DNA from: Bacillus marasmi
Lineage (GTDB): Bacteria > Bacillota > Bacilli > Bacillales > Cytobacillaceae
Reading direction: 5' to 3'
Assembly: GCF_902168435.1 (NCBI RefSeq)
Contig: NZ_LR656170.1
Coordinates: forward strand, 164,928 to 228,927
Length of the DNA stretch: 64,000 nt
The notes beneath the pieces were generated by a model. It saw only the letters and a program-made list of their open reading frames with translations. It was not told where the DNA came from and searched no databases. Of the stretch, positions 1 through 64,000 are shown in pieces (position 1 is the stretch's first letter; every line of letters begins with the position of its first letter). Position numbers and translations under genes: made by a program.

Positions 1-399
1 CAATTTCTACTGTTCCAACATTGTGCATAGAAGCACTTTCATGAGTTGTGTTGAAAGTACCTGCGCCTGAACCTTGACCTAATACGTTATAGAAACCTAA
101 AGTACCGTCATGGCATGTTAAACACATATCAGCTTCAGTTTCTTCAAACTTTAATAGTGTTGCACTATCTCCGTTGTGGGTGCTGTGACAGTTACCACAA
201 GAGTTTGTATTGTTTTGGAAATTACCGTGTGTTTTGTGTTGGTTAACTTGACCGTTGTTATCGATCGTTCCAACATTTATTCCAGGAGCCGGGTTACTTG
301 GTGTTGGTGTAAACTCCTCAGCAGAAGCCATTAATGCAAAGAAGCTTACAAGGATAAGCGTCATAAGTGCAGTAAAGCTAAGTTTTAACTTACTCATTT
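1..399 (-). CDS. Secreted hexaheme-type cytochrome c, copy A (3' end outside window)
   Basis: The first 133 codons of a third tandem copy of the secreted multiheme cytochrome are visible. It begins MSKLKLSFTALMTL with a Sec signal peptide ending near ASA/EEF, and it has no lipobox cysteine. Two haem c motifs are in view (CGNCH and CLTCH); the complete paralogues downstream have six. The start is set by GGAGG about 10 bases upstream. The signal peptide is nearly that of copy B, but most of the mature part is identical in DNA to copy C, so the gene is a mosaic. The likely role is extracellular electron transfer or storage, by inference from haem content and secretion. The C-terminus cannot be judged. 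Confidence 0.85.
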
Positions 400-483
400 C
401 ATAAAAACCTCCCTAAAATTCTCTCTGTTTTCTCTCTTTAATCTCTCTTTATTCTCTAAATTTTAGATAGCACTTGTTTTCGG

Positions 484-495
484 CATCACCACCTT
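484..495 (-). promoter_or_regulatory. Second, far-upstream SD-like element, copy A leader
   Basis: On the minus strand this reads AAGGTGGTGATG, a one-base variant of the extended anti-16S sequence AAGGAGGTGATG. It lies 85 bases upstream of the copy A start codon, separately from the gene's own ribosome binding site. A GAGAGAA-rich purine tract lies between. The same element occurs at the same distance before copies B and C. Confidence 0.5.
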
Positions 496-666
496 TAAGG
501 AAAGAGTTTGAATTACTATCCGTGCAAGGAAAAAGCAGGATTACACTAGGGAGTTATGCAACGCTCTACTTGATCCATACTTTTTGGTCATATTAGCTTT
601 ATTTAGTTATCTAATTATTTTAGGTAATTAAATAAAGCTATTATTAGAAAAATCATCATAGCTAGA

Positions 667-699
667 AAACAAGGTAGTAATGTTATTACTACCTTGTTT
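667..699 (-). terminator. Rho-independent terminator after copy B
   Basis: Perfect 15-base arms (AAACAAGGTAGTAAT and its complement) enclose a 3-base loop. On the minus strand the stem is followed by a short T run. It lies 35 bases past the copy B stop, so copy B and copy A are probably separate transcription units. The rest of the 400-733 gap holds the copy A leader, and no further gene was seen there. Confidence 0.75.
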
Positions 700-733
700 C
701 ATTTAAAGAGCTAACAAATAGTTAAACTATTTA

Positions 734-1900
734 TTATTTAATATTAGATTTTTCGTTAAATGTTGGAGTCCAGCCGTGTCTTGAACTCCATACCCAGTTC
801 CAAAGTTCACCAGTTCCTGCAACAGGATCTCCTACTTGTTCTGGCATTGGAACTAACACATCGTAAAGTTTCTCTTTTTCAGCTTGTGGAACTTCAATAT
901 GGCCAACAAGACCTTCATTGTGGCTAGATGTGTGGCATGTATAACATACAGCCATGTTAGTGTACTTCTTAAGTGAAGAACCACCAACACTGATGTCTTT
1001 CATGTATTCTTTAGCAACAGCTTCAGTCCAGCCTTCGCCGCCTTCTTCAACTGGCTTCATGTAATCTGCAATTGTTTTACCGGCAACATCTTTAAGAAGT
1101 CTAATGTCAGTACCGTGAGCGTAGTGACAGCTAGCACAGCTACGTCCAGCCGAAGAGCTGTTTGTAGTATGTGAGTAATGGCCAAGCGCAGTTTGCGATC
1201 CACTTCCAGTATCATAAGTGTCATGACAAGTAGCACAGAAATTAGCATATGTTACTTTATCAGTACTTCCTAAAGGACCTTTTGAAGTTGTAATCTTTAA
1301 TCCAGAATTTGTAGAGCTGCTGTTGATATCTTCAAAAGCAGGATCTGGAGTTAAATCCAATTTAATTGGTGTTGTTGAATATGTAACACCAGCAACAGTT
1401 GTTTTTAATAAACGGTCATTTGTAGAACCGTGTGGATTGTGACAGCTAGAGCATTGTAATTCGTCTGTATTAGTTGCGGCATCAAGCGCACCAGGTGCTG
1501 AACCAATTGCTACTGTACCAACATCGTGCATGGAAGCACTTTCATGAGTTTCATTGAATGTACCTGCACCTGAACCAGTACCTAATACGTTATAGAAACC
1601 TAAAGTACCATCATGGCATGTTAAACACATATCGGCTTCAGTTTCTTCAAACTTTAATAGTGTTGCACTGTCACCATTGTGAGTGCTGTGACAGTTACCA
1701 CAAGAGTTTGTATTGTTTTGGAAGTTACCGTGTGTTTTGTGTTGATTCACTTCACCATTGTTATCGATTGTACCAACATTAATCCCTGGTGCTGGATTGC
1801 TTGGAGTTGGAACGAATTCCTCAGCTGAAGCCATCATTGCAAAGAAGCTTACAAGGATCAACGTCATTAGTGCTGTAAAGCTAAGTTTTAACTTGCTCAT
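734..1900 (-). CDS. Secreted hexaheme cytochrome c, copy B
   Basis: A protein of 388 residues with a Sec signal peptide (about residues 1-26, cleavage near ASA/EEF) and six CXXCH haem motifs: CGNCH, CLTCH, CSSCH, CATCH, CASCH, CYTCH. Some pairs resemble the doubled-CXXCH family. There is no C-terminal anchor, sortase signal or lipobox, so the mature protein should be released or wall-associated. An in-frame extension to 2053 exists, but the start at MSKLKLSF is preferred because GGGAGG lies just before it and it aligns with copies A and C. It differs from copy C by a C-terminal insertion (around NEGLVGHIEVPQAEKEK). Likely an electron carrier outside the membrane; the redox partner is unknown. 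Confidence 0.88.
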   Translation of the reverse strand: MSKLKLSFTALMTLILVSFFAMMASAEEFVPTPSNPAPGINVGTIDNNGEVNQHKTHGNFQNNTNSCGNCHSTHNGDSATLLKFEETEADMCLTCHDGTLGFYNVLGTGSGAGTFNETHESASMHDVGTVAIGSAPGALDAATNTDELQCSSCHNPHGSTNDRLLKTTVAGVTYSTTPIKLDLTPDPAFEDINSSSTNSGLKITTSKGPLGSTDKVTYANFCATCHDTYDTGSGSQTALGHYSHTTNSSSAGRSCASCHYAHGTDIRLLKDVAGKTIADYMKPVEEGGEGWTEAVAKEYMKDISVGGSSLKKYTNMAVCYTCHTSSHNEGLVGHIEVPQAEKEKLYDVLVPMPEQVGDPVAGTGELWNWVWSSRHGWTPTFNEKSNIK

Positions 1901-1984
1901 TTCAAAATACCTCCCTATAATTCTCTCTTTTTCTCTCTTTTTCTCTCTTTTTTCTTTAAAAATCCTGGTAGCGCAAGTTTTCTG

Positions 1985-1996
1985 CATCACCTCCTT
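1985..1996 (-). promoter_or_regulatory. Second, far-upstream SD-like element, copy B leader
   Basis: The minus strand reads AAGGAGGTGATG, a complete complement of the 16S rRNA 3' end, 85 bases upstream of the copy B start. It is only two bases from an ATG, too close for normal initiation. The purine-rich (GAGAGAAAAA) spacer follows. It resembles the STAB-SD type of mRNA-stabilising site known from Bacillus thuringiensis cry3A. A CCTCCC stretch at 2031-2040 on the same strand could pair with it. Confidence 0.55.
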
Positions 1997-2273
1997 AAAG
2001 GAAAAATAAGCGTTATGTCTAGTAGTAGTTACACGGGAGGAATATAACGCCACACATAATCCTTTTATTAAAAAAATCTTATTTCCATTTAGGCATCCAA
2101 TTATATTAAGATAACTAAATCGAAGTAAGATTTCTGGAGAAATACTATATTATCCAACAAACATATTTCGACTATTTCACCCTTTAAATATATCAATATA
2201 ATCAAGTTTCGGTTTGTCTTTTTTTGCGAAAAATTTTACAATTTGTTGGCAAAGCAACATTTATACGATGTAA

Positions 2274-2305
2274 AACAAGGTAGTAATATATATTACTACC
2301 TTGTT
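2274..2305 (-). terminator. Rho-independent terminator after copy C
   Basis: A perfect 32-base palindrome (16-base arms, AACAAGGTAGTAATAT and its complement) is followed by TTTT on the minus strand, 50 bases past the copy C stop. It shares the ACAAGGTAGTAAT stem with the terminator after copy B, so the whole gene-terminator unit was duplicated. The remainder of the 1901-2356 gap is the copy B leader and AT-rich sequence without a visible gene. Confidence 0.75.
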
Positions 2306-2356
2306 CCATCCCAACATTGTTAAGAGCTAACAAATAGTAACCTATTTGTTGTCTAA

Positions 2357-3466
2357 TTATCTAATGTTAGCCTTCTCATTGAATGTTGGGATATATTTGT
2401 TATATCTTGAGCTCCATACATAGTTCCAAAGTTCGCCAGTACCAGCATTTGGATCTCCAACTTGAGCTGGCATTGGAGTATCAAGCGGATGGCTTGAAGT
2501 GTGGCAAGTCCAGCATACAGACATGTTAGTGTATTTCTTAAGCGCAGAACCACCAGCACTTACGTCTTTCATGTAATTAATTGCTGTTTCTTCAGTCCAA
2601 CCTTCTCCGCCGTCTGCAACTGATTTTGTGTAATCTGCAATTGTTTTACCTGCAGCATCTTTTAGAAGTGTAATATCAGTACCATGAGCATAGTGACAGC
2701 TTGCACAGTTACGTCCAGCTGAAGAGCTGTTTGTAGTATGCGAATAATGACCTAGTGCAGTTTCTTTTCCGCTGCCAGTATCATATGTGTCATGACAAGT
2801 AGAACAGAAGTTAGCGTAGTTTACTTTATCAGTGCTACCTGCAGGTCCAACTGATTTTGTAATCTTTAAGCCAGAATTTGTTGAGCTGCTGTTGATAGCT
2901 GCAAAAGCAGGATCTTCAGTTAACTGTAATTTGATTGGTGTTGTTGTATAAGTTACACCTGCAACAGTTGTTTTTAATAGACGATCGTTTGTAGATCCGT
3001 GAGGATTGTGACAGCTAGAGCACTGTAACTCCTCTGTTGATGTGTTGTCTAATGCACCAGGAGCCGAACCGATTTCTACTGTTCCAACATTGTGCATAGA
3101 AGCACTTTCATGAGTTGTGTTGAAAGTACCTGCGCCTGAACCTTGACCTAATACGTTATAGAAACCTAAAGTACCGTCATGGCATGTTAAACACATATCA
3201 GCTTCAGTTTCTTCAAACTTTAATAGTGTTGCACTATCTCCGTTGTGGGTGCTGTGACAGTTACCACAAGAGTTTGTATTGTTTTGGAAATTACCGTGTG
3301 TTTTGTGTTGGTTAACTTGACCGTTGTTATCGATCGTTCCAACATTTATTCCAGGAGCCGGGTTACTTGGTGTTGGTGTAAATTCTTCAGCTGAAGCCAT
3401 TGCTGCAAAAATGCTCATCATAATAAGCATTACTAGCGCAGAAAAGCCAATCTTGACCTTACTCAT
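2357..3466 (-). CDS. Secreted hexaheme cytochrome c, copy C
   Basis: A protein of 369 residues with signal peptide (MSKVKIGFSALVML..., cleavage near ASA/EEF) and six CXXCH motifs: CGNCH, CLTCH, CSSCH, CSTCH, CASCH, CWTCH. It is very similar to copy B over the mature region, and 311 bases of it are identical to copy A. The signal peptide differs from the other two. It starts at ATG 9 bases after GGGAGG. The NHL gene ends 113 bases upstream on the same strand, so it may be read through from the upstream operon as well as having its own leader element. Likely an exported electron-transfer protein; no anchor is visible. Confidence 0.88.
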   Translation of the reverse strand: MSKVKIGFSALVMLIMMSIFAAMASAEEFTPTPSNPAPGINVGTIDNNGQVNQHKTHGNFQNNTNSCGNCHSTHNGDSATLLKFEETEADMCLTCHDGTLGFYNVLGQGSGAGTFNTTHESASMHNVGTVEIGSAPGALDNTSTEELQCSSCHNPHGSTNDRLLKTTVAGVTYTTTPIKLQLTEDPAFAAINSSSTNSGLKITKSVGPAGSTDKVNYANFCSTCHDTYDTGSGKETALGHYSHTTNSSSAGRNCASCHYAHGTDITLLKDAAGKTIADYTKSVADGGEGWTEETAINYMKDVSAGGSALKKYTNMSVCWTCHTSSHPLDTPMPAQVGDPNAGTGELWNYVWSSRYNKYIPTFNEKANIR

Positions 3467-3551
3467 TGATGAAACCTCCCTAATTATCTCTTCTTTTCTC
3501 TTTTAACTGGTCCTTTATTGTCTATATCAACCATATATACTACTTTTCTAA

Positions 3552-3563
3552 CATCACCTCCTT
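3552..3563 (-). promoter_or_regulatory. Second, far-upstream SD-like element, copy C leader
   Basis: AAGGAGGTGATG on the minus strand, 86 bases upstream of the copy C start, directly after the NHL gene stop. The ATG in it opens only a four-codon frame (MLEK), arguing against a conserved leader peptide. Confidence 0.5.
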
Positions 3564-3579
3564 AAAGGAAGGAAATCTA

Positions 3580-4548
3580 TTAATAAAAGACAGAGACTCT
3601 TTGATTAATAGTGTCTGTTACAAAGATGGTTCCTCTTTCATCTACATAAAGGCCGTTTGGAAGATACAACTGATCATTATTTGATCCCATTCCACCTAGG
3701 ACATTTTCTTGATTCCCGTCTTTGTCATATACATAAATATTGTGAGAAAGATTGTTTACGATATAAACGTTGCCTCTACCATCAACACCGATACCTCTTG
3801 GATTAACAAAGCTAGATTGCCCTTTGCCATCCTTCGAACCATTGATAATTTTTTCAAACTTTCCATCTTTATTGAAGACTTGTACACGGTTATTTCCGGA
3901 ATCACTTACGTATACGTTTTGATCTTCATCGACTGCTACACTGTTTGGAGCAATAAATTGACCCTCACCTGTACCAGCTCCACCGATTTCAGCTACTTTT
4001 TCTCCATCAAGTCCAAACACAAAAACTTTATGTTTCTCAATATCTGTTACGTATATTTTGTTATCAACAATTCTTAATCCACCTGGTGCTTTAATTAGCG
4101 TTTCTTTACCTGTTTCTTTGAAATAGTGCTGGAATTCACCTTTAGAGTTAAAAACAGAGATTTTTCCATTATACATATCCGCTACATATACATTTCCTTG
4201 TTCATCGCCATCTATTCCATAAGGAAATTGAAACTCCCCTTCTTTTGTTCCTTTTTTACCAAACTTAGTTATTGGAGTTCCAGATTGGTCGAAAACTTGA
4301 ATTTGCTTGTTACCAGTATCAGACACATAAATGTATTCGCCGACTTTCGCTACATCCATAGGTTTTTTAAGCGGTTCTTCAAATGTACCGAAAATCGTTG
4401 ATCTGAATTCAACTTCTCCAGTCGGATTTGCAGATGCAACAATTGGCTTAACCTTAGCTTGTAGATCCAAGAAATAGATACCTGCATAAAGCGCTACTGT
4501 TAGTCCAACCACTGTGCTCATCCATATATATACTGTTTTCTTTTTCAA
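3580..4548 (-). CDS. Membrane-anchored NHL-repeat beta-propeller protein
   Basis: 322 residues. An N-terminal membrane segment (about residues 8-27) is followed by repeated NHL units with patterns such as YVSDTGNKQIQVFD, VYVADMYNGKISVF, VYVSDSGNNRVQVF and IFVTDTINQRVSVF, enough for a six-bladed propeller outside the membrane. The start is TTG with GGGAG about 10 bases upstream. It lies 35 bases after the TPR gene and is followed by the hexaheme genes, probably in one transcript. NHL propellers usually act as protein- or glycan-binding scaffolds. A role in docking or assembling the neighbouring cytochromes is inference from position. Confidence 0.8.
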   Translation of the reverse strand: MKKKTVYIWMSTVVGLTVALYAGIYFLDLQAKVKPIVASANPTGEVEFRSTIFGTFEEPLKKPMDVAKVGEYIYVSDTGNKQIQVFDQSGTPITKFGKKGTKEGEFQFPYGIDGDEQGNVYVADMYNGKISVFNSKGEFQHYFKETGKETLIKAPGGLRIVDNKIYVTDIEKHKVFVFGLDGEKVAEIGGAGTGEGQFIAPNSVAVDEDQNVYVSDSGNNRVQVFNKDGKFEKIINGSKDGKGQSSFVNPRGIGVDGRGNVYIVNNLSHNIYVYDKDGNQENVLGGMGSNNDQLYLPNGLYVDERGTIFVTDTINQRVSVFY

Positions 4549-4583
4549 TGGTGGTCATCTCCCTTTTTAAGCTATCCCATTCA

Positions 4584-5267
4584 TTATTTTTTCGCCAATT
4601 TTTCTAATGCTTCTGCTGCTGGCTTGTACATAGGATCATAGCTCAATGCTTCCTTATAGAGCTTTTCAGCATCCTTGGATTTTCCTTGGTCTTCAGCTAC
4701 CTTACCAATTTCAAAAATAATGTCAGTATTCGCTGGCATGATTTTATTTGCTTCCTCTAGGGCAACTAATGATTCGTCATATTTCTTTAATTGACGTAAA
4801 ACCATACCTTTTAAAAGGAAACCTTTATAATCTCTTGGAGCCAGATCTGATGCTTTTTTCGCTTGCTTTAGAGCGTCGTTGTAGCGTTCTTGATCTGCGT
4901 AAACAAGGCCTAAGTTAAAATATGCTGAAACGTTTTCCTTGTCTAAATCAACCGCTAATAACAACTGTTTAACTGCTTCTTCATTTTTATCATTCAAGTG
5001 ATAAGTATATCCAAGGTTGACCCGATTCATAGAATCATTTGGTTTCTTACTAACTTCGTTTTTATAGTATTCAAGCTGTTGAGCTAATCTTGTATCTTCT
5101 TGTTTCCATAGATATTTATCACTGATCAAATATCCCGCAACCAAGCTAATGATTAGCGTGGCAATTATCATCGAAATCCCTGTTAATTTTGAAAAGTGAT
5201 TATTTTTCGATGGTGTTCCTTCATTTTTTTCCTGGTTATCTATTTTCGGGAGTTCTTGTGCTTGCAT
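4584..5267 (-). CDS. Membrane-anchored tetratricopeptide (TPR) protein
   Basis: 227 residues: a short hydrophilic N-terminus, one membrane segment (around TGISMIIATLIISLVAGYLI), then TPR motifs with the usual spacing (for example NLGYTYHLNDKNEEAVKQ, NLGLVYADQERYNDALKQ). The start at MQAQELPK is chosen because AGGAGG lies 6 bases upstream; an in-frame ATG seven codons earlier has no good site. Charge distribution suggests the TPRs are outside. TPR proteins near multiheme cytochromes can help cytochrome assembly, but here that is inference from the neighbourhood. Confidence 0.8.
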   Translation of the reverse strand: MQAQELPKIDNQEKNEGTPSKNNHFSKLTGISMIIATLIISLVAGYLISDKYLWKQEDTRLAQQLEYYKNEVSKKPNDSMNRVNLGYTYHLNDKNEEAVKQLLLAVDLDKENVSAYFNLGLVYADQERYNDALKQAKKASDLAPRDYKGFLLKGMVLRQLKKYDESLVALEEANKIMPANTDIIFEIGKVAEDQGKSKDAEKLYKEALSYDPMYKPAAEALEKLAKK

Positions 5268-5369
5268 AAGTATCCTCCTCATATTCATGAGTTATTTTGT
5301 TATGAATCTGCCATAACTGAGCATTATGACAGATTCAATCTTTATTTTTATCCGCCAGTATATTTCAAA

Positions 5370-6524
5370 CTACTTATGGCACCTCGTACACGATTTCTGA
5401 ATATGACATTGGTAGCATGTTTTATCTGGCTTCTTTTGTGTTGCAGGTACTTTCACAGGATGCGATGTACGCCAAGTTTCTAAGTGGTCTTTTGAGTGAC
5501 AAGTTGCGCAAACTACCTTGTTTTGCGACGTGCTTACCGTATTATCATTATCATGACAAACGGAACAGGTTTCTTTGTTTTTGGTAGCATAACTTCCATG
5601 ATTACTTATTAAATCAGGTGTATGGCTGGCTGGCCGCTTGTTATGGCAGTCAACACAGAATGAATTTTCTTTTGAATAACTGATATGGCTCTTTTTCGAA
5701 GTTTGATTATCTTGACCTAGAAATTGATCAATTACAGATGGCTCTTCAAAGCCTTCCAACTTGTTTGTAGACATATCTTTGTGACACTTATGACACTGGG
5801 AAAGCTCAGTTTTTGCTAATTCGCCGTGTTTCCCATTCACAAACGATGCTTCCTTATGGCTTTCTGGTACCATTCCAGTTGAGTGACAGGCACTACATTC
5901 AATGGTTACATCTTTTGCTTTATGACACTCGATACAAGTATCCATGTTTGGCTTTACATACTTCATATCGCTCATTGCATTTGCGCCAATTGTCGAATTC
6001 CATTTTTCATAATCAGCTTTGAAAGTCATTTTTCGATCATCGATATTACCGTGTGCTGTACCAGCGTGACATTCCACACACTTAACATCATTCTCTTTGT
6101 GATTTACGTGATCAACAATGATATCCCCTGAAACTGAAAACTCACGTTTGAAAACATTGTGACATTTCTCACATGACTCATCAGGGACCTGATCGGGCAT
6201 ACGGATTGGAGCGATGTATTTGCCTGTTTGCTTTTTATAGACCTCAACTAAGCCATTCGCCTTCGCTTTTGCGTATTCTTCCACACCGGACTGAATGTGA
6301 CATTGAACGCAATCCACTTCACTATGACTGGATGCTTCCCATGTATAAAACTCCGGTTTCATCTCGTGACAGGAGGAGCAGAACTCTGAACTTGATGTAG
6401 TTTCTACTCCAACGGCCCCGATTGAGAAGAAGACGACAATGAAAAACAGAGCTACTGTTAGATACTTATACAATTTGTAGCGATTCCTAGCAGGAGAGGT
6501 CTGTTTCATTTGTTCTTCTTCCAT
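5370..6524 (-). CDS. Membrane-anchored dodecaheme cytochrome c (NapC/NirT-like N-terminus)
   Basis: 384 residues with one N-terminal membrane helix (about 23-41) and twelve CXXCH motifs: CSSCH, CVQCH, CEKCH, CVECH, CIECH, CSACH, CHKCH, CVDCH, CSVCH, CATCH, CYQCH, CTRCH. The first four follow the NapC/NirT layout (FCSSCHEM, then HSEVDCVQCH), the family that takes electrons from menaquinol. The last two lie in the final 15 residues. AGGAGG sits 8 bases before the ATG. It starts 38 bases after the decaheme gene, implying one operon. It is probably a longer wire reaching into the wall; the acceptor is unknown. Confidence 0.85.
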   Translation of the reverse strand: MEEEQMKQTSPARNRYKLYKYLTVALFFIVVFFSIGAVGVETTSSSEFCSSCHEMKPEFYTWEASSHSEVDCVQCHIQSGVEEYAKAKANGLVEVYKKQTGKYIAPIRMPDQVPDESCEKCHNVFKREFSVSGDIIVDHVNHKENDVKCVECHAGTAHGNIDDRKMTFKADYEKWNSTIGANAMSDMKYVKPNMDTCIECHKAKDVTIECSACHSTGMVPESHKEASFVNGKHGELAKTELSQCHKCHKDMSTNKLEGFEEPSVIDQFLGQDNQTSKKSHISYSKENSFCVDCHNKRPASHTPDLISNHGSYATKNKETCSVCHDNDNTVSTSQNKVVCATCHSKDHLETWRTSHPVKVPATQKKPDKTCYQCHIQKSCTRCHK

Positions 6525-6562
6525 CTTTGAATCCTCCTGTTTTCATACATCGTTATTTAAAG

Positions 6563-7864
6563 CTACTTCTCACCTTTAAATCCAGTTCTGTGGCAGAATT
6601 CGCAATAAACATCGGTTGGGGCATCAGTAACTTCGCCTTCGTTAACCTTTGTTCGATCGTGACACACTAAGCAGTTTTCTTTATCTTGATTGGTTTGTGC
6701 CTTGCCGGCATGCTGTGTTAACCACGCATCGCTATCTCCATGACTTGTCGGACGTTCAGCGTGACATGCACTACAGAATTGATTTTTGCGAGAATCAGTT
6801 TTTACTACATTAATATTTTTTGTGTATTTCTCTTTCCCAGTACCGTTTAATAGTTCATTAATATCTTGTTTCGCAAACACTTTAATCCATTTTGAATCAG
6901 TATGACAGTTGATGCACTTATCAAACTCTTCTACTGCATTGCTACCATGATTTTGATTCCAATCTGCAGTTTGGTGAGTCTTAGGTGTATCAATTTCTGT
7001 ATGACATGTTTTACATTCCATTGAAAGCTTAACTTCATCATTTGCTTGCTTACCAACTGCTTGAAGGATGATATCTTGAGTCTTTTTATGAGATTCCTTC
7101 ACTTCGGCAGCTTCTGCCTTATGCTCTTCTTTCTTACCATGGTTGCTTTCTGGTAAGCTATAAGCGATATCCTCCCAAGGCTTTTTACCTTGATTTACTT
7201 GGTTGTGACAGTCAATACATGTTCCCATGTTTGGTGCCATGTACTCTTTGCCCATTAGCTTTTCAGCAACTTCAGGAGTCCATTTGTCTAAGTTTTCCTG
7301 TGTATTTAATCCGCGTTCAACCACTTTAGCATGTGCTACACCGCTGTGGCAGGTAATACAAGGAATTCCTTCATCAATATGTTCTTTGTGGTTTACCTTC
7401 AAATCTCCCGTTGCCGTTACTAGACGATTTTCCGAGTGACACTGTACACAGTTCACATTTTCAACTGCATCCGTTTGTGCAATTGGATCTGGTGGTCCTA
7501 CAATATGGTAGTAAACTTCTTTTAAAGCATAGACTTTATGCACCATAGTATTTACCATACCTGGATTGACGTGACACTGAACGCAAGAAATTTCACTGTG
7601 AGCACTCGCTTCAAACGTGATATGCTCTGGCCCCATCTCATGACAAGCTTTACAAAACGATGGAGTCGATGTCGCTTCAATAGCTCCATACACTGTTCCT
7701 AACATCGCAATGAATACAAATAATGACGCAAATAGTAATTTCCAACGGTTAACTGGATTTTTCCAATCAGTTTCTTTGATCTTTCCTATTAACCTTTTAA
7801 TCGCTCCAGGCTTTTTTTCGGCTGGATTACCTTCTGGGTTCTTTTTCTTTCTCCAAAAAGCCAC
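6563..7864 (-). CDS. Membrane-anchored decaheme cytochrome c (NapC/NirT-like)
   Basis: 433 residues starting at GTG, with AAAGGGTGA upstream and ATG absent at the aligned position. A basic cytoplasmic N-terminus is followed by one membrane helix (about 43-61) and ten CXXCH motifs: CKACH, CVQCH, CVQCH, CITCH, CIDCH, CKTCH, CINCH, CSACH, CLVCH, CEFCH. A Lys/Glu-rich linker lies between motifs five and six. The first four motifs fit the NapC/NirT quinol-oxidising module. It is a clear paralogue of the gene at 8503-9837, including the C-terminal HRTGFKGE signature. It heads the operon running through dodecaheme, TPR and NHL genes. Likely menaquinol-dependent electron export. Confidence 0.87.
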   Translation of the reverse strand: MAFWRKKKNPEGNPAEKKPGAIKRLIGKIKETDWKNPVNRWKLLFASLFVFIAMLGTVYGAIEATSTPSFCKACHEMGPEHITFEASAHSEISCVQCHVNPGMVNTMVHKVYALKEVYYHIVGPPDPIAQTDAVENVNCVQCHSENRLVTATGDLKVNHKEHIDEGIPCITCHSGVAHAKVVERGLNTQENLDKWTPEVAEKLMGKEYMAPNMGTCIDCHNQVNQGKKPWEDIAYSLPESNHGKKEEHKAEAAEVKESHKKTQDIILQAVGKQANDEVKLSMECKTCHTEIDTPKTHQTADWNQNHGSNAVEEFDKCINCHTDSKWIKVFAKQDINELLNGTGKEKYTKNINVVKTDSRKNQFCSACHAERPTSHGDSDAWLTQHAGKAQTNQDKENCLVCHDRTKVNEGEVTDAPTDVYCEFCHRTGFKGEK

Positions 7865-7952
7865 TGATGTTCACCCTTTCTGCTGTTTATCTAGTTATTT
7901 TATCTATGGTTTTTACCTCTCTAATGGTAGTATCCATTATGTAAGCGATTTT

Positions 7953-7975
7953 TCCAAATGGACAATTTGTGAAAA
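7953..7975 (-). promoter_or_regulatory. Candidate activator site and promoter of the decaheme operon
   Basis: The minus strand has TTTTCACAAATTGTCCATTT, then a -35-like TTGGAA, 17 bases, and a -10-like GATACT. The TCCA-TGGA palindrome plus TTTTCACAA block recurs before the second decaheme gene. The remainder of the 7865-8289 gap is AT-rich and shows no gene. Confidence 0.45.
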
Positions 7976-8289
7976 AAACTGTTATTTAAATCGCTTTTAA
8001 TTGACACTGCCGCCGCAGTAAAAAACATTAGGGTGATGAAAAACTATTAAATCAACATTCAGCAACTTTAGGAGATGATTAACAACTTGATAGTGTTGTT
8101 TACCCTTTTCGTATAAATTATATCGATAACATAAAGATAACCTAGCGAAAACACACAAAAAACACATAAAAATGGCAGATAGGAAACAAATATGTTTACA
8201 CTGTGTGAACTTTGTTACAGAATTTCGAAAAACTCTTTATGTAGCTAATACTACGAATCCAATCTCTCAATTTATATTGAAATAATACT

Positions 8290-8333
8290 AAAAAAGGAAG
8301 GTGGCAATCCTTTTCATCAAGATTACCACCTTC
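8290..8333 (-). terminator. Rho-independent terminator after the second decaheme gene
   Basis: On the minus strand GAAGGTGGTAATC pairs with GATTGCCACCTTC (one G-T pair), followed by CTTTTTT. It lies about 170 bases past the stop of the 8503-9837 gene, separating the two decaheme transcription units. Confidence 0.75.
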
Positions 8334-8502
8334 ATAACTTATTTAGCTCAATCGCATTAACTCTTAAACCACGGTTATTTTGTAAATATCTAAGTATAAT
8401 TCAACTGATATTTCCAAATCCTCGAATCATTATTCTTTTTACTCGGAATAAGAATTCACAAACTTCTTATTATTTCGTGATCATCTGTCTTTCTAAGATG
8501 GA

Positions 8503-9837
8503 CTACAGAGATTCACCTTTGAAGCCTGTTCTGTGACAGTATTGGCAGTACACTTCATTTTGAGCTTTTACGTTTTCTTCCTTACCTTTGTCCTTGGTGC
8601 TCTCTACGGTTTGATCTCTGTCGTGACAAACGAAGCACTTCGCTTTATCATCATCTGTACGCGCTTGATCTGCGTGGTTGCCTGTCATCCATGTGTAACT
8701 ATCAAGGTGACTTTCAGGACGTTTTTCATGGCAAGAGCTACAATATTTATTTTCACGCGCTTCTTTTTTCACAACAGTAACGTTTGGTGAATATTTTTCT
8801 TTTTCAGCGCTACCATTTAATAGGCTCTCAATGCTTTGTTTACCAAGTACCTTAATCCATTTTGAATCACTGTGACAGTTAATACACTGGTCAAGCTCTT
8901 GGATTGCTGCGCCGCCGTGGTTTTGTCCCCAATCGCCATTAGCATGGTTAGTAGGCGTATCTACTTCTTTATGACAAAGGCTACATTCCTGCGTAAGCTT
9001 AACATCAGTTTTTTGTGCATTTACTTTCTTAAGGACGATTTGCTGTTGATCATCCTTTTTCTCTTTCTTTTCTTCAGCTTTAGCTACGTTTTCGTCTTTC
9101 TTTTTACCATGTCCCTCATTAGGATTTTCTGGTAAAGCGTAATTTGGATCTTTCCAAGGCTTTTTACCCTCGTTCACTTGCGTATGGCAGTCAATACATG
9201 TACCCATATTTGGATTCATGTTTTCTTTGCCCATCAATTTATCTGCGTTAGCCGTTGTCCATGAATCATATGTTGTGGAATCATTAATGCCACGCTCAAC
9301 TACTTTTGCGTGAGCCACACCACTATGACATGTGATACATGAAATACCTTCTTTTATGTGGTCATTATGAGCAACAATCAGGTCTCCATTTGGTGAAACT
9401 TCGCGTTCCATAGAGTGACACTGCTGACAGTTCACATCCAATACCGCAACAGTTTGGACGATTGGATCTGGTGGTCCAACAATATGGTAATATACTTCTT
9501 TAAGTGATTCCATTTTATGAAGAACCATCTCAACATTACCTGGTGCTATATGACAGGATACACAAGTTTGTTCACTGTGCGCACTGTTTACGAAGGTAAC
9601 GTGTTCAGGCGCCATCTCGTGACACATTTTACAGAAGGATGGATTATTCGTGTACGCAATTGCTCCACCAACAAAGCCAATTCCACCAATAAATACAAAA
9701 AGTAATATTACAACTAACTTCCAGCGATTGACTGGATTCTTCCAATCGATATTCTTAATTCTTCGCCACAATCCTGGTTTTTTACCCTCTGGATTATCCT
9801 CAGACGGACCCTTCTTTCCTTTTTTCCAAAAAGCCAT
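8503..9837 (-). CDS. Membrane-anchored decaheme cytochrome c paralogue (NapC/NirT-like)
   Basis: 444 residues. A Lys-rich N-terminus is followed by one membrane helix (about 41-60) and ten CXXCH motifs: CKMCH, CVSCH, CQQCH, CITCH, CIDCH, CSLCH, CINCH, CSSCH, CFVCH, CQYCH. It has the same layout as its neighbour, with a highly charged KKKDENVAKAEEKKEKKDD linker between motifs five and six. ATG 9837 is preferred over GTG 9846 because GAGGGG is correctly spaced only for the former. It is monocistronic by its own terminator. The likely role is electron transfer from menaquinol; why two close paralogues are kept is unclear. Confidence 0.87.
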   Translation of the reverse strand: MAFWKKGKKGPSEDNPEGKKPGLWRRIKNIDWKNPVNRWKLVVILLFVFIGGIGFVGGAIAYTNNPSFCKMCHEMAPEHVTFVNSAHSEQTCVSCHIAPGNVEMVLHKMESLKEVYYHIVGPPDPIVQTVAVLDVNCQQCHSMEREVSPNGDLIVAHNDHIKEGISCITCHSGVAHAKVVERGINDSTTYDSWTTANADKLMGKENMNPNMGTCIDCHTQVNEGKKPWKDPNYALPENPNEGHGKKKDENVAKAEEKKEKKDDQQQIVLKKVNAQKTDVKLTQECSLCHKEVDTPTNHANGDWGQNHGGAAIQELDQCINCHSDSKWIKVLGKQSIESLLNGSAEKEKYSPNVTVVKKEARENKYCSSCHEKRPESHLDSYTWMTGNHADQARTDDDKAKCFVCHDRDQTVESTKDKGKEENVKAQNEVYCQYCHRTGFKGESL

Positions 9838-9907
9838 TTTACTCACCCCTCTTAATAAAAAATATTATCTCTCTATAACAATAGTATCTTACAAGATATG
9901 GTTACAT

Positions 9908-9939
9908 ATCCAATGGATATTTTGTGAAAACTTTCTCAA
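9908..9939 (-). promoter_or_regulatory. Candidate redox operator upstream of the second decaheme gene
   Basis: Contains ATCCAATGGAT followed by TTTTGTGAAAA, matching the block at 7953-7975. On the plus strand it also reads TTGTGAAAACTTTCTCAA, one mismatch from the Bacillus Rex consensus TTGTGAA-N4-TTCACAA. It sits about 70-100 bases before the start codon. Regulation by Rex or an FNR-type protein is inference. Confidence 0.45.
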
Positions 9940-10133
9940 TTCAGATAATTACATTATATGCACATTAAATACGTTGCAAAAATAGGAATAATTTTGGATT
10001 CTCATAACCTTTCACTTTTCTCAAATGAAACATTGTCAGGTACTCTGTAGTTCTAAATGTGAAAAGAATTTGAATCTTAGGTCAAACAAAACAAGATTCA
10101 TCTATTCTTTATACAATCAATGCAGTCGTTAAG

Positions 10134-10162
10134 TTGTCACCCTATTTCGGAAGTGATAATAT
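10134..10162 (+). promoter_or_regulatory. Sigma-A-type promoter of secA
   Basis: TTGTCA, 17 bases, TAATAT, about 107 bases upstream of the secA start. The rest of the 9838-10269 gap contains the divergent decaheme control region and no visible gene. Confidence 0.6.
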
Positions 10163-10269
10163 TAGTAAGAAATTACTCGATTTATTTTGAGAGGATTTAG
10201 CTCACTTTAAGCGAATCCTACAATGAATAACGGTTTTATTGAATTGAATCGAATAAAGGAGCGTACTAA

Positions 10270-12783
10270 ATGCTTGGAATTTTAAATAAAGTATTTGATC
10301 AGAACAAACGTGACCTAAAGCGTTTAACTAAAATGTCAGCAAAAATTGAAGAATTGGCTGGTGTAACTGAAAAACTGACAGACGACCAACTTCGAGAAAA
10401 GACAGCTGAATTTCAGGCGCGTTATCAAAAGGGTGAAACGGTAGATGATTTGCTTGTCGAAGCTTTTGCGGTTGTACGTGAGGCTGCCCGTCGAGTCCTA
10501 GGCTTATATCCGTATCCTGTACAGCTCATGGGGGGCATTGCGCTTCATGAAGGAAATATTTCCGAAATGAAGACAGGTGAAGGTAAAACATTAACAGCTA
10601 CCATGCCAGTTTATTTAAATGCCTTAACTGGAAAAGGTGTTCACGTTGTTACTGTCAATGAATACTTAGCTAGTCGTGATGCGACAGAAATGGGAAAACT
10701 TTATGAGTTCCTAGGTTTAACTGTTGGATTGAATCTAAATGGAATGTCTAAAGAGGAAAAGCAAGAAGCATACGCTTGCGATATCACTTACGGAACGAAT
10801 AATGAATACGGATTTGATTACTTGCGTGACAATATGGTGCTCTATACTGAGCAAAAGGTTCAGCGCCCGCTTCATTATGCTGTAATTGATGAGGTTGACT
10901 CCATCTTAATTGATGAAGCCCGGACTCCGTTAATTATTTCAGGATCGGCGCAAAAATCAACTGCTCTATATATTCAAGCAAACGCCTTTGTCCGCACTTT
11001 AAAAAATGAAGCCGACTATACTTATGATGAAAAAACAAAGGGTGTTATGCTAACCGAAGAAGGAATCACCAAGGCTGAAAAGGCATTTGGAATTGATAAC
11101 TTATTTGATTATTCTCATGTAACTTTAAACCACCATATTAATCAAGCGTTAAAAGCAAATGTTAGCATGCATTTAGATGTTGATTACGTCGTGCAAGAAG
11201 GCGAAATCATCATTGTTGACCAGTTTACTGGCCGTTTAATGAAGGGACGCCGCTACAGTGAAGGATTGCACCAGGCAATCGAAGCGAAGGAAGGCTTGGA
11301 AATTCAAAACGAAAGCATGACGTTAGCAACAATTACCTTCCAAAACTATTTCCGGATGTACGAAAAGCTTTCTGGAATGACTGGTACTGCTAAAACGGAA
11401 GAAGAAGAATTCCGTAACATTTATAATATGAACGTTGTCGTGATTCCAACCAATCGTCCGATTATTCGTGATGATCGCCCAGATTTAATCTATGCTTCTA
11501 TGACAGGTAAATTCAATGCGGTTGTTGAGGATATTGCCGAGCGTCACAAAAAAGGGCAGCCTGTTCTTGTTGGTACAGTAGCAATCGAAACATCTGAATT
11601 AATTTCACAACTGTTAACGAAAAAAGGCATTCGTCACAATGTCTTAAATGCGAAAAATCACGGACGTGAAGCAGAAATCATTGCAGAAGCTGGTCATAAA
11701 GGCTCGGTAACGATTGCAACTAACATGGCTGGACGCGGTACCGATATTAAGCTTGGTGAAGGCGTACTTGAGCTTGGCGGCCTAGCCGTTGTTGGTACTG
11801 AGCGCCATGAATCGCGCCGTATTGATAATCAGCTTCGCGGACGTTCTGGTCGTCAAGGAGACCCAGGTGTAACGCAATTTTATCTTTCGATGGAAGATGA
11901 ACTGATGCGTCGCTTTGGTTCAGACAATATGAAAAATATGATGGCCAAGCTTGGAATGGATGATTCACAGCCAATTCAAAGCAAGATGGTTTCTCGTGCT
12001 GTCGAGTCTGCGCAAAAACGTGTTGAAGGAAACAACTTTGATGCCCGGAAGCAGCTATTGCAATACGATGATGTCCTACGTCAACAACGTGAAATTATTT
12101 ATAAACAGCGTAATGATGTATTGGAATCTGAAAACCTTCGTGATATCGTCCAAAACATGATTATCGCCACTATTTCTCGAAATGTAGATGCCCATACTCC
12201 GGAAACAGAAGATGAAGAAGCTTGGAACCTACAAGGTATTGTGGACTACTGTCATGCGAACTTGCTACGTGAGGGAGACATTACTGTAGCTGACTTACAA
12301 GGCAAAGATCCACAAGAGATGAAAGATACTATTTTTGAAAAAATCAAGCTGCGTTACGCTGAAAAAGAAGAGATGCTTTCAGTGGAACAAATGCGTGAAT
12401 TCGAAAAAGTTATCGTGCTTCGCGCGGTTGACTCTAAATGGATGGACCACATCGATGCGATGGATCAGCTTCGTCAAGGAATCCATCTTCGTGCATATGG
12501 ACAAATCAATCCATTAAACGAGTATCAAAAAGAAGGCTTTGCGATGTTCGAGGCAATGGTTGAGTCTATCGAAGAAGAAGCCGCTAAGTACATTATGAAG
12601 GCTGAAATTCGCAACAATCTTCAACGACAAGAGGTAGCACAAGGCCATGCCGTTAATCCTAAGGAGGATGGCGAGGCAGTTAAGAAAAAACCTGTCGTGA
12701 AGAAAAACACGATTGGCCGCAACGACCCATGTCATTGTGGAAGCGGGAAAAAATATAAAAACTGTCATGGTAAGTTTGAGTAA
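10270..12783 (+). CDS. secA: SecA preprotein translocase ATPase
   Basis: 837 residues, the usual length for Bacillus SecA. It shows the Walker A motif [11 protein letters not shown] (about residue 105), the Walker B region [17 protein letters not shown] (about 207), the motif [13 protein letters not shown], the helicase signature [17 protein letters not shown], and the C-terminal zinc-binding tail [18 protein letters not shown]. It drives Sec-dependent export by pushing preproteins through SecYEG with ATP. AAAGGAG lies upstream of ATG. In B. subtilis prfB follows secA and hpf precedes it; here a TerC gene follows and hpf lies about 11 kb away on the other strand. It would export the many signal-peptide proteins of this window. 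Confidence 0.98.
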
Positions 12784-12804
12784 TAGGTTTGGAAATTTTA
12801 GAAG

Positions 12805-12842
12805 CGGACTGTTCGGATAATCTCCCTACAGTCCGTTTTTTT
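12805..12842 (+). terminator. secA terminator
   Basis: CGGACTGT and ACAGTCCG form a stem followed by seven T, 22 bases after the secA stop. Confidence 0.85.
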
Positions 12843-12856
12843 GTTTAATTTTTGCC

Positions 12857-13015
12857 ATTAGTGCCCTATTTTTGATGGAGACCTGAAAATAGGGTACTTA
12901 TGTGGTCCATAAGTACCCTAATTAGTGTTACCCCGATGAATTGAGGGCACTTAGCCCACATATAAGTACACTATTTTCATTGTATATCCAAAAAGAGGAC
13001 ACTTATGATCTTGAA
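12857..13015. repeat. Palindromic AGGGTACTTA-type intergenic repeats
   Basis: Contains a perfect hairpin (AGGGTACTTATG and CATAAGTACCCT, 5-base loop, 12891-12919) flanked by degenerate versions of the same words (GCCCTATTTT, AGGGCACTTA, GGACACTTATG). It belongs with the AAACTAGGGTA array at 18.6-19.1 kb. Confidence 0.55.
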
Positions 13016-13083
13016 TGAAAATTTCTAATTGAAATACACTATGAGGAAATGACGTTAGTAATGGAATACAGGAGCGTGATTTC

Positions 13084-13857
13084 ATGGATACTGGATTATT
13101 ACTGGAATATGGGTGGGTTTTATTAGTGCTAATCGGCCTTGAAGGCATATTAGCTGCAGATAATGCTTTAGTCATCGCTATCATGGTAAAGCATTTACCG
13201 CCAGTAACAAGAAAGAAAGCCCTATTTTACGGCTTGGCCGGGGCTTTCGTGTTTCGCTTTTTGTCGCTGTTTATCATATCTTTTCTTGCCGATGTGTGGC
13301 AGGTTCAGGCAATTGGAGCTGTTTATTTAATCTTCATCTCCGTGAATCATGTGGTGAAACGCTTTGTCCTAAGACAGGAAAAGTCTGAAAAAAACGCCAA
13401 ACCGGTGAAAGAAAGTAGTTTCTGGATGACAGTTCTTAAGGTGGAATTAGCTGATTTGGCCTTTGCGGTTGATTCGATTTTAGCAGCAGTAGCTCTTGCT
13501 GTGGCATTACCAGCATCAGGACTACCTAATATTGGTGGACTGGACGGTGGCCAATTTTTAGTTATTTTTGCCGGAGGGGTCATTGGGTTGGTCATCATGC
13601 GATTTGCCGCAACCTTTTTCACAAAATTGCTCCATACTCGCCCTGGGTTGGAGACAGCAGCATTTCTAATTGTAGGCTGGGTGGGAGTAAAGTTAGCTGT
13701 CTATACTTTAGCTCATCCCGATATCGGAATGCTTGAGGAAAGCTTTCCAAAAAACCCGGCATGGAAGCTTAGTTTTTGGTTAGTCCTCTTATTAATTGCC
13801 ATTGGTGGCTGGTTTTTATCTTCAGGGAAAAATGCACCAGCACTTGAGGGCCATTAA
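13084..13857 (+). CDS. TerC-family membrane protein (probable Mn2+ exporter)
   Basis: 257 residues with about seven to eight membrane helices and the TerC signatures: an acidic/asparagine motif in the first helices (LEGILAADNALVIAIMV) and a second copy later (VELADLAFAVDSILA). AGGAG precedes the ATG. In B. subtilis the TerC proteins MeeF (YceF) and MeeY (YkoY) export manganese and help load it into secreted enzymes, working with the Sec machinery. The position directly after secA fits that role. An LtaS-type manganese enzyme is encoded at 52.3 kb. The substrate is inferred from family, not shown here. Confidence 0.85.
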   Translation: MDTGLLLEYGWVLLVLIGLEGILAADNALVIAIMVKHLPPVTRKKALFYGLAGAFVFRFLSLFIISFLADVWQVQAIGAVYLIFISVNHVVKRFVLRQEKSEKNAKPVKESSFWMTVLKVELADLAFAVDSILAAVALAVALPASGLPNIGGLDGGQFLVIFAGGVIGLVIMRFAATFFTKLLHTRPGLETAAFLIVGWVGVKLAVYTLAHPDIGMLEESFPKNPAWKLSFWLVLLLIAIGGWFLSSGKNAPALEGH

Positions 13858-13903
13858 TTATATTAGGATAGTTATTTCGAGCAAGTTATTTTCCACTACT
13901 GAA

Positions 13904-14023
13904 GTTTTATTTGCCGTTTCAGGCTGTTTATTTGCCGATTTTTAGTTTTATTTGCCAATTCCAGCTGTTTATTTGCCGATTTCGAGTTTTATTTGCCGTT
14001 TCAGCTGTTTTATTTGCCGATTA
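13904..14023. repeat. TTTATTTGCCG tandem minisatellite
   Basis: About six imperfect copies of a unit near 21 bases, each containing TTTATTTGCCG or TTTATTTGCCA. The array fills most of the space between the convergent terC and nreC-like genes. A 76-codon open frame across it is a by-product of the repeat. Confidence 0.7.
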
Positions 14024-14079
14024 CACAATTTGGACACAAATGCGAGTCAAACTCCACCCTCTTCTACCGCCCAAATTCA

Positions 14080-14700
14080 TTAATACATTTCTAGCATTTG
14101 ATGTTTTTGGGCATATTCGAGCCAATCGCGTTTATTGGTAGTGCCAAGCTTCTTACTGATGCTTCTTCGGTGGTTTTCAACTGTACGAATACTAATATTC
14201 ATCGTTGCAGCTATATCCTTTTGGGTATAGCCTTTTAGCGTTAAGATAAAGGTTTCCTGTTCGCGCGGTGAAAATGGTGTTTCCCAAGCATCCGCTTCGA
14301 CCTTTTTACCCCAAACCTGTTCATTGGCCACCTTTTTGCCATGGAGAATCTGTTCAATTGACTTTATAATCGCATCACTTTTTTGATTTTTCACAAGAAA
14401 TCCATCTGCACCAAGGTCAAAAGCTTTCTTTTGATAAGCAATTTCATCATACATTGAAAAAACGATAATTTTGCCCTTCGGCACAAGCTTTCTCATTTCA
14501 GGCAACGCCAAAAACCCATCAAGTCCGTTTGGCATTGAAAGGTCCATTAACACTAAGTCCACATCGAAATTTGTTGCTTTTTGAATCGCCTCACGACCAT
14601 CAGCCGCAAATAAAATAGACTCTATCGGAAATGCATCCTTAAGCAACAATGCCATGCCATCGCGAACAATTTCATGATCATCAACGATTAATACATTCAT
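14080..14700 (-). CDS. NarL/LuxR-family response regulator (NreC-like)
   Basis: 206 residues. The receiver domain (about 1-120) has the acidic pair in VDDHE, phospho-acceptor Asp in VDLVLMDLSMPNG (about residue 53), and the conserved Lys in FLVKNQ. The C-terminal LuxR helix-turn-helix reads FSPREQETFILTLKGYTQKDIA...RTVENHRRSI. GGAGGAGG precedes the ATG. It is co-transcribed with the kinase gene upstream (65-base gap). The pair lies divergent from cydAB, so it may regulate respiration in response to oxygen, as NreBC does in Staphylococcus carnosus; the exact targets are not known. Confidence 0.85.
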   Translation of the reverse strand: MNVLIVDDHEIVRDGMALLLKDAFPIESILFAADGREAIQKATNFDVDLVLMDLSMPNGLDGFLALPEMRKLVPKGKIIVFSMYDEIAYQKKAFDLGADGFLVKNQKSDAIIKSIEQILHGKKVANEQVWGKKVEADAWETPFSPREQETFILTLKGYTQKDIAATMNISIRTVENHRRSISKKLGTTNKRDWLEYAQKHQMLEMY

Positions 14701-14765
14701 GCTTTTTTCCTCCTCCTCTGAGGTTTTTGAACAGAACCTATCTTTCTTTTATTAAAAATCATTCC

Positions 14766-15773
14766 TTACTTACTGCTCTTTATCGTAATATATCCTTCCA
14801 CTCTGTTTGCTCCGTTATCTTTGCTGATCCATTTAATATCACCGTTCAGCATGTTTACTCTTTCCTTCATATGTTTTATCCCTAGTCCAGTTCCAGTAAG
14901 TTTTTTGAAGTTAAAACTCAAGCCGTTATTCGAGATTTGGAAATAGACTTCTTCATCTACCTTAAAAATATCGATGATAATAGCGGTAGCCTTTCCATGT
15001 CGGACAGCATTATTTACCGCCTCCTGAATGATGCGATACAGGTGTAAACCCTCGTCGTTATCAAACTTCAGGTCGTTTGGTAAATGAATATTTAAGGAGC
15101 ATTGGATGTTATAAAGGGAGCACCAATCTTCAACCGAAGATCGCAAAGCTGATTCAAACCCCAAATTGTCATAAAGCTGCGGGCGTAATTCTTTTGTTAA
15201 ACGTTTCAAGCACTGAAGTGTGTCCTCCATTACGACATTCATTTTCTCTAGTCGCTCTGCATATTCCGGACTATCGACGTGACGTTTGATTCCATCAAGC
15301 CCCAAATAGATGCTATAGACGCTTTGACCAATATGATCATGAAGTTCTCTTGCAATCCGTTTGCGTTCGCTTTCCTGAGCGAGCATCGTTTCGTGAATCA
15401 GCAGTTCCTGGGTTTTTACCTTTTCGACTTGATTCATTAAACTCGGATTCCGAATGATAAGCACTCTGTAATTTCCACCATCCATTTCGATTTTATTCAT
15501 CGACATCTCAAAATCCGTTTCCGTATCAACGTAATTTGGCATATGAGAACGGAAACTTGGCAGAGCATTATCATTGGCGAGAATACAGCGCTCTTCATGC
15601 TCTGATACTTCACGAAGCTGGCAGTAGCTACAGTATGGTACCGATTCGCCAATTTTCCATCCAGTGATTTGATAGGCCTTTTTATTTATGTATTGTACTG
15701 TTCGATACTCATCCATGATGACAATTCCTTCAGCACACTCTTCAACAACCTTTTTAAAATGTTCATCTCTCAC
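14766..15773 (-). CDS. PAS-domain sensor histidine kinase (NreB-like), fourth cluster Cys absent
   Basis: Cytoplasmic kinase of about 335 residues with an N-terminal PAS domain, HisKA_3 dimerisation/phospho-acceptor motif (ESERKRIARELHDHIGQSVY) and an HATPase_c domain (NNAVRHGKA, GTGLGIKHMKERV). No membrane segment is present. The PAS domain has CSYC, eleven residues, then C followed two residues later by Ala. The NreB oxygen sensor uses C-x2-C-x11-C-x2-C to hold a 4Fe-4S cluster, so three of four ligands are here. GTG 15773 is preferred (GGTGA upstream); ATG 15785 has almost no spacer from its AGG. It pairs with the adjacent response regulator. Confidence 0.83.
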   Translation of the reverse strand: MRDEHFKKVVEECAEGIVIMDEYRTVQYINKKAYQITGWKIGESVPYCSYCQLREVSEHEERCILANDNALPSFRSHMPNYVDTETDFEMSMNKIEMDGGNYRVLIIRNPSLMNQVEKVKTQELLIHETMLAQESERKRIARELHDHIGQSVYSIYLGLDGIKRHVDSPEYAERLEKMNVVMEDTLQCLKRLTKELRPQLYDNLGFESALRSSVEDWCSLYNIQCSLNIHLPNDLKFDNDEGLHLYRIIQEAVNNAVRHGKATAIIIDIFKVDEEVYFQISNNGLSFNFKKLTGTGLGIKHMKERVNMLNGDIKWISKDNGANRVEGYITIKSSK

Positions 15774-15810
15774 AAATATCACCATCCTAAAAAGACATAA
15801 ATTTCCGATG

Positions 15811-15838
15811 TCACAACTATGTCACACTTTATTCACAA
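15811..15838. promoter_or_regulatory. Three phased TCACA repeats between nreB-like and cydA
   Basis: TCACA begins at 15811, 15822 and 15833, exactly 11 bases apart, so the copies face the same side of the helix. The site lies in the divergent control region and is a candidate binding site for the adjacent regulator or for Rex/FNR. Confidence 0.4.
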
Positions 15839-15910
15839 CTTCAACTAAACAACGTTTACATAGGGGTAATAACGCATGGGGAATTTCTGCTTCAGTTATT
15901 AAAATTAGGA

Positions 15911-15937
15911 TTAAGTTGAGGGGGCCACTTAACTTAA
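15911..15937. promoter_or_regulatory. Inverted repeat upstream of cydA
   Basis: TTAAGTTGAG and CTTAACTTAA (9 of 10 complementary) flank a 7-base GC-rich centre, about 60-85 bases before cydA. It could be an operator or an RNA hairpin. Confidence 0.35.
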
Positions 15938-15997
15938 ATATACACCTAAACTTTTGGCCAAGCGAAATATAATACTTATTTTTATGGAGGGATATAA

Positions 15998-17344
15998 ATG
16001 GATGAGGTATTGTTGTTGAGCAGACTTCAGTTTGCAATCACAGTTATCTACCACTTCTTATTTGTACCGTTAACAATTGGATTAGTCATTTTAGTGGCAG
16101 TAATGGAGACAAAGTATGCTCGGACACTTGATCCACTATACCGCAGGATGGCAAATTTCTGGGGTAAATTGTTTACGATTAACTTTGTCTTAGGGATTGT
16201 CACTGGGATCACGATGGAATTCCAATTCGGAACAAACTGGTCCGAATACTCAAAGTACATGGGAGACATTTTCGGTTCTCCACTTGCAATTGAAGCATTA
16301 GTTGCCTTCTTCTTGGAATCTACGTTTATTGGAATTTGGATTTTTGGTAAAGATAAGGTTTCTCCAAAAATGAGAGCCTTCTCGATGTGGATGGTTGCGA
16401 TTGGTACAAATATTTCAGCACTTTGGATTATTACCGCTAATGGCTTTATGCAAAATCCAGTCGGATATGTAATCCGAAACGGAAGAGCAGAATTGCAGGA
16501 TTTCTTGGCTCTAGTTACCAATCCTTATGCTTGGCATATGTTTTTCCATACTGTAGTAGGTAGTTATATCGTTGGTTCATTCTTTGTAATGGCGATCAGC
16601 GCATACCATTTATTACGTAAAAACGAAGTACCATTTTTCAAAAAATCATTCAAATTTGCACTCATTCTAGGTTTAATCGCTGCAACTGCAACACCATTTA
16701 TCGGTCATAAGAGTGGTACATTTGCTGCAGAAAAGCAACCAGCAAAGGCTGCAGCATTAGAAGCTGTTTGGGAAACTGAAAAGGGCGCACCTTTCCATCT
16801 TCTCCAAATTCCTGACCCTGAAAATGAGAAAAACAGCATTGAATGGTTAACCATTCCTAAACTAGGAAGCTTTATGTACACAGAAAGCTTTGATGGTGAA
16901 ATTACAGGTTTAAAAGATATCCCAGAAGATGAAAGACCGAATGTAAATATGGTATTTTACAGTTTCAGAATTATGGTAGCACTCGGGATTTATTTCATGG
17001 CATTAACATGGTATGGAGTGTACTTATATAAAAAAGGTAAACTAGAAAACTCCAAAAAGTTCTTGAAAACCGTGCTATATTCAATGCTCCTCCCTTATGT
17101 AGCGATTAATGCTGGATGGGTGGTTGCTGAGGTTGGGCGTCAACCATGGGCTGTATATGGATTAATGAAAACGGAGGATGCCGTGTCACCAATCGCACTT
17201 TCACAAATTATCTTCTCAATTGGCGGACTCGTCTTGTTCTACACTGTGCTCATTATTGCGGATGTGTACTTGTTAAAGAAATACGCAAAACACGGACCAG
17301 CTCCTGAACTACAATCTGAGGAGGTTGTAACACATGTCTCATGA
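15998..17344 (+). CDS. cydA: Cytochrome bd quinol oxidase subunit I
   Basis: 448 residues, the length of Bacillus-type CydA with a short Q-loop. About nine membrane helices. Motifs include the N-terminal LSRLQFAITVIYHFLFVPLT (haem ligand His), the first-half FGTNWSEYSKYMGDIFGSPLA region, and GRQPWAVYGLMKTEDAVSP typical of the quinol-oxidising side. GGAGG precedes the ATG. It carries the haems and oxidises menaquinol, reducing oxygen with high affinity. It overlaps cydB by 11 bases. cydCD, often in the same operon, is absent here. The divergent NreBC-like pair suggests oxygen-linked control. Confidence 0.97.
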   Translation: MDEVLLLSRLQFAITVIYHFLFVPLTIGLVILVAVMETKYARTLDPLYRRMANFWGKLFTINFVLGIVTGITMEFQFGTNWSEYSKYMGDIFGSPLAIEALVAFFLESTFIGIWIFGKDKVSPKMRAFSMWMVAIGTNISALWIITANGFMQNPVGYVIRNGRAELQDFLALVTNPYAWHMFFHTVVGSYIVGSFFVMAISAYHLLRKNEVPFFKKSFKFALILGLIAATATPFIGHKSGTFAAEKQPAKAAALEAVWETEKGAPFHLLQIPDPENEKNSIEWLTIPKLGSFMYTESFDGEITGLKDIPEDERPNVNMVFYSFRIMVALGIYFMALTWYGVYLYKKGKLENSKKFLKTVLYSMLLPYVAINAGWVVAEVGRQPWAVYGLMKTEDAVSPIALSQIIFSIGGLVLFYTVLIIADVYLLKKYAKHGPAPELQSEEVVTHVS

Positions 17345-18362
17345 TTTATTGGCAGTCATTTGGTTTGGCTTATGGGGATTGATTTGGACCGTCTATTTTG
17401 TTCTCGATGGATATGCACTTGGAACTGGAATGCTATTCCCGTTTATTACGAAAAATCGCCAGGAGCGCAATCAACTCCAAGAAGCAATCGGGCCATTTTG
17501 GGGAGGGAATGAGGTTTGGCTGATTACAGCGGGCGGTGCAACTTTTGCCGCCTTCCCGGAAGTATACGCCAACATGTTCAGTTATCTATATACACCATTT
17601 ATGTTAATCTTATTTGCTTTATTTTTCCGAGCAGCCGGGCTAGAATTCATGCATAAAGACGATTCCCCTTTATGGCAAAAAAGCTGGAAATGGGCATTCT
17701 TTGTTGGAAGCTTTCTAGTCGCACTGCTGATCGGCGTCGCCTTTACAAATCTATATTACGGTCTATTGATCGGAGCCGATGGCTATGAAGGTAACCTATT
17801 ATCATTATTGCATCCATACGGCATTTTAGGTGGGCTACTGTTTATTACGATGTTTATCGTGTCTGGGTCGCTTTGGCTTAGCTTAAAAGTCACAGGAATT
17901 GTAAAATCACGCGCGTTAGCGATTGCTAAAAAGGCAAGTGTTGTGAATATTTTACTGTTAGCTATTTTCCTATTAGCTACCAATAATCGCACTAATTTAT
18001 TTGTTAATTTCGTCGAGCAGCCGCTATACTGGCTTGTTCCATCATTATCAGTTGTGTTTGCACTGCTAGTGTTCCCACTCATTTCGAAAAATCGAAACGG
18101 ATTTGCGTTCGCATCACTTTCACTGTCAATCGCAACGCTTTCAGCAACCGGCTTTATCGGCTTGTTCCCGAATATGCTGCCTTCACGACTCGATGAAAGC
18201 TTTAGCACAACGCTTTATGCCGCTGCTGGTAGCGAACTAAACTTAAAAATCATGCTGATTGTCGCACTCATCTTTGTCCCAATCGTCATCGGCTATCAAA
18301 TTTGGAGCTACACCGTATTTAAAGACAAAATCACAAAAGAAACCGCACAAGGATATCATTAA
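17334..18362 (+). CDS. cydB: Cytochrome bd quinol oxidase subunit II
   Basis: 342 residues, about nine membrane helices. It has the conserved N-terminal region LDGYALGTGMLFPF and the WGGNEVWLITAGGATFAAFPEVYA motif of CydB. Translation is coupled to cydA: the start lies inside the cydA end and GAGGAGG is within the cydA reading frame. It is the structural partner of CydA in the bd oxidase. No cydX-like short gene is evident after it; palindromic repeats begin within 6 bases of the stop. Confidence 0.97.
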   Translation: MSHDLLAVIWFGLWGLIWTVYFVLDGYALGTGMLFPFITKNRQERNQLQEAIGPFWGGNEVWLITAGGATFAAFPEVYANMFSYLYTPFMLILFALFFRAAGLEFMHKDDSPLWQKSWKWAFFVGSFLVALLIGVAFTNLYYGLLIGADGYEGNLLSLLHPYGILGGLLFITMFIVSGSLWLSLKVTGIVKSRALAIAKKASVVNILLLAIFLLATNNRTNLFVNFVEQPLYWLVPSLSVVFALLVFPLISKNRNGFAFASLSLSIATLSATGFIGLFPNMLPSRLDESFSTTLYAAAGSELNLKIMLIVALIFVPIVIGYQIWSYTVFKDKITKETAQGYH

Positions 18363-18367
18363 CACTT

Positions 18368-18400
18368 TAACGCAGTGGGGGACTGTCCCCCACTGCGTTA
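18368..18400. repeat. REP-like palindrome (GTGGGGGAC family)
   Basis: TAACGCAGTGGGGG and CCCCCACTGCGTTA form perfect arms around a tiny centre. Related hairpins occur at 18478-18512 and 27310-27328. Its position 6 bases after the cydB stop may let it protect or end the transcript. Confidence 0.7.
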
Positions 18401-18477
18401 ATGTTATACCGTGTTAAAGGCAATAATTACGGAAGAAACAGTGAACGGCTCTATATGATATTGTTGTTGCACTGCTT

Positions 18478-18512
18478 ACTGAGTGGGGGGAATGTCCCTC
18501 ACTCAGTTTTTT
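18478..18512 (+). terminator. Rho-independent terminator of cydAB, REP-related
   Basis: The stem CTGAGTGGGG with CCCTCACTCAG is followed by six T. Its core resembles the GTGGGGGAC repeat family, so a repeat may have been co-opted as terminator. Confidence 0.65.
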
Positions 18513-18569
18513 GTTGTGGTGGTGTGTGCGGGTATGCGTGTGTGCGGCAAGGGGATTTGGAATGAGGGA

Positions 18570-19057
18570 GATAAGAGTCCTATTTTTCTGCCTTCCGTGA
18601 AACTAGGGTAGTTAGCCTTAAGAATATAGTTTAAGTACCCTAGTTTTCTGTCTTCCGTAAAACTAGGGTAGTTAGAGACCGTTTAAGTACCCTAGTTTCT
18701 GTACGCCTGTGAAACTAGGGTAGTTAGAGACCATTTAAGTACCCTAGTTTCTGTACACCTGTGAAACTAGGGTAGTTAGCCGTAAGAATATAGTTTAAGT
18801 ACCCTAGTTTTTCTGTCTCCCGTAAAACTAGGGTACTTAGAGACCATTTAAGTACCCTAGTTTCTGTACACCTGTGAAACTAGGGCAGTTAGCCTTAAGA
18901 ATATAGTTTAAGTACCCTAGTTTTCTGTCTCCCGTGAAACTAGGGTAGTTAGAGAGCGTTTAACTACCCTACTTTTCTACACACTCATGAAACTAGGGTA
19001 CTTAGAGGTCTTATAAGCGTCCTATTTCTCTGCCTCCCGAAAAATTAGGGTAGTTAA
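18570..19057. repeat. Tandem array of palindromic AAACTAGGGTA units
   Basis: About eight units in two length classes, near 52 and near 60 bases, intermixed. Each unit starts AAACTAGGGTAGTTAG and ends GTACCCTAGTTT, so each can fold into a hairpin. Linkers are CTGTACACCTGTG in the short class and CTGTCTCCCGT in the long class. The array fills the convergent space between cydB and the SQR operon. Spacers are near-identical, unlike CRISPR. Confidence 0.8.
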
Positions 19058-19115
19058 TACGAAAAATGGTGTTGCCTCACCCTCTCCTCCCGCCTACCTT
19101 AACTAATTAAGCACG

Positions 19116-19147
19116 CAAAAAAGAGACTCAAACACTTTTGAGTCTCT
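19116..19147 (-). terminator. Terminator of the SQR-like operon
   Basis: On the minus strand AGAGACTCAAA and TTTGAGTCTCT form a stem followed by TTTTTT, 16 bases past the stop of the 44-codon gene. Confidence 0.8.
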
Positions 19148-19162
19148 CGTCACCATTTACTA

Positions 19163-19297
19163 TTAGTGCTTTGGCGGGAATAATGCTGCCTTTGCGATTT
19201 TAATATTTAAATAGACAAATCGAAGGAATTGGTAGCTATAGCATCGTCTAGCAAAAATTGTTCTCTTTGTCGGTTTCATTTCTTTACATAGTTCCAT
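19163..19297 (-). CDS. Small basic protein of 44 residues, function unknown
   Basis: Starts MELCKEMKPTKRTIFARRCY and ends AKAALFPPKH. GAGGAG lies 8-9 bases before the ATG. The frame lies 19 bases downstream of the SQR-like gene and just ahead of a strong terminator, so it looks like the last gene of that operon. It is rich in Lys/Arg and aromatic residues, with two Cys and no clear membrane helix. I do not recognise a family. The case for a real gene rests on ribosome site, operon position and terminator placement. Confidence 0.55.
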   Translation of the reverse strand: MELCKEMKPTKRTIFARRCYSYQFLRFVYLNIKIAKAALFPPKH

Positions 19298-19316
19298 ATC
19301 ATTCACTCCTCAAATA

Positions 19317-20738
19317 TTATTCAGGGATTACACTCCAACCTGGATTACCTTTCATTTTGTAAATGAACATGGTGTGCAGTGTACGCTTAATCCAAGCACC
19401 AGCAAGACCAACTTCCATGTCAGTAATTTTTAAATCACGACCAGTTTCTGGATAGCGCTCGAAATCAGGAACAACAGGATACATCACAATTGATGCCGCC
19501 GCACCGTTGGCAATTGATTTACCAATTGACGCGATACAAGCGCCTGGCATTGCTGCCATTGATTCGTGATGAGATGGTTTCTTACCATTAATCATATCGA
19601 CGACATTTAACGCCGCAATTTTACCGATGATACCAGACGCCATACCAGTACGCGGTGCTGTTGCCGTAATCACAGTCCCATTTTTCGTCACATGCGGCTT
19701 AGAAATTGTACCTGGTGTCGCAAAAGCGATACCTGCCGCATAAATATTTTCATAGATTGGAGATTGATAAGTTGAAGGCCAATCAGAAGCCTTCAAGTCG
19801 TCCCATTTTTTACCGTATACGCCATCAACAAGGGTGAATCCACCAGGATTCGTCATTTTTGACGTAATATCATTGCCATCGCGGTCAACGTATTTAATTT
19901 TTGTACCAAGGAATTGAGGAATCAGCATAGCAAAATCAAACTCTGTTTCGCCTTTTTCCCCTTCATAATTTTCCCAGTAAGCTTTACCCTTCTCTACCTT
20001 TTGCACAGCTGTTTGTACTTGATAGTAGATTTCCTGCTCAGAAAACAATGATTTCATAAATGCTTCTGATTGCATGATATAGCCGTACTTAGAAGCTTGA
20101 AGTCCACCAACACCAAAATCACCTAGTTTAGGCTCGTTTGAAATCCACATGATTTTAGCTTTATCACGTAAACCACGCTTTTTAAGATCATTGTGGATAT
20201 TAGTAATATATTCAAGTGCTGCTCCTTGACAAGTAGCTTGACCATGACCAGTACCAATAAGAAGTTTCACGTGCTCTCCATTTTCCATGCGCTTGACTTG
20301 TTCCAAATACGCATCGCGTGCCATTTTAGCATGGTGAATATTACAGATAGAATGAGAATTACCTGCATCTGGTCCAAGTCCTTCAGTTCCTTCAAAATTA
20401 AGATGTGGACCTGTTGCGTTAATAAGGTAATCATAAATGACTTTTTTCTTTTCGCCGTCTTTTGATTCTACTAATACAAATTGTTCCTCTGGGTGAATTT
20501 CTCTTGCCCAAGCTTGAATGAAGTTAATTTTATGTTTCTTTAGTACTGGTTCAAGCTCAAACATCGTTTTTTCTGGTTCCATTGCTCCAATCCCAACCCA
20601 TACTAGAGATGGAATGTAAGTAAATCTAGGCCATGGATTAATAACAGTAATTTCGTGTTCTCGACCCAATTTCTTTCTTAAATAAAGTGCAGCTGTTTGT
20701 CCTGAAAATCCCGCACCAATTACAACTACATTGGCCAT
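19317..20738 (-). CDS. FAD-dependent oxidoreductase, sulfide:quinone reductase-like
   Basis: 473 residues. The N-terminal FAD-binding motif VVIGAGFSGQTAALYLRKKLG is followed by the NINPW-type second strand, a central region with GTGHGQATCQGAA, and a late dinucleotide-fold segment (IYAAGIAF). Two cysteines, in ATCQGA and GACIAS, are placed where sulfide:quinone reductases often carry catalytic Cys, but this needs alignment. MANVVVIG is taken as the start because AAAGGGG precedes it. It probably oxidises sulfide or a related reductant and passes electrons to menaquinone. It is followed by the 44-residue gene and is divergent from a membrane protein sharing its operator type. Confidence 0.72.
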   Translation of the reverse strand: MANVVVIGAGFSGQTAALYLRKKLGREHEITVINPWPRFTYIPSLVWVGIGAMEPEKTMFELEPVLKKHKINFIQAWAREIHPEEQFVLVESKDGEKKKVIYDYLINATGPHLNFEGTEGLGPDAGNSHSICNIHHAKMARDAYLEQVKRMENGEHVKLLIGTGHGQATCQGAALEYITNIHNDLKKRGLRDKAKIMWISNEPKLGDFGVGGLQASKYGYIMQSEAFMKSLFSEQEIYYQVQTAVQKVEKGKAYWENYEGEKGETEFDFAMLIPQFLGTKIKYVDRDGNDITSKMTNPGGFTLVDGVYGKKWDDLKASDWPSTYQSPIYENIYAAGIAFATPGTISKPHVTKNGTVITATAPRTGMASGIIGKIAALNVVDMINGKKPSHHESMAAMPGACIASIGKSIANGAAASIVMYPVVPDFERYPETGRDLKITDMEVGLAGAWIKRTLHTMFIYKMKGNPGWSVIPE

Positions 20739-20762
20739 GAAAATTTCCCCTTTCATTATTAA

Positions 20763-20778
20763 ATACCATTATGGGTAT
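20763..20778. promoter_or_regulatory. CsoR/CstR-like operator before the SQR-like gene
   Basis: ATACCATTATGGGTAT, the same 16-base layout as the site at 20975-20990 with one half-site mismatch. It lies 25 bases upstream of the start codon, as expected for a repressor site. Confidence 0.55.
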
Positions 20779-20933
20779 ATAGGTGTATAAAAAATTTTTG
20801 ATTGCCTTCTATCTATCTATTGGTCTTTCTAGTTCTAAGATACCATGTTTTTATTAATATAAAAGTGGTTAACTCGCAAATAGGGGTTAAACCCTAAATA
20901 GAATTTCTTTCGTGAAAAAATCGTGAATAACTA

Positions 20934-20963
20934 TTGAAAATTTTGTTAAGGACATTGTAGAAT
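20934..20963 (+). promoter_or_regulatory. Sigma-A-type promoter of the membrane protein gene
   Basis: TTGAAA, 18 bases, TAGAAT. The operator that follows would cover the transcription start. Confidence 0.55.
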
Positions 20964-20974
20964 GATGGTACAAA

Positions 20975-20990
20975 ATACCCATAAGGGTAT
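20975..20990 (+). promoter_or_regulatory. CsoR/CstR-like operator, perfect half-sites
   Basis: ATACCC-ATAA-GGGTAT, an inverted repeat of the G-tract type bound by CsoR-family repressors (copper CsoR, persulfide CstR). It lies between the -10 box and the ribosome binding site. No CsoR-family gene is in the window. Confidence 0.65.
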
Positions 20991-21009
20991 CAAACAAAGG
21001 GGGATTAAT

Positions 21010-22221
21010 TTGAGAAAAAATTTAGGGGAAAATTATAATCCATTATATTTTCTGTCGGCATTAGGAAGTGGTGGATTAGGTATTTCATTTTTTATGTATT
21101 TAATGTTTATGGTAAAGCATCCAGGCAGACCAATGGCCAACTTCGAACATGTATATCCTGTTTTAACAGGAGATTTCTCGTTCTTACAAATTACTGTAGC
21201 GATCGCTTTAATCGGTATTTTATTTTTCAGCATTAAACATTTCCAATTGTTGTTTTGGAATATTAGCGAATTCAAGCTTTATAAACAAACAGCTGCTTAT
21301 GCCAAATTAAAGAAATCAAACGCTGAGGTTACTTTAATGGCCATTCCGCTAACATTAGGAATGACCGTAAATGCAGTCTTTATTTTAGCAGGCGTCTTTA
21401 TTCCTAATCTTTGGGATATCGTTGAGTATCTATTCCCATTTTCGTTACTTGCCTATGGTGCTGTCGGAGTTTATGCATTGGTTATTTTCAAAGGCTACTT
21501 TACACGGTTCCTGATTCATGGAGACTTCGATTATGCAAGCAATAGCAACCTAAGCCAAATGCTTGGTGTATTTGCCTTTTCAATGGTAGCCGTAGGCTTT
21601 GCGGCACCTGCAGCAATGAGTCATACCCTTATCGTATCGGCAATTGGAACTGTGTTAGCCGTCTTTTTCGGTAGTGTTGCCGTATTACTTCTAATAGTAA
21701 CAATGGTTCTAGGTTTCAAATCAATGTTGAAACAAGGAATTGATAAAGCAGGTAGCCCATCAATTTGGATGATCATTCCAATCCTAACCTTACTAGGTAT
21801 TACTGTTGTTCGACTTTATTCAGGCATCAACCACAATATTCTTCATGTCGCAGAACCAGCAGCTATTCATTTATTCATTCCATTAACTGTGTTCGTATCA
21901 ATTCAAGTACTGTTTGGTTTCCTAGGTTACAGCGTGTTGAAAAAGCTTAATTATTTTCAGGATATGATTCATGGTTCCGAAAAAAGCCCAGGAAGCTTCT
22001 CATTAATTTGTCCTGGAGTTGCCTTCTTCGTACTTGGCATGTTCTTCGTCCACTGGGGCTTTGTGAAAACAGGTATCATTACCCAATTCTCAGCTACTTA
22101 CTTTGCTGTACTCTTACCGTTCATTATCGTTCAAATGATTTCGGTTAAAACGATCTTAAAGTTAAACAAAAAATTATTAAGCGCATCTGGAAATCCTTCA
22201 GTTTCCACTAAAGCAATGTAA
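21010..22221 (+). CDS. Polytopic membrane protein of about 10 helices, TDT/SLAC1-like or TsoY-like
   Basis: 403 residues from a TTG start preceded by AAAGGGGG at good spacing. The longer frame from ATG 20962 would place the start upstream of the operator and lacks a ribosome site. About ten hydrophobic helices are visible, with a first segment FLSALGSGGLGISFFMYLMF. The family is not certain: the helix count and pattern recall the tellurite-resistance/dicarboxylate (TDT/SLAC1) group, and the neighbourhood recalls the TsoY family; both are from memory. Shared operator and divergence with the SQR-like gene suggest a role in sulfur compound handling, perhaps transport. Confidence 0.6.
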   Translation: MRKNLGENYNPLYFLSALGSGGLGISFFMYLMFMVKHPGRPMANFEHVYPVLTGDFSFLQITVAIALIGILFFSIKHFQLLFWNISEFKLYKQTAAYAKLKKSNAEVTLMAIPLTLGMTVNAVFILAGVFIPNLWDIVEYLFPFSLLAYGAVGVYALVIFKGYFTRFLIHGDFDYASNSNLSQMLGVFAFSMVAVGFAAPAAMSHTLIVSAIGTVLAVFFGSVAVLLLIVTMVLGFKSMLKQGIDKAGSPSIWMIIPILTLLGITVVRLYSGINHNILHVAEPAAIHLFIPLTVFVSIQVLFGFLGYSVLKKLNYFQDMIHGSEKSPGSFSLICPGVAFFVLGMFFVHWGFVKTGIITQFSATYFAVLLPFIIVQMISVKTILKLNKKLLSASGNPSVSTKAM

Positions 22222-22236
22222 GAACACGCATGTAGG

Positions 22237-22274
22237 AAAACGCCAGCTTCAATAAATGAGGCTGGCGTTTTTTA
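22237..22274 (+). terminator. Rho-independent terminator
   Basis: AAAACGCCAGC pairs with GCTGGCGTTTT, followed by a T run, 15 bases after the membrane protein stop. Confidence 0.85.
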
Positions 22275-22295
22275 TTTGGCTGATTTGTTTTTTTA

Positions 22296-22680
22296 GCGGA
22301 CACTGAATACCTTATTTTCATTCAAAATTCTTCATTTGCGAGGTTTACGGACACTAGGAACCTTATTTGGTCAAAAACCTAAAAGTTTGACCACTTTTTG
22401 GGCAAATAACGGCTTCTATGTCCGATTACGCCTCAAAAATGCTTGTTTTATTACAAATAACGGATTGGATGTCCGCTATCGGATGATGCCGGTGATTAAG
22501 CGGACACTGAATACCTTATATGTAGTCAAATGCTTTGATATAAAAATTTTGCGGACACTAGGGTCCTTATTTGGTCAAAAATCTAAAAGTTTCAACGCAT
22601 TTTGGGCAAATAGCGGCTTTTATGTCCGATTACGCTTCGAAAATGAATGTTTTAGCAAAAATAACGGATTGGATGTCCGC
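22296..22680. repeat. Two tandem 181-base intergenic elements
   Basis: Copies at 22296-22476 and 22500-22680 start GCGGACACTGAATACCTTA and end AACGGATTGGATGTCCGC, so each has GCGGACA/TGTCCGC inverted ends. They have equal length and are clearly similar inside. A 134-codon open frame across them has no ribosome site and ends in the next gene, so it is not called. The layout resembles a non-autonomous MITE-like or BIME-like element. Confidence 0.7.
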
Positions 22681-22696
22681 AAAACTTGGGCAAAAA

Positions 22697-23227
22697 TTAA
22701 GCCAAGAACACGGCCCCGTAAACTAGCGCGCCTGCAATGACTATAGCGGGATGAACCTTCAGTTTTTCCATTAATACAAAACTCAGCGCTGCAAGAAAGA
22801 GGGTTTGAATCCAGCCTGAGCTATCATACGCCGAGAAAAACATTTCATACGTCATAATTCCTAATAAAACAGCAATTACCGGACGCACAAACATCGTCAT
22901 TCTTTGAACTTGCGGTGAGTTCTTGAACTTCATTAATAAACTCAGTAGCGCAATCATCAAGATAAGCGACGGTGCTACAGTTGCAAATACAGCCACAATC
23001 GAACCTAGCACACCCGCAACGTCATAGCCGATATAACCAGCCATTTTGGTGGCAATCGGCCCCGGCAGCGAGTTCCCTAACGCAAGCACTTCACTAAATT
23101 CACTCACGGTCAGCCAATGATTGCGGTCAACCACCTCTGCCTCAATGAGTGGTATTGACGCTGGACCACCGCCATAGCCTAGGATTCCAGGAAGGAAGAA
23201 AGCCCAAAATATATTAATATAGATCAT
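22697..23227 (-). CDS. Chromate transporter half-protein (ChrA family), second half
   Basis: 176 residues, one CHR domain: FFLPGILGYGGGPASIPLIEAEV at the start and LALGNSLPGPIATKMAGYIGY in the middle, with about five to six helices. It overlaps the upstream gene by four bases (ATGA), so the two are translationally coupled and likely form a heterodimer. This matches the short-chain ChrA pairs of Bacillus (ywrA/ywrB type). Function is chromate or sulfate-like anion efflux by family. Confidence 0.88.
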   Translation of the reverse strand: MIYINIFWAFFLPGILGYGGGPASIPLIEAEVVDRNHWLTVSEFSEVLALGNSLPGPIATKMAGYIGYDVAGVLGSIVAVFATVAPSLILMIALLSLLMKFKNSPQVQRMTMFVRPVIAVLLGIMTYEMFFSAYDSSGWIQTLFLAALSFVLMEKLKVHPAIVIAGALVYGAVFLA

Positions 23228-23799
23228 TTGCTGTGCACCTTCTTCATTGTATCGGTAGGGGCTTTTTTATTTTTATAAACGAGCGCGCCGAATAATAACG
23301 CAAAAATTATGATTGCTGGATGCAGACCTATTACCTGTAGGAGAATTGTACTGACTACAATAAAGCCCATTGTCCAGCCCCAACCTAGCTTCGATTTGGA
23401 AGACTTCTTCACAAAATCCCATGTTAATGTCGCTAGCATCACGGCGACGACTGGTACTACTGCTTTCGACATCCCACTAACCCATGGTCGATCCTTATAG
23501 GCATTGAGTACAGTTAATAATAAAATCATTAAAATAATACTTGGAACCATTGTGGCAAATAGCGCGTTAATCATACCGAAAACGCCGCCAACACGAAAGC
23601 CAATATAACCTGACATTTTCGTGTTTATCGGGCCTGGCAGTGCGTTCCCAAGCGCCAAGACATCGCTAAATTCATCAGAACTCATCCATTTATATCGTTC
23701 TACAACTTCCTTATGTACAAGCGGAATAGAGGATGGTCCCCCTCCGTACCCAAGTATTCCCACTCTAAAAAAAGCTAAAAATATGTCTACTTGCTTCAT
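23224..23799 (-). CDS. Chromate transporter half-protein (ChrA family), first half
   Basis: 191 residues with the same CHR signatures as its partner: FFRVGILGYGGGPSSIPLVHKEV and LALGNALPGPINTKMSGYIGF. About six helices. It is first in a two-gene operon; AAGGGATGA lies upstream of the ATG. The substrate is assumed from family membership. The 23800-24008 space holds its control region and no gene that I could support. Confidence 0.88.
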   Translation of the reverse strand: MKQVDIFLAFFRVGILGYGGGPSSIPLVHKEVVERYKWMSSDEFSDVLALGNALPGPINTKMSGYIGFRVGGVFGMINALFATMVPSIILMILLLTVLNAYKDRPWVSGMSKAVVPVVAVMLATLTWDFVKKSSKSKLGWGWTMGFIVVSTILLQVIGLHPAIIIFALLFGALVYKNKKAPTDTMKKVHSK

Positions 23800-24008
23800 A
23801 ATAGCTTACTCATCCCTTCTTTTCCTTGGCGGGAATTCTGTGTTGCTTTGCCATCTATACAATATATTACTAAAAGATACCATTATTATTATAATGACTA
23901 TTGTCCCAGATAACCATGTTGATTTGTTGAAATTATGGTATGGTGGGAAGTTGCTTGTTTAGTTTTGCAATAGGAGGCGCTTTTTATTAGAGTTGTTATT
24001 TAGTACAC

Positions 24009-24043
24009 AAAAAGACACAGCCCTCAAAATTCAGGGCTGTGTC
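24009..24043 (-). terminator. hpf terminator
   Basis: GACACAGCCCT and AGGGCTGTGTC arms are followed by TTTTT on the minus strand, 18 bases past the hpf stop. Confidence 0.9.
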
Positions 24044-24060
24044 CTCTTATTCGAATTATT

Positions 24061-24615
24061 TTATTGAGCTTCAATTAACCCATAACGTCCGTCTTTACGC
24101 TTGTAAACTACGTTTGTATTGTGAGTTTCCGCGTTTGTGAATACGTAGAAGCTGTGCCCCAATAAGTTCATTTGAAGAATTGCTTCCTCACTGTCCATTG
24201 GCTTAAGGTCGAAGTGTTTTGTACGAACTACCTCTAAATCCTGGTCATCTTCTTCAACAGGAACTCCTTTGTTCTCTTCAAGAACAGTGAACATTGAAGT
24301 AAGTCCGCCTTTTTCACGGAATTTTCTGTTAACTTTAGTTTTATGCTTGCGAATTTGACGTTCTAATTTATCTGCAATTAAGTCAATCCCTGCATACATA
24401 TCTTCATTAGCTTCTTCAGCGCGTAAGACTAATTGAGTCATTGGGATAGTTACTTCTACTTTAGACTTCTTGTCGCTATATACTTTGAGGTTAACATGCA
24501 CTTGTGCATTTGGTGTCTCTGTGAAATAACGCTCCAATTTTCCAATTTTTTTCTCGACATATTCTCTTATCGCTGGAGTAACCTCAATGTTTTCACCACG
24601 AATGTTGTAGTTCAT
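24061..24615 (-). CDS. hpf: Long-form ribosome hibernation promoting factor
   Basis: 184 residues. The N-terminal S30AE domain (MNYNIRGENIEVTPAIREYVEKK, about 1-95) binds the 30S subunit near the decoding region. The C-terminal domain (about 125-180, VVRTKHFDLKPMDSEEAILQMNLLGHSFYVF) mediates dimerisation. Together they produce 100S ribosomes in stationary phase. AAAAGGAGGAG precedes the ATG. It is the orthologue of B. subtilis yvyD. It sits directly beside comFC, where B. subtilis has about ten late flagellar genes between them. Confidence 0.96.
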   Translation of the reverse strand: MNYNIRGENIEVTPAIREYVEKKIGKLERYFTETPNAQVHVNLKVYSDKKSKVEVTIPMTQLVLRAEEANEDMYAGIDLIADKLERQIRKHKTKVNRKFREKGGLTSMFTVLEENKGVPVEEDDQDLEVVRTKHFDLKPMDSEEAILQMNLLGHSFYVFTNAETHNTNVVYKRKDGRYGLIEAQ

Positions 24616-24656
24616 AAGTAACTCCTCCTTTTGTTAATGGCATAGCTTATGATTAG

Positions 24657-24686
24657 AGTATACAACTTGTCAGCAAGACCTGCCAA
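24657..24686 (-). promoter_or_regulatory. hpf promoter
   Basis: TTGGCA, 18 bases, TATACT on the minus strand, about 40 bases upstream of hpf. A sigma-B or sigma-H promoter, expected from B. subtilis, was not clearly seen. Confidence 0.5.
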
Positions 24687-25001
24687 CTTTTAACCCGAAT
24701 CATTTTTCTATGCTTTGTGTTTAAGCTATGTATACTATTTCTATTTTGCCCAGGTTAAATCCTCCCATAACCCTGTAAAATTGTGTCTAATTTCCGAACG
24801 ACACCACTTTTCATAAATAATTCAATTCAACGACCAAATTAGTGTTGATTTTACGCTATTTCACCAGAAAGACAGTACCATTATTTCCCCCTTCCAAAGA
24901 AAAACGGAGTTTAATTTATGGGATTTATTGGTAAGTATTCCTATGCTTAACTATTTTATGACTAATCCATTGTGATTTATGTTCTTTTTTTTAACAAAAA
25001 G
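24687..25001. other. Gene-free gap at the site of the missing flagellar block
   Basis: AT-rich sequence between comFC and the hpf promoter. No remnant of flgM, flgK, flgL, csrA, hag, fliD or fliS could be read in any frame. A 10-codon frame at 24918-24950 has GGAG upstream but is too short to call. Confidence 0.6.
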
Positions 25002-25760
25002 TTACAAATAGCACAAACAATACTGTCCCCCTCTTGCCAACGTGAGAGATGATACATTTGCGGCACCCGCCTGCTTCAGCACTTTTGCAGCATGACGCAA
25101 TGTTGATCCTGTTGTATAAATATCATCTACAAGTAGGATACTCTGATTCCTAACATCTATTACATCAGGAATGAACGTGAAAACCTGTGGAACGTGAATT
25201 CGCTCTGCTCGGGATTTTTTTGATTGTTTTTCGGTATGAAGCCTACTTAGCAAATGGGTTGGATTGTATCCAGCTTCCCTTATTAGCGCTTCAGCTTGAT
25301 TAAACCCCCTTTCATACAAGCGTTCCGTACTAAGCGGAATAGGAACGAGAATATTAGGCATAAGCTCCTTCAGCTTTCTTTTTATAAAAATAGAAAAGGC
25401 ATGGACGATCATATAATCTCCGCGGAATTTAAAGGTCGCCAACACTTGCTTCAAAAAATCATTATAGGTGAAAATTGATGTATTACAGGCGAGTTGATTG
25501 GACCACTCTAGATTTTCCTCCCAACGAATACAGTCGAAGCAAAGCTCCTCTCTCCTAAATAAATATTCCCCATTTTCAAAAGAACGACCACAAATCGAAC
25601 AAGTTTCTCCGTGAATTTCAATTAATTTGTTTAAGCACGTTTTACATAACAACGTTGCAGTTTCTTTGGAAAATAGCTGACCCCAGCTCATTTGATAATC
25701 CATGTCCTCATGACAAACGACACAGCGCGGATTGTGAAACATCTCTTTCAATTCCAGCAT
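25002..25760 (-). CDS. comFC: ComFC, competence phosphoribosyltransferase-fold protein
   Basis: 252 residues. N-terminal cysteine pairs (CVVCHED, CKTCL, CSICG, CFDC) form a zinc-finger region, and the C-terminal part has the PRPP-binding motif ILLVDDIYTTGSTLRHAAKVL. AAAGGA precedes the ATG. ComFC acts with ComFA in taking up transforming DNA across the membrane. The gene follows comFA by 35 bases with no comFB between. Confidence 0.93.
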   Translation of the reverse strand: MLELKEMFHNPRCVVCHEDMDYQMSWGQLFSKETATLLCKTCLNKLIEIHGETCSICGRSFENGEYLFRREELCFDCIRWEENLEWSNQLACNTSIFTYNDFLKQVLATFKFRGDYMIVHAFSIFIKRKLKELMPNILVPIPLSTERLYERGFNQAEALIREAGYNPTHLLSRLHTEKQSKKSRAERIHVPQVFTFIPDVIDVRNQSILLVDDIYTTGSTLRHAAKVLKQAGAANVSSLTLARGGQYCLCYL

Positions 25761-25795
25761 AATATCGATCCTTTCGTTTTTAAAAAAGTTCCTAG

Positions 25796-27256
25796 TTAAT
25801 CGACTAGGCCCCGCTGTTTCGCCTCACGATTCATATCAATGATTTGCTGTCTCGCCCGCACCATTGCTTCTGTTTTTCCGTAATGGAAAAAGCTGATTGT
25901 TCCTGATGGACAATCTGCACTTCGACCTACACGACCAGCGATTTGGACCAAAGCACTTTCCGTAAAAATCCGATCTTCTGCCCCGAGCACGGCCACGTCA
26001 ATATTTGGGAAAGTTACACCTCGTTCGAGAATAGTCGTAGTTATAAGCAGCGATGTTTCTCCATTTCGCATCCTTATTACCTTGTTCTTGCGGTCAGGGT
26101 CCTCTGCATGAACACCCTCGATGTTTATGCCCGGAAAAGCTTCGTTAAGAATTCGGAGCACGTTTGGAAACAGGTCAATTTTTGGAATGAAAAGCAAAGC
26201 TTGCTTTCGAGGATGAGTTGCAGAGATGCGCTGTTGGAGCCAAAGAAGGAGTTTTTTCGGGAGTGCCTGGCTTTTATTTAGCATTTTGTTCCAGTTTCCA
26301 CACCAGATGAATTCCGGAATCGGCAATGGATGGCGATGATAGCGAGCAGGAATCTTCACATGTTTCAATTTGCCATTGCGGCATAGCTTTTGCCATTTGG
26401 GACTTGGTGTTGCAGTTAAATAAACGAGTGCGGATTGAGGCTTTCTTGCCTGTTTAACAGCATATTGGAGTGCATCATCTGCGGTAAAAGGGAATGCGTC
26501 CACTTCATCAACGATGACACTGTCGAACGCTTGGTAGAAGCGGAGCAGCTGATGTGTGGTTGCAATCGTCAGTGGAGCGAGCATATGCCTGTCAGGACTG
26601 CCACCGTACAAAGAGGCAACATTAATCGTTGGAAAAGCTTGCTTCAGGCGTGGCGTGAGCTCGAGGACAACATCTGTTCTTGGGGTGGCGATACACACTC
26701 GTTGGCCACTTATCAGAGCCTGATTTATTCCGGAAAATAACACTTCCGTTTTGCCGGCGCCACACACGGCCCAAACCAATAATTCAGTTTGCTGAAGGAA
26801 AGCAGCTTCAACTTTAGAGGATGCATATTTCTGGCCTTCGGATAGTGTGCCTGTCCAGGCTAACAGAGAGCTAGTACTCCGAGCTTCATTTACTAGGGTT
26901 AAAGATGTTTCGTGTTCGTGATTAATTTGAGCTTCACGTTCAAGCATTGGTGGCTCAGGTCCACTCCAGCTAATCAATTGGGTACAAGAGCTAATTCGTC
27001 CCATCATGAGGCATTTCCGACAATAGATACAGGTTTGTCCACAGCGTGCACACGGAAAAACACCAAACCAAGATGGGTCATGGTTTCCACAGCGAACGCA
27101 TTGGGTCTGGACTCTAGTTTTTGTGAGTCCATTTCTGAAGGTAATAAAGCCATTTTCAGCATGTTGTTGAATTTCGGTTGAAGGAAAAGGAAGATCATCA
27201 ATTAGGAGTTGCTTTCCGAAGGTCATTCTTTGAAGGTCAACATTGAAGGGAAGCAA
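25796..27256 (-). CDS. comFA: ComFA, DNA-uptake ATPase/helicase
   Basis: 486 residues. An N-terminal four-Cys zinc region (CVRCGNHD..., CARCGQTC) is followed by a helicase core: Walker A in VCGAGKTEVLFSGI, a DEVD box in VIVDEVDAFPF, a TATPSPKW motif III, and the C-terminal IAGRVGRS arginine-finger motif. The protein drives single-stranded DNA import during transformation. The start is TTG with GAGGTGA upstream; the first internal ATG, ten codons on, has no ribosome site. It heads the short comFA-comFC operon. Confidence 0.93.
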   Translation of the reverse strand: MLPFNVDLQRMTFGKQLLIDDLPFPSTEIQQHAENGFITFRNGLTKTRVQTQCVRCGNHDPSWFGVFPCARCGQTCIYCRKCLMMGRISSCTQLISWSGPEPPMLEREAQINHEHETSLTLVNEARSTSSLLAWTGTLSEGQKYASSKVEAAFLQQTELLVWAVCGAGKTEVLFSGINQALISGQRVCIATPRTDVVLELTPRLKQAFPTINVASLYGGSPDRHMLAPLTIATTHQLLRFYQAFDSVIVDEVDAFPFTADDALQYAVKQARKPQSALVYLTATPSPKWQKLCRNGKLKHVKIPARYHRHPLPIPEFIWCGNWNKMLNKSQALPKKLLLWLQQRISATHPRKQALLFIPKIDLFPNVLRILNEAFPGINIEGVHAEDPDRKNKVIRMRNGETSLLITTTILERGVTFPNIDVAVLGAEDRIFTESALVQIAGRVGRSADCPSGTISFFHYGKTEAMVRARQQIIDMNREAKQRGLVD

Positions 27257-27309
27257 AAAAACTCACCTCACTCAATTTTCAACTAAATATAATTTAACGC
27301 ACTAAAGCA

Positions 27310-27328
27310 GTGGGGGACAGTCCCCCAC
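27310..27328. repeat. REP-like palindrome (GTGGGGGAC family)
   Basis: GTGGGGGACAGTCCCCCAC is a near-perfect palindrome between degV and comFA. It has the same core as the elements after cydB. Confidence 0.65.
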
Positions 27329-27349
27329 CACGTTAGCGCGGTAAAGCTT

Positions 27350-28189
27350 TTATTTTTTGGACCAGCCCATACCCATGGCACCTTCACCTAGGTGGGTACC
27401 GATAACGGCACCAAAGTAGCTAATTGTAAATTCTACATTTGGAAACTTCGGCTGTAGCTCTGCCAGCCAATCTTTCGCATCTTCTTCCCGATTCGCATGG
27501 ATGATGACTGCTTCAAATGGTTCTCCACCTTTAACAGCCTCTGCTAGTAATTCCTCAATTCGCTTCATCGCCCGCTTTTTTGTCCGGATTTTTTCAAATG
27601 GAACAATCATCTTATCAACAAAATGCAGCAACGGCTTCACTTGAAGGAGACTCCCGATTAGTGCTTGAGCACTTGAAAGTCGACCGCCCCGTTGTAGGTG
27701 CGATAAATCATCAACCATAAAGTACGCCCGAACATCTTTCTTCATCTCTTTAAGACGTGCCATTATTTGCTCCGGGTCATTCCCCGCAAGAGCCAGTTTT
27801 GCCGCTTCAATAACGTAGAACCCCTGCACCATGCAGCTCACCTCAGAATCGAACGGATAAACAGTCAATCCATCGACCATTGTGCCAGCCGTAATGGCTC
27901 CTTGATACGTTCCGCTGATTCCACTTGAAAGATGGACACAGATTACTGCATCATAGTCCTTCGAAAGCGTCTCAAATAGCTCAACAAATTCACCGATTGG
28001 AGGTTGTGAGGTAGTGGGCAGCTCCCGATCCTTGACTAATTTATAAAAATCGCCAGGACCTAGCTCCTTTTCCTCTTGATATGCCTCATTACCAAAAATT
28101 ACATTTAAAGGAATCATATTTATATTTAATTTTTCAAGAATGTCTTTCGGTATGTAAGCTGTACTATCTGTTACAACTGCAGTTCTCAT
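27350..28189 (-). CDS. DegV-family fatty-acid-binding protein
   Basis: 279 residues from MRTAVVTDSTAYIPK, the usual DegV start. An upstream in-frame extension to 28270 is possible but not typical. Family motifs: VVTDSTA, TTSQPPIGEFVELFE, HLSSGISGTYQGA, DLSHLQRGGRLSS, and the final GTHLGEGAMGMGW. DegV/FakB proteins bind a fatty acid for phosphorylation by FakA and link to lipid metabolism. It is the equivalent of B. subtilis yviA, keeping its place next to degU. Confidence 0.9.
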   Translation of the reverse strand: MRTAVVTDSTAYIPKDILEKLNINMIPLNVIFGNEAYQEEKELGPGDFYKLVKDRELPTTSQPPIGEFVELFETLSKDYDAVICVHLSSGISGTYQGAITAGTMVDGLTVYPFDSEVSCMVQGFYVIEAAKLALAGNDPEQIMARLKEMKKDVRAYFMVDDLSHLQRGGRLSSAQALIGSLLQVKPLLHFVDKMIVPFEKIRTKKRAMKRIEELLAEAVKGGEPFEAVIIHANREEDAKDWLAELQPKFPNVEFTISYFGAVIGTHLGEGAMGMGWSKK

Positions 28190-28300
28190 ATATCTGCCTA
28201 CCATCCTAACTTCGTTTTCTTCTAATTTATGTCTACTGTCCATTTTATATGATAACCTTTCAAATTGCATTAATTAGGGATGGTCTAATTTTAGAACAAA

Positions 28301-28411
28301 AGCGCAAGCGCCTTGATCAGGGGCGACAGGCACAAGGCGAGCCCTTCCGGAAATCCTGATTTCCGGAAGGGATTGACTTGTGACCCCGAGCCCCTAGGCG
28401 CTGGAGCTGGA
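28301..28411. repeat. Cruciform-type Bacillaceae intergenic repeat
   Basis: Begins AGCGCAAGCGCCTTG and ends near CTAGGCGCTGGAGCTGGAC. A perfect central hairpin CCCTTCCGGAAAT/ATTTCCGGAAGGG lies at 28342-28371, a second stem CACAAG/CTTGTG surrounds it, and the outer stem is AGCGCCT/AGGCGCT. Similar elements are common in Bacillus-group genomes, as I recall them. Confidence 0.7.
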
Positions 28412-28469
28412 CGTGTATAACGTTGTGAAACTTATCCACAGCATTACAATTTATAATTTCCAAAACAAT

Positions 28470-28500
28470 CAAAAATAAAAACGCTGCATTGCTACAGCGT
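28470..28500 (-). terminator. Terminator of the sda-like gene
   Basis: ACGCTG and CAGCGT arms are followed by TTTTATTTTTG on the minus strand, 12 bases past the stop. Confidence 0.65.
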
Positions 28501-28511
28501 AATTGTCTTAG

Positions 28512-28661
28512 TTATATTGATTTTGCTAGAACCACATCAAGCCCTCTTTGCTTGATTTCAGCAAATATCGTATCGATAAATTGTTTTTCTAATTGATATT
28601 GTTGTGCTTTAAAATATACTTCCAGCAAGTCCTGATCAGTAAGAATTCGCAACGATGACAT
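28512..28661 (-). CDS. sda: Sda-like sporulation histidine kinase inhibitor
   Basis: 49 residues, first part MSSLRILTDQDLLEVYFKAQ, then EKQFIDTIFAEIKQRGL. The LxDxxLLExYFKA and FIxxIxxEIKxRxL pattern is that of Sda, which in B. subtilis forms a helical hairpin that binds KinA and blocks phosphorelay signalling when replication is disturbed. GGAG lies 10 bases before the ATG and a terminator follows. In B. subtilis sda is elsewhere on the chromosome; here it sits between degV and degU. It may be the main copy or an extra paralogue. Confidence 0.82.
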   Translation of the reverse strand: MSSLRILTDQDLLEVYFKAQQYQLEKQFIDTIFAEIKQRGLDVVLAKSI

Positions 28662-28909
28662 GGATAATTCACTCCATTCATGTAGATATACTACATTTTC
28701 ACAAATAAGTGAAAATCAGTAAATAAATGGAGGTTTGATGTCATAATCTTTTCAATGTTCTGTGAATATTTTCTTAACATTATTATTTTTGTGATGAAAG
28801 TACTTGATTATTTGAAATCAAAGTTGATATTTTTATTTTACAATAATAGTTAGTCGCACAAATGAGCCTTTAGTACTATTAATTTCGTCAATAATGCATT
28901 TCCTGCTAC

Positions 28910-29605
28910 TTATCTAACCTCTACCCAACCGTTCTTTATCGCGACAACAACAGCTTGTGTACGATCATTAACATTCATTTTCTGCAAAATATTACTGACA
29001 TGGTTTTTTACAGTTTTTTCACTAATAAATAGGGTTTCACCTATACCTCGATTACTTTTCCCATCCGTTAATAGCTGGAGTACTTCACATTCCCGGCGCG
29101 TTAACAGATGAAGCGGTCGTCTAATTTCCGCAGCAGAAAATGCTGAAGGTCGTACTTCCTTAACTTCAACGGTCGCAGCCACTAAACGACGATACTCATT
29201 CACCAAATTATGGGTAACCTTTGGATGAAGATAGCTTCCTCCTGCCACCACAACTTTAACGGCCTCGATGAGCATCTCGGCATCCATTTCCTTCAAAAGG
29301 TAACCACTAGCACCAGCTTTTAATGCAGTCATCACTGAATTTTCATCATCATGATACGACAGGATAATAACCTTTGCTTCCGGTTGCTTCTCAATTAACA
29401 GCTTTGTAGCTTCAATCCCATTAATATTTGGCATGTTAATATCCATTATGACTACATCCGGTTTATATGTATCAATTAAGGTAAGGGCATCTTGTCCATC
29501 CTGACCTTCACCTACAACTTTAAATGTTGGTTCGAATTCAAGTATCCGTTTTACACCTTCTCTAAACAACTGGTGGTCATCCACAATAATAATATTCGTT
29601 GCCAT
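28910..29605 (-). CDS. degU: DegU response regulator without adjacent DegS
   Basis: 231 residues. A receiver domain with [13 protein letters not shown], phospho-acceptor Asp55 in [10 protein letters not shown], and Lys in YLLKEMD is followed by a LuxR-type helix-turn-helix ([21 protein letters not shown]...[13 protein letters not shown]). It is the close match of B. subtilis DegU, which controls exoenzymes, competence and motility. GGGGCGAGGGG precedes the ATG. The partner kinase gene degS, normally immediately upstream, is missing. Confidence 0.95.
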
Positions 29606-30083
29606 TTCCCCTCGCCCCCTTATCGCGATTTTCCTTGTAATAGTTCGTGGATCTATTCTCAGCTCCTGATCCGATTTGGGAGTTTTCTACCTCGCCCCGT
29701 CTAAACTCTCTTTTCTTTTCCAAGAGGCAATTCCTACTCGAAAAAGAAATATGTTACACGCTGTTATATTGTTCGAAACTTATGTATCCCTTTTGAGGGT
29801 AAATAATAAATGAATCAAGATAATATAACTGTGTAAATCTGCTATTCCCGCATCCCATCTGCCAAAATATTCCCGATACAAACACAAGTTTTTTCTAATT
29901 TTTACCTTTTCAGAATGTTTCAATTATAACACAAAACACTTTCATATTAGGGCAAATTTTATTACAATCATCTAGGAAGAAACTGTCTTTTTATTGGATT
30001 TACCATCAATTTCACTCGGCTTTTGTCAGCCGTTGATGATTTTTGCAGAAATTTCTTTTATCACATAGATTGGAGGGGTTCAA
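29606..30083. other. Intergenic gap where degS is expected
   Basis: 478 bases between divergent degU and yvyE. In B. subtilis degS lies in this place. No HisKA_3 or HATPase remnant was found in any frame. The gap carries the two promoters, which I could not define precisely. Confidence 0.6.
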
Positions 30084-30716
30084 ATGCTACCTCATTACCA
30101 TACAGTTAAAGGTGAAGGCGAACACGAAATCGTCATTCAAAAGTCCCGATTCATTGCTCATGTAGCCCGGACAGAACGCGAGGAGGAAGCACAAGCATTC
30201 ATCCAACGCATTAAAAAACAGCACTGGAATGCGACGCACAATTGCTCTGCCTATCTTATCGGCGAAAATGACCAAATCCAAAAAGCAAATGATGATGGCG
30301 AACCGAGCGGAACAGCAGGCGTCCCAATTTTAGAAGTCCTAAAAAAACGAAAGCTAAAAGACACCGTAGTCGTCATTACCCGCTATTTCGGCGGGATTAA
30401 GCTTGGAGCAGGCGGTCTTATACGCGCATATGGAAAAGCTACCTCTGAAGGGCTCGATGTAACCGGCATTGTCGAGCGCAAACTCATGCGTATCATGCAC
30501 ACGACAGTTGAATATACATGGCTAGGCAAGCTCGAAAACGAGCTCAGATCCTCCATTTATGAAATTAAGGAAATTCATTACCTCGAAAAAGTTGAAATTG
30601 AAACGTCTGTAGAAGATGGCCAAATCCAAGTCTTCACTGATTGGATGGTGGAATTAACGAATGGTCAAGCGGAAATAATACAAGGAAATACTGTATATCA
30701 GGAAATCGACATTTAG
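30084..30716 (+). CDS. yvyE: YigZ/IMPACT-family protein
   Basis: 210 residues. The IMPACT N-terminal domain shows QKSRFIAHVARTE, HNCSAYLIG, DDGEPSGTAGVPIL and VVVITRYFGGIKLGAGGLIRAYG, and a C-terminal ferredoxin-like domain (about 140-205) follows. GGAGGGG precedes the ATG. The function in bacteria is poorly known, with proposed links to translation. It keeps its B. subtilis position next to the deg and teichoic acid genes. Confidence 0.92.
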   Translation: MLPHYHTVKGEGEHEIVIQKSRFIAHVARTEREEEAQAFIQRIKKQHWNATHNCSAYLIGENDQIQKANDDGEPSGTAGVPILEVLKKRKLKDTVVVITRYFGGIKLGAGGLIRAYGKATSEGLDVTGIVERKLMRIMHTTVEYTWLGKLENELRSSIYEIKEIHYLEKVEIETSVEDGQIQVFTDWMVELTNGQAEIIQGNTVYQEIDI

Positions 30717-30766
30717 CATTCATCACAATTCTCCAAAACTTTACTAGAAATTCGCTAAAAATACAT

Positions 30767-30795
30767 TTTACGCAGAGATGGATTCATTGTAAAAT
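30767..30795 (+). promoter_or_regulatory. Sigma-A-type promoter of the LCP gene
   Basis: TTTACG, 17 bases, TAAAAT, about 60 bases upstream of the start codon. Confidence 0.5.
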
Positions 30796-30855
30796 GGAGG
30801 TTAGTCTATTAGTATTTTTGTACCATTAATAGGAATAGGATAAGGAGAATAATAT

Positions 30856-31926
30856 ATGTCTCAAAAAATTTACTCTTCCAGACTTGATAGGAAGAAAAAG
30901 AAAAAAGGCAAAAAAATTCTAATGTGGATCCTTTTCCCATTATTGGCTTTTGCCCTTAGCGCAGGTGTTTACGGTACAGTCCTATATAAAAAAGCTGAAT
31001 CAGTAGTAAACGATTCATATAAACCGGTAAAAACAACTCAGAAAAGGGTTGAAAAGGCTGATCCCAAATTAGACAATATCTCAATATTATTAATTGGCGT
31101 CGATGAAAGTGATACAAGAAAATTTGGTGAAGGATCACGTACCGATGCTTTAATGGTGGCCACGCTTAACGAAAAGGATAAATCAGTAAAACTAGTCAGT
31201 ATACCTCGTGATTCATACGTTAAAATACCTGGTAGAAAATACAAAGATAAAATCAATCACGCTCATGCTTTCGGTGGGGTTGAGCTAACCATCGATACAG
31301 TTCAAGAGTTATTTGATATTCCAATTGATTATTATGTGAAAATGAACTTCAATGCATTCATAGATGTTGTGGACTCACTTGGCGGAGTTGAAGTTGAAGT
31401 TCCTTACGATTTATATGAGCAGGATTCAAAGGATCGCGCGAACGCCATTCATTTAAAGGAAGGTCTTCAATTGCTTGACGGAGAAGAAACTTTGGCGCTA
31501 GCAAGAACAAGACACTACGATAATGATATTGAACGCGGTAAGCGCCAGCAAGAAATCATGAAATCTGTTCTGAAAAAAGCTGTATCATTAGAATCCATTC
31601 CAAAACAAGCTGACTTAATTGAAGCTGTTGGTAAAAATATGACAACGAACCTAACTTTTGCTGAAATGACTTCATTAATTGATTACGTTACAGCTGGCAC
31701 TAATTTAAATATTGAATCCTATGCACTTGCAGGCAATAATTCAATGATTAACTCGATTTATTATTATCAATTAGACGAACAAGCATTATTAGATGTTCAA
31801 TTACAGTTAAAAACTCATTTAGGGTTAATTCCGAGCACAGAACAGAGCAGTGAACAGGGTTCAGACCCAACGACCACCGCAAATCGAAATCAGAGCGAAT
31901 TAAAAGCACAGGGAGATATCAATTAA
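30856..31926 (+). CDS. LytR-CpsA-Psr (LCP) family glycopolymer ligase
   Basis: 356 residues. A Lys-rich cytoplasmic start is followed by one membrane helix (about 21-43) and an extracellular LCP domain with LLIGVDESD, GSRTDALMVATL, VSIPRDSYVKIPG, KINHAHAFGG and ARTRHYDNDIERGKRQQ. The arginines and aspartates in these motifs bind the polyprenyl pyrophosphate. LCP enzymes attach teichoic acids or other glycopolymers to peptidoglycan. The tail is Ser/Gln/Asn-rich. It is the counterpart of B. subtilis TagV or TagU, next to tagO as in that species. AAGGAG precedes the ATG. Confidence 0.9.
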   Translation: MSQKIYSSRLDRKKKKKGKKILMWILFPLLAFALSAGVYGTVLYKKAESVVNDSYKPVKTTQKRVEKADPKLDNISILLIGVDESDTRKFGEGSRTDALMVATLNEKDKSVKLVSIPRDSYVKIPGRKYKDKINHAHAFGGVELTIDTVQELFDIPIDYYVKMNFNAFIDVVDSLGGVEVEVPYDLYEQDSKDRANAIHLKEGLQLLDGEETLALARTRHYDNDIERGKRQQEIMKSVLKKAVSLESIPKQADLIEAVGKNMTTNLTFAEMTSLIDYVTAGTNLNIESYALAGNNSMINSIYYYQLDEQALLDVQLQLKTHLGLIPSTEQSSEQGSDPTTTANRNQSELKAQGDIN

Positions 31927-31953
31927 ACAACGTTTAGCTAAATAATGTATTAC

Positions 31954-31996
31954 AAAAAGAGGTATAACCCAAAATTTCACGGGCTATACCTCTTTT
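31954..31996. terminator. Bidirectional terminator between LCP gene and tagO-1
   Basis: AAAAGAGGTATAACCC pairs with GGGCTATACCTCTTTT, with T/A runs on both sides. The stem overlaps the last codons of tagO-1. Confidence 0.8.
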
Positions 31997-33044
31997 CTAT
32001 ACTATATCGAATTGATTCAAACAATTTTAAAATTGGCCGATAGTTTTTCCCCGCTAGTCCAATAAACTCTGCGAATAATTCAATCATTAAGACTAAAAAC
32101 AGAATTAATGCGTAGCCACCCCATAAATTTACTTTCGAAAAAATAATGCCTACTATTCCAAATAATGCTGCCATCGCATAAATAAGTAATACAGTTTGAC
32201 GATGAGTAAATCCAGCTTTTAATAAACAATGGTGTAAATGTGATTTATCCGGAGCAGATAAAGGTTTCTTATTAACAACCCTACGTATGATTGCAAAAAA
32301 TGTATCAGAAATGGGCACACCAAGAATAATCACCGGAATAATGAATGAGATAAACGTTACGTTTTTAAAACCTAACAACGACAGCACAGAAATCATATAC
32401 CCTAAAAATAGCGCTCCCGTATCACCCATAAAAATTTTAGCCGGATGAAAATTATACAAAAGAAACCCTAGCGTACTGCCTAATACAATTAATCCAATCA
32501 TTAGTACATATAAGTCCCCCATTGTAAAAGCCATCCAGGAAATCGTAACCAATGCAATGCAACACACTCCAGCTGCCAATCCGTCTAAACCATCAATTAG
32601 ATTGATCGCATTAGTTATACCTACAATCCAAAGAATCGTTAATGGGATACTTAGTACACCCAATTCAAACTGTCCCCCGAAAGGTAAATTAATTACATTT
32701 ACTTGGATTCCCCCAACGATTACCACAGTAAAAGCTGCTAATAACTGCCCAATAAGTTTGTATCTTGCTGACAATTCAAGCACATCATCTAAGAATCCAG
32801 TAATTACAATAAAAACACTGCCCATAAGGATATAGATTGAGTAGTGACCAATCGGTTTAAATAACAATATCCCAATGATGAAACTAATATATATTGCTAA
32901 TCCACCAAGTCTGGGCATGACTCTTTGATGGACTTTCCTTTGACTCGGACGATCTGTTGCTCCAATTTTAAAAGCAAGTTTTCTTACTACAGGTGTGAAT
33001 AGGATTGAAGAAAGTAAACAACTGAGCAAAATAAACAATATCAT
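31977..33044 (-). CDS. tagO: TagO-type undecaprenyl-P GlcNAc-1-P transferase, paralogue 1
   Basis: 355 residues with about ten or eleven membrane helices. MraY/WecA-family motifs: RKVHQRVMPRLGGLAI, GFLDDV, NAINLIDGLDGLAAG (catalytic Asp), HPAKIFMGDTGALFLG, and APDKSHLHHCLLKAGF. It transfers GlcNAc-1-phosphate to undecaprenyl phosphate, the first step of wall teichoic acid or related glycopolymer synthesis. A second, closely similar gene lies 160 bases upstream, separated by a terminator, so this one needs its own promoter. Confidence 0.93.
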   Translation of the reverse strand: MILFILLSCLLSSILFTPVVRKLAFKIGATDRPSQRKVHQRVMPRLGGLAIYISFIIGILLFKPIGHYSIYILMGSVFIVITGFLDDVLELSARYKLIGQLLAAFTVVIVGGIQVNVINLPFGGQFELGVLSIPLTILWIVGITNAINLIDGLDGLAAGVCCIALVTISWMAFTMGDLYVLMIGLIVLGSTLGFLLYNFHPAKIFMGDTGALFLGYMISVLSLLGFKNVTFISFIIPVIILGVPISDTFFAIIRRVVNKKPLSAPDKSHLHHCLLKAGFTHRQTVLLIYAMAALFGIVGIIFSKVNLWGGYALILFLVLMIELFAEFIGLAGKNYRPILKLFESIRYSIEKRYSP

Positions 33045-33164
33045 TGAAGCTCCTCCTCGCGTTTATTATTCCCATCAAAGGAGGAAAGAAACATCAAATT
33101 TTTCATGAATTAGTCAAAAATCTTTCTAAAAAAAGCGTATATTTTTTATATACTTTTTAAAAAT

Positions 33165-33196
33165 AAAAAAGAGCCTAAAATGAAGCTTTTAGACTC
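33165..33196 (-). terminator. Terminator after tagO-2
   Basis: GAGTCTAAAA pairs with TTTTAGGCTC (one G-T pair) and is followed by TTTTTTA on the minus strand. Confidence 0.75.
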
Positions 33197-33204
33197 TTAA
33201 TCTA

Positions 33205-34266
33205 TTATCTATTTTTCATGTTTACCGGCCTTAAGCCTTTAACAAATTTTATTAACGGTTTATAATCCTCGCGAATCAACCCAATCTTTTCAACAATTAA
33301 TTCAATAGCCAAGACAAGTGCTGCAATCACGATTAACGAGCCCCAAACTGTAGCCTGAGAGAAAATAAATGCTGCTAATCCAAAAATCGCACTCATTACA
33401 TAGATTAATAGAACAGCTTGTCGATGTGAAAACCCTACCCTCAATAAGCAATGATGCATATGTGACTTATCTGGAGCAGATAATGGCTGTTTGTTTACCA
33501 ATCTCCGGACGATTGCAAAAAATGTATCAGAAATAGGAACTCCGAGAATAATAACAGGGATAACTAAGGAGATAAACGTAATCCCTTTAAATCCAAGCAG
33601 TGATAACACTGCAATAATAAAGCCTAAGAATAACGCTCCCGTATCACCCATAAAGATTTTTGCTGGGTAAAAATTGTAAAATAAAAACCCGATTGTTGAA
33701 ACTGCAACGATTAGTGCAACGATCATAACGTATGTTTGCCCCATTACTCCTGCCATAGCAGCAATTGTAAATAAAGCAATTGTTGATACACCACCCGCTA
33801 AACCATCAAGTCCATCAATAAGATTAATAGCATTGGTAATTCCAACAATCCAAATCATTGTAAGCGGGATACTAAGCACACCGAAATTAATTTCCCCACC
33901 GAATGGTAGATTGATAAATTCAACATTCAAATCTCCCATTACTACAACGATGTATGCCGCTAACACTTGCCCCGCTAATTTTACCTTAGGGGAAATTTCC
34001 TTAACGTCATCAATCGCTCCGGTAAGAATAATAATGAAACTTCCAAGTAAGACTTCCCAGTGAAACGCAACATTAGGATGAAGGACAAACATCCCAATCA
34101 GGAAACTTAAAAAGATGGCTAATCCGCCAAGTCTTGGCATGATATTTTGGTGAACCTTACGTTTATTTGGTTTATCAGTAGCTCCAATTTTGAAGGCAAG
34201 TTTTTTTACTAACGGTGTTAAAAGTATTGACGCAAAGAAACAAAGAATCAATGTGATATATAACAT
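33205..34266 (-). CDS. tagO: TagO-type undecaprenyl-P GlcNAc-1-P transferase, paralogue 2
   Basis: 353 residues; the start MLYITLIL is fixed by GGAGGGG four bases upstream. It has the same motifs as the neighbouring paralogue (RKVHQNIMPRLGGLAI, GAIDDV, NAINLIDGLDGLAGG, GDTGALFLG, APDKSHMHHCLL). About ten membrane helices. It follows the GT4 gene and tagA in the same direction, so this copy is the better candidate for the tagA pathway, while the other may be controlled separately. The division of labour is inference. Confidence 0.93.
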   Translation of the reverse strand: MLYITLILCFFASILLTPLVKKLAFKIGATDKPNKRKVHQNIMPRLGGLAIFLSFLIGMFVLHPNVAFHWEVLLGSFIIILTGAIDDVKEISPKVKLAGQVLAAYIVVVMGDLNVEFINLPFGGEINFGVLSIPLTMIWIVGITNAINLIDGLDGLAGGVSTIALFTIAAMAGVMGQTYVMIVALIVAVSTIGFLFYNFYPAKIFMGDTGALFLGFIIAVLSLLGFKGITFISLVIPVIILGVPISDTFFAIVRRLVNKQPLSAPDKSHMHHCLLRVGFSHRQAVLLIYVMSAIFGLAAFIFSQATVWGSLIVIAALVLAIELIVEKIGLIREDYKPLIKFVKGLRPVNMKNR

Positions 34267-34371
34267 AATGCCCCTCCGCATATCATTTCTTGTCTAAGAA
34301 TAATAGATTTTATCAACTAAACTACATCTTTTTGGATTATAGCACACACAAAATTAGAAAGAAACATTTTT

Positions 34372-35472
34372 TTATACTGTCTGTTTATACACCTTATAGA
34401 CACTTTCAGCAAAAGCCTCCACAGAAAAATGACTGGCGGTATAGTGATAAAACCTTGCTCCCATTTCTCCCAGCTCACCAGTTTTTTTCAACTCTATTGT
34501 CTTCTTAATTGCAGCCGAAATCGTCTCAACCTGATCGTCCCTTAAAATCAACCCGTATGTATGATTTGGAATCATTTTCTGCACTCCACCAACATCCGTT
34601 GTAATGACCGTTTTCCGCTCTCTTGAAGCTTCAAGTAAAACCAATGGAAAGCTCTCCGTTTTCGAAGTCAATATACCAACATCTGCCAATTTAAAATAAT
34701 CAGCGATATTTTCCTGATATCCCAAAAAGATAACATGTTGTTCAAGCCCCTGTTGATTAACGTATTCCTTGATTGATGGTTCAGTCGGCCCATTTCCAAT
34801 TAGTAATAATCTCACATTTTGTTCACTATTTAACACAGATTTAACTGCGGAAATTGCCAACTCGTGTCTTTTCACCGGGTCAAAACGTGCTACCATTAAT
34901 AAGACGAAATCATCTTGAGAAAGTTTCAAATCTTTTCGCGAAATTATTGATTTAGTTTTTTGGTTAAAATCAATACCATTTAATATAGTAGAAATTTTAT
35001 TTCTACTCACACCAAATTCAACCAACATCTCAGTAAATCTGTCTGAAATGGCAAAGTAATGATCTGGCTTTTTCAAAACCATCAAATTAAGTTTAGTGAA
35101 AATGTTGCCGATGATACCTCTTCCTAAAAAGTCGTTGCGCGGGTCACTGTGAATCGTCGTCATCCACGTAATATCCGTAAATTTGCTAATTAAATATCCA
35201 TATAAATTTGCCCTCGCACCATGTGTGTGTAAAATATCAATTTGCTCTTTCTTAATGAAGTTAATAATTTTTGACAAGACGCTAAAATCATAGCGTGAAG
35301 ATTGTTCAAAAGTTAACGTTCTAATTCCGAGTCCAATAGCCTTTTGTTCAAATACTCCTTTTTCCAAAAGACCCAGATAAAACTCTTCGCGATTAAATTG
35401 ATTTAACAAGGATAAAATATGGACCATTCCACCGCCGGTTTCATTTCCGGCATTCAAGTGTAAGACCTTCAT
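34372..35472 (-). CDS. Glycosyltransferase family 4
   Basis: 366 residues, GT-B fold. The N-terminal glycine loop NAGNETGGGMVHILSLLNQF and the C-terminal acidic nucleotide-sugar site in GILTSKTESFPLVLLEAS are GT4 signatures; TTDVGGVQKMI follows. No membrane segment. It is 34 bases downstream of tagA, and AGGAG precedes the ATG. It probably adds a sugar to the lipid-linked TagA product. The donor is unknown. Confidence 0.87.
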   Translation of the reverse strand: MKVLHLNAGNETGGGMVHILSLLNQFNREEFYLGLLEKGVFEQKAIGLGIRTLTFEQSSRYDFSVLSKIINFIKKEQIDILHTHGARANLYGYLISKFTDITWMTTIHSDPRNDFLGRGIIGNIFTKLNLMVLKKPDHYFAISDRFTEMLVEFGVSRNKISTILNGIDFNQKTKSIISRKDLKLSQDDFVLLMVARFDPVKRHELAISAVKSVLNSEQNVRLLLIGNGPTEPSIKEYVNQQGLEQHVIFLGYQENIADYFKLADVGILTSKTESFPLVLLEASRERKTVITTDVGGVQKMIPNHTYGLILRDDQVETISAAIKKTIELKKTGELGEMGARFYHYTASHFSVEAFAESVYKVYKQTV

Positions 35473-35506
35473 ATATATTACGCTCCTGAAAGAGTTATGA
35501 ATTTAT

Positions 35507-36241
35507 TTAATGTTTATTTTTCTCAAACAAGACTTTAATTATGAAATCAGGCAATGCCAGCATTCTTCTCCATCTGCTTGGCTGCTTTAACAAACGATAA
35601 AACCATTCTAAATGTAATTTTTGCCAAATTTCAGGTGACCTCTTTACGTGACCTGAGAGGACATCGAAACTACCACCGACACCCATAAATAATCCTTTAT
35701 TAAATGAGGCGAAGTGTTTTGCAATCCACATTTCCTGTCGAGGGAAACCTAGCGCAACAAAGATTAAATCAGGTTGCTTTTTTGCAATTTCATCTGCAAC
35801 TTTTGAGGACTCCCAGTTGAAATATCCATCATTCCAACCGACCAATTTAAGCTTAGGGTGACGTTCCTTTACATTCTCTACTGCCTTCTCGATTACATCT
35901 TTCTTTGCACCTAGTAAATAGACACTCCATTCATTTTTATTAGCCGTTTCTAACAAATCCTGCATCAAGTCAAAGCCAGGAATTCTTTCAGGTAGTGGAG
36001 TACCTAACATTTTCGATCCAATAATTACTCCAATACCATCCGCAATGGTATAATCTGATTTATTTACTATCGATAAGTATTCAGGATCGCTATTTGCATA
36101 CATCACAATTTCGGGATTTGCTGTAACTACAAAGGTTTTATCTCCCTTCGTAATCCTTTCGGTTAATTCATTTAACAATAATTCTCGTGTAGTATTTTGA
36201 AAATCTACATTAAGTATCTTAACTTTATTTCCTGTCATCAT
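35507..36241 (-). CDS. tagA: TagA/TarA, UDP-ManNAc transferase (GT26)
   Basis: 244 residues. Motifs of the WecG/TagA/CpsF family are clear: VVTANPEIVMYA, ADGIGVIIGSKMLG, ERIPGFDLM, FVALGFPRQEMWIA, GVGGSFDVLSGHVKRSPE. The conserved Asp in ADGIG is essential in the family. It transfers ManNAc to GlcNAc-PP-undecaprenol, completing the teichoic acid linkage disaccharide. The substrate UDP-ManNAc would come from MnaA at 61.6 kb. Two ATG codons stand in tandem. No tagB, tagD, tagF or tagGH is in the window. Confidence 0.94.
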   Translation of the reverse strand: MMTGNKVKILNVDFQNTTRELLLNELTERITKGDKTFVVTANPEIVMYANSDPEYLSIVNKSDYTIADGIGVIIGSKMLGTPLPERIPGFDLMQDLLETANKNEWSVYLLGAKKDVIEKAVENVKERHPKLKLVGWNDGYFNWESSKVADEIAKKQPDLIFVALGFPRQEMWIAKHFASFNKGLFMGVGGSFDVLSGHVKRSPEIWQKLHLEWFYRLLKQPSRWRRMLALPDFIIKVLFEKNKH

Positions 36242-36447
36242 GTTAACCCTCTCTATGTTTAAAAACTATTTATCATCACTCTAGTGAATTTATAGATACA
36301 TTTTATGAAAGTATTTATATATAATAGTGGTTGTAATATTTGTCGAATCTTGGTGCATCATCAACTCAAAACTTAATTATATGCTATTTTTCCACATTTG
36401 ACAAAAGGATATAAGATTAGAATACACTCATGACGAATCAGGTTGTA

Positions 36448-36476
36448 TTGACGAGTAAGACTACGTAAAATATACT
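36448..36476 (+). promoter_or_regulatory. Promoter of the polysaccharide operon
   Basis: TTGACG, 17 bases, TATACT; 35 bases upstream of the first glycosyltransferase start. It is the best sigma-A match in this part of the window. Confidence 0.65.
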
Positions 36477-36511
36477 TTAAAGCGTTAATTTATAAAGGGA
36501 CTGATTTCACA

Positions 36512-37597
36512 TTGGAAAAAATTATGTTTGTATTAAATTATACTGGTGATGGTGGGACCGAGAAATATGTTCTAAATTTAATCTCTGCCCTTGGGAAGGA
36601 TAAATGTGTATTTGTATACTCCGAAAAGGGGCCATTTTTCGACAAATTCAAAACTCTTGGTATGCCCATTTACCAAGTTTCAATGAAAAGTCCTTTTGAC
36701 TATTCCGCAGCAAAACAAATAAAAAAAATCTGTTTAGCAGAGGGAGTAACATATATTCACGCTCAATTTTTAAGAGAAAATTATATTGCCTTACTTTCTT
36801 CCGTACTAGGTTCAAAGGCTAGAGTGATTTGGACATACCATGTAAATGTCCCTATGCCTTCTTATATAAAATTTTCCAATTCGCTAATGTGTAGACTTAA
36901 TCATAAAGTCATCGCAGTGGCTGAATTTATGAAAATTGAACTATTACAAAAAGGCGTACCTGAAGAGAAGATTAAAGTGATTTACAATGGAATTAGGGAC
37001 CCCTATAGAGGTCATACTCGTCCGAAGGTTACAAATGAGAAGATCATATCAGTGGTCGGACGTCTAAGTCCTGAAAAGGGGCATCAATATCTCTTTAATT
37101 GCTTAGCAAAAGTAAAAAAAGAACGTCCGGATTTATTATGGAAGTTAAATATTGTTGGTGACGGAGGCTTGAAACAAGAGCTTAATGCTTTAGCGATAAA
37201 TTTAGGGATAGATGATAATGTTGTTTTCAAGGGGTTTGTGAATGATATGCAATCGGAGTACGAAAATAGTGATATCATCGTAATGCCATCCCAGAACGAA
37301 GCATTTCCTTTTGTCGCCATTGAAGCTTTGGCGAACCAAAAACCCGTAATCTCAACGAATGTGGGTGGTTTACCAGAAATAATTAGGCACAATGAGACTG
37401 GATTATTAACCACCTACGGCGATGTCCATTCACTTTCTGAAAGTATTATTAAATTATTAGAAGATGAGACTTTAGCCAATAATTTAGCAGAAAATGGTAG
37501 AGAATACTTTCTACAAACTCTTACGTTTGACGAGATGCTAAATAAGACACTCTCGGTTTACAATTTATCAAGAGAAACAATTAAAATAAATAATTAG
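36512..37597 (+). CDS. Glycosyltransferase family 4
   Basis: 361 residues from a TTG start; AAAGGGA lies 11 bases upstream, and the next ATG is too far. GT4 features: LNYTGDGGTEKYVLNLISALG near the start, VVGRLSPEKGHQYLF, and MPSQNEAFPFVAIEALA with STNVGGLPEII in the second half. Soluble. It is first in a plus-strand run of nine genes (36.5-46.3 kb) that builds and flips an oligosaccharide. Donor and acceptor are not predictable. Confidence 0.87.
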   Translation: MEKIMFVLNYTGDGGTEKYVLNLISALGKDKCVFVYSEKGPFFDKFKTLGMPIYQVSMKSPFDYSAAKQIKKICLAEGVTYIHAQFLRENYIALLSSVLGSKARVIWTYHVNVPMPSYIKFSNSLMCRLNHKVIAVAEFMKIELLQKGVPEEKIKVIYNGIRDPYRGHTRPKVTNEKIISVVGRLSPEKGHQYLFNCLAKVKKERPDLLWKLNIVGDGGLKQELNALAINLGIDDNVVFKGFVNDMQSEYENSDIIVMPSQNEAFPFVAIEALANQKPVISTNVGGLPEIIRHNETGLLTTYGDVHSLSESIIKLLEDETLANNLAENGREYFLQTLTFDEMLNKTLSVYNLSRETIKINN

Positions 37598-37609
37598 AGG
37601 TTAAATAGA

Positions 37610-39067
37610 ATGAATTTATCATTAAACAGATTTCACATAATGTTAGCTGGGATTCTATTATTAATTATTGGCTTATTTATTCCAAACTCAATCGTTGGTA
37701 TATTAATTTGCGTCACTTTAGCAGCTGCGGCTTTTTATGATGAAAGAATCGGCATTTATTTCTTAATTATCACAATTCCTATCCGACCTTTTATCATTTT
37801 GTATAATACCGGATATAAGTTTATTGGCGATATCTTGATTCTTTTTCTGCTATTGAAAATTGCCTATAATAACCGGAAAAAGATAACATCCTTGTTCCGT
37901 CTTAGTTTTCTAGAAATATCATTTTTGCTTTTTATTGCAGTAGGTGTTGTATCTGCATTCCTAACAGGAGTATCTCTTCCTGCAATTATTATGCAAGTCC
38001 GAGCGTTTCTGCTGTTCTTCTTACTATTCTATATAGTAAAAAGAATGACTATTTCTCAGAAAGATACTTATGATTTTGCTTTAGTAACTTTTGTTACTGC
38101 AACCATTTTATCCATTCAGGGGATTATCGAGAAAGTATCAGTGCGGACATTGCTATTACCAGAGATTTGGGAAAACATGGAACTTGCCGTTACCAATAAA
38201 ACAAGGGTATACGGTTTAATTGGTGGTCCAAATGAACTAGCTCTTTATTTAGCCATTTCATTTATTATTAGTTTTTATTTGTTAATGAACGCCACTGGAC
38301 GATTCAGAATTCTAATCTATACTGGTATGACATTAATTCTTGCTGTCTTCTTTTTAACGTATTCACGAGGAGCTGTGTTAGGGGTTGCAGCCTTCCTTAT
38401 AATGTATCTGCTTATTAATCGTAAGCTTGCAAATTTCAAATCATTAATGGTGATCTTAATCTCGTCTGCTGTCCTATTTCTCGGAGTTGTGACTACTACA
38501 AACTACGTAGAAAAATATTTAGAGCAGCAATCCATTGAGGATGCGAAAAATCCAGACAAAAATAAAGAAAAAACGCCAGAAAAGGGACTAAACCGATTCA
38601 CTGGTGCATTTTCCGACGAAAATATGGCACTTAGTAATGAGGATGGAAGAGTTTATTATGTAAAAAAGGCGATTGAAGTATTTAAGGATCGACCAATTAA
38701 TGGTTATGGTTTCGGTACTTTTGGTGGAGCAGCAACACAAACCTACTCTTCTCCAATTTATAAGCAGTATAAAATTGCCTGGAATTTCTATTCCGACAAT
38801 CAATATATTCAAATTCTTGCTGAGACCGGATTAGCTGGTACAATCTTTATTTTATTATCAGTTCTAGGTATGGGAAAGATGACATGGTCATTACGAAAAG
38901 GCTATATCTTCTCCGCCTTACTAATCTTTTTCTTCGTTACAGCAATTGTAAGTGGTGTCGTGTATAATATTTTGGAAAATGACGTATTCACGATGTACTA
39001 TTTTATTCTCCTTGGTTTTGCTCATCACTTTTTAGCTGGCAAAAAGGGCAAGGATTCAACTCTTTAA
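37610..39067 (+). CDS. O-antigen polymerase/ligase-like membrane protein (Wzy-type)
   Basis: 485 residues with about eleven membrane helices and a large extracellular loop (about 300-390) containing an EDGRVYYVKKAIEVFKDRPINGYGFGTFGG segment split across it. The Wzy_C region IGGPNELALYLAISF and LTYSRGAVLGVAAF matches O-antigen ligase/polymerase proteins. AGAGG precedes the ATG. It would join repeat units or attach glycan on the outer side of the membrane. It starts 12 bases after the GT4 gene. Confidence 0.8.
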   Translation: MNLSLNRFHIMLAGILLLIIGLFIPNSIVGILICVTLAAAAFYDERIGIYFLIITIPIRPFIILYNTGYKFIGDILILFLLLKIAYNNRKKITSLFRLSFLEISFLLFIAVGVVSAFLTGVSLPAIIMQVRAFLLFFLLFYIVKRMTISQKDTYDFALVTFVTATILSIQGIIEKVSVRTLLLPEIWENMELAVTNKTRVYGLIGGPNELALYLAISFIISFYLLMNATGRFRILIYTGMTLILAVFFLTYSRGAVLGVAAFLIMYLLINRKLANFKSLMVILISSAVLFLGVVTTTNYVEKYLEQQSIEDAKNPDKNKEKTPEKGLNRFTGAFSDENMALSNEDGRVYYVKKAIEVFKDRPINGYGFGTFGGAATQTYSSPIYKQYKIAWNFYSDNQYIQILAETGLAGTIFILLSVLGMGKMTWSLRKGYIFSALLIFFFVTAIVSGVVYNILENDVFTMYYFILLGFAHHFLAGKKGKDSTL

Positions 39068-39205
39068 TTGGCAAAATTTCATAGTAAGGCACCTCCTATT
39101 TTTCTTCAAAACAAAGAGTTAAATATGAGGTGTCTTTTTGCTATACTAAGTAAGTTGGCTTACTTTAACACCTCTGCAAATTCCAAAAATAAGGATGGAT
39201 TAATA

Positions 39206-40315
39206 ATGAAAAAGGTATTAATTTCAATCGACAGTTTAGGTGGTGGCGGAGCAGAGAAAGTGCTCATCAACCTCTTAAAACACCTAAATAAAGATAAATA
39301 TGAGGTCACATTGCTATTGCTTTTTAATGAGGGAATCTATCTTAAAGAAGTACCAAAACACGTAAAAATAAAAACAATATTCAACCCGAAAGGCAATATT
39401 CATCGTAGAATTCTCTATAAACTATTTAAGTTTTTTTCTGCTGAAAGATTATATAAGACATTTATTCAAGAAAATTACGATGTTGAGATTGCCTTTTTAG
39501 AAGGAAGCACAACGAAATTGATCTCGGGGTCGCCGAATTCAAAATCAAAAAAGATTGCTTGGGTTCATACTGATTTTGCAAATTACCATTGGTCAAAACA
39601 TTATTACAAAAATAATGAGGAAGAAAAAAAACAATATAAAAAGTTCAATGATATTATCTTTGTTTCAAATGATTCATTGAAGGGATTTGAAAAAACACTA
39701 CTCATACACGATAAGTTAAGTGTTATTTATAATCCTATCGACGCAGACGAAATCTCAAACAAATCGAAACAGGACAGCATTAAAAATGATATGCTTACTG
39801 TCATCTCCGTTGGAAGATTAATTGAACAAAAAGGTTATGACCGATTAATAAAGGTCCATAGTCAGTTAATCAAGGAAGGTATTGAGCACAAACTTGTATT
39901 AATTGGTGAAGGTGAAGAAAAGACTAAACTAAACCAACTATGTGATGATTTACATGTTAGTAAGAGCGTTGTGTTCGCTGGTTTCCAGACTAATCCTTAT
40001 AAATACGTTAATGCAGCAGATGTATATGTTAGCTCCTCTAGAGTGGAAGGGCTTCCGTTAGTGGTAGCAGAAGCATTGATATTAGGTAAACCTATTTTAT
40101 GCACAAGATGCAGCGGACCGGTAGAGCTTCTTGACAACGGGAAATATGGGATGATTGTAGATAATTCTGAACAGGGAATTTACGATGGGCTTAAAGAATT
40201 GCTGTTAAGCGAAGATACAAGAAAACAGTATGCTAAACTCGCCTTGCAGCGTAAAAGCTTTTTTGATATTAATAAAATCATCTGCCAAATTGAGCAGTTA
40301 ATTGATGATAAATAG
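39206..40315 (+). CDS. Glycosyltransferase family 4
   Basis: 369 residues from ATG 39206 with AAGGA upstream; a longer frame from 39068 has no ribosome site and begins right after the previous stop. GT4 features: IDSLGGGGAEKVLINLLKHL, ISVGRLIEQKGYDRLI, and VSSSRVEGLPLVVAEALI with GPVELLDNG. In the 138-base gap before it, GGCACCTC and GAGGTGTC could form a weak hairpin with a T run (39088-39143), perhaps an attenuator. The product is an unknown sugar linkage in the same polymer. Confidence 0.87.
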   Translation: MKKVLISIDSLGGGGAEKVLINLLKHLNKDKYEVTLLLLFNEGIYLKEVPKHVKIKTIFNPKGNIHRRILYKLFKFFSAERLYKTFIQENYDVEIAFLEGSTTKLISGSPNSKSKKIAWVHTDFANYHWSKHYYKNNEEEKKQYKKFNDIIFVSNDSLKGFEKTLLIHDKLSVIYNPIDADEISNKSKQDSIKNDMLTVISVGRLIEQKGYDRLIKVHSQLIKEGIEHKLVLIGEGEEKTKLNQLCDDLHVSKSVVFAGFQTNPYKYVNAADVYVSSSRVEGLPLVVAEALILGKPILCTRCSGPVELLDNGKYGMIVDNSEQGIYDGLKELLLSEDTRKQYAKLALQRKSFFDINKIICQIEQLIDDK

Positions 40316-40334
40316 AACGAAACGGGGAATGGAT

Positions 40335-41348
40335 ATGTCTTCACCATCGATCAGTATTATTGTACCCGTGTATAAAGCTGAGTCCTTTTTACACCAATGT
40401 ATACAGTCCATATTGAATCAAACCTTTAAGGATTTTGAGCTTATTCTTGTAAATGATGGATCGCCCGATAACAGTGGAAAAGTTTGTGATGATTTTGCCT
40501 TAAAGGATGAAAGAATAAAGGTCATCCACAAAAATAATGAAGGCGTGAGTAAAGCAAGAAACACAGGTATTGATGCCAGTATTGGTAAATACTTAATGTT
40601 TTGTGACGCCGACGACTTTGTTGAACCAACCTGGTGTGAGGAAATGATCAACAAGGTTAAAGACCATTCAGTGGTAATATGCGGACACTACTTAAATAAT
40701 CAAAAAGCTAACCAAAATACCATCTCACCAGTTTTATTAGGAAATGATGGTGACTATTTTTCTTTTAAAAAGAAAGATATTTTCCCTTATTATCAGAAGC
40801 ATTTTATTAATTCACCGTGGAATAAAATTTTTAATGCGAAAATGATTAAACAAAATCAAATTCGATTCAATGAAAGTCTAAGCATTGGTGAAGACCTACT
40901 GTTTAATCTTGACTATCTCAAATTAGTAGACGAGGACATAATTGTCGTTAATAAGCCTTTGTATCATTATGTTTTAAGAGACACTGACAGTCTAACAATT
41001 AAATACCATGCGAACCAATTTGACATTTACAAACAGTTATTTACTGAAGTGTATAACTGTTTTAAATTATTTGGGGTCAACCTTAACGAGATTAAACCAG
41101 TATATTTCAACTTATATTTACATGCGCTAAACCACGTGTTTGAGCACAAATTTTTCAAGGAATCTAAACTATCATTTTTCAAAAAATGGAAGTATAACTC
41201 CATGGTATTAAAAAGTAAGGAATTTACTGAGTGTCTTCAAAATGCACAAATTACAGACATGAATAATTTATATGTTTCCTTATTAAAGTCTCAAAACTAT
41301 CTACTAGTTTACTTATACAATTACCTACGTCATGTAAGGAATCATTAA
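40335..41348 (+). CDS. Glycosyltransferase family 2
   Basis: 337 residues; the start MSSPSISI is chosen for its GGGG seven bases upstream. GT-A fold motifs: IIVPVYKAESFLHQCIQSIL, LILVNDGSPDNSG, EGVSKARNTGI, and CDADDFVEP (metal-binding Asp pair). A C-terminal domain of about 120 residues has no membrane helix. It overlaps no gene except the last codons of the one before, if the longer form is used. Likely adds one sugar of the repeat unit. Confidence 0.87.
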   Translation: MSSPSISIIVPVYKAESFLHQCIQSILNQTFKDFELILVNDGSPDNSGKVCDDFALKDERIKVIHKNNEGVSKARNTGIDASIGKYLMFCDADDFVEPTWCEEMINKVKDHSVVICGHYLNNQKANQNTISPVLLGNDGDYFSFKKKDIFPYYQKHFINSPWNKIFNAKMIKQNQIRFNESLSIGEDLLFNLDYLKLVDEDIIVVNKPLYHYVLRDTDSLTIKYHANQFDIYKQLFTEVYNCFKLFGVNLNEIKPVYFNLYLHALNHVFEHKFFKESKLSFFKKWKYNSMVLKSKEFTECLQNAQITDMNNLYVSLLKSQNYLLVYLYNYLRHVRNH

Positions 41349-41357
41349 GGAGTATTT

Positions 41358-42869
41358 ATGAAAGCCAAACGTAGCATATTAAACATCATATTCGGACTCA
41401 CCAGTCAGCTCATAATTATTTCCCTTGGTGTTGTAATTCCTAGACTTTTCCTCGTAAACTTCGGTTCAGAGGTTAATGGTTTTTTATCTTCAATCACGCA
41501 AATAATGGTGTATATGACGCTTTTTGAAGCGGGAGTTGGTGCCGCATCCTTACAAGCCTTATATAAACCTATTTCTGGCGGGGATAAACAAGGAATTAAT
41601 TCTATATTAGCAGCAACTTCAAAGTATTATCGTAAAACGGGAATTTATTATTTTATTACCGTTATTATTATTTCAATCGGTTATCCTCTGGTTGTTAAAA
41701 CTAGTTTGCCGACTTCAACGATCGTTCCTGTAATATTATTAACCGGTCTTGGTGGTGCGCTAAATTATTATTTTGTTGGTAAATACAGGATTTTTCTCGT
41801 AGCTGAAGGAAAAAATTACATTGAGACATCAATCGTTACGGTCATAAATATCTTGATTAATGTTGCGAAAATTGTATTGCTGTTAAACGGTTTCAGCATC
41901 ATCGCTGTTCAAGCAGCTTATCTTATTTTATCCATCATCCAAGTAGTCGTCTTTCTTATTTATATTAGAAAAAATTATCAATGGCTCGACTTAAGTATCA
42001 AGCCAGATTTTGAAGCCATTAGCCAAAAAAACTCGGCATTGGTTCATCAATTTTCTACCTTGATATTTAGTAATACGACCGTGCTGATTCTAACACTCTT
42101 TACAAACTTAAAGGTTGTTAGTGTGTACGTTATGTATAATTTATTATTCAGTATTATCGACAATGTCATAATCACGATTAATAGTAGCTTAACCGCAGCG
42201 CTTGGCCAGACTTACCATGAAAGTCGAGAAAGATTTTTAAAATTTTATGATGTATATGAAACCTATTTTATGGCAATTATCTACGCGTTGTTCACCATTG
42301 CCTATATATTAATTTTGCCATTTATGAAACTATACACGGCGGGAATAACGGATATCAATTATATCGATACTATACTCCCAGTGCTATTTATTATCATAAA
42401 ATTATTAGGTAATGCTAGGATTTCATCTAATAATGCAATAAACATTGCTGGACACTTTAAGAAAACGCAAAATCGTTCTTTGTTAGAATCCGGCATCAAT
42501 ATTGTATTTACTTTAATATTTGTGCAAATTTGGGGAATCTACGGAGCATTAATGGGAACAATCACGGCACTATTGTATCGCTCCATTGACATGATTGTAT
42601 ACTCAAGCAAAAACATCTTAGAGAGAAGTCCATTAATTACTTCGAAAAGATGGTTTATAAACGTGTGTTTATTTTTATTGATTATTTTCATTGCCGGAAA
42701 ATTTGATATCAACCCAACATCATATATAGGAATAGTAGGTTGGGCAAGTCTACTAGTTGCCACAATATTACCAACTTATTTAATAGTATCATCAATTTTT
42801 GAAAAGGAAGTTTTCCTTTATTCAAAAGCGTTTTTTAATAGTTATTTTAATAAATCAAAACAAAATTAA
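41358..42869 (+). CDS. Polysaccharide flippase (Wzx/MOP superfamily)
   Basis: 503 residues with about twelve to fourteen membrane helices. It begins LNIIFGLTSQLIIISLGVVIPRLFLVNFGSEV in the manner of Wzx proteins, followed by an amphipathic TQIMVYMTLFEAGVG helix. TAAGGAG precedes the ATG. It would move the undecaprenyl-PP-linked repeat unit across the membrane for the Wzy-type protein at 37.6 kb. No Wzz or tyrosine-kinase chain-length pair is encoded nearby. Confidence 0.87.
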   Translation: MKAKRSILNIIFGLTSQLIIISLGVVIPRLFLVNFGSEVNGFLSSITQIMVYMTLFEAGVGAASLQALYKPISGGDKQGINSILAATSKYYRKTGIYYFITVIIISIGYPLVVKTSLPTSTIVPVILLTGLGGALNYYFVGKYRIFLVAEGKNYIETSIVTVINILINVAKIVLLLNGFSIIAVQAAYLILSIIQVVVFLIYIRKNYQWLDLSIKPDFEAISQKNSALVHQFSTLIFSNTTVLILTLFTNLKVVSVYVMYNLLFSIIDNVIITINSSLTAALGQTYHESRERFLKFYDVYETYFMAIIYALFTIAYILILPFMKLYTAGITDINYIDTILPVLFIIIKLLGNARISSNNAINIAGHFKKTQNRSLLESGINIVFTLIFVQIWGIYGALMGTITALLYRSIDMIVYSSKNILERSPLITSKRWFINVCLFLLIIFIAGKFDINPTSYIGIVGWASLLVATILPTYLIVSSIFEKEVFLYSKAFFNSYFNKSKQN

Positions 42870-42932
42870 GAGAAGCTCCTATATTGTTTGAAGTATAAAG
42901 TTTTTCTCTAAGGAATAGTTGAGAGGTGCATC

Positions 42933-43880
42933 ATGGAAATAGCAATATTAATTCCTTGTTATAACGAAGAACAAACGATTGGAAAAGTAATTGATGATTT
43001 TAGAAAAGAACTCCCTCATTCAAAAATATATATTTATGATAATAATTCCTCTGACAAAACCTATGAGGTTGCAAAGCTTCATGGAGCGATTGTCAAAAAG
43101 GAAATCATGCAAGGAAAAGGGAACGTTGTTCGCTCTATGTTTAGAGATATTGACGCAGATATTTATGTGATGGTCGATGGTGATGATACGTACCCAGCAG
43201 AGTTTGTTCATGATTTAATGAAGCCGGTTATCACTCAAGAAGCCAATATGGTGATTGGGGATCGGCTTTCTAATGGAACATACTTTAACGAAAATAAACG
43301 ATTGTTCCACAATACTGGAAATAACTTAGTCAAGGGTTTAATTAATCTTCTGTATAAAAGTCAGATAAAAGATATTATGACTGGCTATCGTGCGTTTGAT
43401 CGATTGTTTGTTAAATCAATGCCTGTGATGAGTCCAGGCTTTGAAATCGAAACAGAAATGAGTCTCCATGCGCTTGATAAAAGATTCAAAATAAAAGAAG
43501 TGCCAATTGATTACCGTGACCGACCTGAAGGAAGCGAATCAAAGCTTAATACTTTTTCTGACGGTTTTAGAGTACTAAATATGATCTTCACATTATTTAA
43601 GGAATTTAAGCCGTTCCAGTTCTTTAGTATTTGGGCCGTGGTGTTTTTTATGCTAGGACTTGCAGTCGGAATTCCAGTCATATATGAATTCTTTAAAACA
43701 GACTATATTACAAAGGTCCCATCGGCCATACTTGCAGTAGGATTAATCATTCTTGCTGTACTATCTTTTGCTTGTGGATTAATTTTGGATACCATTTCAT
43801 CGCAAAATAAAAAACAATATGAACTAGAACTTAATCGTTTATCATCTAATCTCGGAGGGGAAAAATGGAAGGGAAAATAG
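42933..43880 (+). CDS. Polyprenyl-phosphate sugar synthase-like GT2 (system I)
   Basis: 315 residues. GT2 catalytic part: ILIPCYNEEQTIGKVI, IYIYDNNSSDKTYEVA, MVDGDDTYPAEF (metal-binding), and MTGYRAFDRLFVKSM. Two C-terminal membrane helices (about 225-280) as in GtrB/DPM1-type enzymes that make undecaprenyl-phosphate sugars. GAGAGGTG precedes the ATG. Together with the next three genes it forms a likely three-component glycosylation module: sugar-lipid synthase, GT-C transferase, small flippase. Confidence 0.82.
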   Translation: MEIAILIPCYNEEQTIGKVIDDFRKELPHSKIYIYDNNSSDKTYEVAKLHGAIVKKEIMQGKGNVVRSMFRDIDADIYVMVDGDDTYPAEFVHDLMKPVITQEANMVIGDRLSNGTYFNENKRLFHNTGNNLVKGLINLLYKSQIKDIMTGYRAFDRLFVKSMPVMSPGFEIETEMSLHALDKRFKIKEVPIDYRDRPEGSESKLNTFSDGFRVLNMIFTLFKEFKPFQFFSIWAVVFFMLGLAVGIPVIYEFFKTDYITKVPSAILAVGLIILAVLSFACGLILDTISSQNKKQYELELNRLSSNLGGEKWKGK

Positions 43881-45592
43881 CATACTTAACCTTATGCCTA
43901 ACTGCTCTAATTTCAACATTTGGGATATTTTTCTTCTATTTTCCAATCAAAAGCGTTCCAATTTTTATTGTGTTAACTGGCTTTTGCATCGTTCTTGCCC
44001 TTTATGTCATCTTTTATCGTTTGTATTTTCACGATTTGCGTGAGCTTCCGTATAAGCAACGGGGATTATTAATCTTTTTTTCTTCTTTGTTAGCTATATT
44101 TTTTTTGATTAGCTCAAGCGGGAATCAAGATTATTTAAGCGATAATTCCTTCGTTATCGTTATGCTGACTTACTGTGGTAGCTTTTTATTCATTTCTTTT
44201 CTTATCATATTTGTTACGATGTTTGCTTTAAGCAATATCGCTAATTCTAATGTACAAAATGCGAGCCTCAAGAACTTTGCCGTATATTTTATGATGATCT
44301 TTCTTGCAGGAATTTTTTATTGGGCTGCTTTTTATCCAGCAGCTATGTCTTATGATTCAATGTGGTCGTGGAATCAGGTCCATACGAAGGAATTCAATGA
44401 TTGGCACCCTATCATGTTCACATGGCTCATCTTAGGACTTACTTATGTCTGGGACTCTCCAGCAATGGTGACAATATTTCAGATTGTTATTTTAGCCCTT
44501 ATTTATGCTTATTCCTTTAGTCAATTACAAAAATTAGGATTAAATAAGTATTTATTGGTGTTTACGTGTATTTTACTAGCATTTTCCCCACCCTTCGGAA
44601 ACTACACGATTGTCATTTGGAAGGATGTACTTTACAGTGGATGTTTATTGTTTTTTACAGTACACCTTTTCTTAATCGTAAGATCTAAAGGTAGCTGGCT
44701 TATCAGTAAGGGGAATATAGCCCTTTTTATATTATCATCCTTTGGAGTAATATTTTTCCGCCATAATGGGTTTCCAGTCTATCTACTAACGATGCTTATC
44801 TTGTTTTTATTTTATTGGAAATACGTATTTAAGCGAGCATTACCCTTATTTCTTTGCTTGGTCATTTTCCATCAAATCTTGACGGGCCCAATCTTTACTT
44901 ATTTTAATATCGAGTCATCTGATCCAAATGAAGCATTAGCTATTCCGACCCAACAAATCGGGAACGTCATTAAAAATGATGGAAAACTTACGGAACAACA
45001 GCTCGAATACTTTAATTCAATCATGCCAATCCATTTATGGAAGGAGAATTATTATCCACATACTGTTGACTATATTAAATTTCATGGTGAATATGATCGT
45101 GATGTGATCATCGAAGATTATCCTTTATATTTTAAGATGTGGGGAAACACTGTGCTTCAAAACCCGAAACTAGCACTTGAGGCATTCTTTAACCAAACTT
45201 CGTTAGTTTGGCAAATTCGGACACCAGAAGGTTTTTCATTAACCTTTTTTACCGATATGAGTGAAAATGACGTAGGACTGGAAAGGAAACCATTAAGTTC
45301 GTTTCTGTCTGAAAAACTTACTAGTTATTTAGAGTTCTCGAGAGCAAATCCAATCCTTAATTTTGTATGGCGTCCTGCTTCTTACGCTTTTATCATTTTT
45401 GTATTTGCCATTGCATTTTTTATGAAAAACGGCTGGAAAGCTGGCGTTGTCCTCTTGCCATTTTTACTAAATATGCTCTCAGTTACAGCAGCCTTACCTG
45501 CTCAGGATTTCCGCTACTTATTTGCCAATGTATTGATTAGCTTTATTTTCCCTTTAATGGCGCTAATAAAACCCAATATTAAGGAGGAGTGA
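43865..45592 (+). CDS. GT-C-type membrane glycosyltransferase (DUF6020/GtrII-like, system I)
   Basis: 575 residues, about twelve membrane helices. The family-like words FYPAAMSYDSMWSWNQV, NDWHPIMFTWLILG and YTIVIWKDVLY resemble the DUF6020 group as I recall it. A soluble region near 330-430 lies outside. It overlaps the GT2 gene by 16 bases, so the two are coupled. The predicted job is moving a sugar from undecaprenyl phosphate to a surface polymer. The specific acceptor is unknown. Confidence 0.7.
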   Translation: MEGKIAYLTLCLTALISTFGIFFFYFPIKSVPIFIVLTGFCIVLALYVIFYRLYFHDLRELPYKQRGLLIFFSSLLAIFFLISSSGNQDYLSDNSFVIVMLTYCGSFLFISFLIIFVTMFALSNIANSNVQNASLKNFAVYFMMIFLAGIFYWAAFYPAAMSYDSMWSWNQVHTKEFNDWHPIMFTWLILGLTYVWDSPAMVTIFQIVILALIYAYSFSQLQKLGLNKYLLVFTCILLAFSPPFGNYTIVIWKDVLYSGCLLFFTVHLFLIVRSKGSWLISKGNIALFILSSFGVIFFRHNGFPVYLLTMLILFLFYWKYVFKRALPLFLCLVIFHQILTGPIFTYFNIESSDPNEALAIPTQQIGNVIKNDGKLTEQQLEYFNSIMPIHLWKENYYPHTVDYIKFHGEYDRDVIIEDYPLYFKMWGNTVLQNPKLALEAFFNQTSLVWQIRTPEGFSLTFFTDMSENDVGLERKPLSSFLSEKLTSYLEFSRANPILNFVWRPASYAFIIFVFAIAFFMKNGWKAGVVLLPFLLNMLSVTAALPAQDFRYLFANVLISFIFPLMALIKPNIKEE

Positions 45593-45596
45593 AGCT

Positions 45597-45944
45597 ATGG
45601 AACAAAATACGAATACTCAAAATAAAACTTATCTTGGAATCATCTTAATGATATCTGCTGCTGTATGTACTTCATTTGGTCAATTATTTTGGAAATTATC
45701 CGAGGCTAATTTAAATATAGAATTAATATTCGGCTTCTTCCTATACTTTTTTGGTGCAGTCTTAATGATAGTAGCATTTCGTTTTGGGAAACTGTCTATA
45801 TTACATCCACTATTAAGTATAGGTTATGTATTCAGCACCCTATTAGGTTCATTTTTTCTGAATGAAGTCATCAGTATTAGCTCGATTATGGGGATAATTT
45901 TTATTATGAGCGGGGTTATCTTGATTGGTGGTGAAACCAATTAA
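45597..45944 (+). CDS. SMR/EamA-like small membrane protein, flippase half 1 (system I)
   Basis: 115 residues, four membrane helices, with ILMISAAVCTSFGQLFWKLSE in helix one and a helix-four segment IMGIIFIMSGVILIGG. This size and pattern match the EmrE/ArnE-ArnF type. AAGGAGG precedes the ATG. It is only 4 bases from the GT-C gene. ArnE/ArnF-like pairs flip undecaprenyl-phosphate-linked sugar. Drug export is an alternative but less likely here. Confidence 0.75.
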   Translation: MEQNTNTQNKTYLGIILMISAAVCTSFGQLFWKLSEANLNIELIFGFFLYFFGAVLMIVAFRFGKLSILHPLLSIGYVFSTLLGSFFLNEVISISSIMGIIFIMSGVILIGGETN

Positions 45945-46281
45945 TATATTATTGTTAATTTCAATGACTATTTTCGGTTCCTTTGGTGGTTTCTTTTTTA
46001 AAAAAGCCAGTTCACCTTTGGAGAACAGCAAAAAAATTAGCTCATTATTAATGTTTCTTGCGATTGGTGGGTTTTTTTATATTTCAGGAGCGGTAGTGAA
46101 TATTATTTTATTGAAGAAACTCCCTTATTCAATCGTTTTTCCACTTACATCAGTGACCTATATTTGGACAATGATTATTTCTAAAATATGGCTTAATGAA
46201 AGGATTACGTCCAGAAAGCTTTTAGGGGTTACACTTATACTGATTGGATGCGTCCTACTATCATATAACAAACTAAATTGA
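45925..46281 (+). CDS. SMR/EamA-like small membrane protein, flippase half 2 (system I)
   Basis: 118 residues if translated from TTG 45925; GTG 45928 or 45931 are equally possible since no strong ribosome site is present. Four membrane helices, with FGSFGGFFFKKASSPLE in the first loop. It overlaps the preceding gene by 20 bases, implying coupled translation and a heterodimer. It ends the plus-strand run. Confidence 0.72.
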   Translation: MVVKPINILLLISMTIFGSFGGFFFKKASSPLENSKKISSLLMFLAIGGFFYISGAVVNIILLKKLPYSIVFPLTSVTYIWTMIISKIWLNERITSRKLLGVTLILIGCVLLSYNKLN

Positions 46282-46317
46282 GCAATAAAAAACCTAATAT
46301 TGCATTTTTAATAGAAC

Positions 46318-46346
46318 AAAAAGGTCCCAAAATTGGGACCTTTTTT
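46318..46346. terminator. Bidirectional terminator
   Basis: AAAAAGGTCCCAA and TTGGGACCTTTTTT form a stem between the convergent polysaccharide operon and the autolysin gene; it works in both directions. Confidence 0.9.
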
Positions 46347-46347
46347 A

Positions 46348-49300
46348 TTAGCGATTGATAAAATTATAGAACTCCTGCATGAAATAGCCGATTTTTCCAG
46401 CCCATGCTTCATCAGAAGCATATTGATGCCAGCTATTATCAAAACGCATGTTATCCACGGTTGGTTGATAATACGGAAGTTTATCATCTGTATCCCAAGC
46501 TCTAATGACATAATTACTACTAATCCAGCTAGCACCGGCAATGATTCCGCCTTCAGGTGTCGTATAATCATATGCACCCTCAGCAGGCTTAGAATCTATC
46601 GCACCGATTCCATAGAAATTATATTTTGTTTTAGAGATGGCAGATGTTCCCCAACCTGTTTCTAAACCTGAATGAGCTAATAGGTAAACAGCATTCAAGC
46701 CACTTTGCTCTTGAGCTGTCAAATACGCATATCCCATACCTGACATTAAGGTCGTTCTTCCTTGAGTCTTATAATTAATGAAACTATTAATTTGCTCAGC
46801 GGTTACGGTTGCTTTTGAATTAAGTGGCGTAAAAATTGAAACCTGATTAGTAAACTGACCTGTTTTATGAAATTCGTATTTGATTAAGTTATAGCCAGAA
46901 TTTCCATCAGTGCTTATTGCTCCCCATATCCAGCCTCGTTGTCCAGATTCTGTTTGAACATAATACCACTCAGAATAAGTGTTACCAGGAGTTTGAATAT
47001 AAGAGATTATTTTTAATTTTGCTTTTGCAGGTACAGTTCCTATAGCTTGAGCACTAGAATTTGAATCACTTCTTAATGTGCGTGCCTCTTTTAATAGCCA
47101 GTAGTCTTCAGTAAGATTGGTTTCTAAATAATCTTTATGAACCCAACCAACTCGTCCATCCGTAGTCTGTATTCGTGCCGCATACGATGATTCTTCGATT
47201 ACATAAACAATATCACCATATTTAAGCTCGAAGAATCTAGTATAGCTTGGATTATAGTAGGTTAAGTGTTTAGTATAATCCTTTAACTCATCCAAACTGC
47301 GGTATACTGGTAATTTCACAGCACTAATAAATTTAGCATTCTGCGAAGTAAGGTCAACAATATCAACTTTTAGCTCTGCACCTTGAAGATTATCATAGTA
47401 TTCTACTTTAATCTCATGGAAACCTGCCTCTAAATTGATAATACTATCCTTGTAATCTGTTGAACTATCAACCCAAGAATCAATAATTCTATTTCCATCA
47501 ACATATACTCTTATACCATCGTCAGACCAAGTTTTAATTTGGTAAATTCCAGTATTAAAATAAGCCTTTTTAATAAACTTTGCCGAGAAATTATCAGCAG
47601 GTATGGAGCTATGTGGCTTACCTGTTCCCCAATTAAAGTTTAGTGATGTTAACGGATTGACTGAACCTTTCCCTCCAAGCAGGATAGCGTTCCCAGTTAA
47701 ATCTTGTTTCGGATACAAGTATCCAACCCATTGATCAGTACTTGTTACGTCACTTAAAGGTTGAATAAACATTTCCAAATTACTCGATCCACTCATTTCA
47801 AGATACTGAACTTCAATCCAATGCACATCTTTTTCACTTGGGTTTGTTACATTTCTATCACTTACAGTAAATGGAATACTTGTTTCCTCATTAAACGAGC
47901 TACTTGTCCATTTATCGTATACTAACTGACCGTCTACTAATACTCGAATGCCATCATCTACTCGCGTCCGCAGTACATATTCACCAGCAGGTAGTCGCTT
48001 TGCTGTACGATATTTAGCAGAGAACTGATCCACTGGAATTTTTTCTGACGGGCTACCTTCTCCATTATTATCGACTAACATTTTACTGTTCCCAGTTGGA
48101 GCTATTGCCTTAACAAATCCAGGCTTTCCACTCAACGCATTATTCGGATAATAATAGGCTGCCCAACTATCAAACGGTAAAATATCGGAGTATAAAAATG
48201 CATTTCCGACATTTTCATAATACTTAGTAATAATTTTATGGTCACCCGGTTGAACATTCAGCATTAACGCTTGGTCCACTATGCCATTCGAATTAGAATC
48301 AGACCATCGATTAATTTTAAGTTGATCATTCACTAATACTTGAACACCATCATCAGCTAATGTTTGGATAAAATAATCTCCTCCCGCTAAATAACGAGAC
48401 TGATCAAAGTATCCTTCAAATCCATCGGCAGGTAAAGAACTATTAGGGCTTCCTGTTCCCCAATCATAACGAACAGTTTCACCGTAGTTATAGAAGAGCT
48501 TTTTGTTGCTTATCATATTGTAATCAACTTTTAATAAAGCTCCACCAGTATCTTCTCTGTATTCAACCACAATTTTGTGGCTACCTTTCTCCAGATACAC
48601 TGCCGCTTTTTTAGGCTTAAACACATTGTCATTTACCCAATAATCTGCAATTAACTGATTATCCACCCATACTCTCACGCCGTCATCAGCTAACATAGTA
48701 AATTCATAGGTGCCTGCTTCAAACTGCTCTTTTTTAGTAAAGCGCATAGCGAAGTTGTCTTGAGGGAAATTGATCGTTGGTGCTTTAGTTCCCCAATCCA
48801 TATTGATGCTGTCAATCATGCTTGAGGAGTTTTTTCCACCAATGATTTTAGGATTCCCTTGAAAAGTTGTATTAGAATATAATTCTCCAAGCCAAGTACC
48901 TTCACTAGCAGATTCATAAGGTTCAATATTGAACTCTAACTGACTGCTTCCAGCTCCTTCAAAGTACTGTACTTCGATCCAATGGACCTCTTTTTCCTTT
49001 GAATTAGATGTTTGGTTATCCTTAATCTCAACTTTCACGGCATCCTCATTGCCAGCGCCTAATGTCCAACGATCAATGACTACTTGACCGTCAATTAAGA
49101 CGCGAATACCATCATCAGCTTTTGTTCTTATAATATAATCCCCTGCTGACATTCTTTTAGCTGTTGTATATTTGGCTGAGAAGTTATCCGCCTGATATCC
49201 GCTAACAGGACCATTAGTACCATGGTTTTCAGCTAGCTTATTTTGACTATTAGGAGAAACTACTTTTGCTGCAGTTGGTAATCCCGCTAAATTTTGATTT

Positions 49301-52056
49301 GGATAATAGTAAGCTAACCATGTATCAAATGGTACAACATCTGAGAATACCGCTGCACTACCAGTGCCTTCATAATAATGCGTCTTAACTCTATGCTCAC
49401 CTTCACTAACATCCAGCCACAGTGCACGATTTATTTCTCCACCTGAGTCTGACCAGCGATCAATTAGCCACTTACCATCAGCTTCAACTTTAATCCCATC
49501 ATCAGCTAATGTTTGGAAGAAATAGTCACCCTTTTCAAATGACTTAGACTGATCGAAAACAGCTGTGAAGTAATCTGCTGGCGCACCCACTTTTGGACTA
49601 TTATTTCCCCAGTTAAAGTGCACAGCCTCACCTTTTTGAGTTGGAAGTTTGTAGAAACTAGCATAATTAAACAACAAATGTGCTGCTCCACTATTTTCGA
49701 AGTACTCTACTTTAATCGTATGCTCACCTTGGGACAGATAGATTTTACCTGTCTTTAGTTGCCTACCATCGCTATCCTTCCAAACATCAATAACCTTTTC
49801 ATCATCCACATATACACGTACACCATCATCGGCTCTTGTTTCAAATTGATAAGTTCCATCTTCTAAATAAACCTTCTTAGTATAACGTGCAGAAAAGCGA
49901 TCACCTGGAACCTTAGCTAATGGTGAGGAATTACCCCAGTTAAAGTCGATATTTTCTACTTTATTACTAGAGTTTTTACCTCCAATTACATAAGGCGTTC
50001 CTTGAAGTTCCATATTTGGATAGATTTCTCCAACCCATGAATTGTCAATGGCTTCTTTAAAAGGCTCAACGAAAAATTCTACCTTTGCAGCTCCCTTCGC
50101 CTCATAGTATTGAACTTCAATCCAATGCACATCTTTTTCAGCCGCGTTTGATACGTTACGGTTTTCAATAGATACCTTAGCTGCATCTTCTTTGCCATCA
50201 CCCGGTGTCCATCTATCGATGACGAGTTTTCCATCAACGTAAACTCTTACACCATCATCAGCTTTCGCTCTGAAAATATAATCACCAGCAGGCAAGCGTT
50301 TAGCCGTTGTATATTTTGCTGAAAAATCATCAGTCTTAAAATTACTTTCAGGACCAGCTACATCAAAATTTTCATAGAGCTTTTTTAAACTGCCATGCGG
50401 AGAAATCACTTTGGCCTTTGTAGGAAGTCCACCAAGATTTGGATTAGGATAATAATACGCTACCCACGAGTCCAACGGAACAATATCAGAAAATACGGCT
50501 GCATCACCACTATTTTCATAGTAATGAGTTTTTACGGTTTGTTCGCCTTCATTGACTCCTAACCATAACGCACGGTTTATATCTCCACCGGAATCAGTCC
50601 AGCGATTAATTAACCAATTACCATTAGCTTCTACCTTAACCCCATCATCTGCTAAAGTTTGGATGAAGTAATCACCGCTACTAAAGCTCTTAGTTTGGTC
50701 GAAAACTGCAGTGAAAAAGTCATTGCCAATCCCGTTCCCAGGACTTCCGGATCCCCAATTATAATGAACTTCTCCACCTTTTTGGGTTGGAAGCTTTGCA
50801 TAGCTACGATAGTTTACATTAAGCTGTGCGTGACCACCATTCTCAAAATATTCCACCTTGATAGTGTGTTCACCTTTTGAAAGTGTAACCCTTCCGGATC
50901 TCAAATTGTTCATTCCACTATCTTGCCAAGAATCGATTACTTTTTCGCCATCAACCCATACTCTAATGCCATCATCGGCACGTGCTTCAAATAGGTACAT
51001 TCCTTCTTCTTGGAAATACTCCTTTTTCGTAAAACGCGCTGAGAAACGGTCGACAGGTACTTTTGCATTCGGAGATGAATTGCCCCAATTTAGATCAAGT
51101 CTATCTATCTTAGAAGCCGAGTTTCTTCCACCAATAATATATGGAGTTCCTTGTAGATTCATATTTGGATAGATTTCTCCAACCCATGAATCCTCAATTT
51201 CTTGCTTAAAAGGTTCCATGAAAAACTCGATTTTGCTAGCTCCCTTAGATTCGTAGTACTGTACCTCGATCCAATGGACATCCTTCTCTTCTTGATTCGA
51301 AACAGTCCGGTCATCAATAGAAAGTTTAATGGCATCCTCACGACCATCGCCGTCCGTCCAACGATCAATTACTAACTTCCCATCAACGTAGACTCTTACA
51401 CCATCATCAGCTTTAGTCCTTAAAATATAGTCTCCTGCGCTGAGTCTTTTCGCCGTTACGTATCTTGCAGAAAAATCGTCTACCTTAAAGCCGCTTGTTG
51501 GTCCCCCTAGATTATGGTTCTCATAAAGCTTTTTAAGTGCTCCCTCAGAAGGTATAACTTTTGCAGCATTCGGTAAACCTGCAAGATTCTTATTAGGATA
51601 ATAATAAGCAACCCAAGAATCAAAAGGCACTATATCAGAGAAAACCGCTGCTTCTCCACTATTCTCATAATACTCGGTCTTCACATTGTGTAATCCGGCA
51701 TTAACATTTAGCCACAATGCACGATTAATATCCCCACCGGAATCAGTCCATCGATCAATCAAATACCTTCCATCGACCTTGACCCTTACACCGTCATCCG
51801 CTAAGGTTTGCAGGAAGTAATCACCTTGCTCAAACGAACGTGATTGATCAAATTCAGCTCTAAAATTATTTAGAGGGAAGTTTGCTGGTGAGCCCCCACC
51901 CCAATAATAGTGAACAGGTTGCCCTGGTGCTGGCTTGAAGGTTGCTATTTCACTAGCATTAGAATGGATTGTCCAACTGATTAGAGCCGCTGCCGTTAAG
52001 CCGATTCCCGCACCTCGTATTAAATTTTTGTGTTTCAATTTAAGAATCAACCCCAA
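46348..52056 (-). CDS. Giant secreted PA14-repeat autolysin with SH3 and glucosaminidase domains
   Basis: 1902 residues. A signal peptide (about 1-35) is followed by twelve PA14-like modules (each with an ADDGVRVxVDG-type calcium or sugar-binding loop) in four triplets of about 381 residues (roughly 49-430, 430-813, 813-1195, 1195-1575). Two SH3-like domains (about 1580-1740) and a C-terminal glucosaminidase domain with LLAHSGLETGWGTSAISKTK and YNFYGIGAID (catalytic Glu in LETG) follow. PA14 domains often bind glycans, so this may tether the enzyme to the surface polymer made by the flanking genes. The start is probably TTG; 52056 and 52038 are both possible. A free-standing unit with its own terminator. 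Confidence 0.88.
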   Translation of the reverse strand: MGLILKLKHKNLIRGAGIGLTAAALISWTIHSNASEIATFKPAPGQPVHYYWGGGSPANFPLNNFRAEFDQSRSFEQGDYFLQTLADDGVRVKVDGRYLIDRWTDSGGDINRALWLNVNAGLHNVKTEYYENSGEAAVFSDIVPFDSWVAYYYPNKNLAGLPNAAKVIPSEGALKKLYENHNLGGPTSGFKVDDFSARYVTAKRLSAGDYILRTKADDGVRVYVDGKLVIDRWTDGDGREDAIKLSIDDRTVSNQEEKDVHWIEVQYYESKGASKIEFFMEPFKQEIEDSWVGEIYPNMNLQGTPYIIGGRNSASKIDRLDLNWGNSSPNAKVPVDRFSARFTKKEYFQEEGMYLFEARADDGIRVWVDGEKVIDSWQDSGMNNLRSGRVTLSKGEHTIKVEYFENGGHAQLNVNYRSYAKLPTQKGGEVHYNWGSGSPGNGIGNDFFTAVFDQTKSFSSGDYFIQTLADDGVKVEANGNWLINRWTDSGGDINRALWLGVNEGEQTVKTHYYENSGDAAVFSDIVPLDSWVAYYYPNPNLGGLPTKAKVISPHGSLKKLYENFDVAGPESNFKTDDFSAKYTTAKRLPAGDYIFRAKADDGVRVYVDGKLVIDRWTPGDGKEDAAKVSIENRNVSNAAEKDVHWIEVQYYEAKGAAKVEFFVEPFKEAIDNSWVGEIYPNMELQGTPYVIGGKNSSNKVENIDFNWGNSSPLAKVPGDRFSARYTKKVYLEDGTYQFETRADDGVRVYVDDEKVIDVWKDSDGRQLKTGKIYLSQGEHTIKVEYFENSGAAHLLFNYASFYKLPTQKGEAVHFNWGNNSPKVGAPADYFTAVFDQSKSFEKGDYFFQTLADDGIKVEADGKWLIDRWSDSGGEINRALWLDVSEGEHRVKTHYYEGTGSAAVFSDVVPFDTWLAYYYPNQNLAGLPTAAKVVSPNSQNKLAENHGTNGPVSGYQADNFSAKYTTAKRMSAGDYIIRTKADDGIRVLIDGQVVIDRWTLGAGNEDAVKVEIKDNQTSNSKEKEVHWIEVQYFEGAGSSQLEFNIEPYESASEGTWLGELYSNTTFQGNPKIIGGKNSSSMIDSINMDWGTKAPTINFPQDNFAMRFTKKEQFEAGTYEFTMLADDGVRVWVDNQLIADYWVNDNVFKPKKAAVYLEKGSHKIVVEYREDTGGALLKVDYNMISNKKLFYNYGETVRYDWGTGSPNSSLPADGFEGYFDQSRYLAGGDYFIQTLADDGVQVLVNDQLKINRWSDSNSNGIVDQALMLNVQPGDHKIITKYYENVGNAFLYSDILPFDSWAAYYYPNNALSGKPGFVKAIAPTGNSKMLVDNNGEGSPSEKIPVDQFSAKYRTAKRLPAGEYVLRTRVDDGIRVLVDGQLVYDKWTSSSFNEETSIPFTVSDRNVTNPSEKDVHWIEVQYLEMSGSSNLEMFIQPLSDVTSTDQWVGYLYPKQDLTGNAILLGGKGSVNPLTSLNFNWGTGKPHSSIPADNFSAKFIKKAYFNTGIYQIKTWSDDGIRVYVDGNRIIDSWVDSSTDYKDSIINLEAGFHEIKVEYYDNLQGAELKVDIVDLTSQNAKFISAVKLPVYRSLDELKDYTKHLTYYNPSYTRFFELKYGDIVYVIEESSYAARIQTTDGRVGWVHKDYLETNLTEDYWLLKEARTLRSDSNSSAQAIGTVPAKAKLKIISYIQTPGNTYSEWYYVQTESGQRGWIWGAISTDGNSGYNLIKYEFHKTGQFTNQVSIFTPLNSKATVTAEQINSFINYKTQGRTTLMSGMGYAYLTAQEQSGLNAVYLLAHSGLETGWGTSAISKTKYNFYGIGAIDSKPAEGAYDYTTPEGGIIAGASWISSNYVIRAWDTDDKLPYYQPTVDNMRFDNSWHQYASDEAWAGKIGYFMQEFYNFINR

Positions 52057-52106
52057 TCTTATTAATGAAAACTATAAAGATACCAATGTATCCCATTTAA
52101 TATATT

Positions 52107-52228
52107 AACATATTAATATGTTGAGTTTTACCTTTTTCGACCATTTGTTTGCTATAATTCGCAACATCTTACTTTATTATTTCAACATAGAATAACTGTT
52201 ATCTCAACATTAAAGTTTTTTCCAACAT
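52107..52228 (-). promoter_or_regulatory. Palindrome and phased CAACAT words upstream of the autolysin
   Basis: AACATATTAATATGTT (52107-52122) is a perfect palindrome. CAACAT occurs at 52162, 52183, 52205 and 52223, spaced 21, 22 and 18 bases, and again inverted at 52118. The arrangement suggests a regulator site. No regulator is identified. Confidence 0.35.
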
Positions 52229-52257
52229 GCTGTAAGCCAATAGGCATTTAAGGTGGG

Positions 52258-52309
52258 AAAATAAGTAAAAAACACAACTCATCAATGAGTTGTGTTTTTT
52301 ACTTATTTT
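52258..52309. terminator. Long perfect palindrome terminator after the LtaS-like gene
   Basis: Two 25-base perfectly complementary arms around a 2-base loop, with T/A runs, overlapping the stop codon of the LtaS-like gene. The arms contain ACACAACTCAT and its complement. Confidence 0.85.
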
Positions 52310-54126
52310 TTAAAATGGTTTTTCCAATAGTATTGGCTATGCAAAAATTCATTAACCTTTTTTTGACTATCTGATGGTAATTTCTCAGTCAATTCTTTTG
52401 ATTGAACATAGCGACCACTACTATGAATAGCGTCGACTACTGAACGAACTTCATTCGCTTGCTTCATAAACTCATTTCCTTCATAGCCTGCATAATCGAA
52501 GAATACATTCATGAGAAAATGTGGACCAATTGTGGGCCCTTTGTCATTAAGATCGTTATTGAGTACTTGATTTGCACTGTCATTACCCCAAATTAGATAT
52601 GGAGTATTATAATAATTATAAAATCCTTCTTCATTGCTTGTGTCGAGATCAATACCTAATTTCTCATAAATGGTATTATTATCAGCTAACCATGGATTAT
52701 GATCACCGAACAAAATGATCACAACTGGCTCTTCCTCATTTCTGAAATGGTCAACTAATTTTTTTAATTCCTCATTAGTACTACGTATACCAGCTAAATA
52801 ATTATTAAAAATATTAAATTCTTCTGTAGTTAAACCTTCATTTAGCACAAATTTCTCCTCATACGTTCCACCATGAGGATATGGACCATGATTTTGATAC
52901 GTAACATTAAAACTAAAGTATGGCTTACCGGTTTTCTTATTTTTTTCAAAGAGCTTAATTATTTGTGGAAATACTATGTTATCATTTGCAATTTCTCCAT
53001 TTGCAAGCTCAGAATAATAATTCTCAAAGAAATAATAGTTTTCAAATCCTAGAAATTCATTCACATTTTTTCTGTTATAAAACCAATCATAGCAAGGATG
53101 ACTTCCTTCCACTGTATAACCCTGCTCCTTAAAATAACGAACGTAAGAGTTTACATTGCTTCTATAACTAGTATCAGTTCTTGCAAAGCCAGTCAGAAAA
53201 GATCGTTCAGTATCCACTGTACCACCAGCAAATATATTCGTTATCAATTCACCAGAAACAGATTCTGACTGTAATTGATGAAAATATTCATAAACAGTCT
53301 CATTTATCTCAACTTGATCAAATTTTGTAAAATCATTGTAAGCTTCTAGCATAATCGAGATAACATTAACTTTTTTATCCATAGCTATATCCGAATAGTC
53401 GTATGCGGATAACCTCTTTTTAGTTTCCTTTTCATTATATCCTTCTGGCTTTTTTTCAAATGAGGTTTGAATACTATAAATAAATGGATACACAAAACCT
53501 TTTGAAATATACACTTGTGTCGATGACCATTGATTGATTATGCCTAAATTTTCTGTTTCAGAATAAACTTTACTGTTAGAGTACACATATTTATAAGAAA
53601 TGGCACATATCAGAAGAACGATAATAATACCAATTAATCTTGATTTTAATTTTTTTATTTTTCCCTTAAATAAATACTTTCCAATTATCGTCCCCAATAC
53701 ACAAGCCACTATTACTGAATTTATTTTCCAATCAGAGTTAATCTCATATTTACCCATCATATCTTGGGCTTCAGAGAACAACCTCAAATCAGCTACAAGT
53801 AATGGATCATTCCTAATCATCAGCTTAAAATAATTAATCCATGTAAAACCTAAAGTTATGATGGATGTTAGTAAAAAACTGACCCATACTCGATTAAAAA
53901 TGAAATATAATAAAAATATCAAGGAAATAACTGGGAATATATTCAAAAACGGAAGATATTGGATTTTAAAGTAAGAGAGAAACATCGGCATTATGTAATG
54001 AGCTGCACCAAAATACATACTGATAAGTCCTAGACATAATCCCATTAAGAAAATGATCAAAAAAGTAAATGGCCATTTTTGCAACATATGAAAAATATTC
54101 TTTAAGCTATTTTTTGAATTTGACAT
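52303..54126 (-). CDS. LTA synthase-like phosphoglycerol transferase
   Basis: 607 residues. About five N-terminal membrane helices (about 15-185), then an extracellular sulfatase-like domain. Metal/catalytic residues can be placed: Glu in VISIMLEAY, the nucleophile Thr in FAGGTVDTERSFLTG, and Asp-His in IILFGDHNPW. LtaS enzymes polymerise glycerol phosphate from phosphatidylglycerol and use Mn2+. The C-terminal part differs from standard LtaS and may make another phosphoglycerol decoration. AAGGGAATT precedes the ATG. It lies among glycosylation genes. Confidence 0.85.
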   Translation of the reverse strand: MSNSKNSLKNIFHMLQKWPFTFLIIFLMGLCLGLISMYFGAAHYIMPMFLSYFKIQYLPFLNIFPVISLIFLLYFIFNRVWVSFLLTSIITLGFTWINYFKLMIRNDPLLVADLRLFSEAQDMMGKYEINSDWKINSVIVACVLGTIIGKYLFKGKIKKLKSRLIGIIIVLLICAISYKYVYSNSKVYSETENLGIINQWSSTQVYISKGFVYPFIYSIQTSFEKKPEGYNEKETKKRLSAYDYSDIAMDKKVNVISIMLEAYNDFTKFDQVEINETVYEYFHQLQSESVSGELITNIFAGGTVDTERSFLTGFARTDTSYRSNVNSYVRYFKEQGYTVEGSHPCYDWFYNRKNVNEFLGFENYYFFENYYSELANGEIANDNIVFPQIIKLFEKNKKTGKPYFSFNVTYQNHGPYPHGGTYEEKFVLNEGLTTEEFNIFNNYLAGIRSTNEELKKLVDHFRNEEEPVVIILFGDHNPWLADNNTIYEKLGIDLDTSNEEGFYNYYNTPYLIWGNDSANQVLNNDLNDKGPTIGPHFLMNVFFDYAGYEGNEFMKQANEVRSVVDAIHSSGRYVQSKELTEKLPSDSQKKVNEFLHSQYYWKNHFKK

Positions 54127-54272
54127 TACTAATTCCCTTTCATAATATAACTATTGAATTATTATATCATAAAATTATATCTATATAACGAATCAACCGC
54201 ATTTCTAAACTCTCAATGCTTGGTAAGCTGCTGTTTAACATAAATATATACATACGGAGGAATTACACTTAT

Positions 54273-55142
54273 ATGCAAAAATACGCCTATTTAATAATGG
54301 CTCATAATAACTTCAAAGTTCTTGAGAAGCTAATCAAACTTATTGATTATGAAAAAAATGATATCTATATTCACGTAGATAAAAAGACAAAAGATTTTGA
54401 TAAGGACTACTTCAGTACACTACCAAAGAAATCTAATATATATTTTGCACCTAGAATTGAAATCAATTGGGGAGGGTTAAGTCAAATCATATGTGAATTA
54501 TCCCTATTAGAAATGGCTTGTGCTAAAAATTATAGCTATTATCATCTTTTATCGGGTGCAGATTTACCATTGAAATCTCAAGAATATATTCATGAATTCT
54601 TTGATAAACACCAAGGCAAAGAGTTTGTAGGATTTATTGAAGATTGGGATCAGAGCAGGATCAAGTATTATCATGTTTTTAATGAGGTAGGTAGAAATAC
54701 GGATATCCCTTCGCGTATAAAAAGAAAAATGAATAACCTATTAGTAAAATCTCAGAAGCTGTTAAATGTTAATCTTGCCTCAAATAGAAATTTTGCTAAA
54801 GGAGCAAACTGGTTTAGCATCACCTCCAATTTGGCTCAATATATTCTTGAGAAAAAGCATGAGATTTTAAAACAGTATCGACATGCTGTTTTTGCTGATG
54901 AAGTTTTTTTACAAACTCTAATTATTAACTCAGAATTCAAGGATCATCTATATAAAGATATATACGAGGATGAATATGAAAATAATTTAAGACATATTGA
55001 TTGGAAACGTGGAGGTCCCTACACATTCACGAAAGAAGATTATCACGAGCTTATGAATTCAAATAAACTGTTTGCAAGGAAATTCGATGAAAATGTGGAT
55101 TTTGATATTGTAAACACGATTTATCATACTTTAAAAAATTAA
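54273..55142 (+). CDS. Core-2/I-branching-type glycosyltransferase (GT14-like)
   Basis: 289 residues from MQKYAYLIMAHN, fixed by GGAGG 12 bases upstream; the 19 codons before it have no support. Motifs typical of the family: YLIMAHNNFKVLEKLI, IYIHVDKKTKDFD, YSYYHLLSGADLPLKSQEYI, and WFSIT. Soluble. Bacterial members add a branch sugar to glycopolymers. It is divergent from the LtaS-like gene with a short spacer. Donor and acceptor are unknown. Confidence 0.83.
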   Translation: MQKYAYLIMAHNNFKVLEKLIKLIDYEKNDIYIHVDKKTKDFDKDYFSTLPKKSNIYFAPRIEINWGGLSQIICELSLLEMACAKNYSYYHLLSGADLPLKSQEYIHEFFDKHQGKEFVGFIEDWDQSRIKYYHVFNEVGRNTDIPSRIKRKMNNLLVKSQKLLNVNLASNRNFAKGANWFSITSNLAQYILEKKHEILKQYRHAVFADEVFLQTLIINSEFKDHLYKDIYEDEYENNLRHIDWKRGGPYTFTKEDYHELMNSNKLFARKFDENVDFDIVNTIYHTLKN

Positions 55143-55244
55143 GATTGTTCTGACGCTCTTTTATAGCAGTAACGCAGGTATATCTAGGCACATGGACGGA
55201 AATGATACATTCTATGAGTATAGATATGAACTGTGGAGGGCTTT

Positions 55245-56324
55245 ATGGCAAAGAGCATAATAGTAGTAATACCTGCCTTTAATCCAGATAATAAGTTAGT
55301 TAACCTTGTGAATGAATTAATAACTGCTAACTTTAATCAAATTCTTATTGTAAATGACGGCAGTAAATCGAATAGTAAAGCCGTTTTTGATCAATTACAT
55401 CATTTAAAAGAATGCACTATTTTGAATCACGCTGTTAACCTTGGAAAGGGCAGAGCTTTGAAAACTGCGTTTAATTATGTATTAAACTATTTTGCTGATT
55501 CAGTTGGAGTAGTAACAGTTGATGCCGATGGTCAGCATTCTGTTAAGGATATTAGTAAAGTGGCACACAAATTATTAGATTGTGAAAACAGTTTGGTTTT
55601 AGGAGTTAGAAATTTTTCTTTAAAAGACATTCCTTTTAGAAGCCGTTTTGGAAATTTGATTACCATTAAGGTTTACAGCCTAGCATCAGGAATAAAGATA
55701 GCTGATACTCAAACTGGTTTAAGAGGAATACCTAACCACTTTATGAAGATATTAATGAATCTTAATGGAGAAAGATTCGAATACGAAATGAATATGCTGC
55801 TTGAGTGTAAATCGAAAAATATTACGATAGAACAAGTGGAAATTGAGACAATTTACATTGAAGCTAACAAATCATCACATTTCAACCCGATTATAGACTC
55901 AATCAAAATATACTCGTTATTTTTAAAATACTTGTTTTCATCACTACTTTCCTTCGGGATAGATATTTTACTATTTTCAGTACTGTTAATGTTATTAAAA
56001 GGGATATTACCAGCATATTATATTATTGGTGCAACCATTGGAGCTAGGATACTATCATCTCTATTTAATTATTTAGTAAATAGGAATATTGTGTTTAACT
56101 CTAACTCCCAAAGTGCAATTATTAAATATTACACGCTTAGCATTACGCAGATGTCAGCATCTGCCTATGGAGTGTTCATTTTCTACTCACTCATCGGTCG
56201 TAACGAAGTATTAATAAAGATTGCAGTTGATGCTGTATTATTTTTATTGAGTTTTTATATCCAAAGAGAATGGGTATTCAACAATAAAACCATTCCGTCT
56301 AGTCAGGTGGTACAAAGTGACTGA
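55245..56324 (+). CDS. GT2-GtrA fusion: sugar-lipid synthase and flippase in one (system II)
   Basis: 359 residues. The first 215 form a GT2 domain (IVVIPAFNPDNKLVNLV, ILIVNDGSKS, VTVDADGQHSV with the metal Asp pair, DTQTGLRGI). The rest is a GtrA-like membrane domain of four helices (FLKYLFSSLLSFGIDILLF, then FNYLVNRNIVFNS and FYIQREWVF). GtrA and GT2 are usually separate genes, so this fusion is notable. GGAGG is 5 bases from the ATG. The end overlaps the next gene by eight bases. Likely makes and flips an undecaprenyl-phosphate sugar. Confidence 0.85.
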   Translation: MAKSIIVVIPAFNPDNKLVNLVNELITANFNQILIVNDGSKSNSKAVFDQLHHLKECTILNHAVNLGKGRALKTAFNYVLNYFADSVGVVTVDADGQHSVKDISKVAHKLLDCENSLVLGVRNFSLKDIPFRSRFGNLITIKVYSLASGIKIADTQTGLRGIPNHFMKILMNLNGERFEYEMNMLLECKSKNITIEQVEIETIYIEANKSSHFNPIIDSIKIYSLFLKYLFSSLLSFGIDILLFSVLLMLLKGILPAYYIIGATIGARILSSLFNYLVNRNIVFNSNSQSAIIKYYTLSITQMSASAYGVFIFYSLIGRNEVLIKIAVDAVLFLLSFYIQREWVFNNKTIPSSQVVQSD

Positions 56325-58158
56325 TTATCTTAACTTTGGATTACTCTTTTTGTCCTTTACCGGATGGGGAATGTTTATTCACCATAAACTAAAGATATAT
56401 CCAGCGTTTATCCCCTTATTTCTCTTTTCAATGATAACCTGCACTGTTTTCGGTGCAGGATTATTACATTTCATGCCTGAAATGGTCGTATTTATTTTCT
56501 ATTTTGGCTTGCTTTTATTTGTTGTATATACCTACTTACTTTTCAAAGGGGTCATTCAGTTAAGAGCATTGGCATTACCTTCAATTGTAATATTTATTTT
56601 ATTTTCCATATACAGCACATTACTACTAAAAGGTGTCTCCTTGCTTCATTATGATAATTTTAGCCATTGGGGATTAGTTGTAAAAGAAATGTTTAGAATT
56701 GACGCATTACCCAATGATTCAACGATTGTATCATTCAGAAATTATCCTCCTGGCAGTGCAGTCTTCATATACTTTGTTTGTAAAATTATTGGGTATAGCG
56801 AGAGCCACACCTTAATGGCACAAAGTTATTTAATTGCCGCAAATTTATCTGTTTTATTTACATTTTGCACATGGAAAAAATACGCCTATACAATGATAAG
56901 TTTTGTAGTAAGTATTATATTATTGTTGATTATCAAAAATAATATTTATGATTTATTAGTGGACACGTTATTAGCATTAGTTTCCCTATCTGTTTTTGTT
57001 GTAGCTTATTATTATCGTAATAACTGGAAGAAGAACTTATTAGTGAACGTATCCTTACTAATATTGTTAGTGTTAATAAAGGATAGTGGGAAAATATTTC
57101 TCATTTTTGATCTTATACTTATTTTAGGGATTATGATTTTCCAAGTTACGACACAGGAGAAAAGTTTCTTCTTAAACATAAAAAAACTAAGTATGGGACT
57201 ATTATGGTTACTTATAGCTCCATTATTTATTAATTTTTTATGGACGAAGTATGTGGAAAATGCCTATCCGGCAGTTGGTGTTGAGAACAATAAATTTGCA
57301 TTAAGCACAAATAAAATTACCGAAATAAACAAATCTGAGGAGTTTATTTCCAATTTAGCTCCCATGGTTATTCGTGCATCAACCGATTTAAGCCATAATA
57401 ACAATTTTAAGAGTGTGCTATTATTGACCGCACTCTTAATAATATTTATCATATACATTTTCATAAAAAACAGAAAAATACCGAGACTTTTATTAGCATC
57501 TACTATGTATTCGATTTTCATTTATATATGTTATATTTTGCTTTTATATTTTATGTACCTGTTCTTAATGCCTGAAGTTGAAGCAAATTTCTTAGCTGGG
57601 TTCGAACGCTACCAATCGACAGTTGTAATCTTCATTTCTGGATTACTTATGTTTTCTATCTCACTGGAATGGTCTAGAATGGTACATCTACAAACATTTC
57701 ATTATCAAAAATTGATAAGTTCCCTACTGCTTATTTTCATCTTCCTTTTCCCATTCTACGAAAACGCTGAAACACTGATTAGAAGGCCTGACATTAGCAA
57801 TTCAATTAGACTCCAGGTTAAACAGGAATTTGAAAAGATTAAAAGTACCGGTATTTCCAACCCAAAGGTAATATACTATAGTCCAAGGAGTACGGGCGAT
57901 CAGGGATATCTTTACAATACGTTAATTTACGAGCAACTTTCATTTAATTTCGCTTATTTCACGGGTATTCCTAACGAACAAGATCGTGATCAACTTTTAG
58001 CTTCCATTAAAGCATCAGATTTTTTGGTTGTAATAGATTCAGACAAAGACTTTAATAAATATTTTCCGCACCTTTTTACGGAAATTACTACAATACCGAA
58101 GGGTACATACAAAGTGATTCACAACCAAGATCGCATAGCTCTAACGCCTTTGAATTAA
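56317..58158 (+). CDS. Polytopic GT-C-like membrane protein (system II)
   Basis: 613 residues from a GTG start overlapping the fusion gene; AGGTGG precedes it. About twelve membrane helices and a C-terminal soluble domain of about 110 residues. The first extracellular loop holds LLHYDNFSHWGLVVKEMF and FRNYPPGSAVFIYFV, with the acidic and His residues usual in GT-C catalytic loops. I do not recognise a named family. Coupling to the GT2-GtrA fusion makes it the probable transferase of that module. Confidence 0.65.
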   Translation: MTDYLNFGLLFLSFTGWGMFIHHKLKIYPAFIPLFLFSMITCTVFGAGLLHFMPEMVVFIFYFGLLLFVVYTYLLFKGVIQLRALALPSIVIFILFSIYSTLLLKGVSLLHYDNFSHWGLVVKEMFRIDALPNDSTIVSFRNYPPGSAVFIYFVCKIIGYSESHTLMAQSYLIAANLSVLFTFCTWKKYAYTMISFVVSIILLLIIKNNIYDLLVDTLLALVSLSVFVVAYYYRNNWKKNLLVNVSLLILLVLIKDSGKIFLIFDLILILGIMIFQVTTQEKSFFLNIKKLSMGLLWLLIAPLFINFLWTKYVENAYPAVGVENNKFALSTNKITEINKSEEFISNLAPMVIRASTDLSHNNNFKSVLLLTALLIIFIIYIFIKNRKIPRLLLASTMYSIFIYICYILLLYFMYLFLMPEVEANFLAGFERYQSTVVIFISGLLMFSISLEWSRMVHLQTFHYQKLISSLLLIFIFLFPFYENAETLIRRPDISNSIRLQVKQEFEKIKSTGISNPKVIYYSPRSTGDQGYLYNTLIYEQLSFNFAYFTGIPNEQDRDQLLASIKASDFLVVIDSDKDFNKYFPHLFTEITTIPKGTYKVIHNQDRIALTPLN

Positions 58159-58176
58159 TGTGAACAACACAATATA

Positions 58177-58214
58177 AAAAAGGGAAGCATAGTTTGGACC
58201 ATGCTTCCCTTTTC
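58177..58214. terminator. Bidirectional terminator
   Basis: AAAAAAGGGAAGCAT pairs with ATGCTTCCCTTTT between convergent genes. Confidence 0.88.
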
Positions 58215-58219
58215 GATAT

Positions 58220-59668
58220 TTAAGCTTTCTTTATAACCTTTTTTAGACTTCCTTTAATTAGTTCAAATAATATAAATATCCCATAACTTTGGAGTATGAT
58301 AAAACACGGCATAATGAAATATCTGTACCTTGTTTGTATTTCAATCAATAGGTGGACTGCAACATAGCCTAAAATTAATAAGAAAACTAGCGCAAGCTCC
58401 TTCCTAGAGAACTTATTAATCATTATTTTTACGAGTGATATTATCCCGAAGAAAATCATCACTAAATACATAAGTCTTTCTAATTTGAACAGATTATTAA
58501 TGATTGGAATTCTTTCGGCATGCCCCAAACTCCACTCTAACGCTCCATCAAATCCAGACCACATCGAGCCTAACTTGGCCCAAAACAGCTTAAGTAATTT
58601 TTGTTTATCAGCAATTCTTTCATTTATTAATTCTGTTTCAGCTTTCTCTCTTTCATCACCTACAGGATATTGACCAACGAATTCTGCATCCTCATTGCTA
58701 TACCAACCACCTGATTCATGGTTAAAACCTAGCACAAATTTCCATTGCGGATCACGATTAGACAATGGATATTTTGTTATATCCATTGCTATAAACAACT
58801 GACTAATAAAGAAATGTATCAGGAAGTATGTTACTAGAATTCCGGCAACTTTTTTTATCGTATTAAGTTTCCTTTGCTTATCTGCACCCAAAAATTGTGT
58901 CAAGAAGAGGTAAATTCCTATTGCCAATAAAATAAGGCTTCCCAACGGACGAATAATATCTCCAAGCGCTATTAGAACAGCTGAATAAATCCATAATGGC
59001 CTTTTTGATTCCTCATTTAAAATCAAAAGATAAAACCCTAAATAAAAGAGGAATGTGGCAAGATGCTGATTAGTTAACACGGAAGACATCACAATGCTTG
59101 GAATAAAGGCAGCATAAATAATCCCAGCAATTCTACCAGTGGTCTCATTAAAAATTTTCGCAGAAATTTTATAAACTAATACGGTTGTTCCGACTGAATA
59201 GATAATATTTAGCAGCTTAAGTATAAAAGGCCCCTCACCAAATAATTTAATGATAACGGCTTGATACATTGTAAATCCTAATTGATATACCCATGTAATA
59301 AAATAAGGAGTATCTGTGAATTGAAAATTCCCCTTCGAGGCATCAATCGCCCCCTGATACATAACCGAAAAATCAGATATTATCGGGGTATTTACATTTA
59401 AAACCCAGACAAGTCTAGTGACAAAGGCAATTAGCACCAAAAAGACAATAAACAAAGTCTTGTTCTTTAATACATGATTTACGATAAGTGGAACTAGTAA
59501 TAAAAAAAGGCTAATTAAAGCCAAATCATACATAATGGTTCCATTAAATCCATAATTATTTCTCACAAATGTAAATACATTATAAAATGTAATAATAAAG
59601 AAAAGGATCGTTAATCCTTGTAAGAATCTATGTGAAAATATTTGAAACTTGGTTCCTTCATTAACCAC
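58220..59668 (-). CDS. GT39/ArnT-like GT-C membrane glycosyltransferase (system III)
   Basis: 482 residues from a GTG start with AAGGGTGA upstream. About twelve membrane helices. The first large loop holds NVNTPIISDFSVMYQGAI with the acidic pair typical of PMT_2-type enzymes. A later loop at about 290-360 is soluble. It probably uses an undecaprenyl-phosphate sugar to glycosylate a surface acceptor. It is the last gene of a three-gene minus-strand operon. Confidence 0.77.
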   Translation of the reverse strand: MVNEGTKFQIFSHRFLQGLTILFFIITFYNVFTFVRNNYGFNGTIMYDLALISLFLLLVPLIVNHVLKNKTLFIVFLVLIAFVTRLVWVLNVNTPIISDFSVMYQGAIDASKGNFQFTDTPYFITWVYQLGFTMYQAVIIKLFGEGPFILKLLNIIYSVGTTVLVYKISAKIFNETTGRIAGIIYAAFIPSIVMSSVLTNQHLATFLFYLGFYLLILNEESKRPLWIYSAVLIALGDIIRPLGSLILLAIGIYLFLTQFLGADKQRKLNTIKKVAGILVTYFLIHFFISQLFIAMDITKYPLSNRDPQWKFVLGFNHESGGWYSNEDAEFVGQYPVGDEREKAETELINERIADKQKLLKLFWAKLGSMWSGFDGALEWSLGHAERIPIINNLFKLERLMYLVMIFFGIISLVKIMINKFSRKELALVFLLILGYVAVHLLIEIQTRYRYFIMPCFIILQSYGIFILFELIKGSLKKVIKKA

Positions 59669-59729
59669 TCAGTTCACCCTTCTTGTTCTCAAATTAAATA
59701 TGGACGCCAAATTGTATCCATAATTAATA

Positions 59730-60143
59730 TCAATTGTTATGAGACCCTTTTTTAAAGACAAAATATTTACTTGCAAAATAATTAAAAACGATCACTAGAA
59801 TATTGGCAAAGATTTTTGAAAACAAGTCGTCTAATTTGAAATATTCTATTGCAATAATCATCGTTACAATATCAAGAAAATATGACAATAACCTAAAAAA
59901 CGTAAAGGTCATCATCTCTTTCATTACAATAATGAAATTCATTTGTTTGCTTCTAAAAACATAAAGCTTGTTAGTGATAAATGCAAAAATCACAGAAATA
60001 ATCCAAGCAATCGTTGTTGCAACTTTGTAGTCGAGATTAAATCTTACTAATATTGCATAACTAATAATGTTTATCAGTGTTGTTAGAACCCCAAAAAACA
60101 CATAGCTAATTACATCATTTTTCTTTGCTAATGATAATGACAT
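59730..60143 (-). CDS. GtrA-family flippase (system III)
   Basis: 137 residues, four membrane helices with the GtrA pattern VISYVFFGVLTTLINIISYAILV, ITNKLYVFRSK and FASKYFVFKKG. GGAG precedes the ATG. GtrA/GtcA proteins flip undecaprenyl-phosphate sugars for teichoic acid or O-antigen decoration. It is placed between the GT2 and the GT-C genes, the usual order. Confidence 0.88.
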   Translation of the reverse strand: MSLSLAKKNDVISYVFFGVLTTLINIISYAILVRFNLDYKVATTIAWIISVIFAFITNKLYVFRSKQMNFIIVMKEMMTFTFFRLLSYFLDIVTMIIAIEYFKLDDLFSKIFANILVIVFNYFASKYFVFKKGSHNN

Positions 60144-60168
60144 ACGTCTAAAACTCCATATAATTTAC

Positions 60169-61152
60169 TTAGTTTCGATTTGCAGAATAATAATATTCAG
60201 TTGCTTGCTTTTTGTTTAAAGCTTTTTCATCATTATATTCATCTACAAAATATAATGGTCTTCCCTTCGTTTCATTAAAGACTCTTCCTAAATACTCCCC
60301 AATAATTCCAAGTGAGATTAATTGAATACCGCCTAGGAAAAGAATGATAGTCATTAACGATGGATAACCCGCAACTGGTTCACCCATGATGATTGTTTTA
60401 AGAATAACCCAAATCATATACATAAAAGCAAAAATTGATACCGTAAAACCGAAGATTGATGACAATCTCAACGGATTGGTTGTAAATGAAGTAATTCCTT
60501 CAATAGCTAAATCCACTAATTTAATATAGTTCCATTTCGTTTCTCCAGCTGCTCGAGGATCTCTATCAAATAAAATTTCCTTTTTATTATAGCCAATCCA
60601 ACTAAACATCCCTTTAGTATATCGTTGTGTTTCACGTAATTGCTTTAATGCTTCAACACACCGACTGTCTAAAAGCCTAAAATCACCTGTATCCTCTTGA
60701 ATTGGGACCCTTGTTATCTTTTGCAAGACACGATAGAATGCACGAGATGTCCACTTTTTTAACCAACTCTCACCAGCTCTACTCTTTCTCTTTGCATAGA
60801 TATCGTCATACCCATCTTCCCAATAACTTATCATTTCAGGAATTAATTCTGGGGGATCTTGGAGATCTGCATCTAAAATAATTACGGCATCTCCCAACGC
60901 ATAATCCAGTCCAGCAATCATCGCAATTTCTTTCCCAAAGTTTCGCGAAAGATCAACATATGACACTCTGTTGTCTTGTTTTCTCAGAGATTTAATAATA
61001 TTTAGGGTTTCATCCTTACTACCATCATTTACAAAAAGCAATTCAAAACGATAGCGAGGAAGTTGATTTATTACTGTGCTTAAGCGATTATATAGTTGAT
61101 ATAGTACATCCTGCTCATTATACGCAGGAATAAGTATCGTTATTTTTTTCAA
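60169..61152 (-). CDS. Undecaprenyl-phosphate sugar synthase, GtrB/CsbB-like GT2 (system III)
   Basis: 327 residues from a TTG start with AGGAGG seven bases upstream. GT2 motifs: TILIPAYNEQDVLYQLY, LLFVNDGSKDET, LDADLQDPPELIPEMI, and FRLLDSRCVEAL. Two C-terminal membrane helices (about 228-300) end in the LGIIGEYLGRVFNETKGRP motif of the GtrB/CsbB family. The enzyme loads a sugar onto undecaprenyl phosphate. First gene of the system III operon. Its CsbB homologue in B. subtilis acts in LTA glycosylation. Confidence 0.9.
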   Translation of the reverse strand: MKKITILIPAYNEQDVLYQLYNRLSTVINQLPRYRFELLFVNDGSKDETLNIIKSLRKQDNRVSYVDLSRNFGKEIAMIAGLDYALGDAVIILDADLQDPPELIPEMISYWEDGYDDIYAKRKSRAGESWLKKWTSRAFYRVLQKITRVPIQEDTGDFRLLDSRCVEALKQLRETQRYTKGMFSWIGYNKKEILFDRDPRAAGETKWNYIKLVDLAIEGITSFTTNPLRLSSIFGFTVSIFAFMYMIWVILKTIIMGEPVAGYPSLMTIILFLGGIQLISLGIIGEYLGRVFNETKGRPLYFVDEYNDEKALNKKQATEYYYSANRN

Positions 61153-61544
61153 ATTAAATCCTCCTGAACATAATAAAAAAGTCTTATCAGAAAAAAATAT
61201 TGATAATATTTACATCATTTCCCTATGGACTACTTTTTAGTACCTCTAATAAATAATATCAATATACTATCTTAGAACTTCAAAGGATGATTATACATTA
61301 AGTATTCACCTTTTAAAAGCACTGTTTATCACCCGTAAAAACAGATAAATATGGATTATTTCATATTTCTCATAAAAACGACAATCAACTGCAATGTGTT
61401 GCTTGTGAAAAATGATATTATCCTACAAAACTTTATTTTAACATAGAAATGGTTTTCATTCGAATATCATTTTAGTTCTAGTTGTTTATCTGATATTATC
61501 AAAGGTGACAATAATCTTATTTATATTTAATATCGTACAGAAGA
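61153..61544. other. Divergent control region between system III and mnaA
   Basis: 392 bases of AT-rich sequence (about 70% A+T by eye). No gene, strong promoter or hairpin is evident, so it should hold the two opposite promoters and perhaps a leader. Confidence 0.5.
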
Positions 61545-61574
61545 ATGAAGATTCCTACGTTTTGGAGGTTTATG

Positions 61575-62720
61575 ATGAATAATAACAAAATAAAGGTTAT
61601 GACCGTTTTTGGTACAAGACCGGAAGCAATTAAAATGGCACCACTTGTTAAAGAGTTAGAGAAACACACTGACCACATTGAATCAATCGTAACTGTCACT
61701 GCTCAGCATCGACAAATGTTGGATCAAGTATTAAATATCTTTGAAATTGTTCCAAATTATGATTTAAACATTATGAAGGATCGACAAACGTTAGTCGATG
61801 TGACAACCCGCTGTTTAGAAGGGCTAAACCAGGTTATTCAAGAGGTGAAACCAGATATAGTCCTTGTACACGGTGATACTTCTACCACATTCGTTGCAAG
61901 TTTAGCAGCGTTTTATAATTCCACCATGATTGGACACGTTGAAGCTGGCTTACGTACAAGAAACAAATATTCTCCATATCCAGAGGAAATGAATCGACAA
62001 CTAACAGGTGTGTTAGCTGATTTACATTTTTCGCCAACTAGCCAATCAAAAAACAATCTTCTATCCGAAAACAAACTGGAAGATACCATTTTCGTAACAG
62101 GAAATACAGCGATTGATGCATTACAAACGACTGTCAAACCACAATACTCCCATCCTGTATTAGAAAAGGTTGGTAGCGATCGCTTAGTCCTAATGACCGC
62201 ACACCGTCGCGAAAATACCGGTAAACCAATGGAGAATATGTTTACAGCTATTAGAAGATTAACAGAAAAACATGATGACATTCAGGTAGTTTATCCTGTA
62301 CATATGAACCCAGTAGTTCGTGAAATCGCCAATCGAATCCTAGGAGAAAATGATCGAATCCATTTAATTGAACCGCTTGACGTTATTGACTTCCATAATT
62401 TCGCTTCTAGAGCTTATTTGATATTAACGGATAGTGGCGGAGTTCAAGAGGAAGCACCTTCATTAGGGGTACCGGTGTTGGTATTAAGAGACACTACGGA
62501 GCGACCAGAAGGCGTTGCAGCTGGTACTTTAAAGTTAGCAGGAACTGACGAGGAAACAATCTTTGAGCTTGCAGATGAATTACTGAACGATAAGACTGCA
62601 CATGATAAAATGGCGAAAGCATCAAATCCATATGGTGATGGGAAAGCATCTAAACGAATTGTCGAAGCAATTCTTTATCATTTCAAGGTTACAAACGAAA
62701 GACCCAAAAACTTCGGGTAA
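61575..62720 (+). CDS. mnaA: UDP-GlcNAc 2-epimerase (MnaA/WecB)
   Basis: 381 residues; GGAGG lies six bases before the second of two ATGs, so 61575 is preferred over 61545. Family motifs: VFGTRPEAIKMAPLV, VTAQHRQMLDQVL, VHGDTSTTFVASLAAF, HVEAGLRT, PEEMNRQL, TAHRRENTG, LTDSGGVQEEAP, and RDTTERPEG. It interconverts UDP-GlcNAc and UDP-ManNAc, the donor for TagA. It is the usual enzyme of wall teichoic acid linkage-unit synthesis. Confidence 0.96.
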   Translation: MNNNKIKVMTVFGTRPEAIKMAPLVKELEKHTDHIESIVTVTAQHRQMLDQVLNIFEIVPNYDLNIMKDRQTLVDVTTRCLEGLNQVIQEVKPDIVLVHGDTSTTFVASLAAFYNSTMIGHVEAGLRTRNKYSPYPEEMNRQLTGVLADLHFSPTSQSKNNLLSENKLEDTIFVTGNTAIDALQTTVKPQYSHPVLEKVGSDRLVLMTAHRRENTGKPMENMFTAIRRLTEKHDDIQVVYPVHMNPVVREIANRILGENDRIHLIEPLDVIDFHNFASRAYLILTDSGGVQEEAPSLGVPVLVLRDTTERPEGVAAGTLKLAGTDEETIFELADELLNDKTAHDKMAKASNPYGDGKASKRIVEAILYHFKVTNERPKNFG

Positions 62721-62747
62721 AATTAACATTTTTTAGGTTCACCATAT

Positions 62748-62789
62748 AAAAGGAGTGCAATCACAAAAATGATTGCACTCCTTTTTTCT
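62748..62789. terminator. Bidirectional terminator between mnaA and gtaB
   Basis: GGAGTGCAATCA pairs with TGATTGCACTCC, with T runs in both directions, between convergent genes. Confidence 0.9.
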
Positions 62790-62828
62790 TTTACATTTCA
62801 ATCTGTTAACAAGCTTAATGGAACTAAA

Positions 62829-63704
62829 TTATTGATTTTCTCTTAATTTTTCTTCCATGAATTTCAACAAGTCATCTCTTAGTTCTTTCTTCTCTAAAGC
62901 AAATTCGATAGTGGTTTCAATAAAGCCCAATTTCTCTCCAACATCGTACCGTTTCCCTTCAAATTCATAGGCAAATACGCGTTGAATTTGGTTTAAGTTC
63001 TCGATGGCATCGGTAAGCTGGATTTCCCCGCCTGCTCCAACCTCCTGCTTATCTAAAAACATGAAGATTTCAGGTGAGAATACATATCTTCCGATAATCG
63101 CTAAATTGGAAGGTGCAGTTCCCAGTGCAGGTTTTTCTACAAAGTTACGGACCTGGAAGGAACGGCCAATCTGCTCAATTGGATCAATGATTCCATAACG
63201 ATTTGTCTCATCATCTGGGACTCTTTTTACACCAATAACGGATGAATGAGTTCGATTATACTCATTCATTAATTGCTTTAAGCAAGGAGTTTCCGCTTGG
63301 ACTATATCATCACCTAGTAACACAGCAAAAGGCTCGTTACCGATAAAGTTACGTGCACACCATACCGCATGACCAAGACCTCTAGGTTCTTTTTGTCTGA
63401 TGTAATGGATGTCAACCATTTTCGATGTCTCTTGGACAGCTTCTAATAATTCTAATTTCCCTTTATCCAGTAAGTTTTGTTCAAGTTCAAAAGCGTGGTC
63501 AAAATGATCCTCAATTGCCCGCTTTCCTTTACCAGTAACAATAATAATATCTTCAATTCCAGATTCAATTGCTTCTTCAACTATGTATTGAATAGTCGGT
63601 TTGTCGACAATTGGTAACATTTCTTTTGGCATCGCTTTTGTAGCTGGTAAAAAACGAGTACCAAGACCTGCAGCAGGAATAATGGCTTTTCTTACTTTTT
63701 TCAA
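62829..63704 (-). CDS. gtaB: UTP-glucose-1-phosphate uridylyltransferase
   Basis: 291 residues starting at TTG with AAAGGAG upstream. Motifs: [23 protein letters not shown] (nucleotide-binding), [33 protein letters not shown], and FVEKP. It makes UDP-glucose, precursor for teichoic acid glucosylation and glycolipid anchors. The neighbouring glycosylation modules could use UDP-glucose. Length is normal for the family. Confidence 0.97.
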
Positions 63705-63981
63705 TGTTGATTCTCCTTTTTCAAAAGTTTATGTATTTTATAATCTAGAACAACTTCATTTGAATATATTTCCTCACGATACATACAACCAAAATTATTC
63801 CATAACCTGAGAAAATATTCAACCAACCACTTAGTGAAATGCTACTCGCAAACATTTTTTATTTTATCAGAATAACATTATTTGTATGCACCCTCCTTTC
63901 CCATTGCAAAAAACTCCTATTTCCTTCCATCATTTCATAGTACAATAGTCCTGTTGGAATTTTTTCAGAAAGGTTGATAAG

Positions 63982-64000
63982 ATGCAAAAATGGTACCGTA
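63982..64000 (+). CDS. Start of a gene cut by the window end
   Basis: Six codons (MQKWYR) after ATG with AAAGG eight bases upstream. Divergent from gtaB. Identity cannot be judged. Confidence 0.4.

What the first reader, a model, noticed from the sequence alone, without database searches (positions are those of the whole stretch)
1..9837. Multiheme electron-export locus in a Gram-positive spore-former
Seen: two decaheme and one dodecaheme membrane-anchored cytochromes, three secreted hexaheme-type cytochromes, plus membrane-anchored TPR and NHL proteins, all on one strand. Known: NapC/NirT proteins oxidise menaquinol, and secreted multiheme proteins can carry electrons to extracellular acceptors. 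Inferred: an inner (10 haems), middle (12 haems), outer (6 haems, free) relay crossing the wall. Such sets are rare in Bacillaceae, and the TPR/NHL pair may be assembly or docking factors.
Basis: partly seen in the sequence, partly recalled or inferred. Interest (0 to 1): 0.72.

Follow-up and report, generated by a model that had tools for sequence, protein, structure and literature searches.

The report
Gram-positive haem-wire electron export locus
A soil bacillus carries a conserved set of many-haem proteins that most likely pass electrons from its membrane out through its thick cell wall, possibly along protein wires resembling those of Geobacter.

Summary
Window 1-9846 (minus strand) encodes two decaheme and one dodecaheme NapC/NirT proteins, a membrane TPR protein, an NHL propeller and secreted hexahemes. 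The genome adds, left of the window, the rest of hexaheme 3, a fourth hexaheme and a seven-haem Big_5 protein. The set is not rare: 80 of 193 genomes of the family match the hexaheme profile, and 27 of 30 such regions examined hold the intact gene order. Across Bacillota the cassette dodecaheme-TPR-NHL-hexaheme recurs (17 of 20 regions); all 24 hexaheme-positive genomes of 398 also hold the NHL and dodecaheme families. A profile of diverse hexahemes finds the Geobacter nanowire protein OmcS as best solved structure (1.4e-12); the Bacillaceae-only profile does not reach OmcS. Best reading: an electron-export conduit of the Thermincola ImdcA/CwcA kind, in which NapC/NirT proteins oxidise menaquinol and OmcS/CwcA-like hexahemes, perhaps polymerised, carry electrons through the wall. 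TPR and NHL are dedicated companions, perhaps assembly factors. New variant of a known kind.

The parts
8503..9846 (-). decaheme NapC/NirT-type membrane cytochrome (likely menaquinol dehydrogenase)
   Evidence: 10 CXXCH; PF03264 1.5e-21; hydrophobic segment at residue 38
6563..7864 (-). second decaheme NapC/NirT-type membrane cytochrome
   Evidence: 10 CXXCH; PF03264 2.2e-23; 10 conserved His outside CXXCH plus M77 in 26 family members
5370..6524 (-). dodecaheme NapC/NirT-type membrane cytochrome, first gene of the conserved cassette
   Evidence: 12 CXXCH; profile best PDB hit NrfH 2j7a 1.1e-16; M55 and 10 His outside CXXCH invariant
4584..5288 (-). membrane-anchored TPR protein, second gene of the cassette
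   Evidence: TPR_2 3.3e-18; hydrophobic segment at residue 32; conserved position
3580..4548 (-). NHL beta-propeller protein with N-terminal hydrophobic segment, third gene of the cassette
   Evidence: NHL 1.1e-28; profile matches NHL propellers in the PDB; conserved position
2357..3466 (-). hexaheme copy 1, secreted, OmcS/CwcA-like
   Evidence: 6 CXXCH; six invariant His outside CXXCH in the family; diverse family profile hits OmcS 1.4e-12
734..1900 (-). hexaheme copy 2 (frame 734-2053; start at 1900 by homology)
   Evidence: 6 CXXCH; 84% identical to copy 1
2..397 (-). hexaheme copy 3, N-terminal part only; the rest lies left of the window behind a one-base assembly gap
   Evidence: Outside the window: copy 4 at L009:16501-17532 and Big_5 heptaheme at L009:14437-16188 (L009 = G000:C27:146000-165900; window base 1 = C27:164928)

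Best explanation
The locus is an extracellular electron export conduit of a Gram-positive bacterium. Membrane-anchored NapC/NirT cytochromes (two decahemes and a dodecaheme) take electrons from menaquinol at a NrfH-like site. Secreted hexahemes related to OmcS and likened to Thermincola CwcA carry the electrons through the peptidoglycan, probably as short or long end-to-end haem polymers. A Big_5-bearing heptaheme at or near the surface likely passes them to outside acceptors such as iron oxides or humics. The membrane TPR and NHL proteins are dedicated companions of the hexaheme, most simply assembly or export factors. Shown here: gene content, conserved order, ligand conservation, and sequence kinship to OmcS (through distant members) and NrfH. 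Inferred: electron direction, polymerisation, the acceptor, and the roles of TPR, NHL and heptaheme.
For: Haem counts and domains. NrfH is the best PDB match of the dodecaheme profile. OmcS is the best PDB match of the diverse hexaheme profile at 1.4e-12, with the six haem motifs aligned in order and five of the six invariant distal His set on OmcS His; next are OmcE 7.9e-6 and MtrA 3.7e-5. The heptaheme and dodecaheme profiles do not list OmcS at E<=1. Decoys of OmcS with loops shuffled and motifs kept: 0 of 300 reach the real 48.9 bits. Cassette order dodecaheme-TPR-NHL-hexaheme: 24 of 25 loci (the 25th is cut by its contig end), 27 of 30 further-fetched family regions (8 of these 30 appear to be the same contigs as loci by length) and 17 of 20 regions from 16 other Bacillota genomes. 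Co-occurrence in the 398-genome sample: all 24 hexaheme genomes have NHL and dodecaheme, against 6 and 5 of 374 others; 12 of the 24 gave no row to the NHL or dodecaheme alignments. ResB present. Literature: Thermincola ImdcA (10 haems, tag TherJR_1117) and CwcA (6 haems, tag TherJR_1122), CwcA modelled on OmcS (PMC7911101, sections read).
Against: No expression, haem loading or activity data. No structure prediction could be run. The narrow Bacillaceae hexaheme profile did not reach OmcS at E<=1; its hits were MtrA 2.2e-8 and OmcE 4e-6, and a Bacillaceae-only model gives OmcS 9.6 bits, so the OmcS link runs through distant homologues. Decoys with OmcS haem blocks permuted score 37.1 on average and 18 of 300 reach the real score, so motif order adds little. 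Six invariant distal His fit a soluble monomer as well as a filament. [quoted passage not shown] No OcwA-like terminal reductase or PdcA was sought in this genome.
Confidence: 0.72

Rival explanations
1. The cytochromes are the electron supply of a nitrogen- or sulfur-oxide reductase rather than an export conduit: NrfH/TorC-like quinol oxidation feeding soluble MtrA/NrfB-like carriers.
For: NapC/NirT domains match NrfH, NapC and TorC models below their cut-offs; hexahemes match MtrA and, weakly, NrfB; nrfA and an nrfH-like gene are in the genome.
Against: nrfA and its neighbouring nrfH-like gene lie on another contig, C16. No known catalytic subunit is in the cluster. The conserved His outside CXXCH number 10 for ten haems, 10 for twelve, 6 for six and 8 for seven, which leaves little room for an open catalytic haem in the secreted proteins.
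Confidence: 0.15
2. The hexahemes are secreted but monomeric wall-embedded or diffusible electron carriers that hop electrons across the wall without forming filaments; TPR and NHL serve docking or haem-protein folding.
For: Signal-peptide-like N termini and no anchors found; MtrA and weak NrfB kinship; two or more distinct hexaheme paralogues kept by operon position across species, unusual for a homopolymer.
Against: OmcS and OmcE, both filament formers, are the first and second PDB hits of the diverse profile. PMC7911101 reports that CwcA of Thermincola could not be stabilised in soluble form.
Confidence: 0.4
3. The TPR-NHL pair has a general envelope role and sits beside the cytochromes by shared regulation only.
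For: TPR and NHL are very common folds; NHL homologues also ring in 6 of 374 sampled genomes without a hexaheme match, though one of these, G124, does hold a hexaheme found by the broader model.
Against: 24 of 24 hexaheme genomes hold the NHL family, and the order dodecaheme-TPR-NHL-hexaheme is fixed in 17 of 20 regions of other Bacillota, with two full cassettes plus a TPR-NHL-hexaheme set in L083.
Confidence: 0.1

Closest known systems
Thermincola ImdcA-PdcA-CwcA-OcwA extracellular electron transfer pathway (PMC7911101)
   Same: Gram-positive; membrane-anchored decaheme quinol oxidase plus a hexaheme likened to OmcS. The locus tags of ImdcA (TherJR_1117) and CwcA (TherJR_1122) lie five apart, consistent with the same cluster order, though not tested here.
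   Different: Here: Neobacillus-like bacilli, a dodecaheme as constant partner, the TPR-NHL pair, up to four hexahemes and a Big_5 heptaheme. PdcA and OcwA counterparts were not sought.
OmcS nanowire of Geobacter sulfurreducens (6EF8/6NEF)
   Same: Six haems, six CXXCH in the same order, CHxxH at haems 1, 3 and 5, aligned distal His; best PDB hit of the diverse profile.
   Different: Low overall similarity; Geobacter is diderm; polymerisation not shown here. The Geobacter osc companion operon is said to serve OmcS folding, secretion and morphology (PMC13194489, passages). That its OscD is beta-propeller-like is my recall; kinship to this NHL was not tested.
NrfH/NapC/CymA quinol dehydrogenases
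   Same: N-terminal anchor, PF03264, CHxM at haem 1; NrfH best PDB match. CymA is recalled, not tested.
   Different: 10-12 haems instead of about 4; no adjacent known reductase subunit.
[quoted passage not shown]
   Same: That paper places SmhB on a branch from bacillary hexahemes; they appear to be the family seen here (not checked sequence by sequence).
   Different: It assigns no function to the bacillary hexahemes; the two result sections read describe no TPR-NHL cassette.

Membership tests
Thermincola-type Gram-positive EET pathway | membrane-anchored multiheme quinol oxidase beside a secreted OmcS-like hexaheme | tested here: met
Thermincola-type Gram-positive EET pathway | direct orthology with ImdcA and CwcA | not tested
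Thermincola-type Gram-positive EET pathway | surface terminal reductase (OcwA) and periplasmic PdcA | not tested
   Not sought in this genome; the only related attempt (PF13447 in G124) rang nowhere, controls included
Thermincola-type Gram-positive EET pathway | reduction of extracellular acceptors or anodes | not testable with these tools
   needs culture work
OmcS-type cytochrome nanowires | six CXXCH with enough conserved His for bis-His coordination of all haems | tested here: met
   six motifs and exactly six further invariant His in 26 diverse members; coordination itself inferred
OmcS-type cytochrome nanowires | significant sequence kinship to OmcS | tested here: inconclusive
   diverse profile 1.4e-12, but the Bacillaceae-only profile has no OmcS hit at E<=1 and block-permuted OmcS decoys score nearly as well
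OmcS-type cytochrome nanowires | haem ligated by a His of the neighbouring subunit; filament formation | not testable with these tools
   structure prediction switched off
NapC/NirT/NrfH quinol dehydrogenases | PF03264 with N-terminal anchor and CXXCHxM at haem 1 | tested here: met
NrfHA nitrite reductase | adjacent NrfA catalytic subunit | tested here: not met
   the only NrfA match is on contig C16, away from this locus, beside an NrfH-sized NapC/NirT protein

The most novel reading that the evidence does not exclude
A widespread Bacillota cassette for building cytochrome nanowires across and beyond a monoderm wall: a dodecaheme quinol dehydrogenase as the electrical base plate, a TPR-NHL pair as dedicated assembly machinery, and an ordered set of non-identical hexahemes as segments of one or several haem filaments capped by a Big_5 heptaheme, present in ordinary soil bacilli for which I found no report of electroactivity.
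Probability: 0.38. Interest if true: 0.82.

Novelty: new variant of a known kind. Interest (0 to 1): 0.6.

Why it matters
How electrons cross a thick Gram-positive wall is an open question; the multihaem routes I could read about were worked out in thermophiles, Thermincola and Carboxydothermus. A conserved locus in common Neobacillus-like bacilli would make the question testable in easier organisms. The fixed TPR-NHL pair names two candidate assembly genes whose deletion could show directly whether such cytochromes need dedicated factors. It also implies that many soil bacilli may respire extracellular acceptors. I found no paper in the library that joins Neobacillus with multiheme cytochromes (0 papers).

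Tried and rejected
Structure prediction is switched off, so no fold search was possible; PDB sequence profiles were used instead. Pfam and NCBIfam gave generic paired-CXXCH and NapC/NirT domain matches; the NCBIfam MtrA/DmsE-, NrfH- and NapC-type equivalog or subfamily models were all below their cut-offs. The narrow hexaheme profile missed OmcS.

An Fnr-type box was sought: 41 matches with up to 2 mismatches against 32.8 expected (11 of 100 shuffles reached 41). Many lie inside cytochrome genes, where TGTGACA is the complement of CXXCH codons. Two one-mismatch sites lie between genes (8204-8219, 9923-9938). Not counted as evidence. Promoter and terminator scans were at chance level (27 found against 31.9; 7 against 6.3).

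No relatives of the dodecaheme or hexaheme 1 on plasmids at E<=1e-10 (no match in 72,556 records). Papers not held: Baquero 2023 and Wang 2019. A paper search joining NHL repeat, tetratricopeptide, multiheme and extracellular electron transfer found 0 papers.

Considered and rejected: Nrf locus (nrfA is elsewhere); recent tandem duplication alone (many paralogues group by operon position across species, although own copies 1 and 2 sit in the same clade); chance CXXCH motifs. On checking the draft I dropped a guess that the weak family matches were the heptaheme: one search shows that they are a longer form of the hexaheme in the same gene order.
Full report
What is there. The minus strand of window 1-9846 encodes, in transcription order, decaheme (8503-9846), decaheme (6563-7864), dodecaheme (5370-6524), TPR protein (4584-5288), NHL protein (3580-4548), hexaheme 1 (2357-3466), hexaheme 2 (734-1900 by homology of the start) and the beginning of hexaheme 3 (2-397). 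The window begins right after a one-base N in the assembly (L009:18928 = C27:164927), with the same stretch repeated on both sides. The PF09699 search of the own genome and region L009 show that the array continues: hexaheme 3 beyond the N, hexaheme 4 (L009:16501-17532) and a 583-residue protein with seven CXXCH and a Big_5 Ig-like domain (L009:14437-16188).

Envelope placement. One N-terminal hydrophobic segment is found in each of the three NapC/NirT proteins and in the TPR and NHL proteins. The three hexahemes examined have signal-peptide-like N termini with AxA, and none of the nine proteins examined has an LPXTG or a lipobox (hydropathy and motifs only).

Quinol side. The dodecaheme profile (A6, 17 sequences) has NrfH as its best solved relative (2j7a, 1.1e-16). 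Met at CXXCHxM of haem 1 is invariant (M55), as is its counterpart M77 in the decahemes. That this Met belongs to the menaquinol-side haem of NrfH is recalled. His outside CXXCH conserved in at least 95% of members: 10 for the decahemes, 10 for the dodecaheme, 6 for the hexahemes, 8 for the heptaheme family.

Hexahemes. In 26 diverse members (A4: 7 from the window's own group, 19 from other Bacillota) exactly six His outside the six CXXCH are invariant (H57, H74, H125, H156, H243, H261 in hexaheme 1). That would suffice for six bis-His haems. Searched against the PDB, this profile finds OmcS first (6ef8, 1.4e-12), then OmcE (7tfs, 7.9e-6), MtrA (6r2q chain A, which the entry labels cystathionine beta-synthase; 6R2Q is named as the Mtr complex in PMC9473688; 3.7e-5) and 9yuq (0.0014). 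The printed alignment, in two stretches, sets all six haem motifs of OmcS in order and places H74, H125, H156, H243 and H261 on OmcS His (H74 on His16); H57 falls outside it. By the passages of PMC9473688, OmcS and OmcE share haem-binding motifs and distal His while loops diverge, so this is the part expected to be kept, and in both a His of the neighbouring subunit ligates a haem. PMC7911101 models the Thermincola hexaheme CwcA on OmcS in the same way at 18% identity (section 3.3). Controls: the heptaheme and dodecaheme profiles do not list OmcS at E<=1. OmcS (residues 8-159 and 199-406 as printed) scores 48.9 bits with the diverse hexaheme model and at most 9.6 with the four other models tried, one of them the Bacillaceae-only hexaheme model. 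Shuffling OmcS loops while keeping motifs destroys the score (0 of 300 reach it), and so does shuffling with all His kept (0 of 300). Permuting the haem blocks lowers it only to 37.1 on average, and 18 of 300 reach the real value, so the kinship signal lies in haem neighbourhoods more than in their order. The Bacillaceae-only profile gave MtrA 2.2e-8 and OmcE 4e-6 but no OmcS at E<=1. I therefore call the hexahemes OmcS/CwcA-like, not proven nanowire subunits.

Conservation in the family. In 24 of 25 the order dodecaheme, TPR-sized, NHL-sized, hexaheme holds; the 25th (L024) is cut by its contig end. A decaheme precedes in 22 of 25 (L031 and L032 have an eight-haem version, L024 is cut). A six- to eight-haem protein of over 500 residues follows in 24 of 25; L032 has a three-haem frame there. 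In the GTDB family sample, 80 of 193 genomes and 11 of 25 genera match the hexaheme profile at E<=1e-20. Of the 80, 31 match at E<=1e-100 and 49 only more weakly (1e-24 to 1e-47). All 10 close regions and 17 of the 20 weaker ones hold dodecaheme-TPR-NHL-six-haem protein in order. In the 17 a decaheme precedes and the hexaheme is a longer form (504-693 residues), followed by an eight-haem heptaheme-family protein in 16 of them and a five-haem one in L111. Of the remaining three, L119 and L123 have the same order with broken frames and L115 has the hexaheme alone. In a class-wide sample, 3 of 398 genomes match the diverse profile at E<=1e-40, the own genome among them. So the locus is common in this family and scarce in the rest of the class.

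Conservation in the phylum. 24 of 398 Bacillota genomes, from 11 family labels and the own genome among them, match the hexaheme profile. Of 20 regions from 16 of these genomes, chosen mostly by best score, 17 hold dodecaheme-TPR-NHL-six-haem protein in this order on one strand. The other three: L080 has a seven-haem and a twelve-haem protein after NHL; L086 lacks the dodecaheme; L084 has a twelve-haem protein alone, though another region of the same genome (L098) has a fourteen-haem protein, TPR and NHL together. L083 holds two full cassettes plus a TPR-NHL-hexaheme set. A heptaheme-like protein directly follows the hexaheme in six of the 20 (L069, L072, L074, L076, L077, L079). None of these 20 regions shows a decaheme directly before the dodecaheme, but 3 of the 12 regions do (L094, L097, L105). 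In the 398-genome sample the NHL profile at E<=1e-60 rings in 30 and the dodecaheme profile at E<=1e-50 in 29. Both sets contain all 24 hexaheme genomes, leaving 6 and 5 among the other 374; one of these, G124, does hold a hexaheme that only the broader model finds. Fisher p values are 3e-33 and 6e-34, not corrected for relatedness. Twelve of the 24 genomes contributed no row to the NHL or dodecaheme alignments, so this is not only self-matching. G124 shows decaheme-dodecaheme-TPR-NHL-hexaheme in L094.

Paralogues. In a tree of 47 hexahemes many copies group by operon position across species: the last copies of five loci and own copy 4 form one clade (100/100), and the first copies of six loci with own copies 1 and 2 form another (100/99). 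A second group of loci has clades for positions 1, 2 and 3. The position classes are therefore old and kept in order, which suggests different roles, for instance different segments or different filaments, while own copies 1 to 3 look like a later increase within one class (copy 3 was not in the tree).

How it most likely works. Menaquinol is oxidised by the NapC/NirT anchors. Electrons pass to hexahemes that span the wall, perhaps as haem polymers, and through the heptaheme or directly to outside acceptors. TPR and NHL are most simply assembly or export factors. A passage of PMC13194489 says the Geobacter osc operon beside omcS is proposed to serve OmcS folding, secretion and morphology; that one of its proteins is propeller-like is recalled. 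Direction of flow, polymerisation and acceptor are inferred.

Rivals. A nitrite-reductase supply role is unlikely: the only nrfA match, with its own nrfH-like neighbour, lies on another contig and no known catalytic subunit is here. A monomeric carrier role for the hexahemes stays open (about 0.4).

Known versus new. Gram-positive export through ImdcA and CwcA is published (PMC7911101: abstract, introduction, section 3.3 and discussion read; PMC7829351: abstract and two result sections read). Bacillary hexahemes appear in the latter as unassigned. I found no paper on Neobacillus multiheme cytochromes (0) and none joining the NHL and TPR terms with multiheme extracellular electron transfer (0); the last search listed 12 of 1,354 papers, none of the 12 with Neobacillus. 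Most subscription papers, including Baquero 2023, are not held, so the cassette may be described there. Other papers seen as passages only: PMC9473688, PMC13194489, PMC12954529, PMC10599522, PMC12246660, PMC11748539; PMC10954620 and PMC12307469 held none of the terms sought. Verdict: new variant of a known kind.

Noticed in passing
window 14080-15785 (minus) beside 15998-18362 (plus): A LuxR-type response regulator and a HisKA_3 sensor kinase (distant NarL/NarQ-type matches, below equivalog cut-offs; cysteine-rich N-terminal part CSYCQ...C) lie divergent from cytochrome bd oxidase genes (subunit I; the next frame taken as subunit II by eye). A possible oxygen or redox switch near the cytochrome locus.
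   Followed up: partly
window 19317-20756 (minus) and 20962-22221 (plus): A protein like type III sulfide:quinone reductase (2.8e-20, below cut-off) is divergent from a TsoY-family membrane protein (2.1e-149): another possibly quinone-linked pair close to the electron-export genes.
   Followed up: partly
window 46348-52056 (minus): A 1902-residue protein with PA14 repeats (nine matched stretches), SH3 domains and a C-terminal glucosaminidase domain, among what look like surface-polysaccharide genes (by eye).
   Followed up: partly
window 398-733 and 2054-2356 (minus): Near-identical inverted repeats (AACAAGGTAGTAAT...ATTACTACCTTGTT) follow hexaheme genes 2 and 1, terminator-like to the eye but not flagged by the scan; each hexaheme may end its own transcript.
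   Followed up: no
L009:17988-19325, immediately left of window base 1: Hexaheme 3 spans a single N with the same stretch on both sides: an assembly join in near-identical tandem copies, so the true copy number could differ from four.
   Followed up: partly
L083 (unnamed Bacillota genome G279): Two full dodecaheme-TPR-NHL-hexaheme cassettes and a TPR-NHL-hexaheme set within 20 kb: the cassette behaves as a unit that duplicates.
   Followed up: no
   Followed up: no
PDB entry 9yuq: A 218-residue 'putative multiheme cytochrome c' with 16 chains matches the diverse hexaheme profile (0.0014); the chain number hints at another cytochrome filament.
   Followed up: no
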